From Thermotogota bacterium (GTDB lineage: Bacteria; Thermotogota; Thermotogae; Thermotogales; Thermotogaceae): a DNA stretch of 57,056 nt. This document shows, piece by piece, positions 1-57,056 of this stretch. The DNA is taken from the NCBI GenBank assembly GCA_030550515.1, contig JAUQPE010000017.1, positions 1 through 57,056 of the forward strand, read 5' to 3'. A program made the position numbers and the translations under genes. The stretch's first letter is position 1. Every line of letters begins with the position of its first letter. A model generated the notes under the pieces. The model saw nothing but the letters and a program-made list of their open reading frames with translations, did no database searches and was not told the DNA's origin.

Positions 1-2
1 TC

Positions 3-800
3 GTGATTCTGATAACTCTCGCTGTGATGTCCTTCTTTTCCCCGTACAACCCGTTTCGGTGGAACGTCGTGCCCAGAGACCTTCCTCCACGCTGGCCGCA
101 CATCCTAGGTACCAACTCCCTGGGGCAGGACATATTCTGGCAGCTCACCTTCGCCGTGAGAAACTCTCTCGTCATGTCTTTGATAGCGGCTTTGATCTCC
201 AGGGTCATCGCGGTGAACGTCGGCATGGTAGCGGGTTACAGGGGAGGAGGAACGGATAGGTTCCTCATGTTCCTGAGCGACTCTTTCCTCGTGATGCCTC
301 TCTTCATAATAATCGTGCTCATAGGAACGATTGCGAAAGGAAGAATGAGCCTTCCCACACTTGGACTTTTACTCGGTGTCTTCGGGTGGGCGTGGGACGC
401 TAGGGTGATCAGATCACAGGTGCTGAGCCTTAGGGAAAGGGATTTCACCTACACAGCTATTCTTTCTGGTGCGAAAACCATATCGATAGTGTTCAAAGAA
501 TACATGCCTTTCCTGATTCCTTTGATCTTTGCCACTCTGATCGGTAACATGTCTTGGGCTATAGGGATGGAGGTCACGCTCGCCATCCTCGGACTCACCA
601 ACCTCAACGTTCCAACGTTGGGAACGACGTTGCAATGGGCGATAAATTACCAGGCGTTGCTTTTGGGCTATTGGTGGTGGGTGCTCACACCGGTGGTGAC
701 GTCCGTGTTCCTCTTCATAGCGCTTTACTTGATATCCGTCAGCATCAGCGAGTATCTGGATCCAAGAATGAGAATACAGAGGATAGGACAACAAGGATGA
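3..800 (+). CDS. Oligopeptide/oligosaccharide ABC permease, OppC type (5' end missing)
   Basis: Inner-membrane permease subunit of a DppC/OppC-type ABC importer. The reading frame is open at the left edge of the window, so the true start and probably the first membrane helix lie upstream; 265 residues are visible. The motif LGTNSLGQDIF (residues 35-45) and the cytoplasmic EAA-type loop at about 148-173 (ILSGAK, then FKEYMPFLIP) are typical of this family. Hydrophobic helices lie at about 53-77, 93-112, 118-132, 170-198 and 225-246. Two OppD/OppF-like ATPases follow directly. Because xylosidase and acetyl xylan esterase genes come next, xylo-oligosaccharides are a likelier substrate than peptides. 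That is inference from context and from similar Thermotoga loci, not from the protein itself. Confidence 0.93.
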   Translation: MILITLAVMSFFSPYNPFRWNVVPRDLPPRWPHILGTNSLGQDIFWQLTFAVRNSLVMSLIAALISRVIAVNVGMVAGYRGGGTDRFLMFLSDSFLVMPLFIIIVLIGTIAKGRMSLPTLGLLLGVFGWAWDARVIRSQVLSLRERDFTYTAILSGAKTISIVFKEYMPFLIPLIFATLIGNMSWAIGMEVTLAILGLTNLNVPTLGTTLQWAINYQALLLGYWWWVLTPVVTSVFLFIALYLISVSISEYLDPRMRIQRIGQQG

Positions 801-810
801 GGTGATGAAC

Positions 811-1800
811 GTGGAGGTCGTCAAGACCGAAAGCTTGAAGTCTTATTACATCTTAGACATCTACGGTAAAAAGAGGGTCATCAAAGCGGTTGACGAAGTG
901 GATCTCACGTTCGAGGAGAACCAGATATATGGGATCGCTGGGGAGAGCGGTTGTGGAAAGAGCACGTTGCTTAAGGCGCTCTTTGCGGCGATAGAACCGC
1001 CTCAGAGGATCGTTGGAGGAAAGGTCCTGTACTACGTGGACGGAAAATCCTACGACGTCTACTCTCTGAGTGAGGAAGAGAGGAGAAAATTCAGATGGAA
1101 CTTCATCTCCTACGTTCCCCAAGGTTCCATGAGCGTTCTGAACCCCGTTTTGAAGATAAAAGACAGTTTCAAGGACTTCATAGAAAGTCACGTGAAGGGA
1201 AAGACAAAAAAAGAGCTCTACGAGATAGCGAAGCAACACATAGAAAAGCTCGGGCTTCCCTTGAAGATACTGAACGCATATCCGCACCAACTCTCCGGTG
1301 GCATGAGGCAAAGAGTAACGATAGCGCTCGCAACCGTTCTGTCCCCGAAGGTGATCATAGCGGATGAACCCACAACCGCGTTGGACGTCGTGACCCAGAG
1401 GGGCGTTATCCAACTCTTGAAAGAAATCCAACAGGCAAGCAAGAACACCATCATCCTTGTCACACACGACATGGGAGTTCACGCGAACATCTCCGATAAG
1501 ATAGCGATCATGTACGCTGGAAAGATAATAGAGGAAGCCAAAACGGAGGAGATTTTCGACAACCCGATGCACCCATACACCAAGTACCTCATCCACTCCC
1601 TCCCCAAGTTCGGAGACAAAGAAAGGAGAGAAAGCGCACCGGGAAGTCCTCCCTCTTTGGCGGACCTTCCACCTGGATGCGCTTTTCACCCGAGGTGTCC
1701 GTACGCGTTCGACAGGTGCAAGAGGGAAGTGCCCGTACTCAAGGATTACGGTAGAGCCCACAGAGTAGCCTGTTGGCTCGTCGAGGAGGGAAGGGGATGA
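811..1800 (+). CDS. ABC transporter ATPase, OppD type
   Basis: ATP-hydrolysing subunit of the upstream permease. It has Walker A GESGCGKST, signature LSGGMRQR and Walker B VIIADEPTTALD. A C-terminal oligopeptide/dipeptide extension carries the usual cysteine-rich stretch (GCAFHPRCPY, then RCKREVP). Start: candidate codons are GTG 802, ATG 805 and GTG 811. The Shine-Dalgarno GAGG at 799-802 sits only 2 bases from ATG 805 but 8 bases from GTG 811, so GTG 811 (329 residues) is preferred; the ATG may just be part of an extended GAGGTGAT ribosome site. The permease stop TGA is 10 bases upstream, which suggests translational coupling. Confidence 0.93.
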   Translation: MEVVKTESLKSYYILDIYGKKRVIKAVDEVDLTFEENQIYGIAGESGCGKSTLLKALFAAIEPPQRIVGGKVLYYVDGKSYDVYSLSEEERRKFRWNFISYVPQGSMSVLNPVLKIKDSFKDFIESHVKGKTKKELYEIAKQHIEKLGLPLKILNAYPHQLSGGMRQRVTIALATVLSPKVIIADEPTTALDVVTQRGVIQLLKEIQQASKNTIILVTHDMGVHANISDKIAIMYAGKIIEEAKTEEIFDNPMHPYTKYLIHSLPKFGDKERRESAPGSPPSLADLPPGCAFHPRCPYAFDRCKREVPVLKDYGRAHRVACWLVEEGRG

Positions 1801-2753
1801 ACCTTCTAGAAGTGAGGAATTTGAGCAAGATCTACCACATAGGTAGCATATTTTCGAGGATCAAGATCGTCGCCGTGGACAAGGTGAGCTTCGAGATAAA
1901 AGAGGCGGAGATCTTCACCCTGGCGGGAGAGAGCGGTTGTGGTAAGACCACCACGGCGAAGATCATCCTAGGTTTCGAAGAGCCAACTTCCGGTGAGATC
2001 CACTACAGAGGGCGTAGGGTGGATAACCTCAACCACAAAGACAGGAGGGAGCTCTTGAGACAGATCCAGGCAGTCTTTCAGAACCCGTTTTCCACCTTCA
2101 ACCCTCTCAGGAAAGTGGACAGCTACTTCTACGACACGATCTTCAACTTGGGTCTAGCGGACACAAGGGAGAAGGCTGTGGAGATTATAAAGGAGAAACT
2201 CGCCGCGGTCGGTATCGCTTTCGAAGAATTCTCCGAAAAGTACCCGAGTGAGTTCTCGGGAGGACAACTTCAAAGAATCTCCATAGCGAGGGCACTCCTT
2301 TCGAACCCGTCGTTACTCGTAGCCGATGAACCCGTCTCGATGGTGGACGCCTCCCTGAGGATGTCCATAGTGAACCTCTTCAAAGATCTCAAGGAAAAGT
2401 ACGGCGTGAGCGTTCTCTACATCACGCACGACCTCACCACAGCTTACTACGTGAGCGACAGAGTGGCGATCATGTTCAGGGGAAACATCGTGGAGATAGG
2501 ACCAGCCGAAAAAGTCCTCACATCCCCCAAGCACCCCTACACGCAACTTCTCAGGGATTCCGTTCCCGAGGCGGATCCAAAGAAGAGGTGGAAGGAAGTT
2601 GTAAAGTTGGCTGATGTCGAACACGAGGAGTACCTGAGGCAGGGATGCAAGTTCGCGGGAAGGTGCCCGAAAGTGATGGATGTCTGCAAAAAAGAGGTGC
2701 CACCGTATTTTGACGTTGACGGCGTGAAAGTGATGTGTTTCCTGTACAGATGA
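1797..2753 (+). CDS. ABC transporter ATPase, OppF type
   Basis: Second ATPase of the Opp-type importer, 318 residues, expected to pair with the OppD-like subunit on the cytoplasmic face of the permeases. It has Walker A GESGCGKTT, signature FSGGQLQR, Walker B LLVADEPVSMVD and an H-loop at YITHDL. The C-terminal extension has the cysteine pattern GCKFAGRC and VCKKEVPP found in OppD/F. ATG 1797 overlaps the oppD stop (ATGA) and has a GAGGAGGGAAGGGG purine run directly upstream, so it is a better start than the in-frame TTG at 1773. Confidence 0.93.
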   Translation: MNLLEVRNLSKIYHIGSIFSRIKIVAVDKVSFEIKEAEIFTLAGESGCGKTTTAKIILGFEEPTSGEIHYRGRRVDNLNHKDRRELLRQIQAVFQNPFSTFNPLRKVDSYFYDTIFNLGLADTREKAVEIIKEKLAAVGIAFEEFSEKYPSEFSGGQLQRISIARALLSNPSLLVADEPVSMVDASLRMSIVNLFKDLKEKYGVSVLYITHDLTTAYYVSDRVAIMFRGNIVEIGPAEKVLTSPKHPYTQLLRDSVPEADPKKRWKEVVKLADVEHEEYLRQGCKFAGRCPKVMDVCKKEVPPYFDVDGVKVMCFLYR

Positions 2754-2842
2754 AGAGGACTATCTTTTTCTTGACGGCGTGCGTTTTCTTTCTGTGTTTC
2801 ACAAGCGATCAAACGATCCTCAATGGAAAAGGAGGGAAAAAC

Positions 2843-5170
2843 ATGCCGCTCTACAAGGATCCTTCCCAACCGGTAGAAGTCAGGGTGAGAGACCTCCTCT
2901 CCAGGATGACGCTCGAAGAAAAGATCGCCCAACTTGGTTCCGTGTGGGGTTACGAATTGATCGATGAGAATGGTCGTTTTTCCAAGGAGAAGGCCAAGGA
3001 GCTTCTCAAATACGGTATAGGTCAGGTCACGAGGCCAGGTGGATCGACGAACCTTTTGCCGAAAGACGCGGCAAAGTTCATCAACGAGATACAGAGGTAT
3101 CTGGTCGAAGAGACAAGGCTTGGTATTCCCGCCATCGTGCACGAAGAGTGCCTCACAGGTTACATGGGACTTGGCGCCACTAACTTCCCACAAGCCATAG
3201 CACTCGCAAGCACCTGGGAACCAGAACTGGTACAAAAGATGACGGAAGCCATCAGAGAGGACATGAGAAGAATAGGCGCTCATCAAGGCCTTGCACCGGT
3301 CTTGGACGTGGCGAGGGATCCAAGGTGGGGAAGAACCGAGGAGACCTTCGGAGAGTCACCTTACCTTGTCGCAAGAATGGGTGTTTCCTACGTGAAGGGC
3401 CTTCAGGGTGAAGACATCAAAAACGGCGTGATCGCGACGGTGAAGCACTTCGCTGGATACAGCGCGTCGGAAGGTGGCAGAAACTGGGCTCCAACGAACA
3501 TCGCGGAGAGGGAGTTCAGAGAAGTCTTCCTCTTCCCGTTTGAAGCTGCGGTCAAGGAAGCTGGCGTTTTGTCCGTGATGAACTCCTACAGCGAGATAGA
3601 CGGTGTCCCCTGTGCCGCAAACAGAAAGCTCCTCACGGACATACTCAGAAAAGAGTGGGGATTCAAAGGAATAGTGGTGTCCGACTACTTCGCCGTGAAG
3701 GTCCTGCACGATTACCACAGGGTGGCGAAAGATTTCGCCACAGCGGCTAAACTCGCTCTCGAAGCGGGTGTGGACATCGAGCTTCCGAAGACTGAATGTT
3801 ACACGTACCTGAAAGAGCTCGTCGAAAAAGGCGAGTTGCCGGAATCCGTCATAGACGAAGCGGTTTCGAGGGTGTTGAGGGTCAAGTTCATGTTGGGTTT
3901 GTTCGAAAATCCCTACGTTGACGAAGAGGGGGCGGTCATTCCGGACAGGAAGGAACTGGCGCTCGAGATCGCAAGAAAATCCATCGTTCTGCTCAAAAAC
4001 GACGGGACGCTCCCTCTCAAGAGAAACCAAAAAGTCGCGCTCATTGGACCTCACGCCAACAACGTGAGAAACTTGCTGGGCGACTACATGTACTTGGCGC
4101 ACATAATGGCGCTCCTCGAGAACATAGATGCCGTGTTTGGAACAGCGAAACCCGCCCTGTTGAAACTCAAAGAGTCCATCGAGCAGCATCTTTCCACCAT
4201 ACCGAGCGTTTTGGACGTGTTCAAGAGGGAGGGTGTGGTTTTTGAGTACGCGAAGGGTTGCGAAGTGACAGGGGAGGACAGGAGCGGTTTCAAAGAGGCG
4301 ATCGAGGTGGCGGAAAGGTCAGACGTTGTGGTGGTGCTGGTTGGTGACAGGTCTGGCCTCACCAAAGATTGCACTAGTGGAGAGTCCAGAGATTCCGCAA
4401 ACCTCAAACTCCCAGGCGTCCAGCAAGAACTCGTTTTGGAACTTGCCAAGACGGGAAAACCCGTCGTTTTGGTCCTCGTCACGGGAAGACCTTACGCCAT
4501 CACGGACCTCGTGGACAAGGTCTCCGCGATCCTTCAGGTGTGGCTCCCAGGAGAAGCCGGAGCTCAGGCGATCTTCGACGTGCTCTACGGGAAGGTCAAC
4601 CCTTCAGGGAAACTTCCCATCACCTTCCCAAGGAGCGCAGGTCAGATACCGCTCTTCCACTACACCAAACCATCCGGTGGTAGGTCTCACTGGCACACGG
4701 ACTACGTGGACGAGAGTGTGAAGCCTCTCTTTCCGTTTGGTTACGGTCTTTCCTACACGAGGTTTGAGTACAAAAACTTGAGGGTAGATCCGAGGGAAGT
4801 TGGTGTTGCTGGTGTGGTGAGGGTAGAGGTGGAAGTGGAGAACGTTGGAGGAGTGGAAGGGGACGAGGTGGTGCAGCTTTACATCGGAAGAGAGTACGCG
4901 AGCGTGACAAGACCTTTAAAGGAGCTCAAAGGGTTCAAGAGGGTCTCTTTGAAGCCTGGTGAGAGAAAGAAGGTGGTCTTCGTCCTGCACACGGACGTTC
5001 TCGCTTACTACGACAAGGACATGAAGCTTGTTGTGGAACCAGGAGAATACAAGGTCATGGTCGGATCTTCCTCCGAAGACATAAGACTCTCCGGCTCCTT
5101 CACCGTCAAAGGTGAAAAAAGAACCGTGTACGAAAGAAGAAAGTTCTTCACGGAAGCCTACGTCGAGTGA
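2843..5170 (+). CDS. Glycoside hydrolase family 3 beta-xylosidase/beta-glucosidase
   Basis: Hydrolyses terminal beta-linked xylose or glucose from oligosaccharides. The N-terminal GH3 barrel contains KHFAGY and GFKGIVVSDYF; Asp281 in VSDY is the predicted nucleophile. A GH3 C-terminal alpha/beta domain follows at about 360-620 and a fibronectin III-like domain at about 670-760 (GDEVVQLYI, then RPLKELKGF). The length of 775 residues is close to what I recall for T. maritima Xyl3 (TM0076). ATG 2843 is chosen because AAAAGGAGGG lies 5 bases upstream. The frame stays open upstream to ATG 2750, which overlaps the oppF stop and would add a 31-residue, signal-like hydrophobic extension (see findings). 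No export signal follows the preferred start, so a cytoplasmic enzyme acting on imported oligosaccharides is expected. Confidence 0.94.
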   Translation: MPLYKDPSQPVEVRVRDLLSRMTLEEKIAQLGSVWGYELIDENGRFSKEKAKELLKYGIGQVTRPGGSTNLLPKDAAKFINEIQRYLVEETRLGIPAIVHEECLTGYMGLGATNFPQAIALASTWEPELVQKMTEAIREDMRRIGAHQGLAPVLDVARDPRWGRTEETFGESPYLVARMGVSYVKGLQGEDIKNGVIATVKHFAGYSASEGGRNWAPTNIAEREFREVFLFPFEAAVKEAGVLSVMNSYSEIDGVPCAANRKLLTDILRKEWGFKGIVVSDYFAVKVLHDYHRVAKDFATAAKLALEAGVDIELPKTECYTYLKELVEKGELPESVIDEAVSRVLRVKFMLGLFENPYVDEEGAVIPDRKELALEIARKSIVLLKNDGTLPLKRNQKVALIGPHANNVRNLLGDYMYLAHIMALLENIDAVFGTAKPALLKLKESIEQHLSTIPSVLDVFKREGVVFEYAKGCEVTGEDRSGFKEAIEVAERSDVVVVLVGDRSGLTKDCTSGESRDSANLKLPGVQQELVLELAKTGKPVVLVLVTGRPYAITDLVDKVSAILQVWLPGEAGAQAIFDVLYGKVNPSGKLPITFPRSAGQIPLFHYTKPSGGRSHWHTDYVDESVKPLFPFGYGLSYTRFEYKNLRVDPREVGVAGVVRVEVEVENVGGVEGDEVVQLYIGREYASVTRPLKELKGFKRVSLKPGERKKVVFVLHTDVLAYYDKDMKLVVEPGEYKVMVGSSSEDIRLSGSFTVKGEKRTVYERRKFFTEAYVE

Positions 5171-5177
5171 TAGCCTC

Positions 5178-5196
5178 CCCCCGCCTCGCGCGGGGG
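5178..5196 (+). other. Intergenic GC-rich hairpin between xylosidase and esterase
   Basis: Inverted repeat CCCCCGC (5178-5184) / GCGGGGG (5190-5196) with a 5-base loop, in the 43-base gap between the two genes. No T-run follows, so it is more likely an mRNA-stabilising or partial attenuating hairpin than a full terminator. Confidence 0.5.
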
Positions 5197-5213
5197 ATTC
5201 GAGGTGACGGGAC

Positions 5214-6197
5214 GTGGCTTACTTCGACCTCCCACTGGAGAAGCTTCTCGAGTACAAACCAGAAAGACACGAAGAAAAAGACTTCGACGAATTCTGGAAA
5301 AAAACCCTGGAAGAGACTTCGAAATATCCACTGGACCCTGTCTTCGAAGAAGTGGACTACCATCTCGATCTGGTGAGAGTTTACGACGTGACCTTTTCGG
5401 GCTTCATGGGTCAGAGGATAAAAGGTTGGCTTTTGGTTCCAGCCCGCAACGGAAGGTTTCCCTGCGTGGTAACGTACATCGGCTACGGCGGGGGAAGGGG
5501 TTTCCCGTACGATTGGCTTCTTTGGAGCAGCGCGGGATACGCACATTTCGTGATGGACACACGTGGGCAGGGGAGTAGTTGGAGGAAAGGTGACACTCCG
5601 GACGTTTGCGAGTGGGTTGATCCTCAGTATCCTGGTTTCATGACGCGTGGGATCTTGGATCCGAGGACCTATTACTACAGGAGGGTCTTCACGGACGCGG
5701 TGAGGGCGGTCGAAGCCGCCGCAAGTTTTCCCCTCGTCGATCCCGAAAGGATCGCCGTGGCTGGCGCAAGTCAAGGTGGGGGCATCGCCCTGGCCGTCTC
5801 CGCCCTCTCGCCTTTGGTGAAGGCGCTGATCTGTGACGTGCCTTTCTTGTGTCACTTCAGGAGGGCCGTTCAGATAGTGGACACGATGCCTTACGGTGAG
5901 ATCGTCCAGTACTTGAAAGTCCACCGTGACAAAGTAGATGTTGTCTTCAAAACCCTCTCTTACTTCGACGGCGTGAACTTCGCAGTTCGAGCGAAAGTGC
6001 CAGCGTTGTTCTCCGTGGCGTTGATGGACACGATATGTCCCCCATCCACGGTCTTTGCCGCCTACAACCACTACGCGGGACCCAAGGAGATCAGGATCTA
6101 CCACTACAACAACCACGAAGGGGGAGATTCGTTCCAGACCCTTGAACATCTCAAATTCCTGAAGAGGTTATTCAAGGAAGGCGAGCGGTCTGCCTGA
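5214..6197 (+). CDS. Acetyl xylan esterase / cephalosporin-C deacetylase family (CE7)
   Basis: Removes acetyl groups from xylo-oligosaccharides. This alpha/beta hydrolase of 327 residues closely resembles what I recall of T. maritima TM0077. The predicted catalytic triad is Ser186 in GASQGGG, Asp272 in MDTICPP and His301 in NNHEGG. The signature RGQGSS lies in the oxyanion region. The start is GTG 5214 with GAGGTGAC 6-9 bases upstream. There is no signal peptide, so the enzyme should be cytoplasmic and act after oligosaccharide import, like the xylosidase before it. The last 30 bases overlap the 3' end of the convergent btuD-like gene. Confidence 0.95.
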
Positions 6198-6938
6198 GAT
6201 CGGATGACGCAGCACCAAGAACCTCGCCCCATAGACGGCTTCCAAAGTTGACTCCTCGAGGATCTCCTCTGGACGTCCGATTCCAAAAACCTCCCCGTCC
6301 TTCATGACCATGATCCTGTCGCAGACCTGCGAAGCGACGTTCAGGTCGTGGAAGACGGCCACGATCGTCTTGCCAGTTCTTTTCAATTCCGACACGACCT
6401 TGCAGAGGAGTCTCACGCTGGCGTAGTCGAGGTGTGCGGTGAGCTCGTCCACGAGGATCAGCCTCGTGTCCTGCGCGATTGCCTTCGCGAAGACCACCTT
6501 TCTCTTTTCTCCGGCGCTCAAAGTCCAGTACGTTCGCGTCTTGTAATCGCTCATGCCGACTGCGGTGAGACTCCTTTCGACGATTTCTTTATCCCTCTTC
6601 GTCGGAGTTCCCAGGAAAGAAAGGTGGGGAAACCTCCCAAGGAAGACGATCTCCTCGACCGAAAAATCCAAAGAAGGGTTGAACTCTTGAGAGACGAGCG
6701 TGACGAGCTTTGCCATCTCCCTCCTGTTCTTCCTCCAGGGCTGTTCCCCGAACACCTCCACAACTCCCATGGATGGTCTGAACAAGCCGACCAAGATCTT
6801 GAGGAGGGTGGTCTTTCCCGCACCGTTTGGACCTATTATCCCAAACAACTCCCCTTCTTCCACCGAAAAACTCACGTTTTTGAGAGAAAACCCTTTCTTG
6901 TAAGAGAAGTACAGCCCCTCCACGTTCACGACTTTCAA
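6168..6938 (-). CDS. ABC transporter ATPase of a cobalamin importer (BtuD/FecE type)
   Basis: Cytoplasmic ATPase, 256 residues. Walker A GPNGAGKT is at 36-43, signature LSAGE at 140-144, Walker B LILVDEL at 160-166 (Leu replaces the usual Pro) and the H-loop HDLN at 197-200. Such proteins are often labelled iron(III) or heme transporters. The cobalamin riboswitch at the head of this three-gene operon points to vitamin B12 or another corrinoid. The start is TTG 6938, overlapping the permease stop (TTGA), with GAGGTG 7 bases upstream. The 3' end overlaps the esterase gene on the other strand. Confidence 0.9.
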
Positions 6939-7918
6939 CTCTGAACACCTCTCTTCATAAGGAAGGCGAGGAATGGCGCTCCTATGAGGGCGGTCACCAC
7001 TCCAACGGGAAGCTCAGTCGGGCTGAAGAAACTCCGAGACAGCGTGTCGCACCAGCTCAGTAAAACTCCCCCTACCACCACGGAGGTCAAAGTGGTCTTC
7101 GAAAAGCTCGATCCGGTCAAATACCTCGAGATGTGTGGGACCACAAGCCCCACAAAGCCTATCACCCCACTCCTCGCGACCAACAGAGAGACCGCAAAGT
7201 TCCCAAGGAGAAAGGTCGACACTTTGAAACCTTCCACCCTCACGCCGAGCACGAACGCTTCTTCCTCCCCCAAGGCCATGGCGTCCAGGTGTCTTGAGAA
7301 GATCAAACAGTACACCAACAACGTGGAGGCCACGAACAAATCGAAAATCACGTCTTCCCAGGTGGCGCCGGAAAAGCTCCCAAACAACCACACGGTTATG
7401 GTCGTGACGTTTCGCCTCAACATGACGATCATCGTGTACGTGAGGGCGCTGAAGAGGGAACTCACAACCACACCGGACAGAACAACGTTCGTGGCCGGAT
7501 ACCTTCCGTCCCTCCTGGAGATCAAGAGGGTCAAGAAGGAGGCCAAAACGGAGAAGGTGAAACTCAACAGCGGCATCCTGTAGAGCCAAGATACCCTGAA
7601 GTTTTCCGCAAGGTATATGGACAACACCGTCCCAAAAGATGCCCCGGAGGAGATCCCAAGCAGGTATGGGTCCACGAGTGGGTTCTTCAGGAGGTTTTGA
7701 AAAGTGTTGCCGGCCAGCGAAAGTCCCATCCCGACCAAGAAACTGGCAAAGACCCTCGGCAGCCTCAACGCGAGGATCCTCTCGACGAATTCGTTCCTCT
7801 TCAAACCAAAAAGGACCCCCAGGGTCTCCAGGGGGTCCAACTTGACGCTCCCGAGCACGATCCCTAGCAACAGGCTTGCTGGAAGGACTGCCACAAGTAG
7901 AACTCTCTTCTGTTTCAA
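6935..7918 (-). CDS. ABC transporter permease of a cobalamin importer (BtuC/FecCD type)
   Basis: Polytopic membrane protein of 327 residues in the FecCD family. It starts with a hydrophobic helix (VLLVAVLPASLLLGIVLG). Family motifs are LRLPRVFASFLVGMGLSLAGNTFQ near residues 52-75, NPLVDPYLLGISSGA near 80-94, and GLVVPHISR near 256-264, the ATPase-contact region. The start is TTG 7918, overlapping the binding-protein stop (TTGA), with GGAGGT 9 bases upstream. It should form the membrane channel with the ATPase encoded next. Substrate assignment to cobalamin rests on the upstream riboswitch. Confidence 0.91.
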   Translation of the reverse strand: MKQKRVLLVAVLPASLLLGIVLGSVKLDPLETLGVLFGLKRNEFVERILALRLPRVFASFLVGMGLSLAGNTFQNLLKNPLVDPYLLGISSGASFGTVLSIYLAENFRVSWLYRMPLLSFTFSVLASFLTLLISRRDGRYPATNVVLSGVVVSSLFSALTYTMIVMLRRNVTTITVWLFGSFSGATWEDVIFDLFVASTLLVYCLIFSRHLDAMALGEEEAFVLGVRVEGFKVSTFLLGNFAVSLLVARSGVIGFVGLVVPHISRYLTGSSFSKTTLTSVVVGGVLLSWCDTLSRSFFSPTELPVGVVTALIGAPFLAFLMKRGVQS

Positions 7919-8811
7919 TTTCCCTTACCTCCGTAGAAGAACGAGTGGAACACGTCCAGCAACTGGAAGATGTCGGGTGAAGGTTGAGACGCGAGGTTCC
8001 CATCGACTGGGAAGATCCTTCCACTTTTCACCGCGTTCACCGATTTGAAAAGTGCGAAGTTCTTCACCTTCTCAACTTCCTGCTTTTCCGTGCCCGGTAC
8101 GTAAACTCCCACGAGGATCACGTCTGGGTTCTGAGCAACCACGTACTCCAACGAGACCTGTGGCCAACCGTTTGGTCCGGCTATTCCCGCCGCGATGTTC
8201 ACACCACCGGCGAGGGAGATGAGGTCGTTCAAGTAAGATCCCGCACCACACGTCCATATTTCCTTCACGTCTGGACCTGGAGACGAGAGCATGAAGAGGA
8301 CCTTTGGTCGTTTGTCGGGTGGCACGTTGTAAGTTTTCTTCCCCATCTCGATCATCTTGTTGTTCAACTCTTCCGCCAAGTTTCTCGCCTTTTCTTGCAC
8401 GCCGAAGACCGTTCCCAACAACACCACGCCTCTGATCACGTCGTTCAAAGAGGTGGGATTGATCACCAACACGTTCAAACCTGCCCTTTCCAGCTTTGGA
8501 ACCTCTGGAAGTTGGAAACCCCCGAAGGTGACCACGAGGTCTGGCTTCAACGCAACCACCTTTTCCAGATTCACCGGCACCATCATCCCAACTCTCTCTG
8601 CCCTGTCGTACTCGTCGAAATCCGTGACGCCGACGATTCTGTCCTCCAGTCCCAGGAAGATCAGAAACCTCGTGGCCGAGGGAGAAAGGCTGACTATCCT
8701 GGTGGGAACCCGAGGAAGCGTCACAACCCTGCCGGCGTCGTCGATAACCGTGACGGCGGAGAGAACGAGCACACTCACCAAGATCAGCGCGACCGAGAGG
8801 AACCTTTTCAT
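7915..8811 (-). CDS. Cobalamin ABC transporter substrate-binding protein (BtuF type)
   Basis: Periplasmic binding protein (Peripla_BP_2 fold), 298 residues. A signal peptide is evident at residues 1-20 (MKRFLSVALILVSVLVLSAV). Family features are RIVSLSPSATRFLIFLGL near residue 37, a mid-protein KPDLVVTFGG, and QNPDVILVGVY in the C-terminal lobe. ATG 8811 is chosen because GGGGAGGTG lies 8 bases upstream and a signal peptide follows immediately; the frame upstream of it is riboswitch RNA, not protein. It is the first gene of the importer operon. Iron-siderophore or heme binding is the usual automatic label, but the cobalamin riboswitch argues for corrinoid binding. Confidence 0.92.
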   Translation of the reverse strand: MKRFLSVALILVSVLVLSAVTVIDDAGRVVTLPRVPTRIVSLSPSATRFLIFLGLEDRIVGVTDFDEYDRAERVGMMVPVNLEKVVALKPDLVVTFGGFQLPEVPKLERAGLNVLVINPTSLNDVIRGVVLLGTVFGVQEKARNLAEELNNKMIEMGKKTYNVPPDKRPKVLFMLSSPGPDVKEIWTCGAGSYLNDLISLAGGVNIAAGIAGPNGWPQVSLEYVVAQNPDVILVGVYVPGTEKQEVEKVKNFALFKSVNAVKSGRIFPVDGNLASQPSPDIFQLLDVFHSFFYGGKGN

Positions 8812-8833
8812 GTGAAGGGCACCTCCCCTCACA

Positions 8834-9062
8834 AAAAGTTTTTCCACCTTCCTGGCTTCGAGGAAGGTGGTCTCCTCCACCACGGGCGGGTTTCCCGGCT
8901 CCCGGATCGTCCTACTCCCCGCGCCTTCCCAGGGGCGTTTACATCCCCCAGTGGCCGTCTTGCGGGTTTCGTCCCCGGTTACGGTGGCGGCCCCGCGCCG
9001 GATTCTCACCGGCTTCCCCTTTGAACCCGAAAGGGTACCGCGCGGTGGGGGAGGCTTTTGTT
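8834..9062 (-). promoter_or_regulatory. Cobalamin (AdoCbl-type) riboswitch upstream of the B12 importer
   Basis: On the minus strand the leader carries the conserved B12 aptamer blocks in order: GCCGGTGAGAATCCGGCGCG near 9020-9000, GCCGCCACCGTAA soon after, and the B12 box AGCCGGGAAACCCGCC at 8900-8885, which fits the consensus AGYCMGGAGACCKGCC. A small hairpin GGTGG/CCACC (8881-8866) after the box shares its CCACC arm with a larger hairpin at 8870-8844. That is the expected layout of a ligand-controlled switch just before the btuF-like start at 8811. The boundaries of the RNA are estimates. Confidence 0.9.
8844..8870 (-). terminator. Expression-platform hairpin of the cobalamin riboswitch
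   Basis: A 10-bp perfect stem, CCACCTTCCT / AGGAAGGTGG with a 7-base loop, lies between the aptamer and the btuF-like start. It is followed on the minus strand by AAAAAC and then TTTTTG at 8837-8832. The T-run does not abut the stem, so this may be a weak terminator. Alternatively the CACCTTCC arm could pair with the GGGGAGGTG ribosome site and control translation. Confidence 0.5.
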
Positions 9063-9070
9063 CTCACACA

Positions 9071-9079
9071 ATTATACCA
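9071..9079 (-). promoter_or_regulatory. Extended -10 promoter of the riboswitch/B12 operon
   Basis: The minus strand reads TGGTATAAT, a perfect TATAAT with a TGn extension, about 8 bases before the estimated RNA start near 9063. No clear -35 box is seen at 17 bases, which extended -10 promoters tolerate. The box overlaps the stop codon of fliW. Confidence 0.6.
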
Positions 9080-9521
9080 TCGCTTTGCTTCTCTCGAGTT
9101 CCTCAGAGATCTTGTGTCTGAGTCCGTAGCCTTGATCGTACAGGATGACCTGTCTTCCCTTCTTGATCGTGGGGTTTATCAGGATGGGAGCCAGGAGGTT
9201 CACGGTGGCATCCTCGGGTTTTCCCGGCGGAATGGTTACAACCGAGAGCAGGATCAGACCTTCTTTCCCAGTGACCGACAGCTTCTCCAGGTCTTCCTGA
9301 GGGATTTCCGGGTCGTAGTCCACCCTCACCAACCTTGGATCGACGACCGGAAGGCCTACCTCCTCGTCTTCAACCGAGAGGAGCCAACCTATCGGATACG
9401 TCTCCTCTGGAAACACCAGTACGAATCTCTTCAGGTGTTCGAAACCCGGCACACCCTCTTCGAAGACGATCACGTCTTCGTCCTTCAAGTTCAGTTCCCC
9501 CAACTTCGTTTTGACGAGCAA
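9072..9521 (-). CDS. fliW: Flagellar assembly factor FliW
   Basis: FliW binds flagellin and antagonises the RNA-binding regulator CsrA, so it couples flagellin synthesis to export. About 149 residues. The core motif VFEEGVPGFEHLKRFVLV, WLLSVEDEEVGLPVVDP and a C-terminal NPTIKKGRQVIL are family features. Start choice: ATG 9527 touches the flgL stop (TGATG) but is only 2 bases from GAGG. TTG 9521 is 8 bases from it and gives MLVKTKLGEL, which aligns with the T. maritima homologue as I recall it. It is the last gene of the flgM-flgN-flgK-flgL-fliW operon. Its TAA stop lies inside the -10 box of the next operon. Confidence 0.9.
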   Translation of the reverse strand: MLVKTKLGELNLKDEDVIVFEEGVPGFEHLKRFVLVFPEETYPIGWLLSVEDEEVGLPVVDPRLVRVDYDPEIPQEDLEKLSVTGKEGLILLSVVTIPPGKPEDATVNLLAPILINPTIKKGRQVILYDQGYGLRHKISEELERSKAMV

Positions 9522-9526
9522 GCCCA

Positions 9527-10432
9527 TCACCTCACAAAGTCCACGAGTGTGAGTTGAAGAACGTGAGCCGCGGATTTCAAAGCAGCCTGTAACACCGCTT
9601 GTTCCGTCGTCAACTTGGAGATCACTTCCGTGATGTCCGCATCCCTTTCCTTCGACAGGTATTCGGTGAAGAAGAAGTTCAGATCCTCCAGTCGACTCCC
9701 GATCATCTCCAACATCTTGCTCGTTCCTCCGATCTCTCCTATCACCTTCATGACGTTCTCCTCGAAGATCGAGAGGTTCTTCAGGGAGATCTCTGAGATC
9801 CACCTCGAAACCCTTTCTTCCGTCTTGAGCTTTTTCACCGCTTCATCGATCACTTGAAAGATGTTGCGACCGTCTGGCAACCTGAAGACTTCATCTGCTG
9901 TAACGCCGTACTCGACCGTGTGACCCAACGCGAGAATGTACCTCTTCTTCGAGGCCTCCGGAGGGATCATTATCTTCCACTCATCACCTTCCCTTCTGAC
10001 GGGTGGCGTGAACGCGTCGTAACCTCCGAACACGTACTCGTTGCCAACCCTGGTGTTGGCTATCTCCACCAAGTTCTCGTTTATCTTCTCCATCTCCTCG
10101 GCGATCGCTCGCCTCTCGTCTTGAGAGAGGGTATCGTTGGCAGCTTGTACCAGGAGCTCCCTCAGGCGTTGAACCAACGAGGAGACCTTTTGGATAGCGC
10201 TGTCGTAGGCGTTGACGTAAGTTTGGACGTGATCGATGTTCTCCTTGAACCTCGTGATCTCCCTCAGCCTCGTCATGATGTCGCTGGCCCTCGTGGCGAC
10301 GACCGCGTTGTCGCTGGGATATTTCACCTTGTAACCCGAAGAGAGCTGCTCGTGGAGTTTCGAGATCCTTCGAAGCGAGGACTGGATGTTGAGGAAGACG
10401 TTGTCGCTAATCATCTTGTTGGTGATCCTCAC
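9527..10432 (-). CDS. flgL: Flagellar hook-associated protein 3 (hook-filament junction)
   Basis: Structural junction protein between FlgK and the flagellin filament; it is secreted by the flagellar type III system. The N-terminus RITNKMISDN with LHEQLSSGYKVKYPSDN and the C-terminus ending in a helical LQAALKSAAHVLQLTLVDFVR-like segment are the paired terminal helices of the flagellin/FlgL family. Length is about 301 residues. The longest frame starts at GTG 10441, overlapping the flgK stop. GTG 10432 is 8 bases after GAGG and gives the usual MRITN beginning, so it is preferred. Confidence 0.92.
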   Translation of the reverse strand: MRITNKMISDNVFLNIQSSLRRISKLHEQLSSGYKVKYPSDNAVVATRASDIMTRLREITRFKENIDHVQTYVNAYDSAIQKVSSLVQRLRELLVQAANDTLSQDERRAIAEEMEKINENLVEIANTRVGNEYVFGGYDAFTPPVRREGDEWKIMIPPEASKKRYILALGHTVEYGVTADEVFRLPDGRNIFQVIDEAVKKLKTEERVSRWISEISLKNLSIFEENVMKVIGEIGGTSKMLEMIGSRLEDLNFFFTEYLSKERDADITEVISKLTTEQAVLQAALKSAAHVLQLTLVDFVR

Positions 10433-10437
10433 GCCGA

Positions 10438-13008
10438 TCACCTCACCATGTTCACGATCGTCGCGAGCATCTCGTCAATGACTGTTATCAACTTCGCGGC
10501 GGCGTTGAAGGCGTGCTGGTACCTGATCATGTTCGTCATCTCCTCGTCGAGGGAAACACCTTTCACGCTTTCCCTGGCGTTGTCTATTTCTTGCCTCAAA
10601 AGTTCCGTGTTCAACTTCAACTTGTTCGAGGTCTCCGCCTCCACACCTAGTTCTCCGATGAGCCCCCCGAAGAAATCGTAAAAGCTCTCTTTACCGTTGG
10701 ACAGTAACCTTCTCGTGTACAGCTCGTACAACCTCTTCATTACCTCCACGTTGGCCCCACCGACCGCCCTGATGGCCGTGGCGTTCCAGTCGTTGTTTCT
10801 TGCGGCAAGACCGATATCCACGGCAAGGTTCCCAGGATTCTTGGCAAGGCTCGAACTGACCTCGAACTGGTACACCAAGTTCAACGGTTCATCCAAAGAG
10901 GCCTTGTCAAACGTCAAGAGGTCGGCTATTCTGAAAATCCCCTTCAGCGTGTTGAAGTCGTACTCTCTGGAAAAGAGCTTGAAGGGAACCGTCCAGTCTT
11001 GTGTGGAGGGATCCGCGTCTGGATCTATCAAACCCAGAGCTTCGAACAACCCCTGTGGACCTTCTATCTCCACCGCCCTCAGATCGAAATCGTACAGAGA
11101 GGCCGCCCTGAGGACGAAGAAGCGGTGGGGAGTAAGTTCCGCGAGAACACCCGTGCCCTTCTCGTTCACCTTCCGTACCAGGTCTTCGAGCGTGTCAACG
11201 GTTGGATCGAACTCTATCCTCGTGGCACCGATCTTGATACTGAAACTCTGAGTCGGATCGAAACCGTTTTGTCCATAAAAGATGTTCTCCAAAGTGTCCG
11301 AATACTTGAGGACGTTGTAGTTCCTCAAGAAGGCGTTCGAGATCGTCAGAAAATCGTCGTCTCCCACCACGCTCACCCTGGAAAAGTCGAAACCCAAAGA
11401 CTCATCGGGCAGTACCAAGAGCATCCTCTCGCCCGTTGTGGGGTCGCTGTAGATGTGCGCCCTGAGTCGCGAGGAACTGTTGATCGAATCCCTGATCGCC
11501 TCGAGTGACACCCCGCCAGTCAGGTCTATATCCACGTCCTCCCTCACCCTCGAACCATCCAGCAAGGTGTACTCCAACCTCAAGCTGTAGACTTTGTTCT
11601 CCAAATCCGAAAGCGCGCTCTCCCTCAACGTTAGAAAGCCACGCGTTTCCGTCTCAAATCCCATACTCTTGAACGCATCTCCAAGAGAGATGAAAAGCTT
11701 GTCGCGGAGATCTCCCGTGTCGCTCAAGTACAGCCTGTAACCTCCCGCGTGCCCCCCAACACCAAGACTCGTCGACAAGAGATCCCATGTGTCCACAACG
11801 TCTCCTATCGTTTCGCCTTTTTGAACGGTCCTTTCGGCAAAAGATCCACCGAAGGCGATGATCAGATCGTTTCCACTGAAAATTCTGTTTCTCACTTCTT
11901 CCTGAGTGGACGCGTTTCTCAGTCCCGTCACCACGTGGTATGGACCCTGCTCGAGTCTTCTGTTCCCCTTGACCCTGAAGATGGCTGGATCCGACGAGGT
12001 CGACTCTATCTTTTTGAAGAAGTCCAAGCCCGTGACCAGCCCAGTGATGTCGAAGCCATCCCGATGGACGAGGTTCACCGTGTCCGTCAGGTACAGCACG
12101 AACTCGTCGAGCTTTCTCATGTACTTCACCAGTATCGAATCCCTCAGATCGAACAAAGCTTTCAACTTTCCACCGTTCACGTTGAGTTTCGCGCTTCTAA
12201 CGAATATTTCGTAATAACCTCTACCGTAGGGTCTTTCGGCCAACCTCAGCTCGTTGTAGACGGAACCATTCAGCACGATCTGGTCCCCTATCCTCAGGGT
12301 GATCTGACCGTCCTTGGACTCCGCGTAGGACAAGTCCACCAAGGTGGAAAGCTCGTCGAGTATCCTGTCCCTCTCGTCGAGAAGATCGTTTGGCGGCGAG
12401 TTCAACGCGATGCCGATCCTGACCTTTTCGTTTATGTCCGCGAGCCTTTTGAGCATTTGGTTTATCTCGGCCACCCTCTGCTTGAGCTCGTTGTTGATAT
12501 CGTCCCTGAGTTGCCAGAGCCTGCTGTAGAGATCCCTCACCTGCATCGTCATCTGCTGGGCGTACGCTACAACTTGTCCCTTCGCCGCGGGGTTTGCGGG
12601 ATCTGCCATCACCTGCTGTAGAGAGTTCCAAAACGAATCCACCAAGTTTCTTATCCCATTCTCGCCGGGTTCCATCAACAACTTCTCCACGTATTGGTAA
12701 TTCGTGTACACCGTGTCCCAATACGCGTACCTGTTGCTCACCTGCCGGTACTGGATGTCCAGAAACAGGTCTCTCAGTCGCTCTATCGTCTTCACCCTCG
12801 CCCCCGTTCCTATCTGGAGGGGAACCGAGGGCTGCGTGAGGGTGGTGAGGGGTATGGGGGGAGTTGCTTCGATCACGGGTCTTTGCCTGGAATAACCCGG
12901 CGTGCTCGCGTTGGCGATGTTGTGGGCAACAACGTTCATGGCAAGCTTGTGAGTGTACACGCCCAAGAGAGCCGTGTTCAAGGTTCCATGGAGCGGTATG
13001 TCCGGCAT
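10438..13008 (-). CDS. flgK: Flagellar hook-associated protein 1
   Basis: First hook-filament junction protein. The N-terminal rod/hook motif (LNTALLGVYTHKLAMNVVAHNIANASTPGYSRQ, residues about 9-41) and the C-terminal heptad-rich segment (SLDEEMTNMIRYQHAFNAAAKLI) are diagnostic. At 856 residues it is much longer than E. coli FlgK (547). The extra length lies in the central, surface-exposed region. ATG 13008 has GGGGAGG 7 bases upstream and follows the flgN stop by one base. It is the third gene of the flagellar operon, followed by flgL. Confidence 0.93.
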   Translation of the reverse strand: MPDIPLHGTLNTALLGVYTHKLAMNVVAHNIANASTPGYSRQRPVIEATPPIPLTTLTQPSVPLQIGTGARVKTIERLRDLFLDIQYRQVSNRYAYWDTVYTNYQYVEKLLMEPGENGIRNLVDSFWNSLQQVMADPANPAAKGQVVAYAQQMTMQVRDLYSRLWQLRDDINNELKQRVAEINQMLKRLADINEKVRIGIALNSPPNDLLDERDRILDELSTLVDLSYAESKDGQITLRIGDQIVLNGSVYNELRLAERPYGRGYYEIFVRSAKLNVNGGKLKALFDLRDSILVKYMRKLDEFVLYLTDTVNLVHRDGFDITGLVTGLDFFKKIESTSSDPAIFRVKGNRRLEQGPYHVVTGLRNASTQEEVRNRIFSGNDLIIAFGGSFAERTVQKGETIGDVVDTWDLLSTSLGVGGHAGGYRLYLSDTGDLRDKLFISLGDAFKSMGFETETRGFLTLRESALSDLENKVYSLRLEYTLLDGSRVREDVDIDLTGGVSLEAIRDSINSSSRLRAHIYSDPTTGERMLLVLPDESLGFDFSRVSVVGDDDFLTISNAFLRNYNVLKYSDTLENIFYGQNGFDPTQSFSIKIGATRIEFDPTVDTLEDLVRKVNEKGTGVLAELTPHRFFVLRAASLYDFDLRAVEIEGPQGLFEALGLIDPDADPSTQDWTVPFKLFSREYDFNTLKGIFRIADLLTFDKASLDEPLNLVYQFEVSSSLAKNPGNLAVDIGLAARNNDWNATAIRAVGGANVEVMKRLYELYTRRLLSNGKESFYDFFGGLIGELGVEAETSNKLKLNTELLRQEIDNARESVKGVSLDEEMTNMIRYQHAFNAAAKLITVIDEMLATIVNMVR

Positions 13009-13009
13009 C

Positions 13010-13456
13010 TCATGACCTCCCCAGAAATCTGTTCCCACTTTCGGGTCTCAAAGTACCATCCCTCTGGTAGAGAATCTCCTTCGAACCCAGACCGCTCAAA
13101 AAATCTATGTAACGAAGGTGAAACTCGATGGCACCTCTCAGCCTCTCCACGTCGAACACCAGATCGTTTAACTCCTTGAAGAAATCGCTCAAAGTAACCA
13201 CCACTTCTTCATCTTTTCCGTACACATCCAACAAGTCCAGAAGTTTCACCCCTTCCCCGTGGAGTCGTAACACGCCCTCCAACTCTCCGTTCACCCTTTC
13301 AAGCTCCAGGGAGAGTTCTTCAAGCTTCGAGATGATCGCGTTGAGCGATTCGAAATCTTTTGCGACAACCGCCTTTAGCTCCTCACCCAACAACTCCCTG
13401 AGCTTTCTCATCAACGCGGTTTTCTCGCCCAAAACCTCGATGACCTTTTCCCTCAT
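13010..13456 (-). CDS. flgN: FlgN-type flagellar export chaperone
   Basis: Small, strongly helical protein of 148 residues, rich in Leu, Glu and Lys (for example ISKLEELSLELERVNGELE). FlgN chaperones keep FlgK and FlgL soluble and deliver them to the export gate. Recognition rests on size, coiled-coil character and position between flgM and flgK; sequence conservation in this family is low. ATG 13456 overlaps the flgM stop (ATGA). The flgK start follows its own stop by one base. Confidence 0.72.
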   Translation of the reverse strand: MREKVIEVLGEKTALMRKLRELLGEELKAVVAKDFESLNAIISKLEELSLELERVNGELEGVLRLHGEGVKLLDLLDVYGKDEEVVVTLSDFFKELNDLVFDVERLRGAIEFHLRYIDFLSGLGSKEILYQRDGTLRPESGNRFLGRS

Positions 13457-13731
13457 TCGGACAACTCCTCCAGCAACTTCCTCGCCAATTTCTCAACGTC
13501 CACAAAATAGTTACCGCTCTCTATGGCTTTTCTCAGATCCTCGACCAACTCTTCCCTAACGGATGGTATTTTCTTCGCTTCTTCGATCAGATCCGACACC
13601 AAAGAGGCGTGTTTGATCTCGACTTGGTCTTCTTTTTCCTTCCTTTCTTTCCCTTTCGATTTTTCTACGAAGGGGTTTTGGATTCCTTCGATCCTTCGGA
13701 CTTCTCCGGGACCGCCCACGCCGTCCACCAT
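13453..13731 (-). CDS. flgM: Anti-sigma-28 factor FlgM
   Basis: Predicted inhibitor of the flagellar sigma factor FliA, released by export when the hook is complete. 92 residues. The first half is charged and probably disordered. The C-terminal half (LVSDLIEEAKKIPSVREELVEDLRKAIESGNYFVDVEKLARKLLEEL) has the FlgM pattern VRxEkVexLrxxIexGxYxVDxexVAxkLl. ATG 13731 has GGGAGGTG 6 bases upstream. It is first in the flagellar operon and divergent from murJ, with a possible sigma-28 promoter in front. Confidence 0.87.
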   Translation of the reverse strand: MVDGVGGPGEVRRIEGIQNPFVEKSKGKERKEKEDQVEIKHASLVSDLIEEAKKIPSVREELVEDLRKAIESGNYFVDVEKLARKLLEELSE

Positions 13732-13752
13732 TCTTTCACCTCCCGTATAATA

Positions 13753-13779
13753 TTATCGTGCGTCTCGAAGAATACTTGA
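13753..13779 (-). promoter_or_regulatory. Candidate sigma-28 (FliA) promoter for the flgM operon
   Basis: On the minus strand TCAA (13779-13776), a 15-base spacer and CACGATAA (13760-13753) match the FliA consensus TAAA-N15-GCCGATAA at 3 of 4 and 6 of 8 positions. It lies 22 bases before the flgM ATG. A vegetative-type TATTAT nearby could also serve. Confidence 0.5.
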
Positions 13780-13798
13780 GTTCAGGAGGAAAACGGAG

Positions 13799-15217
13799 AT
13801 GTCAGTCGTTCAAAGGACGTTGGCTTTTTCCTTCGGGACACTCTTGTCGCGTCTCACCGGTTTGGTGAGGGATACAATCCTTGCAAGCGTTTTTGGGGCT
13901 TCCACACTCTTGGACGCTTACTACGTCGCGATAATCTTTCCCTTTTTCTTGAGAAGGACCTTCGCCGAAGGGGCGATGACCTCCGCCTTCCTTCCCCTGT
14001 ACAACAACCTCGAAACCGAAGAGGAAAAACAGGCCTTCGTATCCGCCGTGCTCACGTCCTTGGGTTTGGTAACGCTCTCGATAACCGTTTTCGTCGAGAT
14101 CTTTCCTTCCGTGATCCCAGCCATCTTCTCAACGGGAGCCAGTGGCGAGACAAAGCTCCTCGCGACGAGACTAATCAGGATAACCGCCCCTTTCGTCGTT
14201 CTGGAATTCGTCTGGGCGCTCTTTTACGCGTTGCACAACAGCCAGCACAGGTACTTCCTGCCCGCAATGACGCCTTTGTTTTCCAACGTCGGTGTGATGG
14301 TTGGTGCCCTCACGGGAAACGTGGTCCTTGCGACTTGGGGTTTCACACTGGGTAACCTCGTCGCCGTGCTCGTGCTGTTGCCAAGGAACTTCAGATACCG
14401 GCCGACTCTGAAGGGGCTGGGGAACTTCTACAAGATGTTCCTGGTGACCTCACTCACCATGGCCACATCGCAGGTGACGACTCTCGTGGACACCAACGTG
14501 GCCTCTTTCCTTGGGGAGGGTTCCCTGTCCCTTGTGCAACTTGCGGGCAGGATCTATCAGCTTCCATTGGGCATCTTCGGTGTGGCAGTTTCGACGGTGG
14601 CGCTTTCCACTTTGAGCCAGACGGACGATTACGAGAAAGATCTCGGGGATCTCTTCACCAAGAACTTCTTCTTCGCGCTTCCCGCTTCCCTGGGTCTTTT
14701 CTTGCTATCCAGGGAGTTGATCACTCTGTTCTTCGGTTACGGCGCGTTCGGCACGAGGGCTGTGGAAGAAGCGAGTAAAGTCCTGGCGATGTACGCCCCA
14801 GGACTTCTGTTCGTATCCGTCTTCAACTTGCTTTCCCGCGCGCGACACGCCGCTTTGGACACGAAGACGCCCTTCGTAGCGATGCTGATCGTGTCCGTTT
14901 CCAACGCGATCTTGGACGTCGTGCTTGGATTCACCCTGGGAGTCAGCGGCATCGCCCTTGCGACCACCTTGTCTTCCATCCTGGGGACGACTTACCTCAT
15001 CTTGAGGCACGGATTCAAGCCTGACTGGAGGGCTATCATAAAGATCGCGATCGCCAGTGGCGTCATGGGGGTCTTCACGTATTCCTTCAAATTACTCTTT
15101 CATGGCAGGATTTGGACGGTCACAAACGTAGCGTTGAGCGTCGCGTTGTTCTTGATCGTTGGAAAAATTCTCAAGATCGAGGAAGTCAGGGAGCTCAAGA
15201 GTACATTATTGCGCTGA
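13799..15217 (+). CDS. murJ: Lipid II flippase MurJ (MviN family)
   Basis: Polytopic membrane protein of 472 residues that moves lipid-linked peptidoglycan precursor across the inner membrane. The N-terminal motif TLLSRLTGLVRDTILASVFGAS with LDAYYVAIIFPFFLRRTFAEGAMTSAFLPLY (residues about 15-62) is the classic MviN signature. About 13-14 hydrophobic helices follow. ATG 13799 has AGGAGG 9 bases upstream. It is a single-gene transcription unit between two oppositely oriented operons; its 3' end overlaps the Memo-family gene by 23 bases. Confidence 0.94.
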   Translation: MSVVQRTLAFSFGTLLSRLTGLVRDTILASVFGASTLLDAYYVAIIFPFFLRRTFAEGAMTSAFLPLYNNLETEEEKQAFVSAVLTSLGLVTLSITVFVEIFPSVIPAIFSTGASGETKLLATRLIRITAPFVVLEFVWALFYALHNSQHRYFLPAMTPLFSNVGVMVGALTGNVVLATWGFTLGNLVAVLVLLPRNFRYRPTLKGLGNFYKMFLVTSLTMATSQVTTLVDTNVASFLGEGSLSLVQLAGRIYQLPLGIFGVAVSTVALSTLSQTDDYEKDLGDLFTKNFFFALPASLGLFLLSRELITLFFGYGAFGTRAVEEASKVLAMYAPGLLFVSVFNLLSRARHAALDTKTPFVAMLIVSVSNAILDVVLGFTLGVSGIALATTLSSILGTTYLILRHGFKPDWRAIIKIAIASGVMGVFTYSFKLLFHGRIWTVTNVALSVALFLIVGKILKIEEVRELKSTLLR

Positions 15218-16031
15218 GGTAACCCACCACCTCCAGGTAATCACCCGAGACGTCACCGCTGGTCGCGTGTTTCAACACCTTCCTCTCCTTAAAACCGAGG
15301 TTCAACAAGACGGCGATCCCACCGTAACCACACACGCTGACGTCTTCTTGCGCCAGGTACGTGTAGAGCAGATTTGCGTCCCCTTTCTCTATCGCGTCTA
15401 TGATAAGGGAGTCTTTCCTAAGGGTGGTGTTTTGATCTTCATAGTGGTTGAGATCCGTCGACGCGACGATCAGGACGCTCTTCTTTCTCTCCATAACGAC
15501 TTTCAAGGCCTTGGCCAGATCGGCACTAACCTTCGGACCTTGATCCATGAGGCAAATGGGAACTATCGAGAAATTTTGAAACACAAACTGCAAAAACGGC
15601 AGCTGGACTTCTATCGAGTGTTCCCTGATGTGTGAGAGCGTGTCCTCTTCCGCGTATTCGGAGTTCTCCAAGATCAGATCCGCGGTTTCCTCGTCCACCT
15701 CCACCTCACCAAGGGGTGTGATCCACTTACCGGATCGCCACACCCCAACACGTTTTCCCAGTCCCGTGTGGTTTGGTCCAATGACGATGACCGTTTCTGG
15801 CCTACCGAACCTTGCTACTTCCAAGTACCCCCAAGCCGCCACCGGCCCGCTGTAGACGTAGCCGGCGTGAGGCGAGATCAACCCCACCGGCGATTCCAGA
15901 GGCGAAGGTTTAGGTTCGGGCAAACTCCCAGGTCCAATCCTTCTGTCTAAAAAGCAGAGCCTCACGTGTTGTAGGAGTTCGTCCTTTTTGGCTGGATAGA
16001 AGAAACCGGAAACGGCCGGGCTCCTGTTCAC
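15195..16031 (-). CDS. Memo-family protein (AmmeMemoRadiSam system protein B)
   Basis: 278 residues, MEMO1 fold related to class III extradiol dioxygenases. Visible conserved elements are GLISPHAGYVYSGP (His in the putative metal site), VIGPNHTG, HSIEVQLPFLQ, STDLNHYE and SVCGYGG. Function in bacteria is not settled. It is often grouped with an AMMECR1 protein and a radical SAM enzyme; neither is adjacent here, though a PflX-type radical SAM protein is encoded near 40 kb. It is the last gene of the pilus operon and overlaps the secretin stop by 4 bases (ATGA). The 3' end overlaps murJ. Confidence 0.88.
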   Translation of the reverse strand: MNRSPAVSGFFYPAKKDELLQHVRLCFLDRRIGPGSLPEPKPSPLESPVGLISPHAGYVYSGPVAAWGYLEVARFGRPETVIVIGPNHTGLGKRVGVWRSGKWITPLGEVEVDEETADLILENSEYAEEDTLSHIREHSIEVQLPFLQFVFQNFSIVPICLMDQGPKVSADLAKALKVVMERKKSVLIVASTDLNHYEDQNTTLRKDSLIIDAIEKGDANLLYTYLAQEDVSVCGYGGIAVLLNLGFKERKVLKHATSGDVSGDYLEVVGYLSAIMYS

Positions 16032-19000
16032 GGTTCCACCACCCTCACCGTAACGAAGATTGTGAGGTCTCTCTTCTGTTTCTCTTCCGTCTTGGTTCTG
16101 AAGAGACGACCGATGATGGGTAAATCCCCCAAGAAGGGAAGCTTCGTTTCCGTGACGTTCGTGAATTCGCGCGTGAGCCCACCTATGACTATCGTGGAGT
16201 TGTTCCTGACGATGAGGAAGGTCTTAGCCTCCCTAGTTCTCTCGCCAGGTATGTTCTGCACGTAGTTTCCAGGTTCGCTGGCTTTGACGAAGAGATCGAC
16301 CTCTATCGTGTCATCGCCCCTCACGTGCGGCGTGATCCGAAGCTCGATACCCGTCTCCAGGAACTGGACTTCGGGTGTGCCGTCCCCGTTCGTGTCGGTA
16401 ATGTAGGGGATACGGTCTCCTATGAGTATCCTGGCCTCCTTACCGCTCACCGTCACGACACGCGGGCTAGCGAGGATATCGCCTAGACTTCCCTGAGTTC
16501 TGTCCGCCACCTGAAGTGTTAGAGTGGACCCCAGCACGCTGCTGATGATCCTCTCAAAGTTGAGGTAATCGGAGACGTTGAAAGTGAAAGTCATACCGCC
16601 CGAGCCCACGTTCACGTTCGGTGCGTTCGCTGAGGGTCCAACGAGTCCGATGTTGATGCTCTCGTTCAAACTGCTCAAGAGGGATCTGTCCACCATCATT
16701 GCGGATATTTCCACTTGTTTCGTCGGTTTGGAGATCTTTCTCACTATCTCGTCTATCTCGGCCTTCACGGTTTCGGAGATGCCCGTCACTATCATGAAAT
16801 TGTTCAGAGCGTCGACGTAGACCGTCCCACCATAAAACTCTATCAGCGCCTTCACTTGATCGAAGTTGTGGGAGATCTCGTACACGTACCTCCTGGTGGG
16901 ATCCTGCTTGGTTTTGTAGATCACGTAGGCGTTGTCTTTCCTGTCGAAAACGTACCCGTAGTTTTTCCCAACGATACCCACAAAGTTGTCCCAAGATACG
17001 TTGTCGACGAAGAGCGTGACCTTCTCGGTTGGAACGTCCGCGAACACGATCGAGATACCCAGTTTCCTCGCGGCTTCCTTGATCAATTCAAACAGGGGGA
17101 CGTCCTCGGCTTTCACGGAAATCTTGTCCTTCATAACCGTGATGTACTCTTTGGTTTGGGTTTCTTCGACTTGTTTGATCAACCTCTCCGCTCTTTCGAC
17201 CACGTCTTTTGGTCCCAGCAGTAAGATGTAGCCGAGCTTGGGGAACGCCTCGATCTTCAGATCGGAAAAGATCTTTCCTAGATAGGATACGACCTCGTTC
17301 AAATCCAAGTTGGCTGGTATCGGCACGGTCTTTCTTTCGGTTTTTTCGGAAACTTTCGAAACTTTCTCGCTGAAGAGTTTGTATACCTCTTCGACTTTCT
17401 GCCTCTTGGAAGCCGGCGCTTCCACCAGAACGACACCTATCTTGTCCAGATAGATCACCTGCTTCACATCCGACACGAACGCTTCCAAGAAGGCTTTGAA
17501 CTGCTCAAATGGGAACCCGCTATCCACTTCAAAGATGACTCGCTCGAAAACGTATTCCCTGTAAACCACCGAGAACCTTTTCTGGAAGGTTTCGAAAACT
17601 TCCAACACTTTCTGGACATCGTCTTGCGCACCACGAACAACGATCAAGGCCAACTTCTCGAGTTTCGTCGCAGAAACCTCGGGGTAAACTTCTTTGGAGA
17701 AATTCAAGAATTCGTCGATGGGGAAATCCTTCGGAATATCCACGAAGACGGCAATTTCTTTCTCTTTAACCTCGCCGAGTTTGGCCAAGACGTCTTCAAA
17801 GAGTTTCTTAGCTTGCTCTACAACATCTTTCGTTCCAAAGACGACAGCCAGGTCACCGAGTAGCTCGTAAGCCACTCCCGTACTACTCGCCACCAAGGCC
17901 ATCAACCTATCCGTTCCCGCCACCCACTTCGGTATCCTCAAAACCTCCCTTGTCTCCTCGCTTTTCAGGGTCGACAAGCGATCCAAGAAGGCCTGCGCCT
18001 CTTCCACTCTCTTCCTCTCACCGATCAACAACACGCCTGTGTCCAAGAACTCCACCGAGACACCATAAACTTGTGCTAACAAGTTCTTCACGACTTCTTG
18101 GGGGAGCCCCACCTTCCTGTCGACTATTTTCATCGTCTTTTGCTCGGCAACGAGTTCCTCCAGTTCTTTTGCCGCATCTGAAAGTACCTTCTCGTCTCGT
18201 GAAGACAACATCACCACGTTGAGCCCCGGGAAGGTGGAAACGGTTACTCCGTATTTTTCCCTGAGGAACGCCTTCACACCTTCGATGCCGTGTTCCGGAA
18301 TGGAAACGTTCAAGAACTTGAGGTGCTCTTTGGTCATTTCTTTCAGGTAATTCTCGGCTTTCAACAGGTCATCCTCGGTTCCCTCCAATATCAAGAACTT
18401 TCCTACCTTCTTGGTATCGACGTTGAAGAGCCTCTGAACTACCGCAAGCAATCCTTCTTCCAATTCGTTCTGAAATTCCATACAAATCGTCTTGAATCCT
18501 TTTCGACGCTCTCGTAGCAATGCCTCAAGCAGAGGTGATATACCATCGAAAACCTTTTTCGGGAGGTTGAACACCACCCTGAGGTTCTTTCCGTCCACAT
18601 TCAGAAGCCTCAGGCGATTTGAAGGCACTCCCAAAAACTCGACAGCAGCCTTCAGAAATTCTTCCTCCCCTTTCGATATCGTCATGGAGAAGACCTGTGA
18701 GCTCAACTCGAGGTTGTTCTCTGCCAAGAAATTCAAGAGTTCCTGCTCCTGATCTATTGGAACTTGACAGATCACCAGGTTCAGCTCCGGATGAGGTTCT
18801 GCTGAAATACCAAGGAGCAGCCTTATGAGCTTTGAGGCCGTTTCCGGATCGTAACTGTAGAAGGCGAACCGCTTGGTGGGGACGGTCGTCGGCTCCGCGA
18901 GTTTTTGTTCTTTCGCCTCCAGAAGTTTCAAGTACCTTTCGATCTTCGAGAGTGCCTCTTCACCGCCCGTGAGGATCACCCTCGAAATGGGTTTCAGGAT

Positions 19001-19882
19001 CTGGTACTCGAATTGGTAAACGTTCCTCAAACCGTCCAGGAGCTCGATCACCTGATCCACAGGGGCAGTAAAGACGATTTCTCTGCGTTGAAGGGGTGGG
19101 GAAACGGAAATCAAACTCGCTATCAAATCGTGTTCTTGAGCCGTTCCGTAGACAAAGAGAGCGGACTTTGAAGGCAAGTAGGCCAGTTTGTCGGGCGAGA
19201 TCAATGCCTTCAACTTTTCCACAAAACTCTGTTCACCTACCCTGTACACCCCCCAAAACCTCTGGAACCTCTCCGAAACCTCTTCGTACCTTCCCACGAA
19301 CATAGTCCCGTCCGGAAAGTAAGAGTAAGAAACGTCTCCAAGTGTTACGAGCACATCCCTGAGGGCATCTTCCGGCGCCACACCTACAAGTCTCATGTTG
19401 AGCGACAAATTCCTGACAGAATCGGCGATCACGACGTTCAAGTTCAAACGCTCGGCGAGGTATTTCAGAACGCTTTCAAAGCTCATCCCCTCAAAAACGA
19501 CGTCGAACCTCTCGTCGCTCCTTGGAAACTGCAGGAGGAAGACGTTGTTCTTCAGCTCGTAAGAGACTTGGGACGGTACCAAGAGGTTCACGAAGACTGT
19601 AAGGCCATTCCCCACGTTCACAACCCTCACCATTTCCACCGGTCCAACCGCAACTGGAAAGATCAACCTGTCACCACTCATCGTGACATCCTTCAAGAAG
19701 ACCGAATAAACCGTTTTCGAAGTGTTGGCTTCGACTCGTGCCTCCACGGGTCTTCCAGACAACACCAACTCGATCGACACCTTGCTCTCGGTTACCCTTG
19801 GTGTCACTTCCACCAAAGAAACCGCAAAACCAAGTGTGAAGAGTAAGGAAAGTATCAGAATGCAAGCTATTCTTCCTTTCAC
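16028..19882 (-). CDS. Giant secretin of a type IV pilus/type II-like system (PilQ type)
   Basis: Outer-membrane secretin, 1284 residues, about twice the usual PilQ length. Proposed order: signal peptide 1-20; AMIN-like beta domain about 22-118; STN/N0-like domain about 125-200; about eleven N1-like beta-alpha-beta modules of 50-65 residues between 205 and 907; a second STN-like domain about 910-992; a final N1 module 998-1051; secretin pore domain about 1055-1284. The pore domain has ASPRVVTVSGKEARILIGDRIPY, VQFLETGIELRITPHV and LPFLGDLPIIGRLF. The start is GTG 19882 with GGAGGGG about 8 bases upstream. Upstream genes pilO, pilN, pilM and pilC belong to the same system. Module counts come from reading repeated patterns, not from a profile search. 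Confidence 0.91.
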   Translation of the reverse strand: MKGRIACILILSLLFTLGFAVSLVEVTPRVTESKVSIELVLSGRPVEARVEANTSKTVYSVFLKDVTMSGDRLIFPVAVGPVEMVRVVNVGNGLTVFVNLLVPSQVSYELKNNVFLLQFPRSDERFDVVFEGMSFESVLKYLAERLNLNVVIADSVRNLSLNMRLVGVAPEDALRDVLVTLGDVSYSYFPDGTMFVGRYEEVSERFQRFWGVYRVGEQSFVEKLKALISPDKLAYLPSKSALFVYGTAQEHDLIASLISVSPPLQRREIVFTAPVDQVIELLDGLRNVYQFEYQILKPISRVILTGGEEALSKIERYLKLLEAKEQKLAEPTTVPTKRFAFYSYDPETASKLIRLLLGISAEPHPELNLVICQVPIDQEQELLNFLAENNLELSSQVFSMTISKGEEEFLKAAVEFLGVPSNRLRLLNVDGKNLRVVFNLPKKVFDGISPLLEALLRERRKGFKTICMEFQNELEEGLLAVVQRLFNVDTKKVGKFLILEGTEDDLLKAENYLKEMTKEHLKFLNVSIPEHGIEGVKAFLREKYGVTVSTFPGLNVVMLSSRDEKVLSDAAKELEELVAEQKTMKIVDRKVGLPQEVVKNLLAQVYGVSVEFLDTGVLLIGERKRVEEAQAFLDRLSTLKSEETREVLRIPKWVAGTDRLMALVASSTGVAYELLGDLAVVFGTKDVVEQAKKLFEDVLAKLGEVKEKEIAVFVDIPKDFPIDEFLNFSKEVYPEVSATKLEKLALIVVRGAQDDVQKVLEVFETFQKRFSVVYREYVFERVIFEVDSGFPFEQFKAFLEAFVSDVKQVIYLDKIGVVLVEAPASKRQKVEEVYKLFSEKVSKVSEKTERKTVPIPANLDLNEVVSYLGKIFSDLKIEAFPKLGYILLLGPKDVVERAERLIKQVEETQTKEYITVMKDKISVKAEDVPLFELIKEAARKLGISIVFADVPTEKVTLFVDNVSWDNFVGIVGKNYGYVFDRKDNAYVIYKTKQDPTRRYVYEISHNFDQVKALIEFYGGTVYVDALNNFMIVTGISETVKAEIDEIVRKISKPTKQVEISAMMVDRSLLSSLNESINIGLVGPSANAPNVNVGSGGMTFTFNVSDYLNFERIISSVLGSTLTLQVADRTQGSLGDILASPRVVTVSGKEARILIGDRIPYITDTNGDGTPEVQFLETGIELRITPHVRGDDTIEVDLFVKASEPGNYVQNIPGERTREAKTFLIVRNNSTIVIGGLTREFTNVTETKLPFLGDLPIIGRLFRTKTEEKQKRDLTIFVTVRVVEP

Positions 19883-19901
19883 GGTGTATCCCCTCCCCTT
19901 T

Positions 19902-20360
19902 TCACCTTATCGAGTAAAAAGCCCCACTGCGCGTGTCCAACACGATCAATCCCAAACTCGACGCGTACGCCACCGTGTAATCTCCGAAGTTTGGCGTTTC
20001 ACCCGTTATCTCAAGTTTTGTGCCGTCTTTGAGAAGGATTATTCTGATTCCCTCCTTGGAGCGGATGAAACCTAAAAACTTGTACTCGCCCACTCTCGGA
20101 AGCGCGAGGATGAGCTTGTCCGCCTCGTCTCTATCGAAGGCAAGCGCCACCGTTTGAAAGAGGAAAACGGGATGTTCAACCGTCCTCAAGGCCACCTCTT
20201 TCAGATCGGGCCTCACAAAAGTGTTCGCCAAAGTGCCCATGAGGTCTTCACGAGGAGTTTCAGAGACCAAACTTGGTTCCTGCCCGCGGGACAAGAATAA
20301 AAATGCGATGGCCCAAACAACTCCCAGGATCACCAGCAAGACCACCGTTCTCCGCGTCAT
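19902..20360 (-). CDS. Unrecognised single-pass membrane protein of the pilus operon
   Basis: 152 residues. A short basic start (MTRRT) precedes one hydrophobic helix (VVLLVILGVVWAIAFLFL); the rest is soluble and probably outside the membrane, ending in a beta-rich stretch with LKDGTKLEITGETPNFGDY. I do not recognise a family by sequence. Position between pilO and the secretin is where PilP is found in other type IV pilus operons, so a PilP-like linker role is possible, but the lipoprotein signal of PilP is absent. ATG 20360 overlaps the pilO stop (ATGA). Confidence 0.75.
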   Translation of the reverse strand: MTRRTVVLLVILGVVWAIAFLFLSRGQEPSLVSETPREDLMGTLANTFVRPDLKEVALRTVEHPVFLFQTVALAFDRDEADKLILALPRVGEYKFLGFIRSKEGIRIILLKDGTKLEITGETPNFGDYTVAYASSLGLIVLDTRSGAFYSIR

Positions 20361-20770
20361 TCTCTCACCCGCTCCGCAACGATCCTAACCACAACTCGCG
20401 GTGAGCCGAGGTCAAAACCGAGAAAATTCACGGGTATGCCGGATTTGTTGTTTATTTCCAATTCCCTGAGAGCTATCTTTTTGGTGGATAACAGCTGCGC
20501 CACCAGGCTTTCCGCTTCTCCAACGCTCACCGTGGAGACACCTTCCCCATAAGGGACATCCTGTGTCTCCTTTATGGCGCGCACGATCGTTTCGTACTCT
20601 CCCCTTCTGAGTAGGTACAACCTGTAGGCGCTCTGAAAGTTCTGAAGCTTTCCCTCCAACTTTCTAGTGTTGGAGAGGAATATTAGGAAGTCTGGCACGA
20701 TTAATCCAAAGATCAACGCCAACAGCAGCAATGTGGAAAACCAAACCGCGAATTTCCTGTTTATCGTCAT
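20357..20770 (-). CDS. PilO-like inner-membrane pilus assembly protein
   Basis: 137 residues: one N-terminal membrane helix (FSTLLLLALIFGLIVPDFLIFL), then a short helical region (LEGKLQNFQSAYRLYLLRRGEYE) and a C-terminal alpha/beta part. This resembles PilO/GspM-type proteins that join PilN in the inner-membrane alignment complex. The call rests mainly on topology and on position directly after pilN; sequence similarity is weak. The protein is shorter than typical PilO (about 200 residues). ATG 20770 follows the pilN stop by one base. Confidence 0.65.
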   Translation of the reverse strand: MTINRKFAVWFSTLLLLALIFGLIVPDFLIFLSNTRKLEGKLQNFQSAYRLYLLRRGEYETIVRAIKETQDVPYGEGVSTVSVGEAESLVAQLLSTKKIALRELEINNKSGIPVNFLGFDLGSPRVVVRIVAERVRE

Positions 20771-20771
20771 G

Positions 20772-21320
20772 TCATCTCCTCCTCAAAACAACCTTGTACT
20801 TCCTCAAATAGAAACCTTTTGGTAGAGGTTGATCGAATTCCTTTACCACTTCCACGGAAAAGGCGGGAGAGAAGTTGAGTTCTTCCTCCGCACTCGAAGA
20901 GACTTCGTAGAAGATTAACTCAAGAGTACCTTTCGTGTATTTTAGGTAATTCAAGTATCTTCCTCCAACCGAAAAGAGCCTCAACGTTTCTTCCAGAAAT
21001 TCCTCGTTTTCCTTTCTGAGGGTGAGAAAGTTGTTCAGGTTCTCGATCTTCCTTCTCAGATCCTTGAGTTGTTCTTGGAAAATCTTGATGGCCTTATCCA
21101 CTTCCTGCAGGTTTTTCCTGGAATCAAGGCTGAGGTTCACAGAGAAAGCCCTCAAGACATCCGCGTATCTCATTTTGAATTCTTCGACCGTTTGGGCTTT
21201 CAAAAAGCGAAAATAAGTGTGGAAAGCGAGAGGAGGCAAACACATGATCAAAACCAAGACGAGAAAAGTTGTGAGTTTTACCCTCCTTTTCTTATAGGGA
21301 TAAAGATTTAACTTTTCCAA
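20772..21320 (-). CDS. PilN-like inner-membrane pilus assembly protein
   Basis: 182 residues. The start MEKLNLYPYKKRR matches the short cytoplasmic NLxP peptide by which PilN docks into PilM. It is followed by one membrane helix (LTTFLVLVLIMCLPPLAFH) and a coiled coil at about 55-110 (EVDKAIKIFQEQLKDLRRKIENLN). The soluble end should lie in the periplasm. The start is TTG 21320 with a GGGAGG-type site upstream; it lies 29 bases inside pilM. Function: part of the PilMNO platform that connects the motor to the secretin. Confidence 0.76.
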   Translation of the reverse strand: MEKLNLYPYKKRRVKLTTFLVLVLIMCLPPLAFHTYFRFLKAQTVEEFKMRYADVLRAFSVNLSLDSRKNLQEVDKAIKIFQEQLKDLRRKIENLNNFLTLRKENEEFLEETLRLFSVGGRYLNYLKYTKGTLELIFYEVSSSAEEELNFSPAFSVEVVKEFDQPLPKGFYLRKYKVVLRRR

Positions 21321-22266
21321 GCTCCCTCCCCCCTCTCATCAGGAGGCCCAGCAAGCCGCACGGGACCTTCCCGCCCGTTTCCAGGACTATCCCCCTTTTC
21401 AAGACGGTACCCTCGTACTTTCCAGCGACGCTCTTGTAAACATCGGAAAAAAAATGAAGGTCAATCAGGTGATACTGTCGATCCAGCATCGACAGTTTCG
21501 CCTCGTCAAGGGACAGCTTCGCTTCCCTATCCAATTCCGCCAAGAAATCCAAAAAGTACGGTTCCAAAAAGCTCAAGTTTTCTCTCACGTTTCCGGTCAA
21601 CATCTCCCCGATGGGAATCCCCCGCGTGTCTTGAACCACGTAGAGGTAGTCCCAAAAGCTGGAGAAGATCAACCTGCAAGAGGTGTATTTTCCATCCCTC
21701 AAGGTGAGTATAGCGTAATAATCGTTGAGAAAGGAACAAATAACGAGCAGCGCGCTCGTTACTTTTTCTTTCCTCGTGTAGTACTCGAAGACCTCCAGGT
21801 ACTTCACGACGTCTGGAACGACGACATCCGCCTCCGGGAAACCGGAAAGCTTGAGCTTGTTGACGAAATCTTTAACCTGATCCTTTTTAGAGACGAAGAA
21901 CAGCCCGTTGTCCTCGTACCTGCTGAACAGGGCCACCTGAAGTTGTTCGGGAAGGATTCCAAGGTTCCTCGCAACTTCGATGACGGCGTAGTCTTTGACC
22001 ATCTTCGAAGTCACAGTCCTTGGAACCTTTAGGTTGACCATCAACACGTTCTCCATAGGTAGACTCGCGACCACGATGTCTTCCTCGTCCTTCTTAACCG
22101 ATTTGGAGAGGTTCTTTAAGACTTCGAAAGTCTTGTCAACGCCCTCCACAACCTCATAACTTTGCGAAACAAGACTCAACCTTCCGCCCCTTTTCCTTCC
22201 CCTTCCTACCCACACCGCATGCACGTTCACGTCGATCGCGAGAACGTCGTTGTAAAAGATCTGCAA
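21292..22266 (-). CDS. PilM-like actin-fold pilus assembly protein
   Basis: 324 residues, no membrane segment, begins with an actin-like first strand (DVLAIDVNVHAVWVG). PilM-type features are VVASLPMENVLMVNLKVPRT and KDYAVIEVARNLGILPEQLQV, which resemble the PilM region that binds PilN. Similarity to well-studied PilM is moderate; the call is strengthened by pilN, pilO and the secretin following in the standard order. The start is TTG 22266 with a GGGGGGTG site upstream. The 3' end overlaps pilN by 29 bases. Confidence 0.78.
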   Translation of the reverse strand: MQIFYNDVLAIDVNVHAVWVGRGRKRGGRLSLVSQSYEVVEGVDKTFEVLKNLSKSVKKDEEDIVVASLPMENVLMVNLKVPRTVTSKMVKDYAVIEVARNLGILPEQLQVALFSRYEDNGLFFVSKKDQVKDFVNKLKLSGFPEADVVVPDVVKYLEVFEYYTRKEKVTSALLVICSFLNDYYAILTLRDGKYTSCRLIFSSFWDYLYVVQDTRGIPIGEMLTGNVRENLSFLEPYFLDFLAELDREAKLSLDEAKLSMLDRQYHLIDLHFFSDVYKSVAGKYEGTVLKRGIVLETGGKVPCGLLGLLMRGGRELGKVKSLSL

Positions 22267-22279
22267 GGTAACACCCCCC

Positions 22280-22627
22280 TTACTTTATCCTCATCCTCCC
22301 CGTGGCAGGCTCTATCGTCACGCTCCAATTCTTTCCGATCACCGTACCCCCTCCACTCACGAACCCATTCACGTACACAACCTTCGGGAAAGTCTTGAAA
22401 GAAAAATCGAAAGTCACAAGCTCCCTCTTAAGTTTGTGTGGGTCGTAAAAGATCAACCTTCCATCACCAACCTCCAGATAACCGTTCTTCAGGGACCTCT
22501 CCCACATTCTGAAAAGTTTCACTTTAAAAATGTAAGGTTCGACGTCATCTCCAGGAACACAGAAAAGAAGCGACACCGTGACCGCTCCGACGATGAAGAA
22601 GGCGAGTAAAAATTCCAGTAGGCTCAT
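22280..22627 (-). CDS. Pseudopilin-like protein without a prepilin leader
   Basis: 115 residues. The N-terminus MSLLEFLLAFFIVGAVTVSLLF resembles a mature type IV pilin helix, including Glu at position 5, but there is no basic leader or Gly before a Phe as needed for prepilin peptidase. The frame upstream contains no start codon before it enters pilC; ATG 22627 overlaps the pilC stop (ATGA), and AAGGAG lies 9 bases before it. The rest is a small beta-rich domain. It could be a minor pilin that needs no processing or simply a one-helix membrane protein of the pilus system. Confidence 0.7.
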   Translation of the reverse strand: MSLLEFLLAFFIVGAVTVSLLFCVPGDDVEPYIFKVKLFRMWERSLKNGYLEVGDGRLIFYDPHKLKRELVTFDFSFKTFPKVVYVNGFVSGGGTVIGKNWSVTIEPATGRMRIK

Positions 22628-23823
22628 CCACCTATACTCCTTTGGAGTTGGAAGACCGTGGTGTATATGGAATAAGCCAAGAAAGCCACGAATCCCCCCA
22701 CTCCGGCTATCAAAAGAGGTTCCACAAGCGAAACAAGCTGTTTCACACCGTTTCTGACGATATCTTCGTAGAAGTCCGCCACTTTCTCCATGACTTCTTC
22801 CACTTTTCCTGTCTCCTCACCAGTTCCTATCATCTCGTAGACGAGTTGTGGAAAGACCTTGCTCTCTGCGAAAGTATCTCGGAGGGTCCTCCCTTCCTCT
22901 ATCATCCGAACCATTTCTTCTGCCTTCTCCATGATCCTGGGATTGTCGGAGGCGCGCGCCGCCATTCTGACGGCTTCCGTCACCCTCACACCACTTCCAA
23001 CTAAAATTCCGAGCGTTCTCGCGAATCTCTCGAGTCCCATGTTGTGTCTCAGCTTCCTCACAGGCGGAAACAGAATGGAGAGATACTCCTTCACGTAAGT
23101 TCCATACCTCGACTTCATCAACACGAACAAAGCCGCAAAAACACCCGCAACAACCGGAATGAACCAACCCCAGTTCGCCCCAAGGAACTCGTTCACCTTG
23201 AGAAGAAAACCTATCGTGGGGGACAGTGGTATGGAAGTTTCGAACGCTCGTATCAAGCTTGGAAGGATGTAAAAGCTGATCACCAGGACTATCACCACCG
23301 CGAAAACCAACACGAACATGGGATAAGCCATTGCCGATTTCACTTCGTCTTGTAGTCTCTTGGTGTTCTCGTAGTATTCCGCAGCCTTGTTCAGCGTCCT
23401 GTCCAACACACCGCCTTCTTCTCCCGCTTCCAACATGCTGACGAGCACGTTGTCAAAGACTCCGGTTTTTTTGAAAGCGTCGGCCAGCGTTGAACCCGCT
23501 TCCACGTCCAAGACGATGTCGAGAATGACTTTCCTGAACCTTCTGGAGAAGACCTCTTGTTTAGAGAGAACGTTCAAAGCGTCCTTTATCCTTATCCCAG
23601 CGGATATCATTATCGCAAGTTGTCTGCAAAAAGTGGCAATTTCAGCCACCGAAACGCTGAAAAAAGGAGATTTTTTCTTGAAGGCCCTCTCTTCCTCTAT
23701 GTTGACGACGACTAACCCTCGTTCTCCGAGAACGGAGATGGCCTTCAACTTGTTTTCGGCTTCTATGACGCCTCTTATCCTCCTTCCGCTCCCCTCCATC
23801 GCCACGTACCTGAAGAGAGGCAT
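22624..23823 (-). CDS. pilC: Type IV pilus inner-membrane platform protein PilC (GspF family)
   Basis: 399 residues. An N-terminal ~55-residue region is followed by two T2SSF domains (about 62-185 and 260-385), each with the EAGE-type motif: MLEAGEEGGVLDRTL near 130 and MIGTGEETGKVEEVM in the second copy. Three membrane helices lie at about 168-192, 218-236 and near 370-392. PilC anchors the extension motor under the pilus. No pilB, pilT or pilD gene is in this window, so the motors and peptidase must be encoded elsewhere. It starts one base after the ferritin-like gene. Confidence 0.93.
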   Translation of the reverse strand: MPLFRYVAMEGSGRRIRGVIEAENKLKAISVLGERGLVVVNIEEERAFKKKSPFFSVSVAEIATFCRQLAIMISAGIRIKDALNVLSKQEVFSRRFRKVILDIVLDVEAGSTLADAFKKTGVFDNVLVSMLEAGEEGGVLDRTLNKAAEYYENTKRLQDEVKSAMAYPMFVLVFAVVIVLVISFYILPSLIRAFETSIPLSPTIGFLLKVNEFLGANWGWFIPVVAGVFAALFVLMKSRYGTYVKEYLSILFPPVRKLRHNMGLERFARTLGILVGSGVRVTEAVRMAARASDNPRIMEKAEEMVRMIEEGRTLRDTFAESKVFPQLVYEMIGTGEETGKVEEVMEKVADFYEDIVRNGVKQLVSLVEPLLIAGVGGFVAFLAYSIYTTVFQLQRSIGG

Positions 23824-23824
23824 G

Positions 23825-24295
23825 TCAGCCGATCAGCCCCTTCACCTTCAAGAGTTTGGACACGTGACCTTTCTCTTGCTGTATTATCACACGAACCAAG
23901 TTTTTGGCCTTTTCATTTTTGAGCGTCTCAGAAATTTCGTAATAGAAGATTATGGTCTCCTTCTCCAGCGAGATCGAAAAATCGATAGCTTCTTCTACAG
24001 ATCTGTCCCTGAGGTATTCCTCCATGGTCTTGAAAGAAGGGAAAAACCTTCCTTCCACGTAGCTTCTGAGGAACGGTTCGGCTTCCTCCATGTTCAAGTA
24101 AACCTCTTCGTTTGCTCCGATCATATCTCCAATTCTTTCGAAGATTCTGGCGTGTTCTGCCTCTTCGCGAGACATGAAGAGGAAAAACTCTTTGATGTCC
24201 GGTTTTTGAAACCTCTCTCCGAGTCTTCTGTAGAACTCCTCTCCCTCTTTTTCCACAGATATCGCGATTTTCAAGAGCTCACGAGCCGAAAACAT
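23825..24295 (-). CDS. Ferritin-like diiron protein (rubrerythrin-related, no rubredoxin domain)
   Basis: 156 residues, four-helix bundle. Likely diiron ligands come from EKEGEEFY (15-22), EEAEH (Glu45/His48), EKETIIFYYE (Glu113) and EKGH (Glu141/His144), the ExxH pairs of the rubrerythrin superfamily. The C-terminal CxxC rubredoxin part is missing. Probable role is peroxide or oxygen handling or iron binding in an anaerobe; the exact reaction cannot be read from sequence. It lies between dus and pilC with 1-3 base gaps. ATG 24295 has AGGAGGTG 7 bases upstream. Confidence 0.85.
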   Translation of the reverse strand: MFSARELLKIAISVEKEGEEFYRRLGERFQKPDIKEFFLFMSREEAEHARIFERIGDMIGANEEVYLNMEEAEPFLRSYVEGRFFPSFKTMEEYLRDRSVEEAIDFSISLEKETIIFYYEISETLKNEKAKNLVRVIIQQEKGHVSKLLKVKGLIG

Positions 24296-24298
24296 TTT

Positions 24299-25225
24299 TC
24301 ACACCTCCTGTTCTTTGAAAAAATTATAAACCATTTCTTTCAGAAGGTCTACGTTCTCTATCTTCATAAAGACCTCCCTAAATTTTTTCGCGTTTCTCAT
24401 CTTTTTAGTGTAACCAGCCACAAACTTTCTCATCTCTTTCAAAGCCTTTTCTTCTCCCTTGTTTTCGATCAAAAGTTCCAGATGTTTCACGAACACCTCG
24501 TATACCTGCATCGGCGAAGGTTCCTCGTAACCGCCTTTTTCCAAAAGATCCCTTATCTGCTTGAAGATCCAGGGATTCCCGATAGCGCCCCTTGCGACGA
24601 TGACGCCATGGCACCCGCTCTCTTCCAATGCCCTTCTCGCGTCTTCAGGTGAGAAGATGTCCCCACTCACGAATGTGGGTACGACCTTGTCCAAAACAGA
24701 TAAGGCCTTCCAATCCGCTCTTCCGGAGAAGCCTTGAACAACTGTCCTAGCATGCACGAAGACGACGTTCACACCCTCTTCGATTAAGACGGCATAAATC
24801 CTCTCTATCTCGTTTCTGTCCCATCCCAACCTCGTTTTGACGGAGAATCTCCCGTTCATCCTCTTTCTCATGGCCCTCACCACATACCTTAATCTCTCCA
24901 AGTCTCTCAGAAGGGCCCCACCTTCACCCCTTCTGATGACCTTTCTCACGGGACAGCCGGCGTTCAAGTCCACCCAGGAGAACTCCTTCGAAAGTTCCTC
25001 GGCGGCGGTTGACAGAACGTCCGGATCGGATCCAAAAATTTGAACGGCCACGTTTCTCTCATCCGGTCCTGGAAGCAGGTTTTTCGTTTTTTCACAGGCC
25101 ACTAGCAGCCCTTTGGCGCTTATCATCTCCGTGAAAGCGAAGTCCGCCCCGAACTCAAGGCAGATCTTCCTGAAGGCCCTGTCGGTGTAACCTGCCATAG
25201 GCGCCAAACCTATCTCAAACCGCAT
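24299..25225 (-). CDS. dus: tRNA-dihydrouridine synthase (Dus family)
   Basis: FMN enzyme that reduces uridine in tRNA, 308 residues. The start LAPMAGYTDRAFR is the Dus signature. Cys91 in DLNAGCPVRKV is the predicted catalytic acid. VKTRLGWDRNE and FVHARTVVQGFSGRADW are the conserved FMN and substrate loops. The C-terminal small helical domain is present. ATG 25225 lies 11 bases inside nadD. The subtype (DusA, B or C) cannot be decided by eye. Confidence 0.94.
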   Translation of the reverse strand: MRFEIGLAPMAGYTDRAFRKICLEFGADFAFTEMISAKGLLVACEKTKNLLPGPDERNVAVQIFGSDPDVLSTAAEELSKEFSWVDLNAGCPVRKVIRRGEGGALLRDLERLRYVVRAMRKRMNGRFSVKTRLGWDRNEIERIYAVLIEEGVNVVFVHARTVVQGFSGRADWKALSVLDKVVPTFVSGDIFSPEDARRALEESGCHGVIVARGAIGNPWIFKQIRDLLEKGGYEEPSPMQVYEVFVKHLELLIENKGEEKALKEMRKFVAGYTKKMRNAKKFREVFMKIENVDLLKEMVYNFFKEQEV

Positions 25226-25838
25226 AGAACTCTTCCACCTCGGCTCGGATCTCCTCTGGGACGAACCCTTTCACGCTCTTCCCTGCCTTTATCCTTTCCC
25301 TTATCTCAGAAGAAGAGATCTGGATCAACGGCATCTCAAGGAAGATGATCCCTTCCAAACTTCCAAGGACCTCTTGGGCGTGAAAGTGGAAAGGTTTTCC
25401 ACAGAAGCGAGGGTAAACCACCAACGTGACTTTTTCCAAGATCTCCCTGTACCTGTACCACTTTTCTATGTAGGAGAGAGCATCTTCGCCGACTATGAAG
25501 TAAGGGCGAGTTCGATAGAGCAAGGCGAAGTGCTCGACGGTATAGATGGTATAGGAGGTCCCGCCCCTTTCCCTCTCGAAGTCACTCACCTCGATTCTTT
25601 CCACACCCCTGAAAACCCTCTTCAACCACTCGCAGCGCTTCTCGAACGGAGCGGAGGGCTTCTTGTGAGGGGGGTTGTAGGAGGGGACGATCAGGAGAAG
25701 ATCGAGAGACAGGTGTTCGAGGGCGTAAAGGGCGACGATGATGTGACCTACATGAACGGGATCAAAAGTTCCTCCGAAGATCCCGATCCTATTCCCTGTA
25801 TTCGAACTCGAAATCTCCGATCCTGACTGTGTCACCAT
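25215..25838 (-). CDS. nadD: Nicotinate-nucleotide adenylyltransferase
   Basis: Makes nicotinic acid adenine dinucleotide in NAD synthesis. The nucleotidyltransferase motif [15 protein letters not shown] and the later [10 protein letters not shown] are diagnostic. The start is uncertain: ATG 25838 gives 207 residues with a 50-base overlap into obg and about 16 extra residues before the conserved RIGIFGG. No other ATG, GTG or TTG is available closer to that motif except GTG 25835, so either the overlap is real or a rarer start codon is used. Operon neighbours are obg and dus. Confidence 0.92.
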
Positions 25839-27096
25839 CCTTCACACCAGCCTCTTTGAGTTTCTCCTCAAGCCCGTTCTTCTCCAAAACCTCCAGAATC
25901 ATGAGTCTTGCGTCCTTTTGGTTCAAATCGAAGCGTTCCAACCAAGTTTCCAAACCGTCACCTTCAACAACCCACCGAGCCTCACCTTCTCTGAGGACAA
26001 CTAGGTCTATTCTTTCCGGAAGTCTCCTCCACACGGGAGACGGCTTCTTGATCGATTGAACTTCCGGCATCCTCACCACTTTTCTCTCCTTCACAAGGGG
26101 TACGATTTTCTCCAAGAGTCTGTCTATCCCTTCACCTGTGAGGGCGGATATCGGTATGACTTCCTTACCTATGCCTCTCTCCAAAGCCTTCAACCTTGTC
26201 TCCAAAGTATCTCTGTCCAGCAAGTCTATCTTGTTCGCCACAACGATCTCAGGCTTCTCCAAGAGGAAGGGGGAATACTTCCTCATCTCCTCTCTGATGA
26301 CGAAGTAATCCCTCACGGGATCGTCGCGTTCAAAGCAGCTGATATCCACCATGTGAACCAGCACCGAACAACGTTCCACGTGCCTCAAGAAGACGTTGCC
26401 GAGTCCCGCACCTTCACTCGCACCTTCTATCAACCCAGGTATATCGGCCACAACGAAATCGAACTCATCACCCACCTTTACGACACCGAGGTTTGGTATC
26501 AAGGTCGTGAAGGGATAATTTGCGATCTTGGGACGCGCGTTACTGATCTTGGCAATCAACGACGATTTACCCACATTCGGGTATCCAACCAGTCCGACGT
26601 CCGCGAGCAGCTTCAACTCCAATTCCAAATACCTCGCCTCTCCTTTTTCCCCTCTTTCCGCAATCATGGGAGTTTGCCTGGTGGAAGTTGCGAAACGGCT
26701 GTTACCCCTACCACCCCTCCCGCCTCTGGCGACGCACACCATCTTCCACGGGCTGTCCAGATCGGCTATCACTTCGCCAGTTTTGGCGTCTTTCACCACC
26801 GTCCCCACAGGGACATCTATGATGAGGTCTCTGCCGTTCCTACCCTTCTTGTTCTTGCCCATTCCGTGTTTTCCGTCCTCGGCGACGAACTTTTTCTTGT
26901 TCACGAACTCCAAGAGGGTGGAGAGGGACGGGTTGGCCCTCAAGAACACGAAACCCCCATCCCCTCCGTCTCCACCGTCGGGGCCTCCCTTGGGGACGTA
27001 TTTTTCCCTTCTGAAACTCACGCAACCGTTTCCACCTTTTCCAGCTTTCACGAATATGACCACTCTGTCGACGAATTCCGCCTTTTCCAGACTCAA
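25789..27096 (-). CDS. obg: GTPase Obg
   Basis: Ribosome-associated GTPase, 435 residues. The glycine-rich Obg fold is N-terminal ([27 protein letters not shown]), then a G domain with [21 protein letters not shown] and NKIDL, then a C-terminal OCT domain (about 360-430) ending in [12 protein letters not shown]. All functional motifs look intact. The start is TTG 27096, overlapping the preceding stop (TTGA), with GGGAGG 8 bases upstream. The obg-nadD pairing is common in bacteria. Confidence 0.96.
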
Positions 27097-27857
27097 CTCA
27101 GAACCCTCCCGAGCGCTCTCTCGAGGACGTCCACTTTCTTCAACAGGTTCATCCTCTCGATCCCCTCCACGACGTCTCTTGTTAGGACCTGCCCCTGCTG
27201 GAAAACGTTCAGGGAGACTAGAAGGTCCACCGCGCCGGTGTTCGTCTCGATCTTCTTGAGAAGCATGGCTTTGAACTTCCTTTTGAACCTTTCAACCTCG
27301 CTGAAGGAAGGCATCGAACACTTCTTTCCGTAGTGGATCCTATCACCTGTGGGGGAAAGCTCCAGATAGAATTCCTCACCCCCGCTCTTGAGGAACTGGT
27401 ACAAGAACAGCGTTTCAATCCTCGTGAGGCCTTTGGTCTTCACGAAACTCCTTGGTTTCACGAACAGCTTCGGATTCTTCTGAGACCCCGGAATCTTCAT
27501 GGCCTCGAGTTCCTCCAGAACGTCCCCTTTCACGGCACCGCTCGCCACCGCAAAGAGAACCCCACCCCCGATTTCTAAGAACTCTTGGGATGGTATCTCG
27601 AACGCCTTCGCCAGGGCCCCTGGCACCAGTGAGGCGTCTTCGGATATCCCCCACACGCTCAGCTGGGAGTACTCCGCGTCGACTTTTTTTGCGATTTCAA
27701 AGTACTCCGGTAGTTTTTCTTTCATGTACTCTTCAACGCGTGAGAGCCACGCGGAGACTGTCCCCCTCCTGTTCGGAGGCTCGTTCCTCCAACCAACGTT
27801 GAAGACCAAAGCGAGGCAGAAGGTTCTGGATGGTCTTCCCTCGAATATGAGTCTCAT
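27093..27857 (-). CDS. Unrecognised conserved protein between ligA and obg
   Basis: 254 residues from ATG 27857, which overlaps the ligA stop (ATGA) and has GAGGAG 9 bases upstream. There is no signal peptide, membrane helix or motif that I can name. Composition is mixed alpha/beta with a basic C-terminal helical half ([16 protein letters not shown]). I recall a similarly placed unknown gene in T. maritima (TM0099). Cotranscription with ligA and obg suggests a housekeeping role, but no function can be given. Confidence 0.8.
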
Positions 27858-29908
27858 CCCTTCCAACTCCTCATGAGTTCCTCAAAGTCGTATCCTTTCT
27901 TCTCCACCCGATCTTTGAGGAAATGCAGGAACTCGTCTTCGCTCATCGTCTTCACCCTTAAGGCTTTGGCTTTCTCTAGCTTGGAACCGGGATTTTCCCC
28001 CACGATGAGGTAATCCACGTTGCGACTGACGTTGTCCACCACCTTCGCGCCCATCTTTTCTAAGAATTCCAGGATCTCTTCCCTCGTGAAGCGCCTCAGG
28101 GTACCCGTCACCGCGAACGTCAAACCTCTCAAGACATCGTACTTTGTGACCTTTTCCTCCGTCTTCACCCCGGCCTTTTTCAACTTCTCCAGTATCTCTC
28201 TGGTCTTTGGATTTCTGAAGTATTCGACGATGCTCCGCGCCACTTCCGGTCCGATTCCCTCGATATCTTGCAAGGTCTCGTACGAGGCGTTCGCGAGGGC
28301 ATCCAACGACCCGAAGTGCTCGGCTAGGGTCTTGGCAATCTTTTGACCGACCATAGGAATGCCGAGTCCCGCGATGAGCTTGTAGAGTGGCCTACTTTTA
28401 GCTTCTTCGATTTCCTGAAGCAATTTCGCTATCGTTCTTTGCCCCACCCCAGGTCCCAGTTGGGCTAGCTCGAAGGGCGTGAGATAGAATATATCCGCCA
28501 TGTCCTTCACGAGTCCCGAGTCCACTAACTTTTCAATGAACTTTTCCCCGAGCCCTTCCACGTCCAACGCATCCCGAGAAACGAACGTCTTCAACGCCCT
28601 CTTGAGCTTTGCAGGACAGTGTGGGTTGAGACACCTTATGGCCACTTCCTCGGGGGAGAGTTTTCCAACTTTTCCACCGCACACCGGACACGACTCCGGT
28701 GGTTCTATCTCCCTCTCAACACCCGTTCGAAGCTCGGGAATGGATTTCACTATCTGCGGGATGATCCCACCGGCCTTCTCCACGAACACGTGATCCCCGA
28801 TCCTTATGTCTTTTTCCTTTATATAGTCAAAATTGTGGAGGGACGCCCTTTTCACGACAGTTCCCGCCAGTTGAACAGGTTCCAATTCCGCAACCGGCGT
28901 GAGCACACCCGTTCTTCCCACCTGTATCGTGACATCGATAACCCTTGTCCTCGCCTGCTCGGCCGGGAATTTGAAGGCGATGGCCCAGCGCGGAGCTTTC
29001 GAAGTTTCTCCGAGGACCCTTTGGGAGTCGAACCCGTTCACCTTCACGACGACCCCATCCACCCAGTAGTCCAACTCCTTCTTCCTCTCCTTCCACTCGT
29101 TCCAGTAATCAACGACTTCCTGAATGTTCCTGCAGAGTCTGGAATGCGGGTTCACCTTGAAGCCCAACTCTTTCAAGAATTCCAGGGCTTCCCACTGAGA
29201 CTTCAAGCCGTACTTTTCGGGTTCGACGACGTAATAAATGAAGGAATCGAGTTTTCTCGAAGCCACTTCCGATGTGTCGAGCTGTCTCAAAGTTCCGGCA
29301 GCAGCGTTTCGAGGGTTGGCGAAGAGAGGAAGGCCTTCCTCTTGCCTCTCTTCGTTTATCCTTCTGAACTCGTCCACTGGCATGTAGATCTCGCCCCTGA
29401 CTTCCACGGTCAACGGTTTTCTGAGCCTCAAAGGTACACTCCTCACAGTCTTGACGTTCTCCGAGACATCTTCTCCTTCCAAACCGTCCCCTCTCGTCAA
29501 CGCCATTTTGAACCTTCCCTCTTCGTATCTCAGCGCGATGGAAACACCGTCTATTTTCAGTTCCGCTACGTACTCAACTTCCGCTTCTTGGAGAGTTTTC
29601 CTTATCCTTTTGTCGAACTCCAAAATCTCTTCTTCACTGTAGGTGTTGTCGAGACTCAACATGGGAACCGTGTGCCTTTCCGTTTTGAAACCTTCGAGAA
29701 CTCTTCCTCCCACCCTCTGGGTGGGAGAATCTGGCGTTACCAGTTCTGGGTATTTCTTCTCCAACTCGATCAGGCGCTTCATCAGCTTGTCGAATTCTTC
29801 GTCGGTGATCACAGGATCGTTGAGAACGTAGTAACGGTAATTGTGGTACTCTATCTCTTCACGCAGCTTTTCCACCTCTTCTATAATCTCTTTTGGGATT
29901 TCCCTCAT
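27854..29908 (-). CDS. ligA: NAD-dependent DNA ligase
   Basis: Seals nicks using NAD. 684 residues, the standard length. The N-terminal Ia domain has [20 protein letters not shown], the adenylation lysine is Lys118 in ELKIDG, then the OB fold, the zinc finger (CPVCGG, then CLNPHCP), helix-hairpin-helix repeats ([12 protein letters not shown]) and a C-terminal BRCT domain. ATG 29908 has GAGG 5 bases upstream. The 50 in-frame codons before it run back across the divergent promoter region and are not coding. It is the first gene of a 14-gene minus-strand run. Confidence 0.97.
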
Positions 29909-29933
29909 GGATACCTCACTCCTTTCCGGAGAT

Positions 29934-29948
29934 ATTATAGGATATAAT
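29934..29948. promoter_or_regulatory. Divergent -10 boxes between ligA and the membrane-protein gene
   Basis: The 61-base divergent gap holds TATAAT on the minus strand (29939-29934, 26 bases before the ligA ATG) and TATAAT on the plus strand (29943-29948, 22 bases before ATG 29970). The two are back to back. Neither has a good -35 box at 17 bases, so strengths are unclear. Confidence 0.4.
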
Positions 29949-29969
29949 CTCACAGGAGGAGCTGGTAGA

Positions 29970-31856
29970 ATGCGAAAAGCGATGATTCTTGTTGTGGCGC
30001 TCTTACTGCCCTGCTCGTTTTTCGCGCTCTCTCGTGAGGTAGCTTTTTCACACCTCAAAGAGATGATAAGAGATTACGAAGGGAAGACCTTCTCCGATCC
30101 TTTCGTCAGGTACGTTGAAGAGAACATTCACCTGCTCCAACTCTACAGGTTTTACAAGAAAGCCCTGGTTGGCAGTGTGGAGAGAACAGAATTCGCGAGG
30201 TCAGTCGGGGACTACTTGCACGTTATCTACACGAACTGGAGGGAAGAAGACACCACAAAAGATCTAGCAAACGTCCTGTTCTTAGCCTACCTTCAAGCGA
30301 AAATGAGTCTGAGCACCGATCCGGAAGGTGTCCTCAAGAACTCCCCTTCTTTCACGTCGTTTTTCTACAGGTATGGAGATTTTGTGAGGGAGCAAGGATC
30401 AACCCTGCTGGAGTGGTTGTTCGCCTACCACACTGGCGGCACGAAAGAAGAACCACCGATCCTCCTCGATACCCCTGTGATCGATCTTGGTTTCAACTAT
30501 CCGATTACCCCTCAAGAAATCAACCCCGAAGTGCTGAGTTTTTTCGATGAAGCGATCAAAGAAAAAATAAAAACGGCGCTGAGAAACGAGTTCACACGCG
30601 TGGTGGGCGAAAGCGAATATGGGCGAACTATCCGCAGACAGGTGAACTTCCTCTTGAGGGATCTCAACGAGCGTGTGGCGATTGTTCAAAACACTATCGC
30701 CCAAGAGTTCAAAGGGTTCTTTCCAAAGAAACCGGGTCTCTGGTGGTTGAGGTTCGCGATTTATGCAATCTTTTTCTACATTTTCCGTAAGAAGATATCG
30801 GTACTGATCGCCGTAATAGGTTCCTTAGAGATCGCGATATTGTGGCTTAGGGAATCCCTCTTCTTGGACACCATAGAAACTGCCGTGTACTCTTCCGTGC
30901 TCTTTTTCGCGTTCCTCTTTCTCTGTGTGCTGCTTCTCAAACGTCGGAAGTTCCTATCGTTGGCCCTCATAGGCATCTTCGTATCGCTCGCCTTTGTACC
31001 CTCACATCTTTTCGTTCGAGAACTAGCAATGGACGAAAATTTTGAGAAAAGCCCCTTCTACACCTCCCTGAAGGTGGACGTCTTCGAAGATGAAACGTCT
31101 CCTTTGAAATCAAACTTGAAGAGACTCATGTCTCTACTCTACGCGAGTCGCAAGCAAACCAGTCAGCTTGTGTTGTACCTTTCGTACCTTCCCGAGAAGT
31201 TCTTGGAAGCGGGTGCGCTGGAAGTGTTCGAGCACGATCCCTATTACGGAACATACGCGGATACGCCTCTCTTCTCTGAGTTTTATTCTCCAAAGAACTT
31301 CCAACGGAGGATAGCGACGTTCAAAGAAGTGGAAAGTGCCGTTTCGGATTACATAATCGAGGAAAGGAACAGGGAGAAGAGTTATCGTTCCTTGCTTGAT
31401 AGAATAAAACGACAGGTTCGAAGGATCACTTCTTACACTTCTGACAGGTTCACCGAAGATTTGTACAGTTCGCTTGAAAGGTCCTTGAAGAGAGATGCCC
31501 TTTCTGCAGTCGTCTACCGCGAGATATCCATGAAGACCACTAAGAAACCTTTCTCTCTCAAGCCCTACCAAACGTTATCTGGAACCCAAAAGTTGGTGGG
31601 GTTCTTCCTTCTGGTGTTGTTGGTTGCCGTCATCGGAAACAAGAAGTGGGTCCTTCTTCCGATCGTCACGTTCAACGTGGGAGTTGTTTGGTCTATACTC
31701 CGTTGGAGGGATCTTTCGATCTTCGTTGAAGGAGGCTTGTACCCCATGAGCGTACACACACTATCCGCTTCGTACCTGCCGTTGATCGATATCTTTGCTT
31801 TCTTGGTGAGTGCGATTTTGATCCATAGAACTCTGAAGGGGAGGGATGTGCTGTGA
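29970..31856 (+). CDS. Unrecognised large membrane protein upstream of the nucleoside transporter
   Basis: 628 residues. A signal peptide or first helix lies at 5-20 ([16 protein letters not shown]), then a soluble region of about 235 residues. A cluster of membrane helices follows at about 258-350, a second soluble, charged region with helical stretches at about 350-540, and a C-terminal helix cluster at about 545-625. No family is recognised. Its stop overlaps the start of the nucleoside-binding protein, so it is probably made with that transporter. A similarly placed unknown exists in T. maritima as I recall. ATG 29970 has AGGAGG 10 bases upstream. Confidence 0.82.
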
Positions 31857-32932
31857 GGAGATTGTCGATCGCCCTGGTACTCTTGGTGAGTGTCTTGCTG
31901 ATGGGCTTCAAGGTGGTGATGGTGACGGACGTGGGTGGTTTGGGTGACAAGTCCTTCAACGACGGCACGTGGGCTGGGATCCAAAGAGCTGTAAAAGAGC
32001 TCAACATTGAAGCCAAGGTTATTCAGTCCTACGAACAATCCGACTACATTCCCAACCTCAGTAAAGCTGCGGAGGAAGCGGACCTAGTCTTCGCTGTTGG
32101 TTTCATGATGACCGACGCCTTGTTCAGGGTTGCGAGGCAATACCCGAAGACGCTGTTTGTGGGGATCGACATCACGCCACCAAAGGGCCAGACGTTCCCG
32201 AACGTCCTCACTTTCACTTTCAAAGAGCAGGAGTGTGCCTTCCTCGTTGGATACCTCGCAGCGGCCATGACGAAGACGGGAACGGTTGGTTTCGTCGGAG
32301 GAATACCGATACCACCGGTTGAGAGGTTCAGGTACGGTTTCGAGGCAGGTGTGAAGACTTACAACACACTCTACAGGAAGAATGTTAAAGTGTTGAGAGG
32401 TTACACGCAAGACTTCGAAGACCCCAAGAAAGGGAAAGACTTGGCCATGTCTCAGTTCAACCAGGGCGCCGACATCGTGTTCCACGCTTCCGGTGCCTGC
32501 GGGAACGGCGTAATAGAAGCAGCCAGAGAGAGGTTCAGCGCTCTCACAAAGTCGAGCAACCTCGTCGATTTCATCAACTACTACTTGGAAAACAACAGGG
32601 GATTCTTCGCCATCGGTGTGGACATGGATCAAGACTACATGGCTCCAGGTGCCGTACTCGCCAGCGCCATGAAGAGAGTTGACACCGCCTCCTACTTGGC
32701 CGTTACCTGGGCTTACGAAGGCACCTTCAAGGGAGGTCACATGGTGCTCGGTATCGCCGAAGCCGGGGTTGGGATCAGCCCGATGAAGTACACGAAAGGT
32801 ATCGTACCGAACCGCGTGATCGCTGAGCTCGTTTACCTGGAGAAATTGATGAAAGAAGGTACCCTCAAAGTTCCAGAAACCCAGGAAGAACTCGACGCCT
32901 TCAAAGTTCCAACCATAAGATTCCCGTTCTGA
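31853..32932 (+). CDS. BMP/PnrA-family nucleoside-binding protein
   Basis: Periplasmic binding protein for purine nucleosides, 359 residues. Signal peptide [19 protein letters not shown] lacks a lipobox Cys, so a soluble or otherwise anchored protein is predicted, unlike lipoprotein PnrA. Family features are VTDVGGLGDKSFNDGTWAGI, DLVFAVGFMMTDAL, GTVGFVGG, DIVFHASGACGNGVIEAA and the Asp-rich GVDMDQDYMAPG. The start is GTG 31853, overlapping the upstream TGA, with GGAGGG 7 bases before. It is followed by the cognate ATPase and two permeases. Confidence 0.93.
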   Translation: MRRLSIALVLLVSVLLMGFKVVMVTDVGGLGDKSFNDGTWAGIQRAVKELNIEAKVIQSYEQSDYIPNLSKAAEEADLVFAVGFMMTDALFRVARQYPKTLFVGIDITPPKGQTFPNVLTFTFKEQECAFLVGYLAAAMTKTGTVGFVGGIPIPPVERFRYGFEAGVKTYNTLYRKNVKVLRGYTQDFEDPKKGKDLAMSQFNQGADIVFHASGACGNGVIEAARERFSALTKSSNLVDFINYYLENNRGFFAIGVDMDQDYMAPGAVLASAMKRVDTASYLAVTWAYEGTFKGGHMVLGIAEAGVGISPMKYTKGIVPNRVIAELVYLEKLMKEGTLKVPETQEELDAFKVPTIRFPF

Positions 32933-32951
32933 GAGGGGGTCTCTCCCTCTC
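32931..32951 (+). other. Intercistronic hairpin after the nucleoside-binding protein gene
   Basis: Inverted repeat GAGAGGG (32931-32937) / CCCTCTC (32945-32951) starting inside the stop codon and followed by TTTCC. Such hairpins after binding-protein genes usually protect the upstream mRNA and reduce read-through into the ATPase gene. The T-run is too short for a strong terminator. Confidence 0.5.
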
Positions 32952-32980
32952 TTTCCATTCTGATATGTTGGGGTGATGTT

Positions 32981-34504
32981 GTGGAATACGCCGTCGTGAT
33001 GAAGGGTATCGTCAAGAAGTTCCCAGGTGTTGTGGCGAACGACCATGTGGATCTCTTTGTGGAAAAAGGGGAGATCCACGCTGTCGTTGGGGAGAACGGA
33101 GCTGGCAAGACGACGCTGATGAACCAACTCTACGGTCTCCTGAAACCGGACGAAGGTGAGATCTACATTTTCGGTAAGAAGGTGTCTTTTTCCGGGCCAG
33201 GCGATGCGATCAAGCACAAGATCGGCATGGTGCACCAACACTTCATGTTGGTCAACAATCTCACCGCTTTCGAGAACGTGGTCCTCGGCATGGAGCCGAG
33301 GAAGGGAATATTCTTCGATAGGAAACGGGCCAGGGAAGAGGTGAAAAAACTCTCCGAAGAGTACGGCCTCTTCGTTGATATAGACGCCAAAATAGAAGAC
33401 ATGCCCGTTGGCATGCAGCAAAGAGTCGAAATCATAAAGACCCTCCTCAGAGGAGCCGAGATACTGATCCTCGACGAGCCAACGGCTGTGCTCACCCCAC
33501 AAGAAACCAAAGAGTTGTTCGAGATATTGAGAAAACTCAAACAGAGTGGAAAAACGATCATCTTCATATCCCACAAGTTGAACGAAGTGATGGAGATTTC
33601 CGACAGGATAACGGTCATGCGACAAGGAAAGGCCACCGGTAACCTGATCACCTCGCAAACCAATCCTAGGGAAATCGCCCGGCTGATGGTGGGAAGGGAC
33701 GTGGTTCTGACTGTGGAGAAGACATCGAGAGAGCCAGGCGAAGTGATTTTGGAGGTACAAGACCTGTGGGTGAAGGACAATCGTGGATTGGACGCGGTGA
33801 AGGGTGTCTCGTTCGCCGTGCGGGAGGGGGAAATCGTTGGGATCGCAGGGGTGGCTGGAAACGGTCAGACCGAACTCGTGGAAGCCCTGACTGGGTTGAG
33901 ACGCGTGGAGAAGGGAAGGGTGTTGTTCAGAAAGCACGAGATAACGGGAAAAAATCCCAAGATCCTTCGCGATTTTGGGATCTTTCATATTCCAGAAGAC
34001 AGGTTGAGGAGAGGTCTCGTGACAGCCTATCCCGCTTACTTCAACGTGATACTCGGCCGGCACATGATGTTTCCATTTTCCAAGAACGGCTTTCTTGACC
34101 ACAAAGAGATCAGGAAGTTCGCCGAAGAACTCTTCGAAAGATTCGACGTGAGACCTCGCAACGTGGACCTCCCAGCCGAGAACTTCTCAGGAGGAAACCA
34201 GCAGAAACTCATCGTGGCGAGGGAACTGAGTTTTTCACCCAAACTTCTGATAGTCGCCCAGCCCACCAGAGGTTTGGATGTTGGTGCGATCGAATTCATA
34301 CACAGAACGCTCCTTTCCATGAGGGATTCCGGTGTTGGTATCTTGCTCGTATCGATGGAATTGGACGAGATATTCTCGCTCAGCGATAGGATCTTGGTCG
34401 TGTACGGCGGAGAGATAATGGGCGAGGTGAAGCCTGAGGAGACCACAATGGAAGAGGTGGGGCTCATGATGACGGGTCACAGATTGGAGGAGATCAGAAG
34501 ATGA
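32981..34504 (+). CDS. Nucleoside ABC transporter ATPase (two tandem ATPase domains)
   Basis: 507 residues, RbsA/NupO-like architecture. The first domain has Walker A GENGAGKTT, signature MPVGMQQRVEI and Walker B ILILDEPTAVL. The second has a degenerate P-loop GVAGNGQTE, signature FSGGNQQKLIVA and IVAQPTRGLD in place of a DEP Walker B. This asymmetric pattern is normal for the family. The start is GTG 32981 with GGGGTG upstream, 48 bases after the binding-protein gene. It should energise the two permeases that follow. Confidence 0.94.
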   Translation: MEYAVVMKGIVKKFPGVVANDHVDLFVEKGEIHAVVGENGAGKTTLMNQLYGLLKPDEGEIYIFGKKVSFSGPGDAIKHKIGMVHQHFMLVNNLTAFENVVLGMEPRKGIFFDRKRAREEVKKLSEEYGLFVDIDAKIEDMPVGMQQRVEIIKTLLRGAEILILDEPTAVLTPQETKELFEILRKLKQSGKTIIFISHKLNEVMEISDRITVMRQGKATGNLITSQTNPREIARLMVGRDVVLTVEKTSREPGEVILEVQDLWVKDNRGLDAVKGVSFAVREGEIVGIAGVAGNGQTELVEALTGLRRVEKGRVLFRKHEITGKNPKILRDFGIFHIPEDRLRRGLVTAYPAYFNVILGRHMMFPFSKNGFLDHKEIRKFAEELFERFDVRPRNVDLPAENFSGGNQQKLIVARELSFSPKLLIVAQPTRGLDVGAIEFIHRTLLSMRDSGVGILLVSMELDEIFSLSDRILVVYGGEIMGEVKPEETTMEEVGLMMTGHRLEEIRR

Positions 34505-35535
34505 ACAGGAGGATATGGGCGTTCCTCGTTCCCATACTTTCGGTGGTTTTTGCCTTGATCGTCGCCGCGGTGATCATAGTGTTGATAGGTCAAAATCCCC
34601 TCGTCGCCTACAAAGCCATGGTGCTGGGAGCCTTTGGAAACGTTCAAGCTTTCACCGATACGATAATAAAGACCACGCCGTTGATCCTAACGGGACTTGC
34701 CGTGGGATTTGGATTTAGGGCAGGTCTCTTCAACATAGGCGCCGAAGGGCAGATGATCATGGGAGGGATACTAGCGACCGTCGTAGGGATGAATTTAAGG
34801 GGAATACCTCCTGCCCTTGCAGTCCCCCTGACGATGCTTTTTGGGATACTCGGTGGAATGGCTTGGGCGTCGATAGCTGGTTACCTCAAGGCCAAAACGG
34901 GCGCCCATGAGGTCGTGACCACGATCATGCTGAACTGGATAGCGTCGCACTTGTCGTCTTACCTGATAACGGGACCATTGGCCGTGGGATCCGGTACACC
35001 GAAGAGCCCGGAGATCGCACCTTCAGCCAAACTTCCACCGATACTCACCGTCGGCGCCATGGAACTCACTTCTGGTATCGTGATCTCAGTCCTTTCGGCC
35101 TTTCTGATGTACATCCTTCTCGAAAAGACAACCACGGGATACGAAGTGAAGGCGGTCGGTTTCAACCCGTACGCTGCGGAGTACGGTGGTATAAGCATTT
35201 CCAAGAACATCGTGATGTGCATGGCCATAAGCGGAGCGTTGGCCGGACTTGCGGGCGCTTTGGAAGTGATGGGACAGTACCACAGGTTCCTCGGTACACT
35301 GTCGGGTGGAAAGGGATTCGATGGGATATCCATAGCGCTCATAGGCCAAAACCATCCCATAGGTATCATCTTCGCCGCTCTCCTGATAGCGGCACTGAGG
35401 ACAGGTTCGAACAACATGCAGTTTGTGGGAGTACCGAAACACATCGTCACCATCGTCCAAGGGATAGTGATCTTCTTGGTGGCCGCCGATAGGATCGTCA
35501 GAACGATCGTCATCAGAAAGAAGGTGAAAAGATGA
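34501..35535 (+). CDS. Nucleoside ABC transporter permease 1
   Basis: 344 residues, BPD_transp_2 family, 8-9 hydrophobic helices starting with FLVPILSVVFALIVAAVIIVLIG. Conserved segments are FGFRAGLFNIGAEGQMIMGG, GAHEVVTTIMLNWIA and GYEVKAVGFNPYAAEYGGI, typical of NupP/YufP-type permeases of purine nucleoside importers. ATG 34501 overlaps the ATPase stop (ATGA). It should pair with the next gene as the heterodimeric channel. Confidence 0.94.
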   Translation: MNRRIWAFLVPILSVVFALIVAAVIIVLIGQNPLVAYKAMVLGAFGNVQAFTDTIIKTTPLILTGLAVGFGFRAGLFNIGAEGQMIMGGILATVVGMNLRGIPPALAVPLTMLFGILGGMAWASIAGYLKAKTGAHEVVTTIMLNWIASHLSSYLITGPLAVGSGTPKSPEIAPSAKLPPILTVGAMELTSGIVISVLSAFLMYILLEKTTTGYEVKAVGFNPYAAEYGGISISKNIVMCMAISGALAGLAGALEVMGQYHRFLGTLSGGKGFDGISIALIGQNHPIGIIFAALLIAALRTGSNNMQFVGVPKHIVTIVQGIVIFLVAADRIVRTIVIRKKVKR

Positions 35536-36494
35536 TGAGGGTGCTCTTGGCGTTGTGGGATACTTTCACGAACCCTCTCTTTTACAAGCTCACCCTCACC
35601 GCGACCACACCGCTCTTGTTCGCGGCACTTGGAGGTGTGTTCAGCGAGATAACCGGCGTCGTGAACATTGCGCTGGAAGGTATCATGCTCCTTGGAGCGT
35701 TCTTCTCCGTCGTGGTGACGTACTACACGGGAAACGTGTGGCTTGGGTTCCTATCTGTCATACCCATCGGCGTGGGATTCGTGTGGTTTCATGCCTGGGC
35801 GAGCATAAAGTGGAGGGGAAACCAGGTGGTGAGCGGGAGCGCCCTGATCTTGATAGCTCAGGGGCTCACCGGTTTTCTCATGGAACCAATTTTTGGGCAG
35901 CCTGGTCAAACCCCGTACGTCGGCAGAATACCCGAAGTGACTGTTCCAGGTCTTTCAAAGATCCCTTTCCTGGGAGAAGCGATCGGGACCCAAAGTCCTA
36001 TCGTCTACCTTGCTTTCGCTTTGGTACTCTTTGCCTGGGTGCTGATATACAAAACCCCTCTGGGACTCAGGATGAGGGCGGTGGGAGAAAACCCTGAAGC
36101 CGCGGACACTCTTGGAGTCAACGTCTTCGCCATAAGGTATTTTGGAGTTCTGATGAGTGGCGCTTTAGCTGCTATGGGAGGTGCGTTCCTCTCCATAGGG
36201 GAAGTGGGGAATTTCAGAGAACTCATGACTGGAGGAAGAGGGTTCATCGCACTCGCTGCCATGATTTTAGGGAACTGGAACCCAATAGGGGCACTTTTGG
36301 CGTGTCTCCTGTTCGGGATGTCCGAGGCTTTGGCCAACCAGCTGCAATCTTCCCCGCTCTTGCACGTTCCGGCAACCGCAAAACCCCTCTTCAACCTCTT
36401 CCCGTTCATCGTGACCCTGGTAGTCGTCGCCGGTCTCGTGGGAAAGACGAGACCACCGGCAGCGGACGGGATACCCTACGAGAAAGAAGAGTGA
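35532..36494 (+). CDS. Nucleoside ABC transporter permease 2
   Basis: 320 residues, BPD_transp_2 family. Conserved segments are GVFSEITGVVNIALEGIML, RGNQVVSGSALILIA, GLRMRAVGENPEAADTLGVNVF and GGRGFIALAAMILGNWNP, as in NupQ/YufQ permeases. ATG 35532 overlaps the stop of permease 1 by 4 bases. It is the last gene of the nucleoside operon; its final 19 bases overlap the convergent TM0106-type gene. Confidence 0.94.
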   Translation: MMRVLLALWDTFTNPLFYKLTLTATTPLLFAALGGVFSEITGVVNIALEGIMLLGAFFSVVVTYYTGNVWLGFLSVIPIGVGFVWFHAWASIKWRGNQVVSGSALILIAQGLTGFLMEPIFGQPGQTPYVGRIPEVTVPGLSKIPFLGEAIGTQSPIVYLAFALVLFAWVLIYKTPLGLRMRAVGENPEAADTLGVNVFAIRYFGVLMSGALAAMGGAFLSIGEVGNFRELMTGGRGFIALAAMILGNWNPIGALLACLLFGMSEALANQLQSSPLLHVPATAKPLFNLFPFIVTLVVVAGLVGKTRPPAADGIPYEKEE

Positions 36495-37684
36495 GAGTTT
36501 ATGAAATCGATCACAACTTTTGTCGCGCGGACGTCGTCCTCGTTGTATTGGAGGATGAGGTTGATTATGGACTCTTCCCGTGTCTCAACCCACTTTTCGT
36601 AGAGGTTGACGATGGCGTAACCGTTTAAATTAGTCCTCCACTGGTATCCAAACAATTTTGCAACTCTTTTCAATGAGTAAGAAAAGACCGGCAATACGAA
36701 GTGCCTTCTAAGCACAGTGTAGACGTCGATGAAGTTTCCAAAGAATTTTCTCTTTCTTCTCCTGAACAACTGGTCCACTTTTCTCTGCTCGGGACCGTGG
36801 TAGTGGTACACGGGAGATCCCTTCGGAAGACTTTCGAGAAATCCCACCACCCGATCTTCATCTTGAGGGTTGTCAACGAGGAAGTACCTGTACTCGTTCC
36901 TCACCAAGAAGCCGTAGAGGAAGTCGATCTCGTCTGGTGGATAGTTTTCCACATCCAGAACGATTCCCTCCGGCATTTTTTCCGGCTTTTCCAACACGAT
37001 TACCCTTTCCTCGAGAAAAGATCTGGCGGAGTATATCAACCTCTTTGCCCTCTCTGGCCCAAAAACTCCCACAAGTTTCTCATCACTTGCAGCGGCGAGA
37101 TCCTCCAAGTCGTTTATTCCAAGTCCTTTTAGTACCTTTTCCGTCTCCTTCCCGATACCGTTGACGAGGAGCAAACTCTTCTTGTCCAAGAGTTCCCTCT
37201 CGCAGTCTTCTATAAACTCGCAATGTCTGCACGTCCTGTTCGGCGAGGGCATGGGTTCCGAATCGAGTTTGCTCATGCTCGCTACGGCGCTCGTCACGAG
37301 CGGAACAAGTGTTCTCCAATTCTCCACTTTCCTCACAAAATGATCGGAGTGAACTTCGACGGAACTCACGTTCCAACCAGCTTGGGAGAACACGAAGGCG
37401 TTGAAGGAAGCCTCAAGAGAATATTTATCCTTGAACCTTTTCGCGGTTTTCTTCAAAATGATCCGCCAACCGTCAGCCTCTTTGACGAGAAAGTCAGGCA
37501 TTGCAACGAGTTCTATCTCTTGAACTCTGCAGTGCACGACAGGCTTTTCCACCGAAAAGCCACTCTTCAGAAGGAGGGAAAACGTCTCGTTGTGGAAATT
37601 CATTCTTTCCTTTTTGGGAAGGTTTTTAAAGAACCTCTTAGGGCACGCGAGGAAATCCTCCAGATCTTCAAAACTCACAACCAC
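36476..37684 (-). CDS. TM0106-family RecB-like protein with HhH and RNase H-like exonuclease domains
   Basis: About 402 residues (residue numbers below count from GTG 37693). An N-terminal Cas4/RecB-like region contains LACPKRF with Cys17, MPDFLV (Asp67) and WRIILKKT. A cysteine group (Cys155, Cys158, Cys164) could close an iron-sulfur site. A helix-hairpin-helix (LLVNGIGKETEKVLKGLGI, about 175-194) is followed by a DEDD-like 3'-5' exonuclease/RNase H fold with GIVLDVENYP (Asp247, Glu249), FIDVYTVLR (Asp323) and QYNEDDVRAT (Asp386/387). The acidic residue usually preceding the nuclease lysine (ExK/QxK) appears as Leu80, so the RecB part may be inactive. Start: GTG 37693, ATG 37690 and GTG 37684 are possible; 37684 is 8 bases from AGAGG. 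Confidence 0.85.
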   Translation of the reverse strand: MVVSFEDLEDFLACPKRFFKNLPKKERMNFHNETFSLLLKSGFSVEKPVVHCRVQEIELVAMPDFLVKEADGWRIILKKTAKRFKDKYSLEASFNAFVFSQAGWNVSSVEVHSDHFVRKVENWRTLVPLVTSAVASMSKLDSEPMPSPNRTCRHCEFIEDCERELLDKKSLLLVNGIGKETEKVLKGLGINDLEDLAAASDEKLVGVFGPERAKRLIYSARSFLEERVIVLEKPEKMPEGIVLDVENYPPDEIDFLYGFLVRNEYRYFLVDNPQDEDRVVGFLESLPKGSPVYHYHGPEQRKVDQLFRRRKRKFFGNFIDVYTVLRRHFVLPVFSYSLKRVAKLFGYQWRTNLNGYAIVNLYEKWVETREESIINLILQYNEDDVRATKVVIDFINSHSSFS

Positions 37685-37725
37685 TACCATCACCTCTCGA
37701 ACTCACCAACAATTTTTTCGATGTT

Positions 37726-37749
37726 TTCCGACGGAAGATATTTTATAAT
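37726..37749 (+). promoter_or_regulatory. Promoter -10 box and adjacent palindrome before the degenerate GGDEF gene
   Basis: The plus strand has TATAAT at 37744-37749, 25 bases before ATG 37775. Just upstream is the inverted repeat TTCCG-A-CGGAA (37726-37736), placed where it would lie between -35 and -10. No convincing -35 is visible. The palindrome could be an operator acting on this gene or on the divergent TM0106-type gene. Confidence 0.4.
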
Positions 37750-37774
37750 GATTAGTGAAATTGGAGGTGTGAGT

Positions 37775-38359
37775 ATGGTGGAAGAAGAAAGAGAAGTCCT
37801 GTTGGAAAAGATTCGGTTGCTTGAGGAGAAACTCAAGGCCTGTCAGGAACGTGAAAGAGAACTCGAAACCTTGCTGTCCGAATACAACGACATTCTCAAG
37901 AGACAGTTCCAGTTGTTCGACGAATTTTTCGAGAAGTTAGGAACCAGAAGCATGATCGATCCAACGACGAGGGTGTATTCGAGGGATCACTTCATGAAGC
38001 TTCTTTCCTACCAACACCAAAAGTCTTTCGAAGAGAACATCCCTTACTCCATCTTCATGGTGAAACTCTCCAACTTGAAAGAGTTGGAGAACAAAGAGAT
38101 GGTACTCATGAAAGTCGGAAAGAGCCTCAAAGAGTGCGTGAGGGTGCCTTTGGATAGTGTTGCTCGTTACAGTGAAGACACTTTCATCATGTTCACCGTT
38201 GATGTGAACAAGGAAGTCTCAGGAAAAATAATGGAGAGAATCTCCAATTCCCTCGAAAACATCCCCAGCCTACGTGTGAAACTCTCCTTCAAGAATTACC
38301 CAGAGGACTTCGTGGACCTCGAGTTGGCCTTGTCAGAATTGGAAAGGATGGTGGAGTAA
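37775..38359 (+). CDS. Degenerate GGDEF-domain protein with coiled coil
   Basis: 194 residues. Residues 1-60 form a charged coiled coil ([20 protein letters not shown]). Then comes a GGDEF-like fold: [16 protein letters not shown] matches the DxLTGLxNRxxF entry, and VARYSEDTF occupies the place of ARYGGDEF. The loss of both glycines and the Glu means diguanylate cyclase activity is unlikely; a binding or scaffold role is possible. ATG 37775 has GGAGGTG 5 bases upstream. It sits one base before murA, so the two are probably cotranscribed. Confidence 0.8.
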
Positions 38360-38360
38360 C

Positions 38361-39650
38361 TTGAGCGGTGTCTTCTTGGTTAAGGGAAAGACAGCTTTGA
38401 AAGGCGAGGTCCAGATCTCCGGTGCGAAGAACGCGGCCCTTCCCATCATGGCTGCTTCGATTCTTTGTGATGAAGAAGTGGTTATAGAGAACGTTCCGAA
38501 ACTTTTAGACATCATCGTGATGAAAGATATCTTGGTTTCCATCGGCTTCGAGGTTTCGTTCGAAGATAACCGCGTGAGGGTGAAACATACCTCTTCCAAG
38601 TTGAACACCGAAGTACCTTACGAGCTTGTCAGGAAGATGCGAGCTTCCTTCAACGTGCTTGGTCCTTTGGCGGTTAGGATGGGACAAGCTAAAGTGGCGT
38701 TGCCCGGCGGTTGTTCGATAGGTGTAAGACCCGTCGATTTTCACATAGAAGGGTTGAGGAAACTTGGCTTCGAGATAGAAGTGGAACATGGCTTCGTGAA
38801 AGCCACCCGAGTGGGAAGGGTTGATTCCGTGAAAATCGTCCTTCCGTTTCCCAGCGTGGGGGCCACAGAACATCTCATGACTACCGCTGTGTTGATGGAA
38901 GGCACCTTCACCGTCATCGAGAACGCAGCTATGGAGCCGGAGATAGAGGATCTTCAAAACTTCCTGAACGCGATGGGGGGGAAAGTGAGAGGAGCAGGGA
39001 CCAGCAGGATAGAGATCGAGGGGGTTAAGAGACTTTCGGGTGGGTCCCACAAGATCATCCCAGACCGCATAGAAGCTGGCACCTACCTTATAGCCATCGC
39101 CGCAACGTGCGGTAGGGGGACTGTGAGGGGAGTAAAACCAGACCACCTCACAGCGCTCTTGGAAACTATGAGAAGAACAGGTGCCACTCTAGGGGTTGGA
39201 GAGGATTTCGTCGAAGTTTCCATGGATGATCGACCGTCACCTGTGGACGTGGTGGTGAACCCCTACCCAGGGTTCCCCACAGATCTTCAACCTCAGATGA
39301 TGGCTTACCTTTGCGTGGGAAAAGGTGTTTCCACGATCATCGAGAACGTTTTCAAAACGAGGTTCTTGCACGTCGGCGAGTTGAGAAGGATGGGGGCCAA
39401 CATAGAAGTTTCCGGGAACACCGCCATCGTGAAGGGTGTGGAGAAGTTGAGTGGGGCGCCCGTTCTTGGAACAGACCTTCGAGCTACAGCCGCCTTGGTG
39501 ATAGCTGGGTTGATGGCAGAAGGGCAGACCGAGATCCACGAGGCACATCACATATTCCGGGGTTACGAGAACGTTCTCGAGAAATTCGCAAAGCTGGGGG
39601 CAAACATCGAGTATGTTCCCACCTCGGAAGAAGTTGAATCGGATCCGTGA
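38361..39650 (+). CDS. murA: UDP-N-acetylglucosamine 1-carboxyvinyltransferase
   Basis: First committed step of peptidoglycan synthesis: transfers enolpyruvate from PEP to UDP-GlcNAc. 429 residues, two EPSP-synthase-like domains. Lys23-Asn24 lie in SGAKNAALP. The reactive loop [15 protein letters not shown] keeps Cys118, the residue alkylated by fosfomycin. The start is TTG 38361, next to the upstream stop, with GGTGGAG close before it. The 3' end overlaps the PflX-type gene by up to 38 bases. Confidence 0.96.
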
Positions 39651-40581
39651 AGTGGAAGATGTTCTTTGGTCTAACTTGTCCTCCTGTAGACTCTGCCCAA
39701 GGGAATGTGGGGTGAACAGGTACCACCAGAAAGGTTTCTGTGGTGTGGGGCCTCTTCCCAAACTTTCGAACGCAATTCTCCATTTGGGAGAGGAACCACC
39801 GCTCGTTGGGGAGAAAGGCGCTGGTGCTGTGTTCTTTTCTGGTTGTACAATGCGATGTGTTTATTGTCAGAACATGGGTTTCAGTCAGAAAGGTGTGGGA
39901 GTCGAGGTTTCCGTTGAAGACCTCGCTGAATTCTTCATTATCCTCCAGGAAGAAGGTGCGACAACGTTGGACTTGGTCACACCCACTCCCCATCTTCCCT
40001 TCACAATCTCTGCGTTAAGGATGGCTTTGGAAAAAGGGTTCAACCTTCCCGTCGTCTACAACACGAGTGGATACGAAAAGCTAGAAACTCTGGCTTTGCT
40101 GGAAGGGGTCGTGGATGTGTACCTCACGGACGCTCGCTACACAGACGAAGAAGCTTCCGGTAAGTATTCCCTCACCCCGGATTACTGGAAGGTCACCCAA
40201 AAAGCCATAATAGAGATGTACCGACAGGTAGGTCCATTCCGCGAAGATAGGATGGAAGGTGTGATTGTAAGGATCCTCGTTCTCCCAAATCGTGTGGTCA
40301 ACTACAAGGAAATCTTCGGATTTCTCTCATCTCTTTCGACATCAATTCCTGTTTCCATCATGTTGCAATACATTCCCCACTTCGGGGCTAAGGAATTCCC
40401 TGAGATCAACAGACGAGTGAATGATGATGAATACGAGGAAGTATTGGAACTCGCCTTCGAATTTGGTTTTACAGAGGGATGGTATCAACTGAAACAGAAA
40501 AGAAACTTGAGTACCAGAGGTGTGGGGAAGATAACAGAAAAATTGAGAATTCTTTCAACAAAAACTGATAAAAAGATATAA
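39613..40581 (+). CDS. PflX-type radical SAM protein (COG1313-like)
   Basis: 322 residues. The radical SAM cluster motif CTMRCVYC (Cys78, Cys82, Cys85) binds the 4Fe-4S/SAM cofactor. An N-terminal cysteine group (Cys25, Cys28, Cys32, Cys43 in [12 protein letters not shown] and FCGVG) is typical of the uncharacterised PflX group related to glycyl-radical activases. The substrate is unknown; no glycyl-radical enzyme gene is adjacent. The start is uncertain: ATG 39613 lies inside murA with no strong ribosome site; TTG 39634 and GTG 39652 are alternatives, all before the first conserved Cys. Confidence 0.85.
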
Positions 40582-40617
40582 TTCTTTAAAATTTCCTGCG
40601 ACCGTTCCTATTAGTGG

Positions 40618-40647
40618 TTGAGTTAAAAGTTGATTCCCGAATATAAT
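40618..40647 (+). promoter_or_regulatory. Promoter of the ROK/xylose operon
   Basis: TTGAGT (40618-40623), an 18-base spacer and TATAAT (40642-40647) form a good sigma-A-type promoter 40 bases before the proposed start of the ROK regulator. The 106-base gap after the radical SAM gene is AT-rich and contains no other feature that I can name; a sugar-responsive operator is expected here but I could not define one. Confidence 0.6.
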
Positions 40648-40687
40648 TAAAAAAGGAGTCAGAAGATCGAAGGGAGGTCGATTCAAT

Positions 40688-41824
40688 CTGAAGTACAATT
40701 CCCCACGGATAAAGATCCTCAACAAAAAGAGCATATTGAAAGTGATACACGAAGAACACCCCATCTCGCGTGCCGACATCTCCACGATTACGGGGCTCAC
40801 TCCCAGCAGCGTCACCAGACTCACAAAAGAACTCCTCGACGAGGGATACATAAAAGAGATAGGGACGATCGGTAAAAGCACCCCTGGGAGAAGGAGAGTG
40901 CTCTTGGATCTGAAGAAAGAAGCCTTTTTGAGCCTTGTGTTCGATGTGGGAGTCAACATAACCACTTATGGAATCGGGTATTTCGATGGTGAAGTGGAAA
41001 TGAGAGGAAACTTCTACACTCCAAAAGATCCTGTGGAATTCTTCATGAAGATTAAAGAGATATACCTGAGAACTCGCGACGAACTGAATGTAGCCCGCAT
41101 CTCGCTCTCCATCCCAGGTATGGTGGACATGAAGGAGAACAAAATATTGCTTGCCCCGAATCTTGGATGGGAAGACGTTTCCATCCCAGAACTGCTGGAC
41201 GTCGACGTTCCCGTTTTGGCCGACAACGAGGCCAACCTTTCCATGTTGGCGGAGAAGTATCATTCCGAAGATATGAAAAACGTCCAAGAAGCGGTTTTCA
41301 TCATAATCAGAGAGGGTGTTGGAACGGGCTTGTTGATAGACGGAAAGATCTATAGGGGACCCTCTTTCACTGCGGGAGAAGCGGGACACATGACGGTGAA
41401 CTTGTACTCGGACAGGTTCTGTCACTGCTCGAACAAGGGCTGCTGGGAACTGTTTTCGTCGATAAACTGGGCCATCGAGCAGTACGGTGATGGTCTCGAA
41501 GGGAAGAACGCCATAGAGAAGTTTCAAGCTTTGAAGCTACGCGGAAACGCTCGAAGAGTCATGGAAAGGTTTGCGGAAAACATCGCTGTCGGCATCGTGA
41601 ACTTGGTCAACATACTGAACCCGGAGATCGTGATCCTGGGTGGTGAAGTTCAAGATCTGGGTGAGAGTTTCTACAAAGTGATCGAGGAAGAAGTGAAAAA
41701 GAGGGCTTTAAAAGCAGCCACAAAGAAGTTGAAGATCAGACCGACAACCTTTCGAACCATAAGTTCCAACCTGGTGGGGGCAGCCGTTTTGGCCATAGAA
41801 GACATCATCGAGAACGTACGGTGA
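40688..41824 (+). CDS. xylR: ROK-family transcriptional repressor, XylR-like (probable CTG start)
   Basis: Sugar-responsive repressor: N-terminal winged helix-turn-helix and C-terminal sugar-binding ROK domain. HTH residues are NKKSILKVIHEEHPISRADIS, then TGLTPSSVTRLTKELLDEGYI. The ROK domain has LADNEANLSML, GVGTGLLIDGKIYRG, AGEAGHM and the zinc-type cluster CHCSNKGCWE. The only standard start in frame, TTG 40736, would cut off the first HTH helix and has no ribosome site. CTG 40688 lies 10 bases after GGGAGG and restores the helix (378 residues). The name follows its place at the head of the xylose locus and the T. maritima parallel. It is cotranscribed with the dehydrogenase 15 bases downstream. 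Confidence 0.88.
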   Translation: MKYNSPRIKILNKKSILKVIHEEHPISRADISTITGLTPSSVTRLTKELLDEGYIKEIGTIGKSTPGRRRVLLDLKKEAFLSLVFDVGVNITTYGIGYFDGEVEMRGNFYTPKDPVEFFMKIKEIYLRTRDELNVARISLSIPGMVDMKENKILLAPNLGWEDVSIPELLDVDVPVLADNEANLSMLAEKYHSEDMKNVQEAVFIIIREGVGTGLLIDGKIYRGPSFTAGEAGHMTVNLYSDRFCHCSNKGCWELFSSINWAIEQYGDGLEGKNAIEKFQALKLRGNARRVMERFAENIAVGIVNLVNILNPEIVILGGEVQDLGESFYKVIEEEVKKRALKAATKKLKIRPTTFRTISSNLVGAAVLAIEDIIENVR

Positions 41825-41839
41825 AAGGGGGGAAGTGAT

Positions 41840-43003
41840 GTGTTCGTAATAAGATCGTACCTTCCAACAGAGATAGTTTTCGGTGTGGGAAAACTGAGCG
41901 AGCTTTCGGAGAGGGTGAAGACGCTGGGCAAACGTGCACTGATCGTCACCGGTAGAACCAGCACAAAAAAGACAGGCTTGCTGCAGAGGGTGGAGGAACT
42001 CATGAGAAAAGTTGGAATAGATACTTTAGTCTTCGACAAGGTGATACCGAATCCCATCTCCGATCACGTCGACGAAGCAGCCGAGATTGTGAGGAGGGAG
42101 AAGATAGACTTCATCGTTGGCCTAGGGGGAGGCAGCGCGATCGATACAGCTAAAGCGATCTCCATCACGGCTCCGAACGAAGGGAAATTTTGGGATTACG
42201 TGCCCGTCGGGGGTGGAAAGACCCCGGAGAAGGCGATCCCCGTCGTGGCCATCCCCACCACCCATGGTACGGGAACGGAGGCTGACCCGTTCGCAGTGAT
42301 CACGAATCCGGCCACTAAAGAGAAGGTCGGGATAGGCTACAGGAACACCTTCCCTATCCTCTCCATAGTTGATCCAGAAGCGATGAAGACCCTTCCTAAG
42401 GATCAGACGGTCTACACCTCCATGGATGCCTTCTATCACTCCATAGAGGCCTTTTTGAACGTTAAGGCCAACCCTTATTCGGACGTTCTCGCCCTTGATT
42501 CCATGAGAAGGATCGTCACCTATCTTCCTGTGGCCTACGAGAACGGTGAAGATCTCGAGGCTAGGACGAACCTCGCCTGGGCGAGTACTGAAGCCGGTAT
42601 CACGGAAACGCTGACCGGCGTGATCGCCAACCACGCCTTGGAACACGGTCTAAGCGGTTTTTATCCAGAGATCACTCACGGTTTAGGGTTGTGTATCACG
42701 GGACCTTATCTGTTCGAGTACGTGTTCGATCACACCTACGAAAGGCTTGCCAGAGTTGGAAGGGAGGTTTTCGGCGTTTACGAGACAGACGAGAAAAAAG
42801 CCGCAAAACTTGCGATAAAGAAGTTGAGGGATTTCCAAGAGATGTTTGGTTTGAACAAACGTCTCGGCGAACTCGGTGTGAAGAAGGAAGACATACCCGC
42901 TATGGCGGAGACCGCTTACAGGATCCTCAAAGGAGTGGTGGTGGTCACGCCAGGTGGGCTCGGTGTGAAGGATCTGGAAGAAATCTACACGATGAGCTAC
43001 TGA
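41840..43003 (+). CDS. Iron-containing alcohol dehydrogenase (group III)
   Basis: 387 residues. NAD(P) binding by VGLGGGSAIDTAKAI (94-108). Predicted metal ligands are Asp196 and His200 in MDAFYHSIEA, His269 in ALEHGLSGF and His280 in ITHG. PTTHGTGTEAD is the usual cofactor-side loop. The start is GTG 41840 with AAAGGGGGG upstream. The substrate cannot be deduced; in this operon it may reduce or oxidise sugar-derived aldehydes or dispose of reducing equivalents. It lies between the ROK regulator and the sugar permease. Confidence 0.93.
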   Translation: MFVIRSYLPTEIVFGVGKLSELSERVKTLGKRALIVTGRTSTKKTGLLQRVEELMRKVGIDTLVFDKVIPNPISDHVDEAAEIVRREKIDFIVGLGGGSAIDTAKAISITAPNEGKFWDYVPVGGGKTPEKAIPVVAIPTTHGTGTEADPFAVITNPATKEKVGIGYRNTFPILSIVDPEAMKTLPKDQTVYTSMDAFYHSIEAFLNVKANPYSDVLALDSMRRIVTYLPVAYENGEDLEARTNLAWASTEAGITETLTGVIANHALEHGLSGFYPEITHGLGLCITGPYLFEYVFDHTYERLARVGREVFGVYETDEKKAAKLAIKKLRDFQEMFGLNKRLGELGVKKEDIPAMAETAYRILKGVVVVTPGGLGVKDLEEIYTMSY

Positions 43004-43017
43004 AGGGGGTATCTTCT

Positions 43018-43968
43018 GTGAAGAAGTGGAAGCCTAAGGGCTTCAGAGAACTTGGGCCTCTCCTGGCTTTTGTGATACTCGCTGTCTTCACAGCGATTCT
43101 CAATCCGAGGTTTCTCACGCTGTTTAACCTTCAATCCCTTGGGAGGCAAATTGCGATATTTGGGCTTCTTGCGATAGGAGAAACCTTCGTCATAATTTCT
43201 GGTGGAGGGGCCATAGACCTTTCACCGGGTTCCATGGTTGCTCTCACGGGCGTGATGGTTGCGTGGCTTTTGAAACAAGGCGTCGATGTTTGGTTGTCAG
43301 TGCTTTTGATTCTCGCTTTTTCGCTGGGAGTTGGGGCGTGGCACGGTTTCTTCGTCACGAAACTCAAAGTCCCGGCCTTCATAATAACCCTCGGCACGAT
43401 GACCATCGCCCGTGGCTTCGCTGCAGTTATAACGAAAGGATGGCCGATCATCGGCCTTCCGAATACCTTTTTGAGGATCGGTCAGGCGGATTTCTTGAAA
43501 ATTCCTATTCCTGTTTGGATACTGTTGGTCACCACATTAATTTCGGATTTCTTCCTTCGAAAAACCGTTTACGGAAAACACTTGAGAGCCTCCGGAGGCA
43601 ACGAAATCGCTGCTAGGTTTTCAGGGGTAAATGTGGACAGGGTACGCATCATCGCTTTCATGGTTTCTGGGCTTCTTGCGGGACTCGTCGGTATCATCGT
43701 CGCCGCCAGGCTTTCCCAGGGACAACCAGGGGTTGGTGGTATGTACGAGCTGTACGCTATCGCTTCAACCGTCATTGGTGGAACAAGTCTTGGAGGAGGA
43801 GAAGGTAGCATCATCGGTGCAATCATCGGAGCGGGTATCATCAGCTTGCTCTGGAACGCGTTGGTTCTGCTGAACGTCTCCACGTACTGGCACAACGTTG
43901 TGATAGGTGTGGTTATAGTGGTGGCAGTTACCCTCGACATTTTGAGGAAGAGGTTGGCGAGCAAATGA
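43018..43968 (+). CDS. Monosaccharide ABC transporter permease (RbsC family)
   Basis: 316 residues, BPD_transp_2 family, 8-10 membrane helices. Family signatures are GETFVIISGGGAIDLSPGSMVAL, VPAFIITLGTMTIARG, NEIAARFSGVNVDRVR and GGTSLGGGEGSIIGAIIGA. The start is GTG 43018 with AAGGGGG 8 bases upstream, 14 bases after the dehydrogenase stop. It forms a homodimeric channel with the tandem ATPase encoded two genes downstream. Xylose and/or glucose are the likely substrates from context. Confidence 0.94.
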   Translation: MKKWKPKGFRELGPLLAFVILAVFTAILNPRFLTLFNLQSLGRQIAIFGLLAIGETFVIISGGGAIDLSPGSMVALTGVMVAWLLKQGVDVWLSVLLILAFSLGVGAWHGFFVTKLKVPAFIITLGTMTIARGFAAVITKGWPIIGLPNTFLRIGQADFLKIPIPVWILLVTTLISDFFLRKTVYGKHLRASGGNEIAARFSGVNVDRVRIIAFMVSGLLAGLVGIIVAARLSQGQPGVGGMYELYAIASTVIGGTSLGGGEGSIIGAIIGAGIISLLWNALVLLNVSTYWHNVVIGVVIVVAVTLDILRKRLASK

Positions 43969-43999
43969 AATTCGCACAACTTCAAAAGGGGGTGTTCGT

Positions 44000-44968
44000 A
44001 TGAAGAAGTTCTTTTTGATGGCTGTGTTGTTTGTGGTTACCGTTTCTTTCGCCCTCACTATAGGTGTCATAGGAAAGTCCGTGCACCCGTACTGGTCACA
44101 AGTTGAGGAAGGTGTCAAAGCCGCAGGGAAAGCTCTAGGAGTCAACACAAGGTTCTTCGTTCCTCAGAAAGAAGACGTGAACGCCCAGATTCAGATGTTG
44201 GAAGCCTTCATCGCCCAGAAAGTTGACGGTATAGCCATAGCGCCATCCGATCCGACCGCTGTGATACCCTACGTGAAGAAAGCACTGCAACAGGGAATAC
44301 CCGTTATAACGTTGGATACCGACTCTCCAAACAGTGGTAGATACGTTTACATAGGAACAGATAACTACGCAGCTGGTTACAGAGCGGGAACGATTATGAA
44401 GGAGATACTGGGAGGAAAAGGGAAGGTTGTCATAGGCACGGGTTCACTCACCGCCATGAACTCTCTCCAAAGGATTCAAGGTTTCAAAGACGCGATTGCT
44501 GGTACGAACATCCAGATAGTGGACATCCTCAACGACGAAGAGGATGGTTCAAGGGCTGTCGCTCTGGCCGAATCTGCCTTGAACGCCCATCCAGATTTGG
44601 CCGCTTTCTTCGGCGTGTACGCCTACAACGGTCCCAGCCAGGCGCTCGTCGTAAAAAACGCTAAGAAGGTCGAAAAGGTGAAGATAGTCTGCTTCGACAC
44701 GACTCCTGATATTCTTGGTTACGTGAAGGAAGGCGTCATCCAAGCGACCATGGGACAGAGGCCGTACATGATGGGTTACCTCTCGGTCACGGTTCTTTAT
44801 CTGATGAAAAAGATAGGCGTACAAAACACCCTCGCGTTGCTTCCGAAAGTTACTGTCGATGGGAAAGAAGATTACATCATAGATACGGGCGTCGACGTAG
44901 TCACTCCCCAGAACCTCAACGACTACCTCAAAGAGATGGAAAGACTTGGAATACCGATAAGGTTCTGA
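44000..44968 (+). CDS. Xylose/glucose-binding periplasmic protein
   Basis: 322 residues, Peripla_BP_4 fold. Signal peptide MKKFFLMAVLFVVTVSFA at 1-18. Sugar-binding elements include GKSVHPYWSQVEEG, APSDPTAVIP, LDTDSPNSGRYVYIGTDN, GVYAYNGPSQA and FDTTPDILGYV. It is very similar to the T. maritima protein TM0114 as I recall it, which binds glucose, and which regulon studies tie to xylose. ATG 44000 has AAAAGGGGGTG upstream. A strong hairpin follows, which should favour higher expression than the ATPase. Confidence 0.95.
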   Translation: MKKFFLMAVLFVVTVSFALTIGVIGKSVHPYWSQVEEGVKAAGKALGVNTRFFVPQKEDVNAQIQMLEAFIAQKVDGIAIAPSDPTAVIPYVKKALQQGIPVITLDTDSPNSGRYVYIGTDNYAAGYRAGTIMKEILGGKGKVVIGTGSLTAMNSLQRIQGFKDAIAGTNIQIVDILNDEEDGSRAVALAESALNAHPDLAAFFGVYAYNGPSQALVVKNAKKVEKVKIVCFDTTPDILGYVKEGVIQATMGQRPYMMGYLSVTVLYLMKKIGVQNTLALLPKVTVDGKEDYIIDTGVDVVTPQNLNDYLKEMERLGIPIRF

Positions 44969-44975
44969 TGCGTAC

Positions 44976-44997
44976 GGGAGGGGGGTTCCCCCCTCCC
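44976..44997 (+). other. Strong intercistronic hairpin after the sugar-binding protein gene
   Basis: Inverted repeat GGGAGGGGGG (44976-44985) / CCCCCCTCCC (44988-44997). With only two T between the arms, the innermost pairs must open to form a loop. No T-run follows (TTGACG). It probably stabilises the upstream mRNA and partly limits read-through into the ATPase gene. Confidence 0.6.
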
Positions 44998-45019
44998 TTG
45001 ACGTTGAGGTGACGTGCCG

Positions 45020-46549
45020 ATGTTGCTCGAAGCGAAAAAGATCACAAAACGCTTTCCAGGTGTTTTAGCGGTAGATAACGTCGATTTTGAAGTGTACGAA
45101 AACGAGATCGTTTCCCTCGTGGGAGAAAACGGTGCTGGTAAATCGACATTGATAAAGGTCCTTACGGGAACATTGAAACCAGATTCTGGCGAGATCTACG
45201 TTAACGGTGAGAAAGTGTCTTACCACTCACCGCTCGATGCCTTCAAGAGGGGCATCAGCGTTATCCATCAAGAACTGAACCTGTGCGAAAATCTCACGGT
45301 GAGCGAGAACATTTTTCTCGCTCACGAACTCGTGAGAGGCAAGAAAAAAGCCCTTTACAGCTTGGTAGACGAGAAGACCATGAGGAGGAAGGCACAGGAA
45401 CTCTTGGACATGATAGGCGCTCGCTTCTCCCCGAACACATACGTCAGCGATCTCACGACCGCTCAGAGACAGATGGTGGAGATATGCAAAGCTCTCGTGA
45501 AAGAGCCGAAAGTGATCTTTATGGATGAACCCACATCGTCCTTAACAGTTGAAGAGACAAGAAGGCTCTTCGAGATAATCAAAAGGTTAAAAGAGAGAGG
45601 TATTTCCATCGTTTTCGTCTCGCACAAACTAGAAGAAGTTAAGGAAATAAGCGACAGGGTGGTCGTCATGAGGGATGGAAAGAGAGTTGGAGAGCTCCGG
45701 AAAGAAGAGATAGATGTTGACACGATCATAAGGCTGATGGTTGGAAGAGACGTGGAGTACTTTCCCCACGGAATCGAGACCACGCCAGGCGAAGTTGTCC
45801 TCGAGGTGAAAAACCTCAGCTGGAAGAACCGTGTGAAGAACGTCTCCTTCCAATTGAGAAAGGGAGAAGTTCTCGGTTTTGCAGGTTTGGTCGGAGCCGG
45901 TAGGACAGAGACCATGTTGTTGGTGTTCGGCGTGAACCAGAAAGACTCTGGCGAAATTTATGTGCGTGGCAAAAAGGTGGAGATCAACACACCCATGGAT
46001 GCTATAAGACTTGGAATAGGGTTGATACCTGAAGACAGAAAACTCCAAGGTCTCGTTCTGAAGATGACCGTGAAGGACAACGTGGTGTTGCCATCGCTCA
46101 AAAGGTTGAGCAAAAAAGGGTTCATCCTGAACGAGGGAGAGGAGGAAAAGGTGAGTGAGGAATACGTGAGAAAACTTTCCATAAAGACCCCGTCCGTTTA
46201 CCAAATAGTCGAAAACCTCTCCGGAGGAAATCAGCAGAAGGTTGTCCTCGCGAAGTGGCTCGCACTGAACGCCGACATACTGATATTCGACGAACCAACA
46301 AGAGGTATCGACGTGGCCACCAAGGCGGAGATCCACAGGATGATCAGAGAACTCGCCGCGCAAGGCAAATCCATAATCATGATCTCTTCGGAACTCCCAG
46401 AGATATTGAACTTGAGCGACAGGATCGTCGTCATGTGGGAAGGTGAGATCACCGCTGTGCTGGACAACAGGGAAAGGAAGGTAACGCAAGAAGAGATCAT
46501 GTACTACGCGTCTGGTCAAAGGAAACAGAATAGGGGGGATATTCGATGA
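45020..46549 (+). CDS. Sugar ABC transporter ATPase (RbsA/XylG type)
   Basis: 509 residues with two ATPase domains. Domain 1 has Walker [10 protein letters not shown], linker [11 protein letters not shown] in place of LSGGQ, and Walker [12 protein letters not shown]. Domain 2 has [24 protein letters not shown] and [13 protein letters not shown]. The start is uncertain between GTG 45014 and ATG 45020; ATG is 10 bases after GAGG and preferred. Its stop overlaps xylB (ATGA). It should power the RbsC-type permease of this operon. Confidence 0.94.
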
Positions 46550-48021
46550 GAACGTTCGTGGGGCTCGACGTTGGAACGACAGGAGTGAAAGGCATCCTTG
46601 TTGACGAGCAAGGAAACGTTTTGGCTGTGGAGAACGAAAGACTTCCCCTCATCACTCCCCAACCCGCATGGGCCGAGCAGGACCCTTACGACTGGTGGGA
46701 GGCGGTCAAAAAGGTTTTAAAGAGGCTCTCGGAGCGAGCCAGGAGTATGAACGCCAGGATAGAATCCATCGCCACTAGCGGTCAGATGCACAGTTTGGTG
46801 GTCATCGATAGAGGGGGAAAGGTTTTGAGGAACGCGATCCTTTGGTGCGACCAGAGAACCCATGCGGAATGTCAAGAGGCCACAGAAGCCCTGGGTGGAG
46901 AAGGGAACGTACTAAAGATGGTCGGGAACCCTATCTTGACGGGTTTCACGTTGCCTAAGATCCTGTGGCTCAGAAAGAACGAGCCCGAAGTCTACGAAAA
47001 AGTCTACAAGTTCATGCTTCCGAAGGATTTCATCAACTACATGCTCACCGGAAACATAAAGACCGAGCATTCCGATGCCTCTGGGACGGTCATGTACGAC
47101 GTCTCAAAGATGGATTGGAACTTGGATGTGCTCAGGGAACTGAAGATACCAGCTGGAATGCTTCCCGAGATATTCCCGTCGAACGGTGTGGTGGGAGAAG
47201 TGAAACCCGACGTGGCTGAAGACCTCGGTTTGAAGGGGACACTCGTTGTGGCGGGTGGCGCCGACAACGCCTGTGCGGCACTTGGGATAGCTGTGACCGA
47301 TCCAGGCGATGTGATGGTGAGTCTTGGAACTTCCGGTACGGTTGTCGCCCCCACCGTCTCAGGCTCACCGGACCCAAAGGGAAGGGTTCACTTCTTCGCC
47401 CACACGGTTCCGGGTATGAGGTACCATATGGGCGTGATGCTCACCGCCACCTACTCGCTTGAGTGGTTCAAAGAAAGATTTTTGAACGAAGGATACGAGG
47501 AGATAAACGACGAGGTTGAGAAGGTACCCATCGGATCGAACGGTGTCCTGTTCCTGCCGTACCTTAACGGTGAAAGAACCCCACACAGGGATCCGTACGC
47601 GAGAGGGGTCTTCTTCGGGATCTCTTCCTTCAACTCTAAATGGGACGTCGTGAGGGCGATATTCGAAGGAGTGGCTTTCGGCATAAAGGATTCCTTCGAT
47701 ATCCTGAAAGAGCTCGGAGTGGAAATCGAGAGTGTGAGGATCACCGGTGGTGGATCGAAGAGCAAGGTGTGGAACAAGATGCTCGCCGACATGACTGGTT
47801 TCGAGATAGAGAAACCCTACGTGGATGAGGGGGCCTCGTACGGTGCGGCGATCCTTGCGTTCTCGGGGGTTTCTGGGGAACATCCGGCGAAGATCTCGAA
47901 GAGTTGGTACAAGGTGAAGAGCGCCACAAAACCTGACTTAGAAAACGCGGAGAAGTACAACCTCGTGCACGAGAAGTTCAAAAAGCTCTACTTTGCGCTG
48001 AGGGACATGTTCAAAGAATGA
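46546..48021 (+). CDS. xylB: Xylulokinase
   Basis: Phosphorylates D-xylulose to feed the pentose phosphate pathway. 491 residues, FGGY kinase family. [12 protein letters not shown] is the first phosphate loop, SGQMHSLV and WCDQRT are substrate-side motifs typical of xylulokinase, Asp240 in [11 protein letters not shown] is the predicted catalytic base, and [19 protein letters not shown] is the FGGY signature 2. ATG 46546 overlaps the ATPase stop. It is the last gene of the xylose operon, and its 3' end overlaps the SPL-type gene by 11 bases. Confidence 0.96.
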
Positions 48022-48751
48022 GGTTCTTTCCCAGTCTGGAACAGATTTCTCTCTTGACTTTCTCGAAGTATTCGTCCTTCAACGCCCAGGAGAGGCCGTG
48101 TTTCTTGTAGAAATCTTCAACTAACCATCTGTAGTTCACAGGATCCACGAACACACAGTCCACCAGGCCTTCTATCATCGAGACGAGTTTCTGAGTGTTC
48201 ATCGGAAGTATCGGACTGATGAAAACACAAGTCTTCAGACCGTTTTCTTTTAAGATTTTGAGGGTTTCTACCCTTTCACTTACGCTGCTGGCGTTCGGCT
48301 CAAAGAGCCTGCGAACGTCTTCGTCGTCGGTTGTCAAGGAGAGCGCCACGACTGCTTTGAGCTCTCTCAAAAGATCCAAATCCCTGAGGACCATCGTTGA
48401 TTTCGTCACGATGGTAACTTTCGTCTTCAACAGCCCTCCGTGCGAGGCGAAAATTTCCAAGATCTTCCTCGTGATGCGGTACTCTGCTTCAATGGGTTGA
48501 TATGGATCACATATCGTGCTCATGAAGACCTTGCGCGGGTACTTCCTCGTGAGCTCTCTCTCCAGTACCTCGGCCGCGTTCACCTTCACTTCCACAACGC
48601 TTCCCCATCCATCGAAGCCCTTGAACTTTTTCGTGTAGTATCTGGCGTAGCAGTAGACGCAGGCGTGCGAGCAACCCACGTATGGGTTCACCGTGTAATC
48701 CTCTCCAGACCTGTTCAAAACGCTCTTGACACGTATCTCTCGCACTTCCAT
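48011..48751 (-). CDS. SPL-family radical SAM protein (SplB-like)
   Basis: 246 residues. The radical SAM motif CSHACVYC (Cys27, Cys31, Cys34) follows the family lead-in TVNPYVGC. STICDPYQPIE and TDDEDVRRLFEP are typical of the COG1533 group. Bacilli use a related enzyme to repair spore photoproduct. This organism does not form spores, and many members of the group have unknown substrates, so DNA repair is only a possibility. No ribosome site lies near ATG 48751 and an AT-rich TAAAAT lies 13-18 bases upstream, so the mRNA may be nearly leaderless. Confidence 0.88.
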   Translation of the reverse strand: MEVREIRVKSVLNRSGEDYTVNPYVGCSHACVYCYARYYTKKFKGFDGWGSVVEVKVNAAEVLERELTRKYPRKVFMSTICDPYQPIEAEYRITRKILEIFASHGGLLKTKVTIVTKSTMVLRDLDLLRELKAVVALSLTTDDEDVRRLFEPNASSVSERVETLKILKENGLKTCVFISPILPMNTQKLVSMIEGLVDCVFVDPVNYRWLVEDFYKKHGLSWALKDEYFEKVKREICSRLGKNLIL

Positions 48752-48791
48752 GGCAAAGAATATTTTAACCCAACACTCCCTCGAGGAGGTT

Positions 48792-48797
48792 TATAAT
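48792..48797 (+). promoter_or_regulatory. Candidate -10 box for nrdJ
   Basis: TATAAT at 48792-48797 in the 93-base divergent gap, 48 bases before the nrdJ ATG. No good -35 is present. I found neither a cobalamin riboswitch nor an NrdR-type box in this short gap. Confidence 0.35.
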
Positions 48798-48844
48798 TCT
48801 TTGGGTAAGTAGGGTAAGGAGCGCAATGACAGGAGGGATGTTCC

Positions 48845-51337
48845 ATGGCACTATCTGATGTCCTAGACAAATGGATAAGGGTGGAACCCTCGAAGAACGC
48901 CCAGATCATCCTGAGGGACAGATATTTCATGAGAGACGTTGAGGGGAATTTTTTGGAGACGAAATGGGAAGACGTCGCCAGGCGCGTGGCCAGAGTGGTG
49001 GCAACGGCGGAGCTCCTCAACCCTTCCTACAAGAGGACCGATAAGTTGGATAGGATCAAGGAATGGGAAGACACTTTCTTCAAGTTGTTGAAGGCTCGAC
49101 TTTTCATTCCCAACAGTCCCACCCTTTTCAACGCGGGGCTCGGTGTGAGGTACGAGCTCCTTTGGAAGCCCTTGGAGCTCATGACTTTGGAAGACTACGA
49201 GGAGATATTCCGCTCCAGGAGTCACCTTCACATGCTCTCAGCATGCTTTGTGGTTCCCGTTGGAGACAGTATAGACGAGATATTCGAAGCGGTAAAGGAG
49301 TACGCCCTGATAACCAAGGTGGGGGGAGGTGTTGGCAGCAACTTTTCGGAGCTTCGCCCAAAAGGAAGCTTTGTGGCGGGAACCCACGGTAAGGCCTCTG
49401 GTCCCGTTTCCTTTATGCACGTGTTCAACTCAGCCATCTCCGTCGTGAAGCAAGGATACAGGAGAAGGGGTGCTTTGATGGGAATCCTGAACATAGACCA
49501 TCCGGACATAGAGGAGTTCATCGACGCGAAAAAAGAGAACACAGGGGAAGCGGTGTTGAACTTCTTCAACCTCTCGGTCGGCATCCCAATGGACAAAAAG
49601 GAGATCTTAAAACTTTACGAAGAAGACGGAGAGCTCGAGCTATCCCATCCGAGAAGTTCCATAAGGAAGAGGGTAAAGGTCCGGTATCTCCTCAAGAAGA
49701 TTGCGGAGAACGCCTGGAAAACAGGCGATCCTGGTGTCGCTTTCCTTGGAGAGATGAACAAGTACTACCCACTCTACCCTCACAAGAAAATCACGTCGAC
49801 CAACCCGTGTGGAGAGATAGGGCTGTCAGATTACGAAGCCTGTAACCTCGGCTCAATAGACGTGGCGAAGTTTTACAACAGGGGCTTCGTGGACCTGGAA
49901 GCTTTGCAAGAAGCGGTGAAGATAGCCGTCAGGTTCCTGGACAGCGTGATAGACGTTAACGTCTTCCCGATAGACAAGATCACCAAAGCGGTCAAGGAGA
50001 GCAGAAGACTTGGACTTGGGATCATGGGATTTGCGGACCTGCTCTACAAGATAGGTATCCCATACGATTCACAGGACGCTCGCGATTTCGCCGCGAACTT
50101 AATGGGTTTCATATCCCTACACGCCCACAAGACGTCCTATGAGCTTGGAAAAGAGAAGGGGAACTTCCCTCTCCTGGAGATCTCGAGGTACAGGACCGAG
50201 CCGGGTTTCGTGCCTTTCGCGATGGGTATGAGCAACTACGACGACGAGATAAGAGAGGTCATGAAGGCGAGCAAAGAATACAGGAGGAACGTGGCACTCC
50301 TCACGATCGCGCCGACCGGATCGATCTCCAACATCGCCGACACATCCTCAGGCCTTGAACCAAACTTTCTACTCGCTTACACGCGTTACGTGACCAGGGA
50401 AGACGGCTCGAAGGAACCCCTCCTTTACGTCAACCAAGTCCTGCAGGAAAAGCTCGACCCGGTATTGCTCCAGAAGATGGAGAAAGAGCTCATAGAGAAG
50501 GGGAGCCTCAAAAACATCGACGGGGTCCCGTCCGAGATCAAAAAAGTCTTCGTCGTAGCTTTGGACATAGACCCCATGGATCATTTGCTCATGCAAGACG
50601 CGTTCCAGAGGTACGTGGACAACAACATCTCCAAGACCATCAACATGCCACAGAGCGCAACCGTCGACGACGTGTTGGAGGTCTTTCTCGAAGCCTTCAA
50701 GACGTGCGTTCGAGGCGTGACGGTTTACAGGGATGGCTCTCTCCAGACCCAAGTGCTCACCAAGGCCTTGAAGACGTCTGAAGCACCAAAGATACAATTT
50801 TTCGTTGTAGACGAAAAGATGAAGCTGAGGCCAAAACCTCGAAAGGATACCCTCAGGAGCGTGACGAGGAAGTACAAGAGACCAGATGGCACAACCTACA
50901 TAACCATATCCTTCGACGACAACGGTGAGGCCATCGAAATCTTCATCTCGAACGGTACGGAGATGGCTGAAGTTATAGGAAGGCTTTCCTCCATCGCCTT
51001 GAGGGCGGGAGTCTCCATAGAGGAGATCATAGAGCAGCTTTCGAAAGTGAAGGGAGATTACTCGAAAGGACTCGCCGAAGAGATCAAGAAGGCCATTGAA
51101 GATTTCGCCAGGTTGTGGCTCAGAACGGGTGGAGAGAGAGACGAAGAACTGGAAACCCTTGAAGCGCCAGTCGAGCGCGAGAAATTCATTTTGGCGCACA
51201 ACCTAAAGTGGTTGAACGGTTATTACGTCGACCAGGACGGGAACACGTATTGCCCCGTGTGCCTCTCGAAGAACAGCCTAATGAGGCAAGAGGGATGCGT
51301 GAGTTGTAGGAACTGCGGTTGGTCGAAGTGCGAGTGA
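48845..51337 (+). CDS. nrdJ: Adenosylcobalamin-dependent (class II) ribonucleoside-diphosphate reductase
   Basis: Makes deoxyribonucleotides using a cobalamin-generated thiyl radical. 830 residues. The active-site residues fall at Cys134 (MLSACFVV), Asn320-Cys322-Glu324 (NPCGEIGL) and Cys333 (YEACNLGS), the same numbers I recall for the characterised T. maritima NrdJ. KVGGGVGSNFSELRPKGS is a substrate-phosphate loop. The C-terminal tail has CPVC, CVSC and CGWSKC pairs for re-reduction and probable zinc binding. ATG 48845 has AGGAGGG upstream. It depends on vitamin B12, for which an importer is encoded at 6-9 kb. Confidence 0.97.
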   Translation: MALSDVLDKWIRVEPSKNAQIILRDRYFMRDVEGNFLETKWEDVARRVARVVATAELLNPSYKRTDKLDRIKEWEDTFFKLLKARLFIPNSPTLFNAGLGVRYELLWKPLELMTLEDYEEIFRSRSHLHMLSACFVVPVGDSIDEIFEAVKEYALITKVGGGVGSNFSELRPKGSFVAGTHGKASGPVSFMHVFNSAISVVKQGYRRRGALMGILNIDHPDIEEFIDAKKENTGEAVLNFFNLSVGIPMDKKEILKLYEEDGELELSHPRSSIRKRVKVRYLLKKIAENAWKTGDPGVAFLGEMNKYYPLYPHKKITSTNPCGEIGLSDYEACNLGSIDVAKFYNRGFVDLEALQEAVKIAVRFLDSVIDVNVFPIDKITKAVKESRRLGLGIMGFADLLYKIGIPYDSQDARDFAANLMGFISLHAHKTSYELGKEKGNFPLLEISRYRTEPGFVPFAMGMSNYDDEIREVMKASKEYRRNVALLTIAPTGSISNIADTSSGLEPNFLLAYTRYVTREDGSKEPLLYVNQVLQEKLDPVLLQKMEKELIEKGSLKNIDGVPSEIKKVFVVALDIDPMDHLLMQDAFQRYVDNNISKTINMPQSATVDDVLEVFLEAFKTCVRGVTVYRDGSLQTQVLTKALKTSEAPKIQFFVVDEKMKLRPKPRKDTLRSVTRKYKRPDGTTYITISFDDNGEAIEIFISNGTEMAEVIGRLSSIALRAGVSIEEIIEQLSKVKGDYSKGLAEEIKKAIEDFARLWLRTGGERDEELETLEAPVEREKFILAHNLKWLNGYYVDQDGNTYCPVCLSKNSLMRQEGCVSCRNCGWSKCE

Positions 51338-51347
51338 ACCTTTCAGG

Positions 51348-51374
51348 CACCCCCTTCACAGGGGGTGTTTCTTG
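51348..51374 (+). terminator. Rho-independent terminator of nrdJ
   Basis: Stem CACCCCC (51348-51354) / GGGGGTG (51361-51367), 6-base loop TTCACA, then TTTCTTG. It begins 11 bases after the nrdJ stop. The loop is also the best -35 box of the next operon. Confidence 0.75.
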
Positions 51375-51383
51375 TGTTAGAAT
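51355..51383 (+). promoter_or_regulatory. Promoter of the fur-znu operon
   Basis: TTCACA (51355-51360), a 17-base spacer ending in TGT, and TAGAAT (51378-51383) form an extended -10 promoter. The predicted transcription start near 51390 coincides with the palindromic operator, so a bound repressor would block initiation. Confidence 0.65.
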
Positions 51384-51388
51384 CTTTC

Positions 51389-51411
51389 TTGCAAATGCTT
51401 TGCAATTGCAA
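51389..51411. promoter_or_regulatory. Candidate Fur/Zur operator with two overlapping palindromes
   Basis: TTGCAAA-TGC-TTTGCAA (51389-51405, perfect 7-3-7 inverted repeat) overlaps TTGCAATTGCAA (51400-51411, perfect 12-base palindrome). They lie over the predicted transcription start, directly before a Fur-family gene and a metal importer, as expected for an autoregulated metal operon. Confidence 0.65.
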
Positions 51412-51420
51412 GGTGAGAGG

Positions 51421-51780
51421 ATGGCCAAGATGACGGAAAACCGCAGGAAGGTTTTCGAGATCATCGAACTCTCGAAGAAACCTCTGACAGCCAGTGAGAT
51501 ATTTGAGAAACTCGATGTGGATCTCTCGACCGTTTACCGCGCTTTGAACTTCTTGGAGAAGGAAGGGTTCATCAGATCGTTTTCCGTGGGAAACGGTCCC
51601 AGGTACTTCTTCAAGAAAGGGGTTCACTTTCACTTCACCGTCTGCGTGAAGTGTAGTGAACTGACGCCTTTCGACGAGTGTTCCGATCAGCTCCTCCAAG
51701 AAATTCGAAAGAAATACGGTTTTGAAGAGCAAGAACACGTGTTCCTAGTCTACGGAGTTTGTCCGAAGTGTGGGAGGTGA
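51421..51780 (+). CDS. Fur-family metal-responsive regulator (Zur-like by context)
   Basis: 119 residues. N-terminal winged helix (PLTASEIFEKLDVDLSTVYRALNFLEKEG), then a dimerisation domain with the Fur metal region VHFHFTVCVKC. Cys75, Cys78, Cys114 and Cys117 form two CxxC pairs for a structural zinc; His69, His71 and His106 are likely sensing ligands. ATG 51421 has AAGGTG 5 bases upstream; the 34 in-frame codons before it cover the operator and promoter and are not coding. The neighbouring znuA/C/B-type genes suggest zinc (or manganese) sensing rather than iron. Confidence 0.9.
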   Translation: MAKMTENRRKVFEIIELSKKPLTASEIFEKLDVDLSTVYRALNFLEKEGFIRSFSVGNGPRYFFKKGVHFHFTVCVKCSELTPFDECSDQLLQEIRKKYGFEEQEHVFLVYGVCPKCGR

Positions 51781-51784
51781 GTGA

Positions 51785-52597
51785 ATGAAGAAGTTTTCTT
51801 TCATAGTTTTCATAATTTTTCTGTTGTTTTCCAGCTTCACTCTCTCAGCCGTGATAACAACGATAAATCCATATTACTTGTTGGTGAAACAACTTCTCGG
51901 TTCTGGAGAAATCGTGTCTCTTCTGCTTCCTCCCGATCTGAATCCCCATGTCTTCTCTTTGAAACCATCCGACGCCAAGAAACTCGAGGAAGCAAAGCTG
52001 ATAGTGGCGAACGGTCTAGGACTTGAGCCATACCTCGAGAATTACAGGGAAAAGACCGTTTTTGTTGCAGACTTGGTTCCTCGCCACACGCTCGTGGACG
52101 AAAACCCACACGTATGGCTCAGCCCCATCCTTTTGAAAGATTACATCGTTCCTTCGTTGTCGAAGGTCCTGATGGACAAGTTCCCGCACCTTTCGGGAGA
52201 GATAGAGAAGAACGCCAAAAAGCTGATCGAGGAGTTGAACGATTTCACGGTGAAGGCAAGGGAAACTCTCTCAACGTACAAAGGTGTTAAGGTAATCGTA
52301 GTACACCCCAGCTTCCTCTACTTCTTCAAAGATTTCGGGTTGGAGATGGTCTCGCTCATGGAGGAAGGCCATGAGGCTCAAGTGAGTTTTTCTAGGATAA
52401 GGGAAATCCTTGGTTCCTCCAGGGACATCCGTGCCATCTTTCGAGAACCGCAGATGCCCCAGCAGGTCGTGGAACCTTTGGAGAGGGAACTCAAAAAGAA
52501 GAGTTACGTTCTCGATCCCCTTGGCATCGATGGCGAAAAAAGCCTTTTGGAACTGTTGGAGAAGAACCTGAAAGTCGTTTTGGAGGCGCTGAGATGA
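51785..52597 (+). CDS. Zinc/manganese ABC transporter binding protein (ZnuA type)
   Basis: 270 residues. Signal peptide MKKFSFIVFIIFLLFSSFTLSA. Cluster A-I binding-protein fold with metal ligands His55 (LNPHVF), His109 (NPHVWLSP), His174 (VVHPSFLYF) and Asp244 (LDPLG). There is no His-rich loop, so zinc and manganese cannot be told apart. A long central helix (about 140-165) links the lobes. ATG 51785 starts 4 bases after the regulator stop. The ATPase gene overlaps its end. Confidence 0.92.
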   Translation: MKKFSFIVFIIFLLFSSFTLSAVITTINPYYLLVKQLLGSGEIVSLLLPPDLNPHVFSLKPSDAKKLEEAKLIVANGLGLEPYLENYREKTVFVADLVPRHTLVDENPHVWLSPILLKDYIVPSLSKVLMDKFPHLSGEIEKNAKKLIEELNDFTVKARETLSTYKGVKVIVVHPSFLYFFKDFGLEMVSLMEEGHEAQVSFSRIREILGSSRDIRAIFREPQMPQQVVEPLERELKKKSYVLDPLGIDGEKSLLELLEKNLKVVLEALR

Positions 52598-53313
52598 GCG
52601 TCATAGTGGAGGTAAGAAACCTTCGTTTTTCCGTTGGAGGCGTTGACATCTTGAAAGACGTGTCCTTCGATGTCGAAGAAGGTGAGTTCGTGGGGATAAT
52701 AGGTCCCAACGGTGCTGGAAAGAGTACCCTCGTGAAGATACTCGTGGGAGAGATAAAGAAGTACACGGGACACGTGAGAGTTTTGGGACGAGTTGGATAC
52801 TTACCTCAGGTTCAAACTTCACGTCGCGATTTTCCGATGAAAGTTAGAGAGTTCGCTGCGATGGGTGCGTACGCGAAGGGAAGGAAGATCTCGTGGGACA
52901 AGGTGAAAGAAACGCTGGAGAAGGTGGGGCTTTCAAACAAAAGCGAACATCTCATAAGAGAGTTATCGCCAGGAGAGTTCCAGAGACTGTCCCTTGCGAG
53001 GGCCATCCTCGCGGAACCGGACGTACTGATCTTGGACGAGCCGGAGGCCGGTGTGGATGAGATGGGAAGGGCGAGGTTCTTCGAACTCCTCGACGATTTG
53101 AAGAAACGGATCCCCCACCTAACGGTTTTGATGGTGAGCCATGACATAGGTATGGTCTTCCAAAGTTGCACCACGGTCATGTGTCTGAACAGGACTTTAC
53201 ACTGCCACGGACCCACTTCCGAGATCAAAATCGAGGATTTGAAGAAGATCTTCGTAGATTTCGACCTTTGGATTAAAGGCAACAGACATTACGAGATCTT
53301 CCACAGGAAGTGA
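52594..53313 (+). CDS. Zinc/manganese ABC transporter ATPase (ZnuC type)
   Basis: 239 residues. Walker A GPNGAGKST at about residues 36-44, Q-loop GYLPQ, signature LSPGEFQRLSLARAIL, Walker B VLILDEPEAGVD and H-loop VSHDIG. Short ATPases of this type pair with a ZnuB permease. ATG 52594 overlaps the binding-protein stop (ATGA). The C-terminal tail ends in a basic stretch (KGNRHYEIFHRK). Confidence 0.94.
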   Translation: MSVIVEVRNLRFSVGGVDILKDVSFDVEEGEFVGIIGPNGAGKSTLVKILVGEIKKYTGHVRVLGRVGYLPQVQTSRRDFPMKVREFAAMGAYAKGRKISWDKVKETLEKVGLSNKSEHLIRELSPGEFQRLSLARAILAEPDVLILDEPEAGVDEMGRARFFELLDDLKKRIPHLTVLMVSHDIGMVFQSCTTVMCLNRTLHCHGPTSEIKIEDLKKIFVDFDLWIKGNRHYEIFHRK

Positions 53314-53319
53314 GAAGTC

Positions 53320-54117
53320 ATGGGTTTTGTACAGGATCTCGCGAGATTCGAATTTCTCAGGATCTCCTTCGTGGGTGGAATTTTGGTTGCCGTGCTCGCG
53401 GCGATCGTTTCACCGTTCGTCGTTTTCAGGAGGATGGAATTCATCGGTGATGGTACAGCGCACGCCACTTTTGCGGGGCTCGCCCTCGCCTTTCTTCTCG
53501 GGTTCGATCACAGGGTCGTCTCCCTACTTACCGCCATCGCCTTCGCCCTTTCTGTGAGCGCACTTTCTAGGAGAAGAGTCAGCGAAAACAGTGCCATAGG
53601 TATTCTCCTTTCCTTCTTCATGGCGCTTGGAATGATCCTTTTTTCACTGCCCAAGAGGTACAAGGCGAATGTGATCGGTTTTCTCTTCGGAGACATATTG
53701 CTGGTCAACAAAACGGATGTGTGGATGACGTTGTTCGTGTTGACTTTTGTGTTGGTGTTCTTGATCGCGTTTCGTTGGGAAATCAAGTATTTCTTGGTGG
53801 ACGAAGAGATGGCGAAGTTCTTCAAACTGAAAACGGGGTTCGTAAAAGTTTTCATACTTCTCTTCATCTCTTTGGTGGTGGTGACCATCGTAAAGGTTGT
53901 CGGCATAGTCTTGACGAGCGCCATGCTCATCATCCCAGGCATGGTTGCCAAAGCTTTCGCAAGAGGTTTTTCCTCACTCCTCTTGGTGTCCGTCGTCTAC
54001 AACTTTGTCACCTTCGTGCTTGGTTTCTATCTGGCGTACAGGTTCGACCTGCCACCAGGTCCGTGTATAGTGATGGTTTCCTTTTCCCTCTTCCTTCCGG
54101 TGCTAAAATTCCTCTGA
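53320..54117 (+). CDS. Zinc/manganese ABC transporter permease (ZnuB type)
   Basis: 265 residues, ABC-3 family, about 7-8 membrane helices. Typical segments are VVFRRMEFIGDGTAHATFAGLALAFLLG (residues about 29-56), VIGFLFGDILLVN, and KVVGIVLTSAMLIIPGMVAKAFARGF. ATG 53320 follows the ATPase stop by 6 bases. It completes the ZnuABC-like importer under the Fur-family regulator. The gap of 10 bases to the response regulator suggests possible read-through. Confidence 0.94.
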   Translation: MGFVQDLARFEFLRISFVGGILVAVLAAIVSPFVVFRRMEFIGDGTAHATFAGLALAFLLGFDHRVVSLLTAIAFALSVSALSRRRVSENSAIGILLSFFMALGMILFSLPKRYKANVIGFLFGDILLVNKTDVWMTLFVLTFVLVFLIAFRWEIKYFLVDEEMAKFFKLKTGFVKVFILLFISLVVVTIVKVVGIVLTSAMLIIPGMVAKAFARGFSSLLLVSVVYNFVTFVLGFYLAYRFDLPPGPCIVMVSFSLFLPVLKFL

Positions 54118-54127
54118 GGGATCGAAG

Positions 54128-54802
54128 ATGTGGAGGATTGGGATCGTTGACGATGACGAAGTCGTTTTGAAGGAGCTCTCCAGCAAGATATCTTCCACCT
54201 GGAGGAGTGCGAAGGTGTACACCTTCAGTACCGCAGAGAGTTTCCTTGAAAGCGACGAAGACCTCGACCTCGTGGTTTTAGACGTGATGTTACCGGATGG
54301 GAACGGTTACGAGCTGTGTGAGCTCATCAAGGAGAGCAACCCCAAGACCCGGGTGGTACTCCTCACTGTCTTGGGAGACGACGAGAGTGTGCTCAAGGGG
54401 TTCGAAGTTGGTGCGGACGACTACGTCGTAAAACCCTTCAACCCTGACGTCTTGATTGCGCGGATCAAGAGGTTTTTGGAGAGGAACAAAAAGAACCTGT
54501 ACGATTTCGGAGACCTGAAGGTGGATCTGTCCGGGGGATGTGTTTACGTGAAGGGAAAAAGGGTATACCTCCCGAAGAGGGAGTTCGAGACTCTCGTGTA
54601 CCTCGTTGAGAACAAAGGACAAGTTATCTCGAGAGAACGCCTGTTAGAAGTGGTTTGGGGGGACGAAGAAGTCTCGCCGAGGGCGGTGGACACCGCTATC
54701 AAGAGGTTGAGGAAAGCGATAGAAGAGGACCCGAACAGGCCGCGCTACATAAAGACCGTATGGGGGATAGGATACGTGTTCGTAGGAGGGGAAGAGAGTT
54801 GA
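54128..54802 (+). CDS. Two-component response regulator, OmpR/PhoB family
   Basis: 224 residues. Receiver domain with acidic pocket Asp8/Asp9, phospho-acceptor Asp52 (VVLDVMLPDG), Thr80 and Lys102 (VVKPF). The C-terminal winged helix (about 130-222) has the OmpR pattern LPKREFETLVYLVENKGQVISRERLLEVVWG and IKTVWGIGYVF. All phosphotransfer residues are present. ATG 54128 is 10 bases after the znuB-type stop, so it may be transcribed with the metal importer, which hints at, but does not prove, a metal or envelope signal. The kinase gene overlaps its end. Confidence 0.95.
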   Translation: MWRIGIVDDDEVVLKELSSKISSTWRSAKVYTFSTAESFLESDEDLDLVVLDVMLPDGNGYELCELIKESNPKTRVVLLTVLGDDESVLKGFEVGADDYVVKPFNPDVLIARIKRFLERNKKNLYDFGDLKVDLSGGCVYVKGKRVYLPKREFETLVYLVENKGQVISRERLLEVVWGDEEVSPRAVDTAIKRLRKAIEEDPNRPRYIKTVWGIGYVFVGGEES

Positions 54803-55668
54803 TATCTCTTCGTCTCTTTCTCTTAAGCTTTCTGATAAACGTGACGATACTTGGAATGTTTTGGCATTCGAAAATGGATTTCCTGGATGTTGTGCTGTTT
54901 GGTTTCCTTTCTTCAGTCGTTTTGAGCCTCATCGAACACATCTTCGTCACGCAGAGGATCATAAAGTTGATCATTCACCTGAGGAAACGCCAAGAATATC
55001 ACGACCCCTTCAGCGATGAGGTTTCTCAACTGGTGAATCAGGTGAACGATCTCGTCCGTGTTCTCTCTAACCAAGTGACGGAGAGGGATAAATTGAGGGA
55101 AACATTCACTACCTTCATCCACGACTTAAAAAGTCTGATCAGTGAGGATGTCAAAGATGAGACCTTTCATCGTATGTTGGACGAGTATTATGAGTTTGCG
55201 AAGTTGGAAACGGGAATCGAAAAGCTGAAAAGAGAACCGATCAACTTGGTCGAGCTTGTGTGGGACGCCGTGGAGAAACTCGAGAAGAAATACCAAAAAA
55301 ACGTGGAATTCTCTTATCAAGGAGAGTGTCACATCGAAGGCGACCCGATGAAGCTCTTCAGGGCTATCTACAACGTCTTGGAAAACGCTGTAAAGTACGC
55401 CACGGGAAGAATCGTCGTGCGCGTTGGCGTAGATCGAGTGACGGTGGAGAGCGAAGGGGAAGAGATCCCTTACGAAGTTCGGACAAACCTCTTCGAGAAA
55501 GCCAAGAAGGCAAAGGGAACCGGAATAGGACTGTACATCGCGAGGAGATTCCTCGAAATGCACGGTTTCAGGATCGTTTACAGGAGAGAGTCAAACATGA
55601 ACGTCTTCGAGATTCAGATAGGGTACACGGGCATGTCGTCGGTGAAAGGTGCTATCGACTCCAGGTAG
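54799..55668 (+). CDS. Sensor histidine kinase, partner of the preceding regulator
   Basis: 289 residues. Two membrane helices (about 4-22 and 28-50) with almost no external loop, so it is probably an intramembrane-sensing kinase. A linker helix is followed by the H-box with His108 in TFIHDLKSLI (the usual Pro after HDLK is absent). The N-box is NVLENAVKYA (Asn196). The G1 box is altered (VESEGEEIP instead of DxGxGI), while G2 GTGIGLYIARRF is intact. The start is TTG 54799, overlapping the regulator stop (TTGA), with GGAGGGG 7 bases upstream. The last 55 bases overlap the convergent carboxyltransferase gene. Confidence 0.9.
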   Translation: MISLRLFLLSFLINVTILGMFWHSKMDFLDVVLFGFLSSVVLSLIEHIFVTQRIIKLIIHLRKRQEYHDPFSDEVSQLVNQVNDLVRVLSNQVTERDKLRETFTTFIHDLKSLISEDVKDETFHRMLDEYYEFAKLETGIEKLKREPINLVELVWDAVEKLEKKYQKNVEFSYQGECHIEGDPMKLFRAIYNVLENAVKYATGRIVVRVGVDRVTVESEGEEIPYEVRTNLFEKAKKAKGTGIGLYIARRFLEMHGFRIVYRRESNMNVFEIQIGYTGMSSVKGAIDSR

Positions 55669-57017
55669 GAAAAGTCCACCCCTATCTTCTCTTCGTATTT
55701 CTTTCTCAAAAACCTCTTTCCGACTTCGCCCAAGATGACAGCGATGAGGAGATCTTCGTCCCTCTCGGCGAGCACCCCAAGTTCCCTTCTAGCCTTCTCG
55801 ACTTCCGGTTCCAGAAGGTCTGCGGGCCTACAATCTATGGGCTTCTCGTCACCCAGGATCTTTTTCACCAGATCTGGATCCATCGGAGCTGGTGGCCTTC
55901 CGTAGAGACCCTTCACGTAGTTCTTCGTCTCGGCGGTCACCCTCTCGTACCTGCCGTACACCACGTTCAGGATAGCTTGAACTCCAACGATTTGACTCGT
56001 CGGCGTCACAAGAGGTGGATAGCCGAAGTCCTTTTGGACTCTCGGGATCTCTTCTAACACCTTGTCCAAGAGATGTTCCAGACGCTGTTCTTTGAGCTGC
56101 TTGATGAGGTTGGAGTACATCCCACCCGGTACCTGAGAGAAGATGATCCTGGAGTCTGGAAACTTCATCGCCACGTCGTACTCGGCGTACTTTGCCCTCA
56201 CTTTCGTGAGGTGTTCGACTAAAAACTTCAAAGCCTCCTTGTCGAACTCACCTATCTCTGGATCGCTCTCCCTCAACGAGTAGTACATGGATTCAAAAGG
56301 AGGTTGAGAAGTTCCCATGGAAAAGGGGGATATGGCCGTATCGATTAAATCCGCACCTGCTTCAAAGGCAGCAAGGTAAGCCTGCGGTGCGAATCCGAGC
56401 GTGCAGTGAGAATGGACCTCAACGGGAAGCCCAAACCTTTCTTTGAGGGCCCTCACAAGTTGGTAAGCCTTCTTGGGAGTCAAAAGCCCCGCCATGTCCT
56501 TTATGCAGATGGAATCGATTCCCATTTCGACGAGTTTTTCAGCGAAGTCCACAAAGTACCCCACCGTGTGCACGGGACTGACCGTGTAGCTTATCGCCCC
56601 TTGAACGTGTAAGCCGTACTTTTTGGAGAACTCTATCGGTTTTTCGAGGTTTCTCTCGTCGTTCAAGGCGTCAAATATCCTTATTATGTCGAGACCGTAC
56701 TCGGCGACCTTTTTTATGAACAGCTCCACCACGTCGTCTGGGTAGTGCCTGTATCCAACCAGATTTTGACCCCTCAGAAGCATCTGGATTTTCGTGCTTT
56801 TGAGACCTTCTCTGATCTTCTTCAGCCTCTCCCAAGGATCCTCGTTGAGGTACCTCACGGCCACATCGAAGGTGGCACCACCCCAAACCTCCATCGAGTA
56901 GAAGTTCATCCTGTCGAACGCCTCGAGCGCGGGCAGCATGTCCTCCGTCTTCATCCTGGTGGCTATCAAAGATTGGTGACCGTCCCTAAGTGTCGTGTCG
57001 ACGAAAATCTTCCTCAC
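55614..57017 (-). CDS. Oxaloacetate decarboxylase alpha/pyruvate carboxylase B-type carboxyltransferase
   Basis: 467 residues, HMGL-like TIM barrel plus PYC_OADA domain. VDTTLRDGHQSL carries the metal Asp; VEHSH-type ligands appear as EVHSHCTLGFA; KDMAGLLTP is the biotin-carboxyl lysine loop region; GATFDVAVRYLNEDPWERL is the family signature near 48-66. The biotinyl domain seen in ~590-residue OadA proteins is missing, so a separate carrier protein is needed. Membrane partners (OadB, OadG) are not in the window. The start is GTG 57015-57017 with GAGGTG 5 bases upstream. The remaining 39 bases to the window edge show no further feature. Confidence 0.92.
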   Translation of the reverse strand: MRKIFVDTTLRDGHQSLIATRMKTEDMLPALEAFDRMNFYSMEVWGGATFDVAVRYLNEDPWERLKKIREGLKSTKIQMLLRGQNLVGYRHYPDDVVELFIKKVAEYGLDIIRIFDALNDERNLEKPIEFSKKYGLHVQGAISYTVSPVHTVGYFVDFAEKLVEMGIDSICIKDMAGLLTPKKAYQLVRALKERFGLPVEVHSHCTLGFAPQAYLAAFEAGADLIDTAISPFSMGTSQPPFESMYYSLRESDPEIGEFDKEALKFLVEHLTKVRAKYAEYDVAMKFPDSRIIFSQVPGGMYSNLIKQLKEQRLEHLLDKVLEEIPRVQKDFGYPPLVTPTSQIVGVQAILNVVYGRYERVTAETKNYVKGLYGRPPAPMDPDLVKKILGDEKPIDCRPADLLEPEVEKARRELGVLAERDEDLLIAVILGEVGKRFLRKKYEEKIGVDFSYLESIAPFTDDMPVYPI

Positions 57018-57056
57018 GTTTTCACCTCTTTTTAACTGTTCAAGACGCCCTCTTTC

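Follow-up and report, generated by a model that had tools for sequence, protein, structure and literature searches.

The secretin gene and its neighborhood

The window, i.e., the whole stretch of 57,056 nucleotides that was analyzed, contains a gene for a PilQ-type secretin, which belongs to a pilus operon (Table 1). The ORF at 16028-19882 is real; it is located on the minus strand, starts with a GTG codon at position 19882, and encodes a product of 1284 amino-acid residues. Pfam recognizes the secretin pore (PF00263) at residues 1133-1283 with an E value of 7e-41, in agreement with the original prediction of a C-terminal secretin pore on a protein of this size. By sequence, the best relatives in the PDB are the pores of PilQ proteins, and the best NCBIfam model is TIGR02515 (PilQ), with a score of 173 bits vs. 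a cut-off of 284. The protein is a secretin on every feature tested, and it is PilQ-like by its context.

At the N-terminus is a block that is constant and contains the first of two STN domains. Eleven modules follow at residues 205-912, and the second STN domain, a single canonical N1 domain, and the pore complete the protein. The array is located where approximately 700 residues of repeats had been predicted between two STN-like domains; the STN-type matches in Pfam on either side of it, i.e., FecR_C at residues 128-165 and STN at residues 944-990, are both below threshold. Secretin_N is found by Pfam in a single copy above cut-off, at residues 858-907. A search of Pfam with the N-terminal beta-rich domain (residues 22-120), in which AMIN was sought, gave no match.

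Pfam and NCBIfam searches with the genes in the PilM, PilN, PilO, and PilP positions, both of the window and of its relatives, returned no family match, and these names are, therefore, positional. The genome from which the window stems contains two ORFs of the T2SSE family of 580 and 363 aa, the sizes of PilB and PilT; these two ATPases point to a retractable type IV pilus and not to type II secretion. The listed competence genes of Thermotoga maritima include TM0088 as pilQ and TM_0094 as pilC (PMC5637354), which fits the seven-gene order of the window.

The same genome also encodes a 383-aa secretin composed of an N1 domain and a pore without the array (G000:C9:66143-66595; L073:7466-8617) and, on another contig (G000:C19; L074), separate pieces, i.e., Secretin_N in a 431-aa frame and a short secretin in a 111-aa frame. 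Other genes in the window include one for a divergently placed membrane protein of 671 aa without a family match (29841-31856, plus strand) and, near the pilus operon, genes apparently encoding hook-associated proteins of the flagellum and flagellar assembly factors (9072-13456, minus strand).

Table 1. Secretin gene, its domains and modules (residue numbers in brackets), and neighboring genes in the window.
Feature	Position	Strand	Basis
Memo-like gene, constant downstream neighbor, orthology marker	15195..16031	-	Pfam Memo; adjoins secretin in all families tested
PilQ-type secretin gene	16028..19882	-	ORF; Pfam Secretin; TIGR02515 PilQ best NCBIfam family, below cut-off
Signal peptide (1-21)	19820..19882	-	By eye: basic start and hydrophobic stretch
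N-terminal beta-rich domain (22-120)	19523..19819	-	By eye; conserved across phylum; AMIN-like by PilQ position
First STN/N0-type domain (124-203)	19274..19513	-	FecR_C (STN-like) 128-165, below cut-off; weak alignment to PilQ of known structure
Module 1 (205-264), weakest	19091..19270	-	Profile comparison, E 0.003
Module 2 (265-328)	18899..19090	-	E 3.5e-6, probability 88%
Module 3 (335-393)	18704..18880	-	E 9e-7, probability 91%
Module 4 (394-458)	18509..18703	-	E 1.9e-5, probability 78%
Module 5 (461-516)	18335..18502	-	E 5e-10, probability 97%
Module 6 (517-580)	18143..18334	-	E 1.5e-4, probability 52%; modelled strand-helix-strand-strand-helix
Module 7 (581-640)	17963..18142	-	E 3.5e-14, probability 98%; modelled
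Module 8 (643-704)	17771..17956	-	E 3e-13, probability 98%
Module 9 (706-771)	17570..17767	-	E 1.6e-9, probability 96%
Module 10 (776-845)	17348..17557	-	E 2e-6, probability 89%
Module 11 (848-912)	17147..17341	-	Pfam Secretin_N, whole-protein E 1.2e-11, above cut-off; E 4e-11, probability 97%
Second STN domain (915-1000)	16883..17140	-	Pfam STN 944-990, E 2e-4, below cut-off
Canonical N1-type domain preceding pore (1003-1075)	16658..16876	-	TIGR02515 aligned from 1019; E 2e-4 vs. module profile
Secretin pore domain	16031..16657	-	Pfam Secretin 1133-1283; alignments to PDB PilQ/GspD
152-aa protein, N-terminal membrane helix, PilP position	19902..20360	-	Position; no family match; conserved synteny
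137-aa protein, N-terminal membrane helix, PilO position	20357..20770	-	Position alone
182-aa protein, N-terminal membrane helix, NLYP start, PilN position	20772..21320	-	Position; sequence by eye; conserved synteny
324-aa protein, PilM position	21292..22266	-	Position; conserved synteny; single copy in own genome
115-aa protein, N-terminal hydrophobic stretch, pseudopilin-like by eye	22280..22627	-	Conserved in family f1
PilC/GspF inner-membrane platform protein	22624..23823	-	Pfam T2SSF, E 1.6e-60

The module array

The array was first divided by eye into eleven tandem beta-alpha-beta-beta-alpha modules, as compared to the usual two to six. To obtain a module profile, the orthologues were searched iteratively, starting from six modules that had been chosen by eye in a single giant protein; the profile comprised 109 reference modules, from which the families f1 and f2 were left out. 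The window protein was aligned with eleven f1 and f2 orthologues, and slices of this alignment, with boundaries set by eye, were compared with the module profile, profile to profile. Modules 2-11 matched with E values from 1.5e-4 to 3.5e-14 and probabilities of 52-98%, and nine modules reached a probability of at least 78%, whereas none of 22 control slices from PilC, Memo, PilM-position, and MurJ proteins exceeded 6%. Identity to the first module is ~11-27%.

When 37 diverse modules were analyzed with Pfam, Secretin_N (PF03958) was the most frequent match (5/37, best E value 3e-6), followed by KH families. The N1 domain is KH-like. A profile of these 37 modules found no secretin among PDB sequences at E <0.05; hence, the modules are remote members, and the claim on their fold rests on Pfam and on a structural model. 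This AlphaFold model covers modules 6 and 7 (residues 516-640), for which the remaining modules of the protein supplied the alignment, and shows strand-helix-strand-strand-helix twice at a pLDDT of 85.9. Its Foldseek matches in the PDB are N domains of XcpQ/GspD (4e9j, 5ngi, 3ezj) and tandem KH domains. 4e9j was matched with an E value of 1.8e-4, and the best TM-score among the matches listed was 0.56 (5ngi, XcpQ N0-N1-N2); global TM-scores are modest because the relative placement of the two modules differs. A single-sequence AlphaFold prediction of residues 200-915 (716 residues) had a pLDDT of 42 and was used neither for counting nor for fold searches. From the model and the sequence profiles, the modules are predicted to have the N1/KH fold.

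Both the count and the N1-like nature, as judged from the profile and the two-module model, agree with the original prediction of about eleven extra N1-like modules, and the intervals it gave as examples (470-517, 520-580, 583-637, and 645-702) correspond to modules 5-8. Its figure of at least eight N1-like folds holds by sequence profile, whereas structurally only two modules have been modelled well.

Variation of the array across the phylum

In a search of 103 genomes of the phylum, orthologues were found in most, and 33 full-length orthologues with their flanking DNA were used for comparison. The neighborhood, running from pilC through the secretin gene to the Memo gene, is kept. The ends of the secretin are constant, with an N-terminal block of ~205 aa and a C-terminal block of ~370 aa, and, across the phylum, differences in protein length are confined to the array. 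With module number taken as array length divided by 64.5, the array ranges among full-length orthologues from 356 aa (~5.5 modules) to 3954 aa (~61 modules), and measures 711 aa (11.0 modules) in the window protein. Orthologues of family f10 are only 631-910 aa long, corresponding to ~1-5 modules by subtraction, and adjoin the Memo gene in nine of ten genomes checked. Over the whole phylum, the estimates extend from 2-5 modules in f10 to ~61 modules in a protein of 4560 aa.

At the other extreme are the secretins of family f9, with 2631, 3888-3914, and 4560 aa and an estimated 32-61 N1-type modules (L063:3709-17391 in genome G023, L065, L066, L067, L068, and L061); in these proteins, between 24 and 49 modules score at E <0.01 with the module profile. 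An assembly artifact as the origin of these genes was ruled out, since they are open throughout in several genomes, including single-contig assemblies, with the same synteny. In one further f9 genome (G021), also assembled as a single contig, the secretin gene is broken into two frames, of 1372 and 883 aa, and has a gap in another frame (L062:10075-17930), which is a frameshift or a sequencing error in a long repeat gene.

Two of the giant arrays differ by inserts of 267, 268, and 133 aa, i.e., of four, four, and two modules. The protein of locus L063 contains exact repeated blocks at residues ~1471-1550 and 2146-2255, with offsets of 268 and 875 residues, which represent recent block duplication of whole modules; longer-range peaks of similarity in this protein, 3, 7, and 10 listed modules apart, point to super-repeats. 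Inserts of whole-module size together with the recent exact duplication at an offset of 268 in the largest protein indicate that the array grows and shrinks by whole modules. In line with the divergence of the modules, the largest gene shows no repeat at the DNA level in Tandem Repeats Finder.

A scan of contigs with the single window protein returned solely an Omnitrophica secretin of 558 aa. The TM0088-type homologue of Thermotoga is 51% identical to the window protein over the whole length and has the same eleven modules in the g4 genomes. Thus, the array is not private to the window genome. This syntenic homologue is probably TM0088 itself; as a lead, one of the genomes (G090) is presumably that of T. 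maritima MSB8. No published description of the repeat architecture of TM0088 was found.

Array length and the Omp-alpha rod

In T. maritima, the coiled coil of Omp-alpha, with 316 residues, sets a distance of ~50 nm (PMC3387000; for further background on this envelope yardstick, see PMC5082667). Omp-alpha (OmpA1) and SlpA-type connectors are envelope spacers whose length varies between species (PMC3387000; PMC9388160). Unlike the secretin, Omp-alpha is a coiled coil with an SLH anchor and not a channel; it is used here as a yardstick, not as a relative, and was chosen as such after the variation in array length had been seen. Omp-alpha-type proteins, with an N-terminal SLH domain, a helical middle, and a C-terminal membrane helix, were collected from the same genomes. 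Rod length was calculated as ORF length times 0.1485 nm minus a fixed deduction, and it is not a measured envelope width. SLH proteins of 680-736 aa in f9 (G023:C1:68396, G025:C1:2725390, G027:C40; L125, L133) were rejected as Omp-alpha, as their C-terminal part is non-helical. Six genomes of genus g10 in family f3 (G068, G069, G070, G071, G072, and G075; e.g., L154) contain, beside an ordinary Omp-alpha, SLH proteins of 980-1139 aa in which a long region is helical; these may represent a second envelope spacer of much greater length.

Array length covaries with Omp-alpha rod length, with a Spearman coefficient of 0.81 over 31 genomes. For independent contrasts, with a tree based on PilC, Memo, and the secretin pore, r was 0.70 (p 1e-5), and 0.82 (p 4e-7) when f9 was omitted. 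The sign is the same in only 21 of the 30 contrasts, so that much of the signal comes from a small number of large ones. The pooled correlation within families at the genus level was 0.83 (permutation p 0.0002), or 0.92 without f9, and was stable when the mean, longest, or shortest paralogue was taken and when single families were dropped. In family f10, examined after the hypothesis had been formed, rho was 0.91, with 3.5 ± 0.8 nm of rod per module.

The partial correlation given a proxy for growth temperature was 0.80. The lengths of PilC, the PilM-position and PilN-position proteins, and Memo showed no relation, and the part of PilQ outside the array showed a weak rank correlation (0.50) that was not significant by contrasts. 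Genome size was weakly related, but this relation was gone when f9 was omitted, and it was rejected as a driver. The idea that the stalk bridges an unusually wide gap, which was marked as inference when first proposed, thus gains comparative support from the covariation of array and rod after correction for phylogeny, within families, and in f10.

When f9 is excluded, each module corresponds to 3.2-5.5 nm of rod, with a slope that varies with the treatment. Families differ in intercept, with fewer modules per rod length in f10 and f11. The f9 genomes, with 32-61 modules and Omp-alpha proteins of 414-587 aa (rods of ~50-70 nm), have a slope of 0.6 nm per module.

A proposed stalk across a wide envelope

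In the window protein, tandem N1-type modules probably lengthen the stalk of a type IV pilus secretin, so that it reaches across an envelope that Omp-alpha rods keep unusually wide. The lengthened periplasmic stalk would let the outer-membrane pore reach the pilus machine in the inner membrane. The protein would oligomerize like other secretins, with each module forming one ring, and a stack of such rings may act as a tube through which the pilus is guided, as well as DNA, the latter as in naturally competent Thermotoga. Module number would then be selected to match envelope width through the gain and loss of whole modules. The slope of 3.2-5.5 nm, when set against the six rings plus pore in 35 nm of Thermus PilQ (see below), makes one ring per module plausible, and eleven modules would add ~35-45 nm, which is of the same order as the estimated 48-nm rod of the window genome. 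A literature search returned no experimental structure or tomogram of the assembly.

In f9, a stack of 32-61 rings would measure ~100-200 nm vs. rods of ~50-70 nm, so that the simple rule of one ring per module would overshoot two- to threefold and fails there. Either the gap is wider than the rod in these bacteria, as in a ballooned toga, or the array is arranged differently. The more far-reaching proposal that the stalk is a length-matched tube, tuned to the Omp-alpha width by gain and loss of whole modules, and that in f9 (probably Kosmotoga and Mesotoga) this tube contains 30-60 modules and is well over 100 nm long, is made tentatively, with somewhat less than an even chance of being right.

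The excess in f9 also speaks for a different arrangement, in which the modules are strung like beads on a long flexible chain, or packed into a compact helical structure, and the array serves as a tether or contacts the peptidoglycan; its length would follow envelope width because a tether, too, has to span the envelope. The linkers between the modules, short but variable, and the occurrence of KH-type folds in proteins that do not form rings would fit such an arrangement. We consider it rather unlikely, as the modules are as a rule contiguous with the secretin pore and two STN domains, and 3-5 nm per module outside f9 is near the ring spacing and exceeds what a compact chain would need. Moreover, N1 and N2 domains form rings in every secretin of known structure (PMC5745081).

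The recent block duplications in the giant arrays, and the fact that the f9 giants exceed any obvious need, could also reflect neutral growth of the array by recombination between similar modules, in which case the correlation with Omp-alpha would stem from shared lineage history or from a general drift in periplasmic lengths. This is less probable still: the correlation survives contrasts and within-family permutation and held in f10, and neither the control proteins of the same operon, nor genome size once f9 is omitted, nor the temperature proxy explains it. Furthermore, between the window genome and a neighboring genus, the array is 51% identical with an equal number of modules. Finally, in type II systems, N0/N1 domains have binding partners, GspC among them, and the strong divergence of the modules would suit binding platforms for envelope or pilus proteins (e.g., the toga or PilP-like partners) with length as a secondary effect, but such divergence is equally expected of spacer rings and no partner gene in the operon expands in parallel, which makes this explanation very improbable.

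A lengthened stalk bears on the question of how trans-envelope machines cope with envelopes of different width. Here, one component varies approximately tenfold or more while its ends are constant, and an independent spacer gives the width, which means that the question can be tested by counting, with module number, rod length, and membrane distance compared from species to species. It also bears on DNA uptake across a 50-nm gap by naturally competent Thermotoga.

Comparison with known secretins

The predicted fold of the modules is common to the N0-N1-N2 region of GspD/XcpQ of type II secretion. These proteins differ from the window protein in having at most three N1-type domains and in belonging to a different system, without a PilT-like retraction ATPase.

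The closest parallel is PilQ of Thermus thermophilus, a protein of 757 aa with six stacked N rings and a pore, together 35 nm long; its authors proposed that the six rings span most of a wide periplasm (PMC5745081). Like the window protein, it is the type IV pilus secretin of a deep-branching diderm and has extra beta-alpha-beta-beta-alpha N domains. The fold is already known from Thermus, as is the principle of more N rings for a wider periplasm. What is new here is how many modules there are, that the array varies tenfold within a single orthologous gene whose ends are constant, that giant forms exist, and that array length covaries with a spacer protein; a literature search limited to open licences found no paper that describes this array. 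If the modules indeed form rings, PilQ of Thermotoga would have ~14 of them, compared with the six in Thermus that had been described as exceptional, and the giant forms would rank with the longest channels of this kind that are known. The window secretin differs from Thermus PilQ in that its extra modules are located between two STN domains and in that their number can be compared with the length of a spacer protein throughout the phylum. The six rings of Thermus stand against a predicted ~14 here and up to ~60 in the relatives.
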